Source of the DNA: a virus
IMG/VR virus record: IMGVR_UViG_3300017708_001677
Span: 1-35,426 of that record
Strand: one strand, 5' to 3'
DNA: 35,426 bases
The translations under genes were made by a program, and so were the position numbers. Positions 1 through 35,426 of this stretch are shown here, piece after piece (the stretch's first letter is position 1; every line of letters starts with the position of its first letter). A model generated the notes under the pieces. That model was not told the DNA's origin, did not search any database, and saw nothing but the letters and a program-made list of their open reading frames with translations.

Positions 1-669
1 CCCTTCAATGTGATATTCTTAGATGAATGCGACAACCTGACACAAGAAGCACAGTCGGCTCTAAGACGCATCATGGAGAAATACAAGAACACCCGATTTA
101 TTTTATCCGGTAACTACCCGCACAAAATAATTAGTCCGGTGCTTGACAGGTGCGCTATTTCTAATACCAGATTTAAACCAATCAATGAAGAGGACATGAC
201 AACCTATCTTGATTCATTGGGCTTCAATATTGGCTACAAAGCATTACTAATGATTAGTGAAGCGTCAAGTGGTTCTATGAGAAAGGCTCTCAATATTCTT
301 TGGACTTTGACCCGTATTCCCACAGAGGTTAAGGAGGAAGATGTTGAAGAATATATTTCAACATTAAATCCAATACAAGCAAAATATATGCTTGGAAAAA
401 TTATTCAATGTCATAAGAATAAAGATAAGGTTCACCAACTAAGTATGGAGTTAGATAGGTCTATTGATGATTTAGCAGGGCGAGGTATGAGCGGTGGAGA
501 AATCCTACATTCAATTTACAACCTGACAACAGACGAAGATGACCCAATGCCCCGTGCGCTAAAGGAAGATATTTTGAAATCACTTGGCGAGGGATTATAC
601 TACGCATCAGTTTCACAAGATGATATACTGGCAGTCAAATGTTGGTGGCGAAAGGTGATGATAGAATGA
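1..669 (+). CDS. Replication factor C small subunit, C-terminal part (gene cut by window edge)
   Basis: Clamp-loader ATPase that opens the sliding clamp and loads it on primed DNA for the viral PolB. The reading frame is open from base 1 and shows 222 residues. Visible are the Walker B motif LDECD, the RFC helix that follows it (AQSALRRIMEKY), a sensor 1 segment (FILSGNYPHK) and the arginine-finger region, which reads DRC instead of the usual SRC. A helical lid and collar domain follow. Archaeal RFC small subunits are about 320 residues, so roughly 100 N-terminal residues including Walker A lie upstream of the window. The stop overlaps the next start by ATGA, so it heads an operon with three small genes. 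The family is clear; DRC is a mild oddity that keeps the arginine. Confidence 0.9.
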   Translation, partial: PFNVIFLDECDNLTQEAQSALRRIMEKYKNTRFILSGNYPHKIISPVLDRCAISNTRFKPINEEDMTTYLDSLGFNIGYKALLMISEASSGSMRKALNILWTLTRIPTEVKEEDVEEYISTLNPIQAKYMLGKIIQCHKNKDKVHQLSMELDRSIDDLAGRGMSGGEILHSIYNLTTDEDDPMPRALKEDILKSLGEGLYYASVSQDDILAVKCWWRKVMIE

Positions 670-863
670 ATTATTGGGATATGACTATCGAATTGTTAGA
701 CATAACTCTAATGCTGTTCATTATTGCTTATGTGTCCGGTATTATCATCTTTGGTCTTATAGCGGCTCACAATACAGTTGTCGGTGTTATGGATAAGTTT
801 TCACCAAGACACCCCATAATAATTTATCAAAGACATGAAGATGGAAGGGAGGAATATAAATGA
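666..863 (+). CDS. Small membrane protein, unknown function
   Basis: A 65-residue protein. I chose the ATG at 666 because it overlaps the RFC stop as ATGA; an in-frame upstream start at 639 would overlap RFC more. Residues of about 8-40 form a long hydrophobic stretch (ITLMLFIIAYVSGIIIFGLIA), most simply one transmembrane helix, followed by a charged C-terminal tail (RHEDGREEYK). It sits between replication genes but nothing in it suggests a replication enzyme. It could be a small host-membrane effector or an anchor. No family recognised. Confidence 0.65.
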   Translation: MNYWDMTIELLDITLMLFIIAYVSGIIIFGLIAAHNTVVGVMDKFSPRHPIIIYQRHEDGREEYK

Positions 864-1033
864 ATGAAGTTATACTAACAGTATGCTCAACTAAGGTTGA
901 GGCAAATAACATGAAGCGAGAAATTGAACACCACTTAGGAATTGATTGTTGGATTCAACGGTCTTTTTGGGATAAAGTCTTTGGCAAGTATAAAATTGTC
1001 AGCGATAATCATTGGGGTGAAAAGAATGACTAA
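860..1033 (+). CDS. Small hypothetical protein
   Basis: A 57-residue frame beginning MNEVILTVCSTKVEANNMKR and ending GEKND. It overlaps both neighbours (ATGA at 860-863, and its end overlaps the next ATG at 1026), which is the usual translational coupling in this window and the main reason to believe it. The pattern of a hydrophobic strand (EVILTV), a helix with Lys/Glu (KVEANNMKREIEHHL) and further strands (CWIQ, KYKIVS) suggests a small beta-alpha-beta fold. No family recognised; function unknown. Confidence 0.55.
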   Translation: MNEVILTVCSTKVEANNMKREIEHHLGIDCWIQRSFWDKVFGKYKIVSDNHWGEKND

Positions 1034-1262
1034 TGCACACCAGACAGACGATAATCCACGCATCTTAGAACTCATCAAGACTGCTATGGCGAAGGGAGTA
1101 AAAGAATACGGTCACGGTCTTAGACATGGCGACGATACGACCCAATGGGGAACGGAAGATGACTCTTGGGTTGAAATGGCTTTGGAAGAGGCACTTGACT
1201 TGTCAGTTTATTTGGCTACACAACTCATTCGCATTGAAGAAGCAAGAAAGCGTAATAAATAG
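1026..1262 (+). CDS. Small phage-type protein, possibly MazG-like
   Basis: A 78-residue protein starting MTNAHQTDD at 1026, where the ATG overlaps the preceding stop region. The C-terminal half, with WVEMALEEALDLSVYLATQ, resembles helical segments of small phage proteins distantly related to MazG-like nucleotide pyrophosphohydrolases, in which EE...D residues on a helix bind metal. The middle (KEYGHGLRHGDDTTQWGTED) also recalls such phage proteins. If right, it would trim the nucleotide pool during replication, fitting its place between RFC and PolB genes. The assignment is from memory of family patterns and is weak. Confidence 0.5.
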   Translation: MTNAHQTDDNPRILELIKTAMAKGVKEYGHGLRHGDDTTQWGTEDDSWVEMALEEALDLSVYLATQLIRIEEARKRNK

Positions 1263-1263
1263 G
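1255..1263 (+). promoter_or_regulatory. Class I TATA box for polB
   Basis: ATAAATAGG followed by TGGG. Its centre (1259) is 25 nt before the PolB ATG, so the transcript should start at or next to that ATG and be leaderless. Confidence 0.6.
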
Positions 1264-1283
1264 TGGGCGCAGGTTGAGATGCC

Positions 1284-3899
1284 ATGCGTGAACCACTATT
1301 GATTGTTGATGTTGCCGCAGTCGGTGATACTAAAGACTGGGCGACGGTGTTGAGGGTCAAGAAGCGGGATGGTTCAAGTCATGTTGTTAGGATTGTTGGT
1401 TGTCAGCCTAAGTTTTGGACTGCAAAGCCTAAAAATTATCATCCTCCACTTACGAATCTTCCTTGCATCAAGTCCATTAAGCCGAGTGATAAAACTACTA
1501 TTCAAGACGAACCTCTAATGGAGGTTTGTGTCAATTCACCATTTGAGATAAGAGAAGTTAGAGATTATTTTTATCCTCACTATTCGGCTGATGCCGCTTG
1601 GTCATCTTTGGTTAGATGGATTTACGGTTGGGAAGCAGTTATTGAAATTGATAATACAAAAGACTGGAACAACCTAAGACCAATCAATATTCACAAATCC
1701 GATGTTCCGGCAAGCGACTTCAACCTTGACTTATGGTATTGGGATATTGAAACAGAGGATTGTTTAGATACAGAGAATCCAACTGGCCGAGTTGTTTCTA
1801 TTGCATTTTACGATGAGAAAACTGGAATACATGAAATTGGAACTTGCTCGCCAACTTCCGAGAGGATGGTTAGAAGGTTTATGTCCTCACAAGAAGCGTT
1901 ACATTCAGTTGTTGAACATACTAAACCAATCGAGCCTATTGATGCCGATAAGATATTTGTTAAAAGTTTTGATAATCCAGACCTTGATGCCAGAGAAGCC
2001 GAACTTTTCCGATGGTTTCATTCAAGATTGAATCACTACAACCCCGATGTAATAGCAGGTCAAAATATCAAAGGCTACGATATACCCTATATGTATAACA
2101 GGGCTAAGATTCTCAAAAGACAAGGACTCAAAGTACCTAACCTAACCTACCTCAAACGCCTACCACAGTTTGATACTAAGATAGCCTACGCTGAACAAGT
2201 GCAAGGAACTGCGGCTACAACAGGTGCGGCTTCATTGTCTTGGATGGCAACTAATACACTTGGTTATGGTAAAGTGCCGAGAAACAGAATAACTGACTTG
2301 ATGGTAAAAGACCCAATGATGTTAGCCGTCTATAACGCATGGGATAATGTTGTAGCGGCACGATGTATGGAAGTCTTAGATTTACTCCCGTTCTATATTA
2401 TGAAAACTGCGTATCACAATAGCACCCTACACAAGAGCCACAGTAATATGATGTTGGTTGAAGATATGATGGGTCATTTGCTATGGAGTCAAGATATTAT
2501 CATGCCTTCCGCTAAAGTGGTCGCTGACAATATGCCTGACGGAGGTATTGAGCAAGGTGGGTTTGTTATGGAAGCACCTATCGGAGTTTGGAGAAATGCG
2601 TTTGAGATAGACAACTCAATGGAATATCCATCAGCAATTATTACAGGTAATTTTTCACCCGACACCAAAGTAAATCCGGCTGACTATCCCAACGGCTATC
2701 CATTTCCTATAACTAAAACTCAAGGCGGAAGAATATACCGCAGGGATATAGTCGGTATCATGCCAACCGTTCTTAGAGAACTTGCATCAGCCAGACAAGA
2801 ACTCAAATCGCAGATGAAAACAGAGAAAGACCCTAAGCGGCTTATGATTTTAGATAGGCAACAGAGAGTTATGAAAGAAAATATGAACTCTTGGTATGGA
2901 GTATTGGGGTCGGGAAGAACTGAAAAAACAAAAAACAGACCATTTAGACTGGCTGACCCCGAAATTGGCTCGGATATTACCGATACTGCCCGACGACATA
3001 ACGACTGGAACAAGAATTATATCAACAAAAGAACGCTATGGTTCTGTAAAGAAGGAGTATATACCCACAAAGACTATATACCCCCATCTCATGAGGGTAT
3101 GGAAGTCCGGTTCACGACGCTATATCAGGACACCGACTCATGTAAGGTAGCAATATCCAACCACGATGAGATAGAAAACAAGATTAGACCGTTCACAGAG
3201 CGAGATATTATGGATATGGCGGAGATACTTTGTAATGAATTGAATGTATCTTTTGATGATTTTGTCAAAGAATGCCTAAATGTGGATAAAAATGAGTTTT
3301 TCAATATCAAACCCGACGCATATTACAAGAGATATTTCCAATGGGGAGTCAAAAAGAGGTATGCTTACCTCGATTATAACGATAAGCACGGCTTTAGAGG
3401 CGTTGAAATGAGGCGGTCATCAACACCGGAGGTAGTAAAAACGGTTCAACAAGAGATGTTTAGTGCTATCTTAGATGGGGCAGATAGAACAGAGATAGGT
3501 AAATTACTAAGAAAACAAGTTGAGGATATGAAGAACCCTGACATAACCCCCTCTATGGCCTTCGGACAACCATACGGTATCAAGAAAAAAGGCACATTCG
3601 CCTACAATGCGGCCATGTGGAGTAATGAAAACCTTGACACAGAGTTTGATTTAGGCGATAAGCCATGTATTTACTTCGCTAAGTCAAGTAAGAAACCACT
3701 TCCAAGTAATCGAAGAGTAGCAATAGAATGGGGAGATTCACCGGATGACTACGATGTAGTTATTGATAGAGATATGTCAATACAAACTATGTTTGCTGAT
3801 AGTAATTCATTTGCCGCTATACTGGGGGCGTTAGGCACTAACTGGCAACGATGTATGTCGGGTGTTGGTGTGTCATCTATGGGAGAATGGTTTTCATGA
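1284..3899 (+). CDS. polB: Family B DNA polymerase with 3'-5' exonuclease
   Basis: Replicative DNA polymerase, 871 residues. Exonuclease motifs: Exo I DIET (D154, E156), Exo II NIKGYD (N261 to D266), Exo III YNAWD. Polymerase motifs: A is DNSMEYPSAI starting at D443 (in place of DxxSLYPS), B is ENMNSWYG around N535-G539, C is YQDTDS with D616 and D618. The KKRYAY motif lies between C and the thumb. All catalytic acids are present, so both activities should work. There is no intein. The ATG at 1284 is 25 nt after a TATA box and has no Shine-Dalgarno, consistent with leaderless translation. The stop overlaps the next gene as ATGA. Protein-primed features are not evident; with RFC nearby this is most likely an RNA-primed, clamp-dependent enzyme. 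Confidence 0.97.
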   Translation: MREPLLIVDVAAVGDTKDWATVLRVKKRDGSSHVVRIVGCQPKFWTAKPKNYHPPLTNLPCIKSIKPSDKTTIQDEPLMEVCVNSPFEIREVRDYFYPHYSADAAWSSLVRWIYGWEAVIEIDNTKDWNNLRPINIHKSDVPASDFNLDLWYWDIETEDCLDTENPTGRVVSIAFYDEKTGIHEIGTCSPTSERMVRRFMSSQEALHSVVEHTKPIEPIDADKIFVKSFDNPDLDAREAELFRWFHSRLNHYNPDVIAGQNIKGYDIPYMYNRAKILKRQGLKVPNLTYLKRLPQFDTKIAYAEQVQGTAATTGAASLSWMATNTLGYGKVPRNRITDLMVKDPMMLAVYNAWDNVVAARCMEVLDLLPFYIMKTAYHNSTLHKSHSNMMLVEDMMGHLLWSQDIIMPSAKVVADNMPDGGIEQGGFVMEAPIGVWRNAFEIDNSMEYPSAIITGNFSPDTKVNPADYPNGYPFPITKTQGGRIYRRDIVGIMPTVLRELASARQELKSQMKTEKDPKRLMILDRQQRVMKENMNSWYGVLGSGRTEKTKNRPFRLADPEIGSDITDTARRHNDWNKNYINKRTLWFCKEGVYTHKDYIPPSHEGMEVRFTTLYQDTDSCKVAISNHDEIENKIRPFTERDIMDMAEILCNELNVSFDDFVKECLNVDKNEFFNIKPDAYYKRYFQWGVKKRYAYLDYNDKHGFRGVEMRRSSTPEVVKTVQQEMFSAILDGADRTEIGKLLRKQVEDMKNPDITPSMAFGQPYGIKKKGTFAYNAAMWSNENLDTEFDLGDKPCIYFAKSSKKPLPSNRRVAIEWGDSPDDYDVVIDRDMSIQTMFADSNSFAAILGALGTNWQRCMSGVGVSSMGEWFS

Positions 3900-4339
3900 C
3901 CGCTATGAATAGTGAAAGACGAATATACAGAACTCTTAGAGATGAATGCCACTTTACACATGAGATGATTAGAGAAATTACAAAAATAATCCCCAGTCCA
4001 AGATGGGTTGATGTTTTGAAGGCTGAAAAAAGAATATTGAAAGATTCATGCGAACCCATTGTTGAGCAACTTGGAGTTATGTGTATTAGAGATACAGTTG
4101 AAGATACCATAGCGGCCATTGAAACAAATACCAAAGACCTATCGTATGCAATAACCTCAATGGTTGTTTCATGGGTTGTAAGTTGTCAAAACTATTCCCC
4201 AGATGAGAAAACTAAACTTTGGAATGCTCAACGGTCTAAGAAAAGTCAAGAACGGAAATATGCCCGTGAAGAATGGCAAACCCGCTTACTGAAAACCTAT
4301 TTGATAGTGAAAGGTTTGCTACCTCCCGATTTGATATAG
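3896..4339 (+). CDS. Hypothetical protein downstream of PolB
   Basis: A 147-residue protein, start MTAMNSERRIYRTL at 3896 overlapping the polB stop by ATGA, so it is probably translated from the polB transcript. It is rich in charged helices, with many Lys/Arg in the C-terminal third (RSKKSQERKYAREEWQTR) that could bind nucleic acid. No catalytic motif or family recognised. Its stop codon lies inside a 9-bp inverted repeat (4335-4343 with 4371-4379). The coupling to polB suggests a replication accessory role, but that is inference. Confidence 0.7.
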   Translation: MTAMNSERRIYRTLRDECHFTHEMIREITKIIPSPRWVDVLKAEKRILKDSCEPIVEQLGVMCIRDTVEDTIAAIETNTKDLSYAITSMVVSWVVSCQNYSPDEKTKLWNAQRSKKSQERKYAREEWQTRLLKTYLIVKGLLPPDLI

Positions 4340-4347
4340 ACAAACTG

Positions 4348-4356
4348 TTATATAGG
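4348..4356 (+). promoter_or_regulatory. Class I TATA box without an obvious gene
   Basis: TTATATAGG with the hyphenated inverted repeat TAGGT-GGGCT-ACCTA at 4353-4367. Predicted transcription start is near 4378, where no start codon lies. It may make a non-coding RNA or a long-leader transcript of the MoxR gene. Confidence 0.65.
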
Positions 4357-4436
4357 TGGGCTACCTACCATTGTCTATACCGCACCGGAAACAGGAGGAC
4401 AGACCGAACACAGATAACTTAACATTGTGAAAACTG

Positions 4437-4445
4437 TTATATAGG
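4437..4445 (+). promoter_or_regulatory. Class I TATA box for the MoxR gene
   Basis: TTATATAGG followed by TGTGGTGTATAGGAC. Predicted start near 4467, giving a leader of about 29 nt to the ATG at 4496. This gene is one of the few first genes here that is not leaderless, and it has a purine-rich site (AAGGAAGG) before its ATG. Confidence 0.65.
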
Positions 4446-4495
4446 TGTGGTGTATAGGACAAAATAACCCCAAGAAAAATAAGGAAGGAATTAAG

Positions 4496-5719
4496 ATGAG
4501 AACGACAATAGAAATAATGAAGCAAGTTGTAAGAGATAATGGCGGAAATATTAGCGAAGAGGATTACCTCAAGGCTATACAAGAAGCGTGCATAGCGGAA
4601 GGAAGAGATAGTAGCATAACTTCACTAAAGAGTAATGCTTTCTCTGCAAACAGAATGCACAAAGCAGGTATAGTTAGAGTTTCCATTGGTAAAGATAAGC
4701 AAGTATGGGAAATTGAAGCAATTAAAGCAACCCTTGAAGGTCGCAGAGTTGAATCAACCCCTGCACCAGTTGCACATCAATATGTTGAAGCACCAAAGGC
4801 TATTACACCAAAGGCTATTACACCAAAGGCTACGCCTCAAGGTGGAGTATTTTACGGCATACCAAAGCGACACCCTGACGAGTTTGAGGCTCATGTTCAA
4901 ACCATGATACCAACTCCAAGAGGCTTTGTTGAGTCCGATAGACAAGAGTTTAGACTAATGGCTATGTGCTACCAAGAAACTTTGAAAGGCAACTCCCCTA
5001 ATTCTCACATGATTTTAGAAGGACCGAAAGGTTGCGGCAAGTCTATGTTGGCTCAAGATTTTTACGGCCACATCAACACACCACTTCTTCAAATTAATAT
5101 GTCCGATGGTATTACAGAGGACACATTTATTGGCTCAAGAACCATTGTTGATGGTGATGTAGTATTCCAAGATGGAGTCCTAACTCTTGCTATGGAGTAT
5201 GGACTCGGACTTCTTGCTGATGAATTGAATGCGGCAAGAGAGGCTTGTCTAATTGCTACACATGCCGCTATGGATAGAGGCACTTTGGTTATTGGTGAAG
5301 ATAACAACAGAGTAGTCAAGGCTAAGAATGGTTTTCAAATTATTGCTACCATGAACCCACCGGAAGATTATGCCGGTGTCAATGCTATGAACCAAGCAAC
5401 CAAAGACCGTTTTACTATGAACCTGACATTCGACTACCTCAAAGAGGATAAAGAAGTTGAAGTTGTCATTGGTCAAAGTGGCTTTGATGATGAAGATACT
5501 ATTAGAGGCATGGTCAAGGTCGCCAATGACTTGAGGCAACTCAAGAAAGAAGGCTTGCTTGAAACCGATACTTCAACAAGAACACTTGTTCAAATGTTTG
5601 GATTGATGAGTCAATTGTCCTTGAATGAGGCTATTGAATACTCTATGCTTGGCAAATACAATGCCGATGAGCGACCACACATTGAAGCGGCTTGCAGAGC
5701 GAGGCTTGCAGATTATTGA
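4496..5719 (+). CDS. MoxR/CobS-type AAA+ ATPase with N-terminal winged-helix-like region
   Basis: A 407-residue AAA+ ATPase of the MoxR/CobS class. Walker A is GPKGCGKS (G176-S183), Walker B is LLADEL (D242, E243), sensor 1 is in IIATMNPPEDYAG, and an arginine-finger segment DRFTMNL follows. Residues of about 1-75 look like a small helical or winged-helix domain. A linker carries PKAIT repeats encoded by 15-bp DNA repeats at 4791-4835. MoxR ATPases work with VWA-domain partners to remodel or insert metal into targets, and a VWA partner is encoded at 6826. I chose the ATG at 4496 since it follows AAGGAAGG; the longer frame from 4445 would start inside the TATA box. Cobalt chelatase activity is unlikely without other cobalamin genes nearby. 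In Acidianus two-tailed virus a MoxR ATPase and a VWA protein are also encoded, a useful comparison. Confidence 0.9.
   Translation: MRTTIEIMKQVVRDNGGNISEEDYLKAIQEACIAEGRDSSITSLKSNAFSANRMHKAGIVRVSIGKDKQVWEIEAIKATLEGRRVESTPAPVAHQYVEAPKAITPKAITPKATPQGGVFYGIPKRHPDEFEAHVQTMIPTPRGFVESDRQEFRLMAMCYQETLKGNSPNSHMILEGPKGCGKSMLAQDFYGHINTPLLQINMSDGITEDTFIGSRTIVDGDVVFQDGVLTLAMEYGLGLLADELNAAREACLIATHAAMDRGTLVIGEDNNRVVKAKNGFQIIATMNPPEDYAGVNAMNQATKDRFTMNLTFDYLKEDKEVEVVIGQSGFDDEDTIRGMVKVANDLRQLKKEGLLETDTSTRTLVQMFGLMSQLSLNEAIEYSMLGKYNADERPHIEAACRARLADY
4791..4835 (+). repeat. 15-bp tandem repeat, about 2.8 copies, in the MoxR linker
   Basis: CACCAAAGGCTATTA occurs at 4791-4805 and 4806-4820, with a diverged copy at 4821-4835. 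In frame it encodes PKAIT-type units in a linker, so its length may vary between strains without disturbing the frame. Confidence 0.85.
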
Positions 5720-5727
5720 GGCTCATA

Positions 5728-5790
5728 CCCGTTGCTAAATGGGGTTTTAGAGAGGGGGAGAGCAACGGGGTTCTCCTGACTCCCCCTCTC
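5728..5790 (+). ncRNA. Candidate H-type pseudoknot RNA element after the MoxR gene
   Basis: Two perfect stems interleave. Stem 1 is CCCGTTGCT (5728-5736) with AGCAACGGG (5761-5769), 9 bp. Stem 2 is GAGAGGGGGAG (5750-5760) with CTCCCCCTCTC (5780-5790), 11 bp. The order is a-b-a'-b', with loop 1 of 13 nt (5737-5749), no gap between the stems, and loop 3 of 10 nt (5770-5779). That is H-type pseudoknot topology; the stems could instead be alternative hairpins. It lies just after the MoxR stop and before the next promoter, so it may end or protect the MoxR transcript. A short pyrimidine-rich tail follows. Confidence 0.6.
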
Positions 5791-5801
5791 ACTTATTCCC
5801 T

Positions 5802-5810
5802 TAATATAGG
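5802..5810 (+). promoter_or_regulatory. Class I TATA box for the small coiled-coil gene
   Basis: TAATATAGG followed by the inverted repeat TAGGTG-GATATT-CACCTA (5807-5824). Box centre is 25 nt before the ATG at 5831, so the transcript is predicted leaderless. Confidence 0.65.
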
Positions 5811-5830
5811 TGGATATTCACCTAAGCAAT

Positions 5831-5992
5831 ATGACCGATAAAAGGATAGACCAGTTAGAAGCAAGGATAGAAGCATTAGAGGATTTGATAGTGAACATAA
5901 GAAAAGCACTTGACCCTAACAAGCGATACAAAGACTATGCTCAAAAGAAACTGAATGATATTTATGCTGAATCCAACTCGACACATAATTAA
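5831..5992 (+). CDS. Small coiled-coil protein
   Basis: A 53-residue protein starting MTDKRIDQLEARIEALEDL. I chose the ATG at 5831 because the TATA box centre is 25 nt upstream; a GTG at 5810 would lie within the TATA box. The first 30 residues show heptad-like spacing of I/L (IDQLEARIEALEDLIVNI), suggesting a short coiled coil for dimerisation. It overlaps the start of the RFC-like ATPase gene by up to 38 nt and lies between the MoxR and VWA genes. It may be a subunit or adaptor of one of those ATPases; function unknown. Confidence 0.65.
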   Translation: MTDKRIDQLEARIEALEDLIVNIRKALDPNKRYKDYAQKKLNDIYAESNSTHN

Positions 5993-6776
5993 GTCTGTAT
6001 TAACACCCTTAGAAGCGTGGTTAAACGCCCCTTCTAAGCCTTTGATTGTGTATGGGTATAGTGGAGTAGGCAAGACTGAAATTATCAGATTCTTGGCCTC
6101 TAAATACAACATAGAAGTTGAAACTACAATGAACCCAATCGCTTGTATTAACAATGCAAGACACCCTTCATTTGATGGTAATTACAGGCTCGCTTTGATT
6201 GAGAGTGCTGACTATCTAACAACCTCACAATACAGAGCGATTCTAACAACCGATAATCCACCGCCTTACATTTTAGAATGCCAGTTTCTTGAATCCATAC
6301 CATACAAACTTAGACAAAAATGTATGATTGTTGAGATACCCAAACCTGCCAAGCGATTCTTGATTGCAGGTCTAACGGAATTGAACCGCCATCTTGGACT
6401 CAACAGAGCCGATTCGCTAATTGAAAAAATTAGCGACAAGGCGGAGTCGTGGAGGTTAGCAACCTTTTGTTTAAAGTACGGTATTGAACCCAATAGACTT
6501 AGACCAACTGTACCTGACACAAAGCAACCGGAAGTCATTTTGACAGGGGGATATTCACATTCAACTTGCCACCCACTTTCAATTTTACAAATGGCGGTTC
6601 ACAATAAAGCGAATCCCAGTAAATGCTTAGAGGCACTTAGATTGTATTCTATGGCTTGGGAAATTGATGATTTGTCTAAGGTATCAAGGACTCTATTAGA
6701 GCAACTAAGAACTGAAACAACTTTCAAACCACCTTTCACCAAACGCAAACTCAAGGGGTCAAATAAACGCCTATGA
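5955..6776 (+). CDS. RFC-like AAA+ ATPase (possible clamp-loader large subunit)
   Basis: A 273-residue AAA+ protein. Walker A is GYSGVGKT (G34-T41); the Walker B position reads LALIESAD, with E/S replacing the usual DE; a sensor 1 TTDN and then a segment PYKLRQKCMIVEIPKP follow, which matches the arginine-finger/second-region pattern of RFC subunits. RFC large subunits from archaea are around 480 residues, so this would be a short version. It may be the partner of the RFC small subunit at the left end of the window. The degenerate Walker B suggests weak or no hydrolysis. ATG choices are 5955 or 5964; both overlap the previous gene. Another AAA+ family cannot be excluded. Confidence 0.7.
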   Translation: MIFMLNPTRHIIKSVLTPLEAWLNAPSKPLIVYGYSGVGKTEIIRFLASKYNIEVETTMNPIACINNARHPSFDGNYRLALIESADYLTTSQYRAILTTDNPPPYILECQFLESIPYKLRQKCMIVEIPKPAKRFLIAGLTELNRHLGLNRADSLIEKISDKAESWRLATFCLKYGIEPNRLRPTVPDTKQPEVILTGGYSHSTCHPLSILQMAVHNKANPSKCLEALRLYSMAWEIDDLSKVSRTLLEQLRTETTFKPPFTKRKLKGSNKRL

Positions 6777-6796
6777 TTTTCAATAGGCCGAACTGC

Positions 6797-6805
6797 TTAT
6801 ATAGG
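6797..6805 (+). promoter_or_regulatory. Class I TATA box for the VWA gene
   Basis: TTATATAGG followed by TGG; centre 25 nt before the ATG at 6826. A second TTAGGAC lies between box and start, as also seen at 4457 and 16371. Confidence 0.65.
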
Positions 6806-6825
6806 TGGTATGCTTAGGACTAATC

Positions 6826-9126
6826 ATGGCAGAGAACCAAACCCCCGCAAACCCAATGTTCGCAACTGATAAGAAAGCGGATATGAATGTATTTAATGAA
6901 GCAAGCCGACGCAGAGTAGCAATACACCTAAGCCGTATTGGTAAAGTATTGTCCGGTGAATTAGACGGCAAAGGTAGGTCAATTCAAAAGTTGGATATTA
7001 ACAACGGCAACCCATGTGCAACCGATGGTAATACTGTATGGCTGTCCTATCCTATTCTTCCTGATGTTCAAACTGCGGCAGAGAACCTTGTTATCAGTGA
7101 GGCTATCTTAGCCCATGAAGCGGCAGGTCATCTAAGATACACCAACTTCAACGCATGGAAGAGAATTGCTGATGCAATCAAGAGAGGCGACGACGACAGA
7201 CTCCTACATGACTTTGTGAACATTGTTGAAGATGCAAGAGTCAATTGGCTATTGGGTCAAGACTTCGCAGGTTCTAAGAAGCGTTTGGACTACACCCAAA
7301 GCCGTCTTATGGCTCAACACAAAGCAACTCTTGAAGGTAGAGTCATTGGTGACAATGAAGCCCCTAAACTTGGTGTTATTGCTATTGCTACCGAAGTCAT
7401 TTTGGCTATTCCTCACTTTGTCAATCACCCACAGGTAAATGCTATGATGGATGAGGCACGCCCACTATTTGCTGATGCTATTGCTTCCCAAGACACTTCA
7501 ACAGTCATTAAGAAAGCAAGAGTTATCTTGGAAATATACAGAACCCATTTCCCTGCCGACGAAACAAACGGTAGCGAGTATGGGGCTTCATCTTCACCGG
7601 AAGGCGAGGCTTTGTTTGCTGACGATATGAGCATGGATAAAATTACAGAGGCCGCTAACAACCAAAGAAAGATGAAGAAAGAAGCGGAGAAAGTTAGAAC
7701 CAAGAGATTCAAGAAAATGGAAAGGCCAACAGAGGGCAGAGATATGTCCGATGCACCTGACAACAACTCCGATGATGAAGCGGCAAATGCCGTAAATGAT
7801 GCTCTAAACGGTGCTGACGGGCAAGGAAGCGAGATGGAGGGTGATGAGTCCTCCGACTGCAACGGAGGCGAAGGAAGCGACGGAGAGGGCGAATGCGAGT
7901 CCGGTTCTCAAACTGGCGACTCTTCAAGTGCTGACGGTCAAGGTGATGAAGTCTTTGGCGAGTCCGGTGATGAGAGCGTAGGTCAAGGCGAGAGTCAAGA
8001 CGCTTCTAATGTCGAAGGCGAAGTCATTACCGCCCCTGCTGAAACAGGCGAAAGCGGTTCTTATGGCGTTGGTAATGCTTTGGCTAAAACAGGCGAAGGC
8101 ACGGCTGATGTTCAAATGATGAGCGAGATGCAAGACATTCTTGATGAGTTAGGCGACATGATTGACTATGAAGTTGAATACATTGAAGAGAACGGTGATA
8201 TGTTCCAAGATGATTCGGGCGTTGATGGTGGAGGTCGCTTCTATGGTCATGATGTAGTAGTCGGTAAGAAGCATGACGAGTCCACCGACTTTAGCATGAG
8301 AACTGACGGATATGCAGTTGTTGAGCGAACCAACAGAGCCGGTATTAAGAGAATTGGTAAAGTCATGAAGAACTTGGTCAAGGGTGCTGATACAAGATTC
8401 AACTCCCATAAGAAAAGAGGTCGCCTTGACACCCGTAGGCTATGGGCGCATTCAACCTCCGATAAGGTATTCAAGACTGACAAAATTTCACCAGAATTCA
8501 AGGCTAATGTAGTTGTCTTGATTGATGCAAGCGGCTCTATGGGTTGCACTGTGCCAAGTGAGGATAGTAGATACAAGAGCCGTGCTGACTGTGCGGCAGA
8601 GGCGGCAATTACTATTTCTTCAACTCTTGAAGATATTGGGGCAACCTATGAGGTTGTTGATTTCTTTTCTCAATATGGCAGAGGTTCTAGGACTCAAGCC
8701 CCTAACGGTGAAACCCGAATTACTCAAAGAAAAAGATTTGATGAAACACTAAACTCCAAGACCAAAGCGGCTATTGCTAAGAGTCATGTTGGCCGTGAAA
8801 ATGCTGACGGCTTTGCTCTAAGATGGGCTATTGACAGAACTGCACACTTTGGTAATGAAGGTGCTAAGAGAATTGTCTTTGTTATTAGCGACGGTTCACC
8901 TGCCGGTCCAGCCCCACCACATCATTCTTCCCGTTCTCACTTAGTTAGTGTATTGAAAGAAGCGGAAGATGAAGATGTAATCATTTTCTCTGTTGGTATT
9001 GCAGGTATGGACACAAGCCGATACTATGGCAATCACGGCCATGCAAGCGTGTCTAATACCGCTAACTTAGCCCAAGACATTCTCTTGCCATTAAAGGCAT
9101 GTTTGAAGAAAGCACTACGAGCGTGA
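6826..9126 (+). CDS. CobT-like protein: zincin-like N-terminus, acidic middle, C-terminal VWA domain
   Basis: A 766-residue protein, likely partner of the MoxR ATPase. Near the N-terminus HEAAGH (H97-H102) followed by NIVEDARV (N132, E135, D136) looks like the metallopeptidase-type domain known from some VWA proteins. Residues of about 300-430 are very acidic and rich in Gly/Ser/Asp/Glu, as in CobT. The C-terminal VWA domain has the MIDAS motif DASGS (D567, S569, S571) and a later SDGSPAG. CobT binds CobS in cobalt chelatase, but related pairs serve other tasks; in Acidianus two-tailed virus the VWA protein works with a MoxR ATPase. Start at 6826 is set by the TATA box 25 nt upstream. Whether the HExxxH site is catalytic is unknown. 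Confidence 0.85.
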   Translation: MAENQTPANPMFATDKKADMNVFNEASRRRVAIHLSRIGKVLSGELDGKGRSIQKLDINNGNPCATDGNTVWLSYPILPDVQTAAENLVISEAILAHEAAGHLRYTNFNAWKRIADAIKRGDDDRLLHDFVNIVEDARVNWLLGQDFAGSKKRLDYTQSRLMAQHKATLEGRVIGDNEAPKLGVIAIATEVILAIPHFVNHPQVNAMMDEARPLFADAIASQDTSTVIKKARVILEIYRTHFPADETNGSEYGASSSPEGEALFADDMSMDKITEAANNQRKMKKEAEKVRTKRFKKMERPTEGRDMSDAPDNNSDDEAANAVNDALNGADGQGSEMEGDESSDCNGGEGSDGEGECESGSQTGDSSSADGQGDEVFGESGDESVGQGESQDASNVEGEVITAPAETGESGSYGVGNALAKTGEGTADVQMMSEMQDILDELGDMIDYEVEYIEENGDMFQDDSGVDGGGRFYGHDVVVGKKHDESTDFSMRTDGYAVVERTNRAGIKRIGKVMKNLVKGADTRFNSHKKRGRLDTRRLWAHSTSDKVFKTDKISPEFKANVVVLIDASGSMGCTVPSEDSRYKSRADCAAEAAITISSTLEDIGATYEVVDFFSQYGRGSRTQAPNGETRITQRKRFDETLNSKTKAAIAKSHVGRENADGFALRWAIDRTAHFGNEGAKRIVFVISDGSPAGPAPPHHSSRSHLVSVLKEAEDEDVIIFSVGIAGMDTSRYYGNHGHASVSNTANLAQDILLPLKACLKKALRA

Positions 9127-9132
9127 TACAAA

Positions 9133-9339
9133 ATGAAATACGATACGATAGCAATAAGAATGCAAACTGATGAAGGGCTACCAATAGATATTCCTAACAT
9201 ACAGGAATTGGCTCTGTTGATAGCAACGGAGGTTCACAACCTAATGAAAGAACAAGGCATTGAGGCGGGCTTAGAAGTCCTCTATGGGGGCGTTAAATCT
9301 AACACTTGGAATCAAGCCATGAAGGAGGTTGAAGCATGA
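9133..9339 (+). CDS. Small hypothetical protein
   Basis: A 68-residue acidic protein (MKYDTIAIRMQTDEG start) six bases after the VWA stop, and overlapping the next gene by ATGA. A strand (YDTIAIRM) followed by helices (IQELALLIATEVHNLMKEQ) suggests a compact alpha/beta fold. It is almost certainly co-transcribed with the VWA gene. No family recognised. Confidence 0.65.
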   Translation: MKYDTIAIRMQTDEGLPIDIPNIQELALLIATEVHNLMKEQGIEAGLEVLYGGVKSNTWNQAMKEVEA

Positions 9340-10439
9340 GTCATTTACCTTTCAAAAGTGCAAGTCAAGTTTTGATTGACGGCATCACCATTCAACACCC
9401 ACATGCAATTCAATATTTTCAAAAATTGGATAGACCAGAAATTGACAAAGACCACTACAATTCTATCTTGGCTGAAAGGGCATGGTTGCCTAATCCAGTT
9501 GTTAGAATAACTGCCCGTGCGCCATTAACTTACAATACTAAAGGAATTACTTTTACAGATGAAGATAACGAGATTTTTTCTTCCGCCCAGTCTTGTGTTG
9601 TTGGTTTTTTGTATGAAGAGATTGAAGGTGGATTGAACCAAGAATGGGCTATTGTGTTGAATAGGCCGGTGGACTCAACAGAGGATATTTACTTGTCATT
9701 TCTTAGATTATACGATGAAGAAGCGACTAAAACAAATTTTGTTCAAAAGAGAATCGGTAGTGAATCAACAATAATGCACACCTTATATCCAAGTCCAGTT
9801 GATGATGATTCAACTCAAGAGTTGTATATGAAAGACTGCGAAGCAAGATTTGTTGAATGGCGGTCATATCACAAACAACTTCAAGGGTCAGATTTTCTTG
9901 CCCGACTATTGTATGCAATAGGTCATTACTACAAAGACACCGACAGAGGCTACGATACTTTAGGATATGACTTCAACACATTCTTAGAATCATTTGATTG
10001 TGTAATTTCTAATTATGCTCGCAATATCTTAGGCCGGACTCAAGTAATAACATGGAATTTTTCTCCTAACTATTTCTCGGAATCAAGAGTTGAGTCAAGT
10101 GGTGGGTATGATTCATCAGGATTAATGAACGGCAAGTGGAAGAATATGCAACCTATTAGGCGACCAAAAATGAAACTAGGAGAACCAGTCGGAGGCGATA
10201 CGCAGGTGGGCGGGGAGTCTATAAATGTTTCTACACCTATAACCCCAATTCATTTAGATAAAAGACTACCTATTAGAATGAGGCACAACAAAGCAACGGG
10301 TGATTATTGGATAAACCAAGTAAGATGCACCGTATGCGGGCAAAGGGTTATAGTGTCGCTTAATGAGCGTGATGTGCCTCCGCCCACGCTAAAGTTGAAG
10401 TGTCCTGAATGTAGGAAAAAAGGGCTTTTGATTAAGTAG
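9336..10439 (+). CDS. Unknown protein with C-terminal zinc ribbon, last gene of the VWA operon
   Basis: A 367-residue protein. The N-terminal 270 residues match nothing I recognise. They have mixed alpha/beta character and several aromatic-rich segments (AIGHYYKDTDRGYDTLGYD). The last 40 residues carry CTVCG and, about 23 residues later, CPEC, a clear CxxC-CxxC zinc ribbon. A Gly/Ser-rich linker with possible disorder joins the two. The ATGA overlap with the preceding gene makes it part of the VWA transcript, so it is a candidate third partner of the MoxR/VWA pair, for example a substrate adaptor or DNA-binding subunit. That role is inference from position only. Confidence 0.7.
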   Translation: MSHLPFKSASQVLIDGITIQHPHAIQYFQKLDRPEIDKDHYNSILAERAWLPNPVVRITARAPLTYNTKGITFTDEDNEIFSSAQSCVVGFLYEEIEGGLNQEWAIVLNRPVDSTEDIYLSFLRLYDEEATKTNFVQKRIGSESTIMHTLYPSPVDDDSTQELYMKDCEARFVEWRSYHKQLQGSDFLARLLYAIGHYYKDTDRGYDTLGYDFNTFLESFDCVISNYARNILGRTQVITWNFSPNYFSESRVESSGGYDSSGLMNGKWKNMQPIRRPKMKLGEPVGGDTQVGGESINVSTPITPIHLDKRLPIRMRHNKATGDYWINQVRCTVCGQRVIVSLNERDVPPPTLKLKCPECRKKGLLIK

Positions 10440-10452
10440 GTCGGGTAAAAGG

Positions 10453-10474
10453 TTATATACTAGCAGTATATAGG
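10453..10474 (+). promoter_or_regulatory. Double, inverted TATA element before the winged-helix gene
   Basis: TATATACT (10454-10461), AGC, AGTATATA (10465-10472) form a perfect 8-bp inverted repeat. The right copy (GTATATAGG, 10466-10474) predicts a leaderless start at 10495. The left copy (TTATATAC) predicts a start near 10482, leaving AGGAG at 10482-10486 as a Shine-Dalgarno for the same ATG. Confidence 0.6.
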
Positions 10475-10494
10475 ACTGTACAGGAGAAAGCGAC

Positions 10495-10767
10495 ATGAAG
10501 ATACCTAAGAGCATTCGGCAAGCAATTAAAGATAAACTGGCGACTGAACAAAGACCATTGGGTGCGGGCGTTATTGCTGATGCAGTAAATAACTCTCAAA
10601 AATACCAAAGGACACCAAGACAAATGAGTTTCATTCTCAAGCGTTTAGCAAAAGAAGGCGAGATAAAGTCTGTTGAGATTTCTAAGAACGGCATTAACCG
10701 TCATGGCAACGCAAGAGTTAGATGTGAATACATGGCGGTGGGTGTTGATGACACGGTGGCTAACTAA
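10495..10767 (+). CDS. Small winged-helix DNA-binding protein
   Basis: A 90-residue basic protein. Helices (PKSIRQAIKDKLATEQ, GAGVIADAVN), then RTPRQMSFILKRLAKEGEI as recognition-type helix, and a two-stranded wing (KSVEISKNGI, ARVRCEYMA) match a winged helix-turn-helix. It is the best candidate for a virus-coded transcription regulator in the window. The palindromic TATA element before it could be its own operator, an inference. The ATG at 10495 fits both the TATA spacing and the AGGAG site. The end overlaps the next gene by 20 nt. Confidence 0.75.
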   Translation: MKIPKSIRQAIKDKLATEQRPLGAGVIADAVNNSQKYQRTPRQMSFILKRLAKEGEIKSVEISKNGINRHGNARVRCEYMAVGVDDTVAN

Positions 10768-11017
10768 CAGGGGCATACCTGAAAAGGTGCTTGTTCCCAA
10801 TAACGAATTTGGGGAAGCCTACGAAACTAAAGTTAGCGGAGTAGGCACAGTCAAAGAATGTCCGACTTGTAAAAGAGCCGGACCAATTGATGCTCTTTGG
10901 TTAGGCGACGGCAACAAATGGCCTAACATAGCGATAATATGTGGCAAACCCTGCGGCATTTTTTGGGGCTTGGCGAACCTGCCACCTGACGATTTGGTTG
11001 AAATTGTGAAAGAATAG
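10748..11017 (+). CDS. Small Cys-rich, probably zinc-binding protein
   Basis: An 89-residue protein (start MTRWLTNRGIPEK at 10748, chosen for the short overlap with the previous gene; an in-frame start at 10703 would overlap more). CPTC and CGKPC about 30 residues later give a possible zinc site. The segment between (DALWLGDGNKWPNIAIIC) resembles zinc-ribbon hairpins. Probably co-transcribed with the winged-helix gene. Function unknown. Confidence 0.6.
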   Translation: MTRWLTNRGIPEKVLVPNNEFGEAYETKVSGVGTVKECPTCKRAGPIDALWLGDGNKWPNIAIICGKPCGIFWGLANLPPDDLVEIVKE

Positions 11018-11026
11018 ACACAACGC

Positions 11027-11035
11027 TTATATAGG
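11027..11035 (+). promoter_or_regulatory. Class I TATA box for the small zinc-ribbon gene
   Basis: TTATATAGG running into GGGG-CTA-CCCC (11034-11044). Box centre is 26 nt before the ATG at 11057. It is preceded by ATAGACACAACGC, close to the ATAGACAAA element before the boxes at 4348 and 16353. Confidence 0.65.
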
Positions 11036-11056
11036 GGCTACCCCCCATCTTGTATC

Positions 11057-11227
11057 ATGGCGATAAGACACCGACAAGACGGAATAACTACCCACATTAA
11101 CTGCGACTGTTCAACAAACAGTAATGTGTATGTGGCGGAAGAAGATTTGATTTACTGTAAAACCTGCGACACTTACAGATGGACTGTTTTTAGAATGCGA
11201 CATTGGAGAGTCAATAGAACAGTATGA
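11057..11227 (+). CDS. Small zinc-ribbon protein
   Basis: A 56-residue protein starting MAIRHRQDGITTHINCDCS and ending VNRTV. Cysteines occur as CDC near residue 16 and CKTC near residue 35, a compact treble-clef or ribbon arrangement. The existence of the gene is supported by the class I TATA box exactly 26 nt before its ATG, which gives it its own leaderless transcript just before the terminase gene. Basic overall, so nucleic-acid binding is possible. No family recognised. Confidence 0.65.
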   Translation: MAIRHRQDGITTHINCDCSTNSNVYVAEEDLIYCKTCDTYRWTVFRMRHWRVNRTV

Positions 11228-11240
11228 ACAACCACAACGG

Positions 11241-11249
11241 TTCTAAACC
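11241..11249 (+). promoter_or_regulatory. Class II box for the terminase gene
   Basis: TTCTAAACC inside GGTTCTAAACC, the exact reverse complement of the GGTTTAGAACC boxes before the portal and giant fibre genes. Centre is 26 nt before the ATG at 11271. Confidence 0.6.
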
Positions 11250-11270
11250 CTAACTCCCCAAGCGGGGGTT

Positions 11271-12794
11271 ATGGGTGAACCGACCACCACCCGCCTGACA
11301 CCGGAACAGGCGAAAGCAATTGCTCTCTATCCCGACAGGTGGGCGCAATACTTCCGCACGATTGACGGCAAGCCGTTTATGCTTGATGAAAGGCCATATC
11401 TTATTGAGATTTATAGGCACTTCGGGGCTATGGAAAAGTCCGACACTACCAAAATGATAATGCTAAAATGTAGTAGGAAGGTTGAGAAAACCGAAACGAT
11501 ATGCAACTTATTGCTCTATGCGTTGCTAAATATTCCTTACTTCAATGCGGTCTATACTGCACCAAGACAACCTCAAGTGACAAGGTTTGTTGAAGAAAGA
11601 TTCAACGGTGCTATGATGAGTAGTATAAACGGTGGGTGCTTACTAAAAACAAGAATAAAATCAAGTGTCAGCCACCAAACATTCGATGTTGGGGCATTAT
11701 CTTTGAATCACTTGTATGCTTACTCCAATTGGGGTGATGCTCATGCTCTGTTGGGTATTGAGGCTGATTTGTGTTGTGTTGATGAATACCAAGACTCCGA
11801 CTCCGATGTGTTGCCTATGTTAGTTGAGATGTTGGCTCAATCCGACTATAAGTGGGTAGTTGTGTCTGGAACTGCCCGTGAACAAGGCTCGGAATTTTGG
11901 AAAATGTGGGAAAAATCAACTAAGGGAGAATGGGATAACGAAAGCCAAAAGTGGGTTCATACAGATAGTAAGGCTAACATTATCGGTTATCATATATCAC
12001 AAACTATGCACCCCGATATTAGCAAAGCCGACATAGCCCAAAAGAAAGAAACATACACACCAAGACGATATGCAAATGAGGTATTGGGTGAATTTTGGGC
12101 TGGAACTTCTAAACCTCTAACATTCGATGAAGTGCTACCTTGTCTTGATAGGAATAGAGGAATTGTTAGGGGAGTTTTACCACCCCAAGAAACTTTCATG
12201 GGTATTGACTGGGGGGCTACGACAACCGTAGTTATTATGACCGATAAGGGAGTTATACTAAATGCACTTGAACTGGATGCAAGAGAATCAGGAGAGGGTG
12301 ATGAGGTTGAACAATTAAAGAAACTTATTACAGATTATAACTGTGTGCAAGTTGTTGCTGATATTGGATATGGTGCAAGACAAGTCAAAGAATTACAAGA
12401 GGAATTTGGAGAAAGAGTTAGGTCTTGTTATTACTCATCAAGACCAATGACACCGTATGAATACAAGCGCAGGGATAACAACCGCAATCTAATCTATATG
12501 TGCGTTGTTGATAGGACAACTTATGTTGAAGAAACATTGGAACAAATTAAGCGGGCTGAAATATCATTACCCTATGAAGATGAATCACTTGACTGGGTTA
12601 TTCATCAATGGACTTCAATAACTTCATCGGCTGAAAATGATGAAAAAAATACTAAGCCCGTTAGAGGTCAAACCCTGACTAAATATGGAAGAGATAGTGA
12701 TGACCACGCTTTTCATGCGCTTATCTATGCAAGACTGGCAAGACAAGTGTATGATGGTGGAGGCTCATTGGAGATGAGGACTTTTGGTGCTTGA
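11271..12794 (+). CDS. terL: Terminase large subunit
   Basis: DNA-packaging ATPase and nuclease, 507 residues. The P-loop position reads CSRKVEKTE (C67 to E75; K73, T74), a non-classical Walker A of the type found in many TerL proteins. Walker B is LCCVDEYQDS (D171, E172) and motif III is VVVSGTAR. The RNase H-like nuclease shows D313 (GIDWGATT), D364 (VADIGYG) and D477/D478 (RDSDDHAFHA). Both activities therefore look intact. No small terminase subunit was recognised next to it. The ATG at 11271 is 26 nt after a class II box. The portal follows after two small membrane-protein genes. Confidence 0.95.
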   Translation: MGEPTTTRLTPEQAKAIALYPDRWAQYFRTIDGKPFMLDERPYLIEIYRHFGAMEKSDTTKMIMLKCSRKVEKTETICNLLLYALLNIPYFNAVYTAPRQPQVTRFVEERFNGAMMSSINGGCLLKTRIKSSVSHQTFDVGALSLNHLYAYSNWGDAHALLGIEADLCCVDEYQDSDSDVLPMLVEMLAQSDYKWVVVSGTAREQGSEFWKMWEKSTKGEWDNESQKWVHTDSKANIIGYHISQTMHPDISKADIAQKKETYTPRRYANEVLGEFWAGTSKPLTFDEVLPCLDRNRGIVRGVLPPQETFMGIDWGATTTVVIMTDKGVILNALELDARESGEGDEVEQLKKLITDYNCVQVVADIGYGARQVKELQEEFGERVRSCYYSSRPMTPYEYKRRDNNRNLIYMCVVDRTTYVEETLEQIKRAEISLPYEDESLDWVIHQWTSITSSAENDEKNTKPVRGQTLTKYGRDSDDHAFHALIYARLARQVYDGGGSLEMRTFGA

Positions 12795-12889
12795 AATTTT
12801 TTTCATAATTCCACTATCACTTTTAATCGCTTTATGGATATGGGTTTTGACCCCTGCTATACTGACTATACCCCGCTTTGGCATATACC

Positions 12890-12898
12890 TTTTTAACC
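12890..12898 (+). promoter_or_regulatory. Class II box for the small coiled-coil membrane protein
   Basis: TTTTTAACC, centre 26 nt before the ATG at 12920. It supports that start rather than the longer frame that begins upstream. The rest of 12795-12919 is T-rich non-coding DNA. Confidence 0.55.
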
Positions 12899-12919
12899 GT
12901 GTATTCTTGTCATTTTATC

Positions 12920-13180
12920 ATGCCGCCAAGCGATGCACTGTTGGAAATGATGAAACAGGTTCACGCAGATGTAGTGCAAATCAGAGACAACCATTTGGCA
13001 CATATCGCAGAGGACATAAGCGAGATAAAAGTAGAACAAGCCGAGATGAAGAAAGACATAGCAATAGTAATGGATTTCAAAACGGAAGTGGAAGGGGAAC
13101 TAAGAAGCATTGTGAAGAAAGTTATCGGGGTTGGTATTGGAATGGTAGGCGCAATTCTCGGATTACCCGTGATTATGTAA
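12920..13180 (+). CDS. Coiled-coil protein with C-terminal membrane helix (XhlA/holin-like)
   Basis: An 86-residue protein starting MPPSDALLEMMKQV. Residues of about 5-60 form a heptad-rich helix (VVQIRDNHLAHIAEDISEIK), followed by a hydrophobic C-terminus (VIGVGIGMVGAILGLPVIM) that should span the membrane. This layout resembles XhlA-type proteins found next to phage holins. With the following two-helix membrane protein it may form an exit or lysis pair; archaeal-virus lysis is poorly known, so this is inference. The start is set by the class II box. The ORF in the other frame over this region looks like a shadow. Confidence 0.7.
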   Translation: MPPSDALLEMMKQVHADVVQIRDNHLAHIAEDISEIKVEQAEMKKDIAIVMDFKTEVEGELRSIVKKVIGVGIGMVGAILGLPVIM

Positions 13181-13194
13181 AAGGAAGTGAAAAT

Positions 13195-13566
13195 ATGAGT
13201 AATAATAAAGCAAGTCAAAATGATAAATTAGTGTGGGTTATTGGTGTTCCATCAATACTGGCATTTGTAGGGTTCGCATGTTTGATTATTTGGAGAGGAT
13301 TAAACGACCCCGAATTGTTAGATAGACTTGAAGAGTATGGTATCTTATTAGGTTTCATAAGCGGTCCGGCTCTTATGTTCATGAATAGTATTCTTGAACT
13401 TTGGAAAACAGAACAAAAGAATGAAGTTGATGCTATACCTGCTGAAACAGAGGCAAGACTGGCAAGAGCAAAGGCTCAACATGAGCATGAGATGAATTTG
13501 GCTAAGGCTCAACATGACCATGAGATGAAAGTTGAGTTAGAAAAGTTGAAACTTGAAACAAAATAA
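13195..13566 (+). CDS. Two-helix membrane protein with C-terminal coiled coil (holin candidate)
   Basis: A 123-residue protein (start MSNNKASQNDK at 13195 after an AAGGAAGTG site). Two hydrophobic stretches, VWVIGVPSILAFVGFACLII and ILLGFISGPALMFMNSILEL, flank a charged loop. The C-terminus is a His-rich charged helix with two 11-residue repeats, AKAQHEHEMNL and AKAQHDHEMKV. Two helices plus a charged tail fit class II holins, and position after a XhlA-like gene supports this, but other membrane roles are open. A longer frame reaching back to 12784 exists; I reject it as it crosses the neighbouring gene. Confidence 0.7.
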   Translation: MSNNKASQNDKLVWVIGVPSILAFVGFACLIIWRGLNDPELLDRLEEYGILLGFISGPALMFMNSILELWKTEQKNEVDAIPAETEARLARAKAQHEHEMNLAKAQHDHEMKVELEKLKLETK

Positions 13567-13576
13567 GCCGATAAGG

Positions 13577-13585
13577 TTTAGAACC
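13577..13585 (+). promoter_or_regulatory. Class II box for the portal gene
   Basis: TTTAGAACC inside GGTTTAGAACC (13575-13585), identical to the 11-mer before the giant fibre gene. Centre is 25 nt before the ATG at 13606. Confidence 0.65.
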
Positions 13586-13605
13586 AAAGGCATATAGTAA
13601 GGTTC

Positions 13606-15921
13606 ATGGCGGAGAGGCGTAGGCGTTTTCTTGATTTGTTTAGAAGAAACCGAATAGAGCCAACCCCAATCCAAGAGCCGGAGTTAGACACAAAAGCATT
13701 AGCCTCTTTGACAAAAATAGGTATGCAAACTGCGGGCAAAGGCTACCATAAGAAAACTGCTACACCCTCCATTGACTACACATTGATTAAGCAAATCAGC
13801 CTACAAAATGAAGTCATTAATGCTATTCTAAGAAGAACTGTTGATGACACATTAGGTAATGGTTATAAGTTTCATTTAGAAGATGGGGTTGAGCAAGGGA
13901 ATGAAAGAGAATTAACTACCCTTAGAGAATTTTTCAAAACGCCTAACCCTGACGATAATGGCGACGAATGGCTTGAATCGTTAATCTTTGACTTAGCACT
14001 ATTTGGTGATGCTTACTTAGAATTAGACGGTTCTAATGATACATCAAGCGACAATGGCGAGGACTGGAACTATGGCGGCAACCTTGTATCAATTTGGAAT
14101 ATACCTGCTGAAACTATGAGGCTTGTTCCGGCTAACAGGACACCCGCACCACCTGCTATGGCGTATGTTCAAACCATCAATGGTAAAAAGCGCAGGTTCA
14201 CATCTTCTAAGGTTCTTCACATATCAAAATACAAAGCAGGTCGAGGATATGGTTCTTCACCGATTGTTCCTTTGATGAATACTATTGCAGGTCATCTAAA
14301 CCTATCTAATTACATAAACGAATCATTTACTGGCACATTACCAAAGACGATTCTCAATGTTGGTGATGTTTCTAACGCTGAAATGAAATCAATGCTAACT
14401 ATGCTTGAGCAACAGTTGAGCGGTGGTAAATCGCCATTCGGTCTGGTGGCAGTCAATGGTGGCACAGGATTTCAAACAGTTAGATTACTTGACTCTATGA
14501 AAGATGGTCAGCATTTGGATTTACTTTATTATTACAGGGAAGAGATATGTGCAGTATTCGGCATACCTCCAATGAAACTCGGTTGGGTGCAAACTGGAAA
14601 AATGTCAAATCCCGAAACTCAACTGGACTCTTGGTATGATGTTGTTGAAGCATATCAATACAGGATAGAGTCTATGGTGAATCATAAGATACTACCATTA
14701 CTTCAAATTAGAGATTACAAATTCAAGTTTAATTCAATCCGCCCATCTAAACAAAGGGTCATGGCCGAAGTTGTTAGAGCGCAGGGTCAGGCAATAGCCG
14801 CCCTAAGACAAGAGGGAGTTATTAGTATCAATGAGTCAAGACACATTCTTGGACTTGAAGCATTAGATACAGATAATGCCGATGACCCATTTTTCTTATC
14901 ACCAAAATTGACCATAAATCAGCGTCAAGAAAGTTTTACAACTTTTTCGGAAAACTTTTCGGAAGCCCAAGTCGGCCATTATGACTATTGGGTTATGAAA
15001 GCCGATAGGGTTGAGAACGGACAGTTTGTATCTTGGAGAACTGAAAAGGGAAGATATGTTGGTCAGGTTTCATCGGTGATAACCTCCGGTGAAGTAGCAG
15101 TTGTTACTTCAAGTGGAGGACAAGAAACAATTGAAGCAAGTGAAGATAATGCAGTTGCCCGTGTTGTTGTTTATGTTGATAATGAAGATGGAACACATAG
15201 CCGTAGTGATAGAAGCGTGCCAGTTAGAGTATCTATGCTAAGAGTAATTCAAGAACCCGAAACAAAGCAGGTATCAGCAAAAGTTAGGAAAACACTATCC
15301 GAGAAAGCCAAGAAACATAATGAATCGGTTACTGCGCCAACTAAGAAAACTTCAACAAGAACATTAGTTGCCGTTTTTCGCAGGGGCGTAGGTGCATACA
15401 ATTCTAATCCTCAATCGGTGCGCCCTTCCGTAAGTAGTGCTGACCAATGGGCTTATGCAAGAGTCAATTCATTCTTGTATGCTTTGAAGAGAGGCAAGTG
15501 GAGGGGTGGCAAACATGACCAAGATTTATTCCCAAGAGGTCATCCACTATCAAGTAAGAAGTCTGTTGAAGATGAAGAAATAACAGAGGATATTATAGAC
15601 AAGAGAGCATTAACAACAAAAGATAGAACTCCACCACAGGGAGTTAGAAGTGCTTGTAAGACAGGAATAAAACTCTTTGAAGATGGTTACGGTGGGTCAG
15701 GGTTAGAAGGAACAACTGTCAAAGAGGCAAGAGCAATAGCACGGGGTACTCCGATAACTGTTTTTAAGGCCAAGAAAATGATTAGATGGTGGGGAAGAAA
15801 CTCTCGATTTTTAGATGAGCCAAAAGATAGTCCGGCATGGACTGCGGCTATGCTTTGGGGAGGCAGAGCAGGTAAGTCTTGGGCTTCTAAGTTAAAGAGA
15901 GCATTAGATGCGGAGGAATAA
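13606..15921 (+). CDS. Portal protein with long C-terminal extension
   Basis: A 771-residue protein. Residues of about 40-440 match the HK97/PBSX portal pattern (LIKQISLQNEVINAILRRTV, DLALFGDAYLELDG, VLHISKYKAGRGYGSSPIVP, FGIPPMKLGW). Portals usually have 400-550 residues, so roughly 300 are extra. Residues of about 460-550 (YWVMKADRVENGQFVSWRTE and after) look like a small beta barrel of Tudor-like type. About 588-650 (AVFRRGVGAYNSNP, QWAYARVNSFLYAL) and 670-771 (TPPQGVRSACKTGIKLFEDG, WTAAMLWGGRAGKSWASKLK) resemble two small domains seen in other tailed-phage structural proteins, often with LWGG-AG-WA at the end. It forms the ring through which DNA enters and leaves the head. The tail domains may be internal head or maturation modules. 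Confidence 0.88.
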   Translation: MAERRRRFLDLFRRNRIEPTPIQEPELDTKALASLTKIGMQTAGKGYHKKTATPSIDYTLIKQISLQNEVINAILRRTVDDTLGNGYKFHLEDGVEQGNERELTTLREFFKTPNPDDNGDEWLESLIFDLALFGDAYLELDGSNDTSSDNGEDWNYGGNLVSIWNIPAETMRLVPANRTPAPPAMAYVQTINGKKRRFTSSKVLHISKYKAGRGYGSSPIVPLMNTIAGHLNLSNYINESFTGTLPKTILNVGDVSNAEMKSMLTMLEQQLSGGKSPFGLVAVNGGTGFQTVRLLDSMKDGQHLDLLYYYREEICAVFGIPPMKLGWVQTGKMSNPETQLDSWYDVVEAYQYRIESMVNHKILPLLQIRDYKFKFNSIRPSKQRVMAEVVRAQGQAIAALRQEGVISINESRHILGLEALDTDNADDPFFLSPKLTINQRQESFTTFSENFSEAQVGHYDYWVMKADRVENGQFVSWRTEKGRYVGQVSSVITSGEVAVVTSSGGQETIEASEDNAVARVVVYVDNEDGTHSRSDRSVPVRVSMLRVIQEPETKQVSAKVRKTLSEKAKKHNESVTAPTKKTSTRTLVAVFRRGVGAYNSNPQSVRPSVSSADQWAYARVNSFLYALKRGKWRGGKHDQDLFPRGHPLSSKKSVEDEEITEDIIDKRALTTKDRTPPQGVRSACKTGIKLFEDGYGGSGLEGTTVKEARAIARGTPITVFKAKKMIRWWGRNSRFLDEPKDSPAWTAAMLWGGRAGKSWASKLKRALDAEE
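15912..15916 (+). promoter_or_regulatory. Shine-Dalgarno site for the gp10-like gene
   Basis: GGAGG seven bases before the ATG at 15924, inside the end of the portal gene. It is an example of internal operon genes using ribosome binding sites while first genes are leaderless. Confidence 0.7.
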
Positions 15922-15923
15922 TC

Positions 15924-16343
15924 ATGATGCAAAATTTTAACATGAATCTTGAAGTTAATCATGCCATATTTAGAAGAATAGGTTTGAAGTTTCACATGCT
16001 TGCGGCAACTATGAGCGGTGAGTTTAGCAGAGATGCTTCAAAGAGAATCGCTGAATTTATTTTGAGAAAAGCAAAAAAGTTAGTGCCGGTCAGGACTGGC
16101 CGACTTAAGAAAACTGGTAGGGTAGTTATGACACCCGATAGAAAGGGATATACAGTTAGATTTGGAAATTCAAAAGTCCGTTATGCGGCAGTAGTTGAAT
16201 ATGGTCGAAGTGCCTTTGCACCTATGCGCCCCCAACCATATTTACGCCCTGCTGCTATGGCTGCAAAAAGAAAAATGGAGTCTGTTTCTAAAGAAGAGTT
16301 TAACAAGAAGTTTAGAAAATTCTTCCCAAGAATCATGGTATAG
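15924..16343 (+). CDS. HK97 gp10-like head-tail joining protein
   Basis: A 139-residue basic protein. The pattern LVPVRTGRLKKTGRV, then YTVRFGNSKVRYAAVVEYG and PQPYLRPAAMAAKRKM is the signature of the HK97 gp10-like family, which forms part of the neck or tail-completion ring. Family members are 110-150 residues, so it appears complete. Start at 15924 follows GGAGG; a second ATG at 15927 is possible. It is translated from the portal transcript. In most phages the gene lies after the gp6-like connector, while here it precedes the protease and capsid. Confidence 0.85.
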   Translation: MMQNFNMNLEVNHAIFRRIGLKFHMLAATMSGEFSRDASKRIAEFILRKAKKLVPVRTGRLKKTGRVVMTPDRKGYTVRFGNSKVRYAAVVEYGRSAFAPMRPQPYLRPAAMAAKRKMESVSKEEFNKKFRKFFPRIMV

Positions 16344-16352
16344 ACAAAACTG

Positions 16353-16361
16353 TTATATAGG
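16353..16361 (+). promoter_or_regulatory. Class I TATA box inside the structural module
   Basis: TTATATAGG followed by TGCATCGTGTAGGAC. The 17-mer AAACTGTTATATAGGTG is identical to both copies at 4342-4358 and 4431-4447. Centre 25 nt before the ATG at 16382. TATAGACAAA precedes it as at 4335. Confidence 0.7.
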
Positions 16362-16381
16362 TGCATCGTGTAGGACTATAC

Positions 16382-16720
16382 ATGCAAGACGCACCCCCGA
16401 ACCCAGACATGAGAGGAATTGATAAGGCAGTTGAGAACCTAACTTACAAAAGAACATACAGAAAGAAAGAGTATAACACCCCTTTATCAAGTGAAAATTT
16501 TATTCACGAAGGCGAGCATTACCAAAGCATGACATACCTTGCTTCTTTCAAAGAACTAACGGCTGATGAACAACAATACATTAACGATTTAGTTGAAGCA
16601 AACTCCGGCTCTCATGTGTTGATTGCAGAGAAAGTTGGTTGGGGTTATCACCACCACTTGTATGTGCGACTTGACAACAGAAACTTTCAGCAAATGGTAT
16701 TAGGTTGGTTGATTTACTAA
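16382..16720 (+). CDS. Hypothetical protein with a class I promoter
   Basis: A 112-residue protein starting MQDAPPNPDMRGIDKAVENL, leaderless by TATA spacing. It contains LASFKELTADEQQYINDLVE as a likely helical pair and ends with GWGYHHHLYVRLDNRNFQQM. No family recognised. Its promoter class differs from the surrounding head genes, so it may be expressed early despite its position, and may not be a virion protein. Confidence 0.7.
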   Translation: MQDAPPNPDMRGIDKAVENLTYKRTYRKKEYNTPLSSENFIHEGEHYQSMTYLASFKELTADEQQYINDLVEANSGSHVLIAEKVGWGYHHHLYVRLDNRNFQQMVLGWLIY

Positions 16721-16741
16721 ACTATATGGCGGAGAATAAGT

Positions 16742-17095
16742 ATGACCAAGAATGCTAAGAAATTGAGGAAGTTTCCTTTTTGGATAAACCACAGAGCCTA
16801 TAATTTGGCTTTGGAGTCTTTATCCAATCCTGACAAAACTTACTCGGCTACCGAAGCACTTGACATTATTCTAAGCAATAAGCCAAAGGCGGTTGCTAAC
16901 AACAACACACCGATAAACAAATTCTTAGGGCGCAATACCATATCTTACTTCTTGAAGCGTTGGGGTTGGTCTAATGACACAACAGCAAAGCATACTAAGT
17001 GGTGGCATGAGAAAGGCGAGGACTGGTTGATGGAACTATATCTTGGCATTTTAAGTCAAACACCGGCTGAATATGAAGCAAAGGAAGTGTATTAA
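16742..17095 (+). CDS. Hypothetical protein
   Basis: A 117-residue basic protein (MTKNAKKLRKFPFWINHRAY start) rich in Trp near the C-terminus (RWGWSNDTTAKHTKWWHEKG). GGAG lies seven bases before its ATG, so it is probably the second gene of the transcript from the promoter at 16353. Helices near residues 20-50 and the basic N-terminus could bind nucleic acid. No family recognised. Confidence 0.65.
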   Translation: MTKNAKKLRKFPFWINHRAYNLALESLSNPDKTYSATEALDIILSNKPKAVANNNTPINKFLGRNTISYFLKRWGWSNDTTAKHTKWWHEKGEDWLMELYLGILSQTPAEYEAKEVY

Positions 17096-17098
17096 ACC
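17090..17098 (+). promoter_or_regulatory. Class II box for the prohead protease gene
   Basis: TATTAAACC, centre 26 nt before the ATG at 17120. It overlaps the stop codon of the previous gene. Confidence 0.55.
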
Positions 17099-17119
17099 TC
17101 TTTTCATAGACACCTTGCT

Positions 17120-18844
17120 ATGGTGGACTTTGGCAAGGCCGTATTCTTAAATGATGATAAACTATTCAATGCCATAAAAGGTGATACGGAAGAGGCCGTA
17201 TTTGAATATAGAATGATTGTTCCTTTCAAGGTTGATAAAAACCTTGATGATGATAACTACAAGAAAGACGATGATGATGTAGTTGTCTATGGTCCGGTAT
17301 ATGTCGGAGATGAAGCCATGCTTGACCGACACAAGGAAATGGTTGAGCCTAAAGCAATTTTAGATTCTTGGAAATCTTACATGAAGAATCCTGTTATTCT
17401 ATACAACCATAGAAAGGACTACGGAGTTATCGGAGTAATGGAAGAAGTTGAGATGGGAAGTTATGAAGATGAGGATAGAAAAATCAACACAGTTATGGGT
17501 CGTGCAAGAATAGACGGTGGAGAAAAAGATATTGTTAGGAAGATTAGAAAGGGAATGCTTAGGTCATTCTCTATTGGTTTCATAGCAAAAGCCGCAGTAA
17601 AGGAATGTCCTAATGATAAGGAAGATGAATCTTGCTATGTTAGATTCACTAACATTGAATGGATTGAAACAAGCGTAGTTGATATTCCCGCTTCACCCAA
17701 TGCACTATTTGATGTTGAGAAATCTTTAGTATCTTACTCCGGTGATAAAGCCGAAATTAGAAACGATGTATATACAACTCCGGCAGAGGCAAGAGATAGA
17801 GCGGAAGAGATAGGTTGTTCCGGTATTCATGTTCATAGAGAAAATGGCGAAAGTGTGTATATGCCATGTGCAAGTCATGATGCTTACTTAGAAGCAACAG
17901 GTGAAGAGGTTAGTGGCTACAAACCTGACGAAGGCAAGAAAGGCGGTTGCGGGTGTGGAGGACACAGTAAAGAAACTGAAAAGTCAATCACTAACATTGA
18001 ACAAACGGAAGATACCTACATTGTTGAATTTACAAAAGACGAACCTATGCCAACTCCTAACGAAGAAATAGACCAACTGCGGCAAGAAATAGGAAGATTG
18101 AAAGAACTCCTTGACGGGGTTATTACCACCGATAGCGTTAATACCCATATAGAGAAGGAAAGTGGCATGTCTGAAGAGAAAATCTCCGATGAGATTGTTG
18201 AAGAAGTTGAAATTAAATCCGAAGAGGTTGATGTTCCTACCGAAGAACCTATTACCGTAAAAACCGAAGAGGTTGAGGAAGAAGAAGAGGTTGTTGAAGA
18301 AGAAGAAGTTGTCGAAGAGGCAACAGAGGAAGAAGCAACCGAAGAAGTTGTCGAGGAAGAGGTTGTTGAAGAAGCAACCGAAGAGGTTGTTGAAGAAGAA
18401 GCAACAGAGGAAGAAGAAGTTGTTGAGGAAGAAGAGAAAACTCTTGACTCCGAAGATGCAGTTTTGGAAGCAGTTGTGAAATCCGTTCTAAGTATGGAAG
18501 CAACTCTAAAGAATCTAACCGATAAACTTGACGAAACAGAATCACTAAAGAGTTTGATTGCAGAGAAAGAATCACTAATTGCATCTTTGACCGAAGAGAA
18601 AGAAGTTGCAGAGCAAGAAGCAGTAATTGAAGCAGAGGTCGGTAAAAGACTCGCTGAAAAAATGGCTGAACTCGGAATCAACAAAACCGCACCTGCGGCT
18701 GAAAGAAAAAGCCTATCGGCTGACATAACTCCACCTGAAATAAAAACTGGAACAACAAAGTATGACCCTATGCCGGAAGTAAGCAAGGGCATGGCTGGTT
18801 TGGGTTCTTGGCTCTCCGATAGAATTGAGAGCAGAGGACTTTGA
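17120..18844 (+). CDS. HK97-type prohead protease fused to a possible scaffold
   Basis: A 574-residue protein. Residues of about 40-205 are a prohead serine protease: H97 (ILYNHRKDYGVIG), S151 (RSFSIGFIA) and the EWIETSVVDIPASPNALF segment. Residues of about 215-265 carry a small domain with GCSGIHVH and YMPCASHDAY, seen in other phage structural polyproteins. A Gly/Cys patch (GGCGCGGHS) follows. About 380-445 is a run of Glu/Val/Thr, extremely acidic. About 455-520 is a coiled coil (KSLIAEKESLIASLTEEKEV), and the end resembles scaffold tails. Since the capsid gene lacks a long N-terminal delta domain, this C-terminal part may be the scaffold, cut off on maturation. Typical proteases have about 200 residues. 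Confidence 0.88.
   Translation: MVDFGKAVFLNDDKLFNAIKGDTEEAVFEYRMIVPFKVDKNLDDDNYKKDDDDVVVYGPVYVGDEAMLDRHKEMVEPKAILDSWKSYMKNPVILYNHRKDYGVIGVMEEVEMGSYEDEDRKINTVMGRARIDGGEKDIVRKIRKGMLRSFSIGFIAKAAVKECPNDKEDESCYVRFTNIEWIETSVVDIPASPNALFDVEKSLVSYSGDKAEIRNDVYTTPAEARDRAEEIGCSGIHVHRENGESVYMPCASHDAYLEATGEEVSGYKPDEGKKGGCGCGGHSKETEKSITNIEQTEDTYIVEFTKDEPMPTPNEEIDQLRQEIGRLKELLDGVITTDSVNTHIEKESGMSEEKISDEIVEEVEIKSEEVDVPTEEPITVKTEEVEEEEEVVEEEEVVEEATEEEATEEVVEEEVVEEATEEVVEEEATEEEEVVEEEEKTLDSEDAVLEAVVKSVLSMEATLKNLTDKLDETESLKSLIAEKESLIASLTEEKEVAEQEAVIEAEVGKRLAEKMAELGINKTAPAAERKSLSADITPPEIKTGTTKYDPMPEVSKGMAGLGSWLSDRIESRGL
18255..18440 (+). repeat. Low-complexity GAA/GTT repeat coding an acidic stretch
   Basis: Irregular repeats of GAAGAA, GTTGTT/GTCGAA and GCAACAGAG units within the protease-scaffold gene give Glu-Val-Ala-Thr runs such as EEEVVEEEEVVEEATEEEAT. 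It probably expands and contracts by slippage. Confidence 0.8.
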
Positions 18845-18856
18845 GGGGAGATATAC

Positions 18857-18865
18857 TTAATAACC
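18857..18865 (+). promoter_or_regulatory. Class II box for the major capsid gene
   Basis: TTAATAACC, centre 25 nt before the capsid ATG at 18886. An AAAGGG also precedes the ATG. Confidence 0.6.
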
Positions 18866-18885
18866 AAATAAAGAAAGGGATAACT

Positions 18886-19995
18886 ATGACAAGCGAAGAA
18901 ATGAACTTTAGCGAAATGACTGAAAAAGTAAAAGCAGCGTTAGCCGGTGTTGCAGCCGGAACTGGTGCAACCATGCTACCAACTGAAACTGCGGAAGAGA
19001 TAATCGGAATCGTATATGAGCGCAACTTTATGCGTTCTTTATTCCCTGCTATGCCAATGGCACGCAGAATTATGAAGATACCAAAACTAACTGGTAGCGT
19101 TTCATTCCACCAACAAACACTTTCAATGGCGGAGTCTGGAACTTCCGCAGGTGAGAGCCGAAACTCCACCGGAGAAATTGAGTTGGAACTTAAGACAATG
19201 ATTGCTAACATTCCAATCGGTAACTACCTAATTGCATACGGTGTCGAAGGATTGCTTGCGGTTCTAAGAGATGATATTGCTTCACAACTTGCTACTAACG
19301 AACAATCTTTGTTCATTAACGGTGATACTGCTACTGGCAACTCTTTTGCTGACAACATTAACGGACCACATGCAACTACTGGTGCTGAACTAAACCTAAC
19401 TGGTGTTAGCGGAACTGTAAATGATTACCTTCTATTGTTTGACGGTCTTAGAGCCGCTTCCTTGAAAGCGGGCAGAGGCGGTAAAACTGTTAATGCTACC
19501 GTAGGAAATGCGGCTCAAGCATTTACACTTGCTCACATGAGAAGTGCAATTGCAGAGTTAGGAGTTTATGCTGACAACAGAGATGACTTGGCTATGATTG
19601 TTCCAAGAAACCTTGAGGTTCAACTATTAGGACTTACTGAACTACAAACTGTTGATAAATACGGTGCAGGTGCTACTATCCTAAGCGGTGAACTTGGAAG
19701 AATTTACGGTATCAGGGTTTTCGCTACTGGTGTTATACCAACTAACATGAACCACACAGGTAAGTTTGCTCTAACAAGCGTTGCTAACTCTGTAAGAAAT
19801 GCAACAGTTGCTCTCTTGCTACATATCCGTTCTCCAATCATCGGAAACCCAACAGTTGCCGAGAGAAGGTTTAGCATTGGCTTCCATGACGAACCAACCA
19901 AAGACAGATTCGTGCTTATCCCTAAGCAAGATGTTGCCTTCGGTGTTCGATATGATGAGGCACTTTGCACCATACACGGATTAGCAACTCTTTGA
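18886..19995 (+). CDS. Major capsid protein, HK97 fold
   Basis: A 369-residue protein, start MTSEEMNFSEMTEKV at 18886 chosen by the class II box; a TTG frame from 18841 would add 15 residues. It shows the HK97 capsid layout: N-terminal arm, then ATMLPTETAEEIIGIVYERN, an E-loop segment (SGTSAGESRNSTGEIEL), the spine-helix region (LLAVLRDDIASQLATNEQSL) ending in FINGD, and a late segment with IYGIRVFATGVIPTN and RFSIGFHDEPTKDRFVLIPK. The short N-terminus means there is no built-in delta scaffold, consistent with a separate scaffold in the protease gene. A stem-loop follows the stop. Confidence 0.9.
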   Translation: MTSEEMNFSEMTEKVKAALAGVAAGTGATMLPTETAEEIIGIVYERNFMRSLFPAMPMARRIMKIPKLTGSVSFHQQTLSMAESGTSAGESRNSTGEIELELKTMIANIPIGNYLIAYGVEGLLAVLRDDIASQLATNEQSLFINGDTATGNSFADNINGPHATTGAELNLTGVSGTVNDYLLLFDGLRAASLKAGRGGKTVNATVGNAAQAFTLAHMRSAIAELGVYADNRDDLAMIVPRNLEVQLLGLTELQTVDKYGAGATILSGELGRIYGIRVFATGVIPTNMNHTGKFALTSVANSVRNATVALLLHIRSPIIGNPTVAERRFSIGFHDEPTKDRFVLIPKQDVAFGVRYDEALCTIHGLATL

Positions 19996-20033
19996 GGCTA
20001 AATAACTAACCTTTTGACAAGGGCAATAGCGTA

Positions 20034-20065
20034 AGCCATAACCCCCAAAGGCGGGGGCAAAGGCT
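20034..20065 (+). terminator. Stem-loop after the capsid gene
   Basis: AGCC (20034-20037) pairs with GGCT (20062-20065) and CCCCC (20042-20046) with GGGGG (20053-20057), making a nested hairpin about 40 nt after the capsid stop. No U-run follows, so it may stabilise or process the capsid message rather than end it. It lies in the 105-bp gap 19996-20100. Confidence 0.4.
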
Positions 20066-20070
20066 CAACC

Positions 20071-20079
20071 GTTAAAGCC
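20071..20079 (+). promoter_or_regulatory. Class II box for the connector gene
   Basis: GTTAAAGCC, centre 26 nt before the ATG at 20101; weaker match to the class II consensus. Confidence 0.45.
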
Positions 20080-20100
20080 CATCTTGGCAAGGGATATGTT

Positions 20101-20730
20101 ATGAGCGCAATAGATTACTGCACCGTGTCAGAGGTTAGGACATATTCGGGTCTTATTGACGGGAATAATATCGGACCAACTGACGCTGAACTGGCTACAA
20201 TGATAACCAACGCTTCAAGGTTGGTTGATATGTATGCAGGTCGGCAGTTAGCCGGAACGGTCAGCCATGTTGAATATCATGATTCATCTTTTAGAATGAG
20301 GCACATTACTCTAAAAAATAGACCCGTTGCCAATATCACTTCCGTTGAAGAAACCAAATCCGATGGAACTACAACCGTTCTTGACGAAGGAAGAAATAGA
20401 GATGGAACAGATGACTGGTGGCTTGATGATGCAGAAGCCGGAGTTATTAGGTTTCATAACAGAGTTGGATTAGATGCAATTCAATTATTCAAAGTAACTT
20501 ACACATCAGGAGTTGCCGCCCCGCCAATAGAAGCGAAAATGGCTACAATTCTCTTAGTTGTTAGACAGGCGGCAAGAGCGAGTTTGAATGATGAGAACTC
20601 GGCTGAAAGAATCAAACAATTTTGGCGACCATTACTAGACTCAACGGAGAAAGAATACAAAGAATACTTGGAGAAAGTCAAGGCTAATTCTTTCATGGCC
20701 GTAGCAGTCTTTGGTAATGGCGGTGCATGA
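20101..20730 (+). CDS. Head-tail connector, gp6-like
   Basis: A 209-residue protein. CTVSEVRTYSGL, LATMITNASRLVDMYAGRQL, the beta segment RPVANITSVEETKSDGTTTV, a VIRF...FKVTYTSGVA strand pair and a C-terminal helix after PPIEAKMATILLVVRQAARA follow the pattern of gp6-like adaptors that dock under the portal. The place right after the capsid gene is the usual one. Leaderless from a class II box. The stop is one base before the next ATG. Confidence 0.8.
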   Translation: MSAIDYCTVSEVRTYSGLIDGNNIGPTDAELATMITNASRLVDMYAGRQLAGTVSHVEYHDSSFRMRHITLKNRPVANITSVEETKSDGTTTVLDEGRNRDGTDDWWLDDAEAGVIRFHNRVGLDAIQLFKVTYTSGVAAPPIEAKMATILLVVRQAARASLNDENSAERIKQFWRPLLDSTEKEYKEYLEKVKANSFMAVAVFGNGGA

Positions 20731-20731
20731 T

Positions 20732-21253
20732 ATGCCCGCTACAAATAATGAGCCTACACTTAGCCCAAAGGCTCTTACTAAAACTATCTTAGAAGCAGGG
20801 CTTGCGGCAAAATTGACGGCTGCGGGGCTGCCAAGTATTACAATACAAACTGATAGTTGGTTTTCTATGAAAAATCAAAAAGTACCACAAATTGTATTAA
20901 CCAATTTTTATCAAGAAACTGAAATTGCTAACATGAACCCTGCTGCTACGATTGCAGCGACAACAAATACTGGGTATGTCATGGTTCATTTGCTCACACC
21001 AAATGATGAACAGATGTGGAAGTTATTGAAAATCATAAGAGAACAGGTGCTTGTCAATTCTAACAACGGAAGTGCTGACCCAGAATGGGGCGGTTATGGA
21101 TATAAATTCATTAGAATATCCGATGTTGTGAATGTTGCTGAACCCATCCAAGTCAAGGACAAGGAGGCTTTCTTTGGTAAAGGGTTCGAGGGCAACACCA
21201 TAGGCGGTGTCCGAACTGATGTTGAACTGACTTTAATGTGGGATAATGCTTAA
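20732..21253 (+). CDS. Probable neck or tail-terminator protein
   Basis: A 173-residue protein starting MPATNNEPTLSPKALTKTIL; an in-frame ATG at 20717 is also possible. It has an N-terminal helix (KTILEAGLAAKLTAAGL), then strands, a second helix (DEQMWKLLKIIREQVLVNS), and a final beta strand (VELTLMWDNA). This alpha-beta layout, and the location after the connector, fit tail-terminator-type proteins, but I cannot identify a family motif. Almost certainly a structural gene of the connector transcript. Confidence 0.6.
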   Translation: MPATNNEPTLSPKALTKTILEAGLAAKLTAAGLPSITIQTDSWFSMKNQKVPQIVLTNFYQETEIANMNPAATIAATTNTGYVMVHLLTPNDEQMWKLLKIIREQVLVNSNNGSADPEWGGYGYKFIRISDVVNVAEPIQVKDKEAFFGKGFEGNTIGGVRTDVELTLMWDNA

Positions 21254-21258
21254 TAACT
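21250..21258 (+). promoter_or_regulatory. Class II box for the Lys-rich protein gene
   Basis: TTAATAACT, centre 26 nt before the ATG at 21280. CTTAATAAC is shared with the capsid box. Confidence 0.5.
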
Positions 21259-21279
21259 ATTCATGGGTTTGGAACAAAC

Positions 21280-21564
21280 ATGGCTAAGAAAGCAGAGAAA
21301 GCCGCAGAGAAAGCGGAAGAGAAAGTGGAAACGAAAGTTGTTGAGGAAAAGAAAGCCAAGACAACAAAGAAGGCAGAGCCTAAACCACTAAATGATTGTC
21401 CTTCACCACTTGATTATGCAACTCCAACAGAGGAATATATCAAACTGGCTTACGGTTTTTACAAGTACCGAGAGCCAACTACTGATGAGGTTTCTTTTTA
21501 CAAGACAAAACTTGACTCCGAAGGCCAACCAAGACTCATAATGACTAAACTTGCTGATGCTTGA
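21280..21564 (+). CDS. Small protein with Lys/Glu-rich N-terminus
   Basis: A 94-residue protein. Residues 1-35 are almost only Lys, Ala, Glu and Val (MAKKAEKAAEKAEEKVETK), a charged helix or disordered tail. The rest (YIKLAYGFYKYREP and after) looks folded. It has its own class II promoter, so it is likely a virion or assembly protein. Function unknown. Confidence 0.65.
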   Translation: MAKKAEKAAEKAEEKVETKVVEEKKAKTTKKAEPKPLNDCPSPLDYATPTEEYIKLAYGFYKYREPTTDEVSFYKTKLDSEGQPRLIMTKLADA

Positions 21565-21575
21565 GGCGGGCTTTA

Positions 21576-22049
21576 ATGCCCTTCAAAGACCCTGACAAAC
21601 GCAGGGAGTATCAGCGTCAATACCATAAGAAATGGTATCAAAGTAATGCTGACAAAAGAAGGGCGCAAGTTAGAATGCGACGAAAGCAAGTTAGAGAAAA
21701 ACTCCAAATTCTAAAAGCACAGGGGGCTTGTGTTGAATGTGGGCTATCGGGAGAAATAGCAACATGGGCTTTGGACTACCACCACATTAACCATGATGAC
21801 AAAGTTGCATCAGTATCTTATCTTGTTAGCAACGGCTACTCTTGGAAAAGAATAGAAAAAGAGATTGCCAAGTGTGAATTAATATGCTCTAACTGCCACA
21901 GAATAAGACATTATAAGGAACACAAGGCAGGTATCAAACATAATGCACCCAACCCCAACAGGTCAAATGCCACCAAAAGAGAAAGAAAGAAGCGTAAGCG
22001 GCATGAGCGTAAGAAATTCATGCAGTCCTTGTCAAGAGAGGAAGAATGA
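21576..22049 (+). CDS. HNH endonuclease
   Basis: A 157-residue basic protein. A Lys/Arg-rich N-terminus (MPFKDPDKRREYQRQYHKKW) is followed by CVEC (C52, C55), the HH of the HNH motif in LDYHHINHDD (H69, H70), and CELICSNCHRIRH with the second Cys pair and final His. This is the common free-standing phage HNH type. It could be a homing-type nuclease or help in DNA packaging, though it is about 10 kb from terL. Start at 21576; the frame extends upstream to 21561 but lacks a better start. Confidence 0.85.
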   Translation: MPFKDPDKRREYQRQYHKKWYQSNADKRRAQVRMRRKQVREKLQILKAQGACVECGLSGEIATWALDYHHINHDDKVASVSYLVSNGYSWKRIEKEIAKCELICSNCHRIRHYKEHKAGIKHNAPNPNRSNATKRERKKRKRHERKKFMQSLSREEE

Positions 22050-22174
22050 TGAAGTGCATTCGGCCTTTGGCACATAATCCACAGTTTGAAGGCAAATACA
22101 AATGCAAGGCGTGTATTAGAGAACAGAATGAAATAAGGTTCAAATGTTTAGTTATAGGCGATATAATTATATAG
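22046..22174 (+). CDS. Very small Cys-containing protein
   Basis: A 42-residue frame starting MMKCIRPLAHNPQFEGKYKC, coupled to the HNH gene by an ATGA overlap. Cysteines at 4, 20 and 23 (KCKAC) could bind zinc with a histidine. Its end lies within the TATA box of the next gene. Support is the overlap only. Confidence 0.45.
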   Translation: MMKCIRPLAHNPQFEGKYKCKACIREQNEIRFKCLVIGDIII

Positions 22175-22175
22175 T
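22167..22175 (+). promoter_or_regulatory. Class I TATA box (TTATATAGT)
   Basis: TTATATAGT, centre 24 nt before the ATG at 22195. The stretch from box to ATG matches the one at 24411-24441 in 28 of 31 bases. Confidence 0.6.
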
Positions 22176-22194
22176 AGTGGCCTAATCGCTAATC

Positions 22195-22425
22195 ATGAAC
22201 GGAACAAGACCGAGCCACAAAGCCCGAATTGCAGGGTTTCACGCATACATTAACACAATGACAACACCTTACGGTAATACATGGCACGCTAAAACAAACG
22301 CAATTAACGCTATGATTTCATGCGGAACAAGTGCAACTAAAGCCAATAATTATGTTGTAACAAACATATCAATGTGGAATAACGAAGTGGCAGTTATGCT
22401 AAGAAATATGTCATGGGGATATTAA
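22195..22425 (+). CDS. Small hypothetical protein
   Basis: A 76-residue protein starting MNGTRPSHKARIAGFHAY, rich in Asn, Thr and Ala. Helical segments with Ala/Asn (KTNAINAMISCGTSATKANN) are visible. No family recognised. Leaderless, with a promoter nearly identical to that of the 92-residue protein at 24439; the first codons are similar too (ATG-A-GGAACA), hinting at a duplicated 5' region. Confidence 0.6.
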   Translation: MNGTRPSHKARIAGFHAYINTMTTPYGNTWHAKTNAINAMISCGTSATKANNYVVTNISMWNNEVAVMLRNMSWGY

Positions 22426-22429
22426 TAGG
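22421..22429 (+). promoter_or_regulatory. Class I-like TATA box
   Basis: ATTAATAGG followed by TGG, centre 26 nt before the ATG at 22451. It overlaps the stop of the preceding gene. Confidence 0.5.
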
Positions 22430-22450
22430 TGGATTACAACAACCCGCTTT

Positions 22451-22666
22451 ATGAGAGCGGCAAGTGTGAAGCACGCAGAGTATGAAATCTTAGAATACAT
22501 AACACAAAACATAGATTTGTCAAGCCTTCACGAAAAAATGGCGGTTGATGTGCATTCTAAAAAGCGGTTTGATACTGCGGCTGAAAACTTAGTGAAGCAC
22601 CTTGACAAAATGGCCGCTACAAGGCGTAAGAGCCTACCTAAGAGTCATCCTGACAAGGAGGATTGA
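22451..22666 (+). CDS. Small helical hypothetical protein
   Basis: A 71-residue protein starting MRAASVKHAEYEILEYITQN, probably all helix, with a basic C-terminus (KMAATRRKSLPKSHPDKED). Leaderless by promoter position. It is followed by a strong Shine-Dalgarno for the next gene. No family recognised. Confidence 0.6.
   Translation: MRAASVKHAEYEILEYITQNIDLSSLHEKMAVDVHSKKRFDTAAENLVKHLDKMAATRRKSLPKSHPDKED
22655..22661 (+). promoter_or_regulatory. Strong Shine-Dalgarno
   Basis: AAGGAGG seven bases before the ATG at 22669. It decides that start against the TTG at 22663. Confidence 0.8.
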
Positions 22667-22668
22667 GT

Positions 22669-23010
22669 ATGCCTTGTCCTAACTGCGGAGGGGGGTTGAG
22701 AATGGTCAATCCCGTAGTTTCTAACTCAAAAAATAGAGAATACGATTATGAGTCAGCAGTTTGTATTGGTAAAGTCAAAAAGCAGGGATATAGACGCATA
22801 AAAAAGCAAGAAGGAGAAAAATATCCTACAAGCCGATATTGTATTGTGTATCATAAGGGAGGCAACCCGTGCGGGTGGAGTTTTGGCCGACATAGACCAA
22901 TTGAAAGTCCATTGAAAATAAGCGAGGACATTTCTTTGACCGCCACAGACAAAGGCACACCCCCTGCCCCAAAGAAAAGCCTCACTTTATCCGATTACAG
23001 AGTTAGTTAA
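22669..23010 (+). CDS. Zinc-ribbon hypothetical protein
   Basis: A 113-residue protein beginning MPCPNCGGGLRMVNPVV. CPNC and, later, C in SAVCIGKV, YCIVYH and PCGWSFG give a probable zinc-binding unit. The C-terminus is Pro/Ser/Lys-rich and may be flexible. Co-transcribed with the preceding gene. Function unknown. Confidence 0.65.
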   Translation: MPCPNCGGGLRMVNPVVSNSKNREYDYESAVCIGKVKKQGYRRIKKQEGEKYPTSRYCIVYHKGGNPCGWSFGRHRPIESPLKISEDISLTATDKGTPPAPKKSLTLSDYRVS

Positions 23011-23015
23011 TATCC
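23007..23015 (+). promoter_or_regulatory. Class II-like box for the LamG-like gene
   Basis: TTAATATCC, centre 25 nt before the ATG at 23036; overlaps the previous stop. Confidence 0.5.
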
Positions 23016-23035
23016 GTATCGCATAACCCCTATCT

Positions 23036-24397
23036 ATGGGGCGGAGAAATCTAAAAGCCGTTGGTCTGTTTGACGGTGTTGCTAATACACCTAATCCATC
23101 AAGTATTACTGATTCTTTTAACAACTTATCTTTTGTATATGCGGCAGGTGCGGGTTCGGTTGTTCCATTACATCAATACCTTAAACCAATTACCAAAGAC
23201 CCTCAAATGATTCCAAGTACATCTAATTCTAAACTGGGTGGATTTTCTTTTTGGATTAAAATAACAGACACTACATATTCTTACAATGGAGAGGGGGTTA
23301 TATCTTTGGTTCAAGATGATTTACTCAACCCGCTTTATCCTTTTACATCATTTGTAAATGTAAATTTAGTGCCTCATTTTGTTAGTGGTTTTGCAGTTGG
23401 AGTCAAGCCACAATTACAAGTAAGACACCAAACTAATTTAGCGCAATTTCATGACTATGATTCATCAGTTGTCATAAGTGATACCAATTGGCATAACATA
23501 ACCGTAAGATTTGATGTAGTCGGTTCAAACGATATTATTGATATGCACCTTGACGGTGTGCAAGTCGCAGTTGCTACAAATACAATAAACACTACCGTTT
23601 ATTCACCCATCAATCATTATGTGATAGGTGTTGCTAACACAAGTTTTACTCCAACTGCCAACCCAAGCGTATTCATCACAGATTACACGGCAGTTAAGAA
23701 TGTTAGACTTAATCATTTTATTTTCTATGCCGGAACTGCAATTTCACCGACTGACATGATAAACAACAACCCTACATTAGAGCCGTTTTATCCGGCACCC
23801 AGTGCAGCCGGTTTCAAAGCACTTTACACAGTTAGAGGTAATAGAACTATTACTACCGATAGGTTGCCCGCTTTTCAATTAGGATTTACACCGTCAGGGA
23901 GTATAGATTTTATTGAACAACCAAGTATCATAGGACACCCCGACATTAGAGCAGTTGCATACGATTTTATTGATTCAAGAACTTCAAACAACTTTACAAA
24001 AACTCCATACATAGAAACTGTAAAGAGATTTCACACTTGGGCTGACACAACAACTGCTATTGATGGGTCAAGAGCATTCTCTGGTGCGGTAGCAAATGGT
24101 ATGTTTATGCGCCCTGCTTATTTACCATTTGAAACAGGAATTGGAGTTAATACTCCATTGGCCTCTAAATTTGGCATAGTAAATATACAAATCACATCTT
24201 TCTCCGATGTAAAACCGATGACTGCAAGTTATGTTGATGACTGGCCTAATGCCCCATCAGTCTTTGGAGGAAGCGGGTCAATGTATAGAAAAGCACATGA
24301 GAACACCTACCCAACAAAGACAATTGGCTCTATCACAGTCAATAATTACAAAGCGGTAGCCCCAACTAAGGCTTATTTCACCCCATCTTTTAGTTAA
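23036..24397 (+). CDS. LamG/concanavalin-like structural protein
   Basis: A 453-residue, almost all-beta protein. The middle (GGFSFWIKITDTTYSYNGEG, TNWHNITVRFDVV, DIIDMHLDGVQVAVATN, NHYVIGVANTSF, VRLNHFIFYAGTAIS) has the strand order and the NWHNI...D...DG pattern of LamG-like jelly rolls, which bind sugars or proteins. No signal peptide or membrane helix. With a class II promoter it is probably a virion protein, such as a head decoration or a fibre that binds surface glycans. The C-terminal 150 residues are unassigned. Confidence 0.7.
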   Translation: MGRRNLKAVGLFDGVANTPNPSSITDSFNNLSFVYAAGAGSVVPLHQYLKPITKDPQMIPSTSNSKLGGFSFWIKITDTTYSYNGEGVISLVQDDLLNPLYPFTSFVNVNLVPHFVSGFAVGVKPQLQVRHQTNLAQFHDYDSSVVISDTNWHNITVRFDVVGSNDIIDMHLDGVQVAVATNTINTTVYSPINHYVIGVANTSFTPTANPSVFITDYTAVKNVRLNHFIFYAGTAISPTDMINNNPTLEPFYPAPSAAGFKALYTVRGNRTITTDRLPAFQLGFTPSGSIDFIEQPSIIGHPDIRAVAYDFIDSRTSNNFTKTPYIETVKRFHTWADTTTAIDGSRAFSGAVANGMFMRPAYLPFETGIGVNTPLASKFGIVNIQITSFSDVKPMTASYVDDWPNAPSVFGGSGSMYRKAHENTYPTKTIGSITVNNYKAVAPTKAYFTPSFS

Positions 24398-24410
24398 ATA
24401 GGCGGTATCT

Positions 24411-24419
24411 TTATATAGG
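24411..24419 (+). promoter_or_regulatory. Class I TATA box
   Basis: TTATATAGG running into TAGG-AGTGG-CCTA (24416-24428). Centre 24 nt before the ATG at 24439. Confidence 0.65.
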
Positions 24420-24438
24420 AGTGGCCTAATTGCTAACC

Positions 24439-24717
24439 ATGAGAGGAACACCGAACACCCCCGAACAAAAACTTGCCCGCCTAATTATTGCACATCAAAT
24501 CATGGCCGAAGATGCTTCATGTAGCGCAGGTGCGGCAGGGTATAAATCAGCAGACAACCCTGACGGAGATTGCCCTATCAAACACAGAGCAATTAATACT
24601 GAAATGTATTTTTTAATCAATGAGTATGAAGCAAGTTATGGAGAATGGACTACCGAGTTAATGGAAAAGGCTTGGGATAACTACATTGACCAAAGAAAGG
24701 CTGAAAGAGGATATTAG
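24439..24717 (+). CDS. Small hypothetical protein
   Basis: A 92-residue acidic protein starting MRGTPNTPEQKLARLIIAHQ; the upstream TTG start at 24430 would lie within the promoter. Mostly helical, with DASCSAGAAGYKSADNPDGD as a central loop holding two of its Cys. No family recognised. Leaderless from a class I promoter nearly identical to that at 22167. Confidence 0.65.
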   Translation: MRGTPNTPEQKLARLIIAHQIMAEDASCSAGAAGYKSADNPDGDCPIKHRAINTEMYFLINEYEASYGEWTTELMEKAWDNYIDQRKAERGY

Positions 24718-24719
24718 AC

Positions 24720-24728
24720 TTAAATAGG
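24720..24728 (+). promoter_or_regulatory. Class I TATA box for the glycosyltransferase gene
   Basis: TTAAATAGG running into GGTGT-CTATT-ACACC (24727-24741). Centre 25 nt before the ATG at 24749. Confidence 0.6.
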
Positions 24729-24748
24729 TGTCTATTACACCGAAACAC

Positions 24749-26014
24749 ATGACAGAGGAAGCAAAGCGAATCTTAATTGCATCGGAATCACCACTACTAA
24801 CTACTTCATCTTCACAACAAACCAGACGACTTGCCCGACACTTGGCAAGTCAAGGCCACGAAGTCTTTGTTATGGCGTTTAATCATCAAGGAGAGGACTT
24901 CTTTCACCCCGAAGGGTGGATTATGACCGCAGGTGGCTCTAACTTCGGTGCTACGCCCTTAAACGGTGTTAGCGGGGTATCAGTCCTTGACAGGGAGATT
25001 AACAGGATTCAACCTAATGTTGTCTATACAGATATGCCACTTTGGGCTATATCGCCATTGGTGCAAACCTGCAACCGATTCAAAGTGCCTCTTGTGTCGT
25101 ATATTTCACAAAGAGGATTGCCTATTTCAAGAAAATACATCGAACTTCTATCTATGATTCATACTCCGGTGTTTCAATCACCTGCTACATACGCAGGTTT
25201 TGAGGACTTGCTGAAAAGGTATAACTCCAAAGGAACGGCAGTCATACAGGAACACAGAACACCATTTTTAGACAGATACTTGGAGGAAGAAATCGCAACT
25301 ATACCTTTCACACCCGACACAAGATTTACCATGCTTGGAGATGAGCATGTTCAAGAAATCAAAACAAATATGGGTTTGCCTAATTGGGATTATACTTTCA
25401 TATCAGTTGGTAGAAATCAAAATCATAGACAATACCCAAGATTACTTGAAGCGTTTAGACAAATAGTATATGACAAAGGCGAGGTAGCAAACATTGGTAT
25501 GATTATTCATTCGGGCAACCCTCAAGATACTGACGGACAGGGATTTAATCTAATATCATTGGTTGAGCAAATGGGATTAGCAAAACATATAGCATTCTCC
25601 GACCAGTCATGTAATGTGTTGGAAGGTCTATCAGTTGAGGATATGGTCAAATTGTATAACATAGCCGATTGCTTTGTTAGTGCTTCAAGTGCATTTTCAA
25701 AAGAATCAACCCTGAAAGAAGCCTTAGCGTGCGGGCTACCAGTTATTGTAGCCGATAGCCATGTTACAACAAAACACAAGAAATTAACCAAAGTAAAAAT
25801 TGCTACAAAAATTTTAGGCCGTGATGAAATTTTGTATAACATAGTTGATGAGTCGGCCTTGAAAACCGCTATGGCTAAAAAAATAATATCGAGCAAGAAG
25901 TCAAATAATAACAACAAAGAAACAGATGTTATGTGCGAGGCTTTGGAAGCAGTATTGCTAAAGGCTATTGGACAACCACACCCTAACGGAAATAACTCGG
26001 TGATACAACAATGA
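24749..26014 (+). CDS. Glycosyltransferase, GT-B fold, GT4-like
   Basis: A 421-residue enzyme likely to move a sugar from a nucleotide-sugar donor to a glycan or protein. The N-terminal Rossmann half starts ILIASESPLLTTSSSQQTRR and has HLASQGHEVFVMAF. The C-terminal half has FISVGRNQNHRQYPRLLEAF and the ADCFVSASSAFSKESTLKEALACGLPVIVA region with the EX7E-type motif (KESTLKEALACG) that marks GT4 enzymes. No membrane segment. It starts 25 nt after a class I box and shares an ATGA overlap with the next gene. Viruses use such enzymes to modify virion proteins, DNA bases or host surface; which applies here is unknown. The neighbouring LamG protein hints at glycan biology. Confidence 0.85.
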   Translation: MTEEAKRILIASESPLLTTSSSQQTRRLARHLASQGHEVFVMAFNHQGEDFFHPEGWIMTAGGSNFGATPLNGVSGVSVLDREINRIQPNVVYTDMPLWAISPLVQTCNRFKVPLVSYISQRGLPISRKYIELLSMIHTPVFQSPATYAGFEDLLKRYNSKGTAVIQEHRTPFLDRYLEEEIATIPFTPDTRFTMLGDEHVQEIKTNMGLPNWDYTFISVGRNQNHRQYPRLLEAFRQIVYDKGEVANIGMIIHSGNPQDTDGQGFNLISLVEQMGLAKHIAFSDQSCNVLEGLSVEDMVKLYNIADCFVSASSAFSKESTLKEALACGLPVIVADSHVTTKHKKLTKVKIATKILGRDEILYNIVDESALKTAMAKKIISSKKSNNNNKETDVMCEALEAVLLKAIGQPHPNGNNSVIQQ

Positions 26015-26439
26015 CCAAAAAACGATTCAAGCCAGTTAAAGAGAAACAACCAAAAAAGGTCAAACAAGACCGTTCTCACTATGCTAAGTTAGACCATGAG
26101 TATGACCCTTTGACGGGAGAACTAAAGGAAGAAGTAATGGATTTGAGCGGCACGCTTTGTCCTCATAAATGTGAATACCACGATGAGCCTTGTGTTGTTG
26201 TTATGGAATACAAGGACAAGCGGGTTCAAAACATGGTTGAAAAATTACAATCCATAGAAGGCACACCACCGCACAGTGAAGATTCAATTCACTACTGCGA
26301 GTTGTGTCAAAGAGCGCAGAGAGAGGGCGGCAACCCTGCAACATATTATAGAAATCCAGACAACGGAATTATTTACAAGGACAAGCCAAGAAAACTATCT
26401 TACAATCTATGGCTAAAGAAGCAGGGAAAAAAGGTTTAG
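26011..26439 (+). CDS. Basic Cys-containing protein
   Basis: A 142-residue protein. The first 25 residues are highly basic (MTKKRFKPVKEKQPKKVKQD). CPHKCEYHDEPC and YCELCQ give a likely zinc site with His. The ATGA overlap couples it to the glycosyltransferase. Its stop codon lies inside the class II box of the giant fibre gene. Function unknown; nucleic-acid or glycan-enzyme accessory roles are both possible. Confidence 0.65.
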   Translation: MTKKRFKPVKEKQPKKVKQDRSHYAKLDHEYDPLTGELKEEVMDLSGTLCPHKCEYHDEPCVVVMEYKDKRVQNMVEKLQSIEGTPPHSEDSIHYCELCQRAQREGGNPATYYRNPDNGIIYKDKPRKLSYNLWLKKQGKKV

Positions 26440-26443
26440 AACC
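26435..26443 (+). promoter_or_regulatory. Class II box for the giant structural gene
   Basis: TTTAGAACC inside GGTTTAGAACC (26433-26443), identical to the portal box. Centre 25 nt before the ATG at 26464. Confidence 0.65.
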
Positions 26444-26463
26444 GCTAATGGCTACGAATTAGT

Positions 26464-29400
26464 ATGCCGACTACGCTGACCGACCTTACTCCACCCATCG
26501 GCACACGGTCAGGGCTTCCATTTACGGCAGTATGGAGTGATGCTGATACTTCCGCATACACCGGAAATACAAACGACCCAATGAGAACAGATGCTACAAC
26601 TAATCTTTGGCAACAGGACTCTCAAACTGCACCCACCGCCAAGCCTCATGTTGTAGGCGGGGCAAATTTAGATTCATCAGAATTTATTGCTGAATACATT
26701 TCACTATCGAGTGGTAATGTTGTATTTCAAGGACAATTACTAAACATAACCTCTCCGGTTCTAAATTTTGGCACAGGTGATTTAGAATATGCTCAAATGA
26801 TGTTACATGAAGTCAATGGCAGATATGTTTCATCACGAACACAGCCCGTAGGAACTGTTCTAACATTTACCAAAGCAGGGAGATATAACACAAACGATGT
26901 TCAAGAATATGTTGGAGGAACAACCGGCAAGGGGCGACCTGCGAATCACACTTGGCATAGATTTAGTGCTGAAAGAGATGCAGTCCAAACATTGAATCAT
27001 GATTCATCATTACTTGAAGCACATGATGTATATGCGGGCAGATATACTGCGTTACAGACCGAAGGCTTTGTTGGTGAAGGAATAGTCCACACCACTAAAC
27101 TATGCCTTCCGAGTAATGGAATGGGTGCTACTTATGGAGATAATCACAATATCAAGTATGGAGTTTCACTAAACTCAAGTCCACTTGTTGCTAATTACCC
27201 ATCTTTGATGACAAGTGCCGGTGCATCTTTGGAAGATTCTTTTGTGATGTCAGCGCATTGGGCTATCAATATTCAATCACTTCAACCTATTCCCATCAAT
27301 AGCAATTCAGTTAATGGTAATTACAAAACAATTTCTCAACCAGACGGTTTAGGTGGTCAAACTACTTACAGCCACCCCCAAAGAGCAATACCACTAAATG
27401 AAACAATACAATACATAGGAACTAATGACTTTGTTAGTGATGCGAGCAATACACCAACCGGCATTAGCGACATGACATGGCGGCCACTTGGCCGACCTGA
27501 CTTAGGTAATTTATGTGTCATGGATTCATGCGGATTGATAGGATATGAGGGTGTTTTTACTGCAACTGCGTTTATGTCGGTATCGGAAGATGCACAGTCC
27601 GGTTGGTCGGGTTCAAATCAAGCAACATTTGCAGGTATCAATATTCAAGTCCATAGCGGAACTTCACCAAGAAGAAACGGTAAAGCCTATCGAACTCAAT
27701 TAACAGGTGATAGAGCATACAAGTATGGTAAAACAGGAAACTATGTCAAACCAATTACTGAATATTTGATGACAACAGGAAATCGTGATGCGGTTCAAGG
27801 TGCATCTTACTATGCAACAGACAACGATAGAAATGATAACCAGTCAAGATTTTTTACTGCGAGAACTGTTAGATTGACAGGTGGTGCAACAGCACTACCT
27901 CTAAATTCTATTGGTAATAGTGGAGGCGATATAGGGCAGAAAATACAAAACCCGAATGCGTTTATTCTTGGCGATAACGGACATTTAACAGGAGGCTCTT
28001 ATTCAAAGACGAGTCAGTTAAGTCAGGACTTTATGAAAAATATGATACCAACAAAAATACAGGTTATACCCGCATTAATTGGTCATGAACAGATAGATGT
28101 TGCGGCAGGGGATTTCCACCCAGATTCAAACCCTTTAAAATTTAACAAGCCTATGGTTGATTACCATGTTTTAGTTAGTCTTGCACCAAGAGATAGATTG
28201 AATGCAAAAGGAACTACCGGAGGACAAATCGGCACACCTACACAAAGAAATAATCCAGAGGCAAGAACATTTGCTGACCTAAATTTGAAAGATGAAGGTT
28301 GCTATATTTATCATGCCATATTTAGAATAGACCCAACATTAAGCAGAATTTTTGTTGATTCAGCAGATTCACTTAAAATAAATACTCTTGGTGATGAAAA
28401 TTGCCCTAAAAGTGTCATGCCGTCAGCATTTAATCTAATTCAAATAACGCCATTCAAACCAATAGCAAATGCGGGCTTTTCCCAAGTGCCGTTGTTATCG
28501 GGCGCAATAGAGGCAGGTGGCTTCTATCAACACGGAGGAATTAGTCACCATTGGTCGGCTGATGTTTTTAATGATGAATTGTTTGTTGCTACTGATGTTA
28601 TTGAAATGGCACATCTAAATTCACAAATCTATGGAACAGGACAAGTCAAAGCGGGCGGCAACGCTGCCGGTGCTGCTGCAATTCCTGACGGACCGGAAAT
28701 GGTGATTTTCAAATATTCACCTTCAAAAGACCCGTTCTATCCAACAAAGAAAATAGACCATTTGTTAGCAAGATGGTATTTAGGAACTTCATTGATTGGT
28801 GGAACAATACCAGTAAAGGCGGTTCAGTCTAATACCACATTTGACCTTTCACAGGCCAATGGTAATGATAAGGACAAAGTTAGACGAGTCAAACACCAAG
28901 ATACGGCAGGTTGGAGTATTCATGAATGGGTATTTCCACAGATAGAGGCTATGCGCTATCTTGGCGTTGAGAACAAGGCTTTCATGAAACACCCAAGACA
29001 TTCTCAAAATTCTTCTAATACACCAATGCTACACCCAACTCTTCATGTTGGAGATTTTCAAATTATGGAAGATGGAAGAATGAAGATATTGGCTATTCAT
29101 CGTGATAGGATTACAACTAATATAGATTATCCTTCACCGTTAATTGGTTATCCACCACAACCAGATATTGCAGCAAGTGGGCGTTGCCCTGACGGTTATT
29201 ACTATCACAATGGGGTATGCAAGCCAATAATTTCATCAAGACCAACAATACCTGCTGACACAAGCACTACACACTTTGACCCAATAATCGGTTTTGAGAT
29301 TACAACAAGTGGACCACCATTACCTAACACCGCTTCGGGATTACACTACATGGGAGGAATGTCAAACTTTGGCGAAGTGCCAACTTGGAATGCTATGCTA

Positions 29401-32400
29401 CCGGACACAAATGCTCGCAGTCTTGTGTTATTATTTAATAATAAGAAAGCAAAACGAATTGAAGGAAGTAAATTATTTACTTACTCAAAGACAATTGACG
29501 GGGTATCAAGAAACATAACTTTGGACTTCAAACCAACTTTGAGATATGAGTTAGAATCAAATCCATACATCTTTGATGTTGAAACGGAAGATGGAAATTC
29601 ATATCACAATTGGAAGCGTGATGTTGGTTTTTGGTCGGGTTCACAGTTAGCATATTGGTTTCAAGAAAGCGGTCAAAAAGCGATACCAATTACTTACGGC
29701 TCTTATCCAGAGTGTCGTATGGCATTCCCTAATTTTCCAAAGTGCTTACCACATTTACAGTTGGAAGATTTTTTGATGTATAGAACTAACACATTAACAC
29801 CAACTCAATTAATGCAAAATGTGTTTAGTGGTGTAGCAATTGAAAAGAAAGAGGATTTTATGTTTAATTTTGATGCTAAACTACCAAGAGTTGTTAGTGG
29901 CTATCCATACTATCAACCAACTATGAATTTCTCCATGATGAATCCGGCTGATGGTAGCACATATCAAGCATGGGATATTCTTAGATTATTTCCAAACTTA
30001 ATACAATCCTACAAGCATTTATTCCAAACACATTACAATCCTACGACAATTGGATTTGCCGACTTTGGTATGGGTGCTAATCCATATCAAGAATTGGGTT
30101 GGGCGGGATGGAGTTTTGCTCAAGGGTTATATGACCCGATAGCCAGTAATGGCTCTCAATTTTTCTCTGACCAACCTCAAGCAGTTGGGGTTAGTGGAAT
30201 ACACATTGGAACACAGACAACAGGACTTTGGAGTAATTTTTATGCGGCTCAAACAAACGACGAAGGATTTGTATTGAATCAATTTCAAGGTGGCATGGCC
30301 GCTTTATCACATCACGGACCGCTACATTATGGTATAATGTCAGCCGACCACCCATTCAAACCTGACAGAGTATGGAAGCAAGTCAATGCGGGTCTTGGAT
30401 ATGAAATGCCATTAGAGTTGTTAATACCGGAGAAAGTGCAAGTGAGAGCAAGAGCCAAAGGCAAGAATAGTTTAGACCTTGAACTACACTTACCATTACA
30501 CAGATACAAGTTGGAAAACAACCCAATGATAGGTAAGATAAAAGCACAGACAAGTGCGGGTATGCAAACTAATAAGATGTCGCCATTTATTGCTCAACCA
30601 TATCTTAGAACTAATCTTTGGAACATGGATAGTACGGTAGGGTCATATAACACATCGGTTTTTCTCCAAACAAATTTGAATCCCGAAGCAAGAATACTTG
30701 GAAAAGCCAGACCTTCGGGAGGAACGCAGTTGCTACAACCTACATTCTCGGAGTTTTGGAAAGACCACCCAACAGAGCATTTCCATGCAGGGGCTATCCC
30801 CATCAATACAGGAACAGATTATGATGCTCTCCATGTAGCCAATGAAAAGTATGCACCTTCACTTCTTGGAAATATTGATTCTATGAACAAGCATGATTAC
30901 ATAGCAACCGCAGAACAATTGCAGTCATCAGTTGATGTTCACCTATCTAACTCCATAAGACCATTTTGGGATAGTGGAGGAATTGTAAGTGCAAGAGGAA
31001 GTGGAATTGAAGATACACCAATGGTCGCTTACAAAACACTTGATAGAGCGCAGTCAGCCGGAGGACCAGTTGCGTCAGCCGCAATATCAATACTACCTGC
31101 TGAACCTCCAATTACATTTACAGATAAAGGAACAGGACTTGGAATGGGTCAAAGAATATTAAGAACACCAGATGGAACACTACACACTTTCAGTATGGAC
31201 CGTTCAGCAAAAGCCGGAACAGGCAATATACCAGTATGGACTCATTACTCTAAACCGGCTCATTCGGATTTGTTTTGGAATAGAAAGGCAGTTAAAACTA
31301 ATAATCAAGTCCACGATGGTAAAGATGAAGTCGGACCACACTTACAGGTTATTGCAGGTGGAACGCCAACAGACTATATGACACACGGGGCGGCATTTGC
31401 CTCCGATAGCAACGGAACAGTCCATGCAGTTATTGAGATTCACCAACCTAATATGGAACACAAGTTATACTACACATACGCCAAGAGGACTTTGATTACT
31501 ACCCAACCGGAACTTGTGTATGCTTGGGATTGGTCGGCTCATACTCCGGTTCTGTTAGGTGGGTCAAACAATTGGGATTTAAGAGAGCCAAGTTTAGTTT
31601 GTGATTCTAAAGATAGATTGCATTTGGCGTGCAGAGTTGTTGAGCGTGATACCGGCTCAATACCTGCGGGTAGTCAAATTCTTTACACGATTAAATTACC
31701 AAACGAAGCAATATGGCCTCCGTTATCCTCCGGTAGTGGTTCGACAAAAGATGATGCAGGGGGTGGAGGTTCTTTTCAACCCAACTCCGGTAATGCTTGG
31801 AGAGTTGTGTCAAGGCGGCCAGTTAATGACTCACAGGTAAGCACTATGAACATGACAAAAGGGCATTATACATACGACAATGATAAACCCAAAATATGCT
31901 TACAAGGTGATGATTTTCCAGTTATATTTTACAGAGGGGCTAATTATGATTTGGGAACTAATTACAATTTTGCTACTGCTTATGGTAATTTATTAAGCGA
32001 AACCAGTATTTATGCCAACTATGGAATTGTTCAACAATCAATAACTCCTTCGGGTAGGTTTGACTTTGACAAAGAGAATGCAACGATGATTCTTGGAGGA
32101 AATACGGGCGCAGGTATTAATTTGTTTTATGATGCAGTTATTGATGCTGATAATATTGCTTATGTTAGTGGTTGGCAAAGGGATGGTGCAGGTGTCCGAA
32201 AAGCAAACATTGTATCTTGGAATACAAAGGGAGAATGGTCTAATCAATTTATTGCAGGGTCAGGAATGTCTTACATGGCTTTAGTTTTGCCCGCATCGGA
32301 AGTAAATTATGATTTTAAATTCATGACAACTACCATATCCGACAAAGAAGAGTTGCACATAGTCTTTGGTTTTACCATTCCAAATGTTGCACAGGGCGAC

Positions 32401-32940
32401 CCAAGTATCAACACAAGAAGCAATCGTGCTGGAACTGCCGCCCCGTTCCAATGGGCGGGAACTCCATCAAGCGCACAGTTGGAAGGATTTAAGACACAAA
32501 ATGTTAGTTGGCCTTCCGGTGGACTAAATGCCAGTCTGGGTCTTGGAGAGAGGTTGCATTTCATGGAGATATTCATGCCAACAGTTGAGGTATCAAAGCC
32601 AAGTGGTAGTTTTAGCAGCGTTGCCCGTGATGTGAACTTCCGGTTTTTATCCGTTCCATCTTTGGCTTACAATAGCGAAAATGGAGATTATATACCCGCT
32701 TCATCGGCTCAAACTATGGCAGGGCATGAAGATTTTATCCATGCCGCACCACAGTTGAGGTATCAACAACACAACGGATATAATGCCGGAGAAATAGACC
32801 TCCGATGGCTTACCAACGAATTATCTTGGTATTCAACACCGCACTTTGGAAGTAAATTGTATTATCCGTTTGTTGGTGGTGCTACAATGTCAATCGGTGA
32901 GAACACCGCAACAGGTGAGGGTATAGCCGGTTGGTTATGA
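26464..32940 (+). CDS. Giant (2158-aa) structural or adhesion protein
   Basis: The largest gene in the window. It is rich in Gly, Asn, Ser, Thr and aromatic residues, as in beta-rich fibres, with no membrane helix or signal peptide. Near residue 907 a small Cys pair CPDGYYYHNGVCKP recalls short Cys modules of phage structural proteins. From about residue 1540 to 2010, repeated segments such as DSNGTVHAVIEIHQ, SKDRLHLACRVVE, NIAYVSGWQRDG and KEELHIVFGF have the blade pattern of a sialidase-like beta propeller, often used to bind glycans. It has its own class II promoter. No helical tape-measure pattern was seen, so a tail fibre, spike or baseplate-associated adhesin is the more likely role. 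Confidence 0.75.
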   Translation: MPTTLTDLTPPIGTRSGLPFTAVWSDADTSAYTGNTNDPMRTDATTNLWQQDSQTAPTAKPHVVGGANLDSSEFIAEYISLSSGNVVFQGQLLNITSPVLNFGTGDLEYAQMMLHEVNGRYVSSRTQPVGTVLTFTKAGRYNTNDVQEYVGGTTGKGRPANHTWHRFSAERDAVQTLNHDSSLLEAHDVYAGRYTALQTEGFVGEGIVHTTKLCLPSNGMGATYGDNHNIKYGVSLNSSPLVANYPSLMTSAGASLEDSFVMSAHWAINIQSLQPIPINSNSVNGNYKTISQPDGLGGQTTYSHPQRAIPLNETIQYIGTNDFVSDASNTPTGISDMTWRPLGRPDLGNLCVMDSCGLIGYEGVFTATAFMSVSEDAQSGWSGSNQATFAGINIQVHSGTSPRRNGKAYRTQLTGDRAYKYGKTGNYVKPITEYLMTTGNRDAVQGASYYATDNDRNDNQSRFFTARTVRLTGGATALPLNSIGNSGGDIGQKIQNPNAFILGDNGHLTGGSYSKTSQLSQDFMKNMIPTKIQVIPALIGHEQIDVAAGDFHPDSNPLKFNKPMVDYHVLVSLAPRDRLNAKGTTGGQIGTPTQRNNPEARTFADLNLKDEGCYIYHAIFRIDPTLSRIFVDSADSLKINTLGDENCPKSVMPSAFNLIQITPFKPIANAGFSQVPLLSGAIEAGGFYQHGGISHHWSADVFNDELFVATDVIEMAHLNSQIYGTGQVKAGGNAAGAAAIPDGPEMVIFKYSPSKDPFYPTKKIDHLLARWYLGTSLIGGTIPVKAVQSNTTFDLSQANGNDKDKVRRVKHQDTAGWSIHEWVFPQIEAMRYLGVENKAFMKHPRHSQNSSNTPMLHPTLHVGDFQIMEDGRMKILAIHRDRITTNIDYPSPLIGYPPQPDIAASGRCPDGYYYHNGVCKPIISSRPTIPADTSTTHFDPIIGFEITTSGPPLPNTASGLHYMGGMSNFGEVPTWNAMLPDTNARSLVLLFNNKKAKRIEGSKLFTYSKTIDGVSRNITLDFKPTLRYELESNPYIFDVETEDGNSYHNWKRDVGFWSGSQLAYWFQESGQKAIPITYGSYPECRMAFPNFPKCLPHLQLEDFLMYRTNTLTPTQLMQNVFSGVAIEKKEDFMFNFDAKLPRVVSGYPYYQPTMNFSMMNPADGSTYQAWDILRLFPNLIQSYKHLFQTHYNPTTIGFADFGMGANPYQELGWAGWSFAQGLYDPIASNGSQFFSDQPQAVGVSGIHIGTQTTGLWSNFYAAQTNDEGFVLNQFQGGMAALSHHGPLHYGIMSADHPFKPDRVWKQVNAGLGYEMPLELLIPEKVQVRARAKGKNSLDLELHLPLHRYKLENNPMIGKIKAQTSAGMQTNKMSPFIAQPYLRTNLWNMDSTVGSYNTSVFLQTNLNPEARILGKARPSGGTQLLQPTFSEFWKDHPTEHFHAGAIPINTGTDYDALHVANEKYAPSLLGNIDSMNKHDYIATAEQLQSSVDVHLSNSIRPFWDSGGIVSARGSGIEDTPMVAYKTLDRAQSAGGPVASAAISILPAEPPITFTDKGTGLGMGQRILRTPDGTLHTFSMDRSAKAGTGNIPVWTHYSKPAHSDLFWNRKAVKTNNQVHDGKDEVGPHLQVIAGGTPTDYMTHGAAFASDSNGTVHAVIEIHQPNMEHKLYYTYAKRTLITTQPELVYAWDWSAHTPVLLGGSNNWDLREPSLVCDSKDRLHLACRVVERDTGSIPAGSQILYTIKLPNEAIWPPLSSGSGSTKDDAGGGGSFQPNSGNAWRVVSRRPVNDSQVSTMNMTKGHYTYDNDKPKICLQGDDFPVIFYRGANYDLGTNYNFATAYGNLLSETSIYANYGIVQQSITPSGRFDFDKENATMILGGNTGAGINLFYDAVIDADNIAYVSGWQRDGAGVRKANIVSWNTKGEWSNQFIAGSGMSYMALVLPASEVNYDFKFMTTTISDKEELHIVFGFTIPNVAQGDPSINTRSNRAGTAAPFQWAGTPSSAQLEGFKTQNVSWPSGGLNASLGLGERLHFMEIFMPTVEVSKPSGSFSSVARDVNFRFLSVPSLAYNSENGDYIPASSAQTMAGHEDFIHAAPQLRYQQHNGYNAGEIDLRWLTNELSWYSTPHFGSKLYYPFVGGATMSIGENTATGEGIAGWL

Positions 32941-32970
32941 TAATCAATAACCTCCAATGGAAGTAAGGGT

Positions 32971-32984
32971 GGCAATTTTTTGCC
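32971..32984 (+). terminator. Stem-loop with T-run after the giant gene
   Basis: GGCAA-TTTT-TTGCC about 30 nt after the stop, containing a run of six T. It could end the long late transcript. It is short, and archaeal terminators depend mainly on T-runs. Confidence 0.4.
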
Positions 32985-33026
32985 TGACTGTATTTAAACT
33001 CTTTATGATAAATATATGAGATACTA

Positions 33027-33035
33027 TTATATAGG
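33027..33035 (+). promoter_or_regulatory. Class I TATA box
   Basis: TTATATAGG with the perfect repeat TAGGGG-CGA-CCCCTA (33032-33046). Predicted start near 33057, about 12 nt before the ATG at 33069, so the leader is very short but includes GAGGG. Confidence 0.65.
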
Positions 33036-33068
33036 GGCGACCCCTACGATTAAACAGAGGGAACAGAA

Positions 33069-33257
33069 ATGAGCCAAGACGAATATGTAGGACACAAGCA
33101 AGATTACTTAGATTACATTTACAATACTACTGCGGAAGATGTAGCAGTAAGTGAAGCATCAAGCGGATTATTAGAGGTTCTTAGAGAGTCGGATTTAACC
33201 CACCGAAGGCAAGCCGCAAGAGCATACTGGCGACTGAACTACAACCTAAGAAATTAA
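33069..33257 (+). CDS. Small acidic helical protein
   Basis: A 62-residue protein starting MSQDEYVGHKQDYLDYIYNT, with a second helix (LLEVLRESDLTHRRQAARAY). It precedes the helicase gene by 25 nt, but that gene has its own TATA box. No family recognised. Confidence 0.65.
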   Translation: MSQDEYVGHKQDYLDYIYNTTAEDVAVSEASSGLLEVLRESDLTHRRQAARAYWRLNYNLRN

Positions 33258-33262
33258 ATAGG
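33254..33262 (+). promoter_or_regulatory. Class I TATA box for the helicase gene
   Basis: TTAAATAGG followed by TGGG, centre 25 nt before the ATG at 33283. It overlaps the previous stop. Confidence 0.6.
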
Positions 33263-33282
33263 TGGGTCTTTTAATATATATT

Positions 33283-35040
33283 ATGGCGGTAGTCCGTATC
33301 AACATACCCAGTAAGGCAAAACTGCCTGACAAATGGGCGCAAATACAACCGGACTTCCCCATGCCCTCTCCAAGAAAATATCAAAACGAAGCCCTCTCCG
33401 TTATGTATTGGGCTTTAGAAAACGATGACTTTGATAATATTGTTCTCCAAGCCCCGACAGGTATTGGTAAATCAGCCATAGCCATGACAATACAGAATCA
33501 ATTTCAATCAGCCTATCTAATGACTCCATCATTGGGGCTTATAGACCAATACAAAGCCGACTACGGGCATAAACTGGCCGAAGTGAGAGGAAGAGATAAC
33601 TTCCCTTGTTGGGTGCGAACAGGCACGGCTAAAGCCGCCCCTTGTTGGACTAAAGCAGGTTCATGTCGCCATGCGAAGCGTGATGTGGAAGAACCATGCC
33701 CTTACTACGAACAAAGATGGTTAGCGGAAGATGCACGCCTAACTCTAAGTAACCCTGCGTATATGTTTAGAGCAGTCAAGGGTAATACCAAATTTGACCA
33801 ACGGGATTTTGCTATTATTGATGAGGCACATGACATGGAGGGATTTCTCCACGATTTGTTAGAAGTTAGGTTGTCGGAGAAAGAATGGCATAGGATTTTT
33901 GGTGCAGGTGAAAGATTCCCTTCCCACTTCACCCCTCAAGACTGGAAGCATGAGATAGGTGATAGAATCAAGGTTGCCCGTAAGGTATTGACTGATGCGG
34001 AAGATGACTTGGGATTGACAGTCAATGAAAAGGAAGTGGAGAAAATTAGAGAGGCAGTTAGCAAAATAGAAACTGCGTTTGAAATTTTACTCAAGCCTAA
34101 CAATGTTCACATTTCATTTGATAACTCCAAGTATGGCACATATCTTTGTTTGAAACCAATTAGAGTTAGAGATTATGCGTCAGAGATTTTAGAAATGGTA
34201 GCCAAAAAGAGAATATTCCTATCGGCTACAATACTTGACATTGATACATTCCTTCATGGATTAGGATTAGATGCTCAAAAGACTCTGTATGTAAATATCA
34301 CAAAGTCGCCATTCCCAAAAGAGAATTTCAATGTATATTATGCGCCATGTGGTTCTATGTCATGGGCTAAGAGAAAACATACATTACCTAGACAGGTGAA
34401 CGCAATAGATGCTATCATGAATAAATTTCCTCATAAGAGGGGGGTTATTCTTCCCCATAGCCACGCCATAAGAAAAGAGTTGGTCAAAGGACTGACAGAG
34501 AGAGGTCACGGTGATAGGATAATAACACATGATGGAAATGCGAGAGCAAGAGAATCAGCGTTGGAAGAATTTTTTACTAATGACAAAGATGATTTGGTTT
34601 TAATATCAACTTATGTAACTCAAGGCTTTGACTTCAAAGGAAAACTGGCGGAATGGCTTGTGATATGTAAAGTACCATACCTGCCTACCAACGATGCAGT
34701 CATAGCAGAGCGCATGATGCAAGATGAGTTAGCGTGGAGAAAGGTGCATGAAGATACTCCGTCATGTCCGTATCAACCCCCAAGTAAGTATAGTGGTGAT
34801 TTATGCGGTGCAGGTTTTACTTGTAATGCCCCTTGTCAAAAATGGTATCAACTCCAAACTGCTTTGTCAATTGTTCAAGGTGCAGGTAGGGTAGTGAGAA
34901 CGCCTGACGATGTAGGACACTTATTCATCTTAGATGGTGGGTGGCAACGCTTTGCTCGCAATAACGGCCATTTGTTGCCTTCGTGGTTTCGGAACAACAT
35001 ACAAGAATGCCCTAATTGGCTGAAACGCCAAATAAAATAG
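33283..35040 (+). CDS. XPD/Rad3-like (DinG-type) Fe-S DNA helicase
   Basis: A 585-residue superfamily 2 helicase that should unwind DNA 5' to 3' as this family does. Motif I is APTGIGKS (A57-S64) and motif II DEAH (D180-H183). Between them four cysteines (C109, C121, C128, C139) occupy the Fe-S cluster site. Motif VI reads QGAGRVVRT (Q532-T540). A further Cys group near residues 495-515 (CPYQ, LCGAGFTCNAPC) is not typical of the core and may bind a second metal. Start at 33283 is set by the TATA box; the frame extends upstream to 33262. Fits replication or recombination of the viral genome. Confidence 0.9.
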   Translation: MAVVRINIPSKAKLPDKWAQIQPDFPMPSPRKYQNEALSVMYWALENDDFDNIVLQAPTGIGKSAIAMTIQNQFQSAYLMTPSLGLIDQYKADYGHKLAEVRGRDNFPCWVRTGTAKAAPCWTKAGSCRHAKRDVEEPCPYYEQRWLAEDARLTLSNPAYMFRAVKGNTKFDQRDFAIIDEAHDMEGFLHDLLEVRLSEKEWHRIFGAGERFPSHFTPQDWKHEIGDRIKVARKVLTDAEDDLGLTVNEKEVEKIREAVSKIETAFEILLKPNNVHISFDNSKYGTYLCLKPIRVRDYASEILEMVAKKRIFLSATILDIDTFLHGLGLDAQKTLYVNITKSPFPKENFNVYYAPCGSMSWAKRKHTLPRQVNAIDAIMNKFPHKRGVILPHSHAIRKELVKGLTERGHGDRIITHDGNARARESALEEFFTNDKDDLVLISTYVTQGFDFKGKLAEWLVICKVPYLPTNDAVIAERMMQDELAWRKVHEDTPSCPYQPPSKYSGDLCGAGFTCNAPCQKWYQLQTALSIVQGAGRVVRTPDDVGHLFILDGGWQRFARNNGHLLPSWFRNNIQECPNWLKRQIK

Positions 35041-35048
35041 GGAAGATG

Positions 35049-35057
35049 TTATATAGG
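35049..35057 (+). promoter_or_regulatory. Class I TATA box
   Basis: TTATATAGG running into GGTG-AGC-CACC (35056-35066). Centre 25 nt before the ATG at 35078. Confidence 0.65.
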
Positions 35058-35077
35058 TGAGCCACCAACGGGTGTAT

Positions 35078-35263
35078 ATGACGAACCCCATAAAAATGAG
35101 GATAGATAAAGACAGCCCGATGCCATTTGTTAGCAAAGCCATGTTTTACTTAGCACTTGTTGATTGTAGCATACCCGATGAAGATAGCGCAGTTGAATTA
35201 GCAAAAGCAAATCACCGACAGATGCCAATTGTAGTAATAGGAGGAACTTGTAATGTCGAATGA
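35078..35263 (+). CDS. Small hypothetical protein
   Basis: A 61-residue protein starting MTNPIKMRIDKDSPMPFVSK. A strand, a helix (VSKAMFYLALVDC), then AVELAKANHRQMPIVVIGG with a final strand suggests a small alpha/beta fold. Leaderless by promoter spacing. Overlaps the next small gene by 11 nt. No family recognised. Confidence 0.6.
   Translation: MTNPIKMRIDKDSPMPFVSKAMFYLALVDCSIPDEDSAVELAKANHRQMPIVVIGGTCNVE
35239..35244 (+). promoter_or_regulatory. Strong Shine-Dalgarno
   Basis: AGGAGG eight bases before the ATG at 35253, within the end of the previous gene. It is the main evidence for the 24-residue gene. Confidence 0.7.
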
Positions 35264-35327
35264 AGCAGTATTGAAACTTAGAATAGAAACCGAAGAATAC
35301 ATCTTTGAAGAATACCTTGAGGCTTGA
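35253..35327 (+). CDS. Very small acidic protein
   Basis: A 24-residue frame, MSNEAVLKLRIETEEYIFEE then YLEA, behind a perfect AGGAGG. Highly acidic helix. Too short for family assignment. It could be a real microprotein or a leader that couples translation to the next gene two bases on. Confidence 0.45.
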   Translation: MSNEAVLKLRIETEEYIFEEYLEA

Positions 35328-35329
35328 GT

Positions 35330-35426
35330 ATGAATATCTTTTACACCAACCATGACCCAAGACTGGCGGCTTTAGATTTAGCCGACGCTCATATTGTAAA
35401 AATGCCAACAGAGGCTATGCAAATGA
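35330..35426 (+). CDS. Start of a widespread phage protein family (cut by window edge)
   Basis: Only 32 residues are visible, beginning MNIFYTNHDPRLAALDLADA and continuing HIVKMPTEAMQM. This N-terminus follows the pattern MxIF..D.dP..aA..l.D.HvvKM..E..QmL that I recall from a common phage family sometimes annotated as pyrimidine-dimer glycosylase-like. That annotation is from memory and is not proven by the fragment. Starts two bases after the previous stop, so it is translationally coupled. Confidence 0.6.
   Translation, partial: MNIFYTNHDPRLAALDLADAHIVKMPTEAMQM

Follow-up and report, generated by a model that had tools for sequence, protein, structure and literature searches.

Genes for a CobS/MoxR ATPase, a zincin-like/VWA protein and its Zn-ribbon partner stand in fixed order beside the DNA polymerase and clamp-loader-like genes of a virus group

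The 35.4-kb virus record IMGVR_UViG_3300017708_001677 (the window, that is, the whole stretch of 35,426 nucleotides that was analysed) encodes a CobS/MoxR-type ATPase, a zincin-like/VWA protein and a Zn-ribbon protein, and the three genes form a fixed cassette together with those of the family B DNA polymerase (PolB) and of clamp-loader-like proteins (Table 1). Viruses with a cobST pair have already been described widely; the new elements here are its strict embedding in a polymerase/clamp-loader block, the conserved Zn-ribbon partner and an altered metal motif. On function, we prefer a role in remodelling proteins linked to replication to one in virion assembly or in cobalt chelation, and propose, with slightly less than even confidence, that the cassette is a remodelling machine of the MoxR AAA+ type devoted to the replication of viral DNA.

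The window encodes terminase, portal, HK97-type capsid and connector genes, in addition to PolB and RFC genes, and therefore belongs to a tailed virus. It probably infects marine archaea; the archaeal assignment comes from its RFC and PolB genes, which are of the archaeal type, the nearest named relatives of PolB being found in haloarchaeal viruses. The host is unproved because a scan of 84,980 cell genomes, with the CobT-like protein and PolB as queries, returned no relatives; searches performed with single proteins or near-identical alignments retrieved near copies only. Elsewhere in the window, the portal protein (13606-15921) has a long C-terminal extension and a weak DUF5824 match, and a 2158-aa protein with no PHROG matches (26464-32940), possibly a tail or receptor-binding protein, is encoded between glycosyltransferase and helicase genes. 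A DinG/XPD-like DNA helicase (33262-35040) carries a cysteine cluster that is a possible Fe-S site.

Table 1. Features of the cassette and of its surroundings in the window
Feature	Position	Strand	Basis
RFC small subunit, C-terminal part, cut by window edge	1..669	+	PHROG clamp loader E=2e-17
Family B DNA polymerase	1284..3899	+	PHROG 262 E=2e-56; Pfam DNA_pol_B
CobS/MoxR-type AAA+ ATPase, 407 aa	4496..5719	+	Pfam AAA_5 E=4e-24, CbbQ_C E=4e-9
P-loop AAA+ protein, RFC clamp-loader large subunit-like	5955..6776	+	hhalign to HCTV-5 RFC-L
CobT-like protein, 766 aa: zincin-like N-domain, acidic linker, VWA/MIDAS	6826..9126	+	CobT_C, AlphaFold model, conservation
Zincin-like N-domain, residues 20-300	6883..7725	+	AlphaFold pLDDT 88, pTM 0.89
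HEAAGH (HExxxH) motif, residues 97-102	7114..7131	+	conserved across PolB-selected lineages
NIVEDAR motif, residues 132-138 (NIVEDARV 132-139)	7219..7239	+	conservation
Acidic low-complexity Ser/Gly/Glu/Asp linker, residues 304-426	7735..8103	+	sequence; model pLDDT <50
VWA domain	8500..9123	+	CobT_C E=6e-9; model; conservation
MIDAS DASGS, residues 567-571	8524-8538	+	sequence
68-aa ORF before Zn-ribbon gene	9133..9339	+	tblastn: closest kin only (L002, L004, L005, L006)
Zn-ribbon protein, 367 aa	9336..10439	+	reciprocal profile match of C-terminal ribbon
Ribbon CTVC...CPEC, residues 331-359	about 10326-10412	+	sequence
Small protein, weakly winged-helix-like, conserved downstream of cassette	10495..10767	+	survey of relatives

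In 32 viral contigs with a relative of the CobT-like protein, the genes for the RFC small subunit (RFC-S), PolB, CobS, the RFC large subunit-like (RFC-L-like) protein and the VWA protein follow a single order wherever the contig reaches. Because this set had been picked by the CobT-like protein itself, the co-occurrence was retested on loci selected by PolB only, and the succession PolB, CobS, RFC-L-like, zincin-VWA and Zn-ribbon was found in all 27 loci with enough downstream sequence, more than chance would give. These loci represent 17 lineages, which differ from each other by more than 5% in PolB, and three further lineages, whose contigs end early, show the first three genes (20 lineages in total). 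A single locus, L252 (IMGVR_UViG_3300001683_000001), has about 3-4 kb extra between the RFC-L-like and zincin-VWA genes, unlike all of the others. A preliminary description of this DNA, made from its sequence, had placed the 367-residue Zn-ribbon protein in the module as a partner and had called for a survey of co-occurrence in archaeal viruses; the 27 PolB-selected loci, all of which keep the genes, bear this out. Its list of parts had the right genes and coordinates but was incomplete, missing both the RFC-L-like gene, which sits between those for CobS and the CobT-like protein, and the 68-aa ORF.

In each of the 15 loci inspected, the first conserved gene to follow that of the VWA protein is the Zn-ribbon gene. 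A tblastn survey had suggested that it was confined to near kin, a reading overturned by profile searches, in which profiles built from near kin find the gene, in its place behind the VWA gene, in far kin and vice versa through the C-terminal ribbon. The N-terminal part of the protein is variable in both length and sequence.

The assignment of the first cassette gene to the MoxR/CobS-type ATPases, already made in the preliminary description, is well founded, the product having the AAA_5 core, the Walker motifs (Walker A GPKGCGKS at about 5021-5044) and the MoxR-type C-terminal helical domain, together with a match to phrog_249 'porphyrin biosynthesis' (E=5e-42). Its profile matches the structures of Midasin, CbbQ, NorQ and CobS (E=3e-33 for CobS); the multi-module Midasin gives the top score, and CbbQ and NorQ also stand above CobS. 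The N-terminal ~105 aa of the viral CobS (4496-4810) are a conserved domain with invariant G, AG and W, for which Pfam and the PDB returned no matches; a winged-helix reading, tried for this region and for several small proteins, gave nothing above the cut-offs. Other phage CobS proteins have differing N-terminal extensions, weakly C2H2 zinc finger-like in SSU5 and weakly HTH-like in S-SSM5. As for the RFC-L-like product, it contains an RFC-type AAA+ module, and the profile of its family aligns with the RFC large subunit annotated in halovirus HCTV-5 (hhalign 97.2%, E=4e-11, the match reaching the AAA+ and lid part only) better than with the RFC small subunit (E=2e-7), with RFC subunits among the best PDB profile matches.

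The full-length model of the CobT-like protein is good for the N-domain and the VWA domain and disordered in the acidic linker. The VWA domain is of the MIDAS type, D567, S569, S571, D661 and D689 being invariant in 20 sequences, and its model is closest to the MIDAS domain of Rea1/MDN1 (Z about 20-22) and to the VWA domain of NorD (Z about 19-20), both of which are partners of MoxR-type motors. In the model of the N-domain, two helices bear HEAAGH and NIVEDAR. After realignment, the best eight PDB matches of this domain are all zincins, namely BepA (twice), a Zn peptidase, selecase (twice), an M1 aminopeptidase and MATCAP (twice), at Z of 3.7-5.8, below the clear range. A zincin fold is therefore likely rather than proved, as these Z-scores are modest and Foldseek found no significant match in the PDB; in a comparison with viral models, CobT-like proteins of phages and VWA proteins of haloarchaeal viruses come out best, including those of HCTV-2, HVTV-1 and HHTV-2. 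The N, E, D and R of NIVEDAR are invariant in a 20-sequence alignment and kept in the PolB-selected loci, and E135 is a candidate third metal ligand; in alignment A8, the HE..H/N..ED.R columns owe part of their invariance to the choice of rows, some of which had been retrieved by this motif, and the PolB-selected set is the fair test. The CobT-like protein with HEAAGH, NIVEDARV and a VWA domain with an intact MIDAS, as first described, has been confirmed, while its zincin-like domain stands on the confident model and the identity of the best matches, but with Z no higher than 5.8 and a motif that is not the canonical one.

In fact, the N-domain lacks the canonical zincin HExxH: HEAAGH is an HExxxH motif, one residue longer. 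The conservation of this form, one of the points raised by the preliminary description, was checked in the PolB-selected lineages and came out in favour of that description: 18 of the 20 have HExxGH, counting locus L230, which was missed by the pattern and reads HECAGHLAYT, and the remaining two have HExxH in the form HE(N/S)AHH. These two are nested inside the tree, and for this reason HExxGH is probably the older state in this virus group, later shortened, although the tree does not settle the matter. Locus L253, on the same contig as L217 (IMGVR_UViG_3300025759_000090), reads HANAHH, with Ala at the position of the catalytic-type Glu although the rest of the protein is intact, where its near relative L216 reads HENAHH; the change is either a natural variant or a sequencing error, and since this contig has Ala for Glu, catalysis by the zincin-like domain may be dispensable. 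Outside this group, the seven named phages reached without use of the motif (S-SSM5, SSU5, ICP2, BS162P1, HCTV-2, CRP-810 and FlyingTortilla) all have HExxH, followed by N...ED or similar, and tblastn of the whole CobT-like protein against named phages gave no matches. The sole cellular CobT examined, that of Cereibacter, is without HExxH.

Several known systems share parts of this architecture. A MoxR gene beside that of a VWA protein with an N-terminal metallopeptidase-like domain, as found here with the RFC-L-like gene intervening, has been described in group 2.2 jumbo phages, for which virion assembly with proteolysis was proposed in comparison with Acidianus two-tailed virus (ATV; Iyer et al., 2021, PMC7824862); the window differs in its archaeal-type replication genes, in the RFC-L-like gene between the two and the Zn-ribbon gene after them, in the HExxxH motif and in a context that is replication rather than virion assembly. 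The viral 'cobST' of the haloarchaeal tailed viruses HVTV-1, HCTV-2, HHTV-2 and Hardycor1 and of cyanophages (PMC8651126; PMC7911831) have the same pair and architecture, but HCTV-2 and cyanophage S-SSM5 carry HExxH, and no RFC-L-like or Zn-ribbon partner was seen there in the arrangement of the window. With p618/p892 of ATV the common ground is a viral MoxR ATPase and an interacting VWA protein; the ATV pair has no peptidase domain (PMC7824862). The closest solved folds belong to NorQ-NorD, CbbQ-CbbO and Midasin, in which a MoxR-type ATPase is likewise combined with a MIDAS-type VWA partner or domain, and whose clients are metalloenzymes or pre-ribosomes. We know of no evidence for a zincin domain in the VWA proteins of these three systems.

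The names CobS and CobT come with a function, and a chelatase role, in which the two viral proteins would be cobaltochelatase subunits that borrow the CobN of the host and raise the supply of cobalamin, has been published for haloarchaeal viruses (Liu et al., 2021, PMC8651126) and magroviruses (PMC10160649) and figures in many papers on auxiliary genes. As in the aerobic cobaltochelatase CobS-CobT, a MoxR-type ATPase is here accompanied by a C-terminal VWA domain of the CobT_C type, which matches CobT (9uka, E=1e-25; Cereibacter CobT, E=5e-21, hhalign 99.4%), and the CobS match reported above points the same way, although that profile scores better against Midasin, CbbQ and NorQ. The similarity to cellular CobT is limited to the VWA part: the N-domain profile reaches only 2.5% in hhalign against Cereibacter CobT, over a weak 61-column match, and the zincin-type motifs are absent from that protein, so that the viral N-domain appears distinct from the N-terminal region of CobT as far as profile comparison detects. 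At the place where the viral proteins have N..EDAR.N/E, the N-terminal region of Cereibacter CobT (L258:1981-3840) reads EAMEAARCEA; the region might descend from a common origin with the viral domain and have degenerated, a relationship to which the profile value lends no support. Furthermore, neither CobN nor ribonucleotide reductase was detected in nine related viral records of up to 83 kb, eight of which returned the control CobT_C, and no cobalamin genes were seen nearby. The lack of CobN and ribonucleotide reductase in these records, where a host CobN might nevertheless serve, and the presence of the zincin-like domain weaken the chelatase role, which we consider very unlikely, in keeping with the doubt about metal chelation voiced at the outset.

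A role in virion assembly or maturation would have the MoxR-VWA pair chaperone capsid or tail proteins and the N-domain process structural proteins, and it has precedents in p618/p892 of ATV, which act in tail development (PMC4124505), and in the proposal made for jumbo phages, whose zincin-VWA proteins are built alike (PMC7824862), so that the ATV-inspired assembly idea of the preliminary description was not new. In the window, the Zn-ribbon gene is followed at a distance of ~0.8 kb by the TerL gene, which speaks for such a role and against one in replication; several relatives, on the other hand, have no detectable match to this TerL within 8 kb, and the virus has a head maturation protease candidate of its own (17120-18844). 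The cassette is interleaved with PolB and clamp-loader genes rather than tied to morphogenesis genes, and this weakens the assembly role. The same holds far from this group: in distant phages the pair adjoins gp46/47 and clamp/clamp-loader genes, or DNA polymerase III alpha, or DNA polymerase, or lies, at some distance, between the DnaB and SSB genes. In a tally of 90 proteins encoded next to the pair in 16 dereplicated loci, which is skewed to T4-like phages, clamp loader, SbcCD and clamp are the commonest families besides CobS-type ATPases, and none of the top 25 families is a head or tail family; the authors of the Hardycor1 study likewise assign the AAA/vWA pair to a replication/accessory module. 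With the module inside an RFC-S/PolB/RFC-L block and replication genes as its distant neighbours, the suggestion of a function in virion assembly or genome release finds no support, and we regard assembly as rather improbable. Somewhat less improbable, but still unlikely, is that the machine serves host takeover or counter-defence, extracting and perhaps cleaving, at an early stage of infection, proteins of the host that are bound to DNA or act in defence. The early-gene position agrees with this, MoxR-VWA systems are reportedly present in biological conflict systems, and the variable N-termini of the Zn-ribbon proteins would fit changing targets; the strict co-conservation with the viral clamp loader better fits an internal viral client.

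For the preferred role in replication, the evidence is the gene order kept in the 27 PolB-selected loci, the RFC-S and PolB genes upstream, the neighbours in distant phages, the likeness of the VWA domain to Rea1/MDN1 MIDAS and NorD and of CobS to Midasin, CbbQ and NorQ, and the zincin matches, modest in score, of the N-domain; against it, neighbourhood is no proof of function, and many early viral genes cluster with replication genes. If the machine works in the manner of NorQ-NorD, CbbQ-CbbO and Midasin, the CobS ATPase would form a hexamer on which the VWA protein docks, with the MIDAS metal gripping an acidic residue of the client, and ATP hydrolysis would then extract the client from its complex or open it. 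The zincin-like N-domain would bind the client and might cut it once exposed, and the Zn-ribbon protein could be the adaptor that selects the client or anchors the complex on nucleic acid. The likeliest clients would be proteins of the replication fork (clamp, clamp loader, polymerase or a roadblock) or proteins on the host DNA that are removed to make way for viral synthesis.

A bolder proposal, to which we give little credence as a whole, takes the HExxGH domain for an active metallopeptidase whose ligand spacing is non-canonical, owing to a helix bulge at the metal site. Supplied with clients by the MoxR ATPase and directed by the Zn-ribbon protein, it would dismantle or cleave complexes of the clamp or of the clamp loader at the fork, and viral 'cobST' would generally be mislabelled replication machines. 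If this were true, viral 'cobST' in general would have been wrongly counted as vitamin B12 genes. The metal motif, longer by one residue, is in any case a natural test of how strict the geometry of the zincin site is. In many reports, CobS and CobT of viruses are counted among the auxiliary metabolic genes for vitamin B12; at least in this group, the data argue instead for a MoxR remodelling machine with a protease-like domain, locked into the replication block together with a clamp-loader-like gene and a Zn-ribbon adaptor, turning a loose annotation into a hypothesis that is testable in cultured haloarchaeal viruses and cyanophages.
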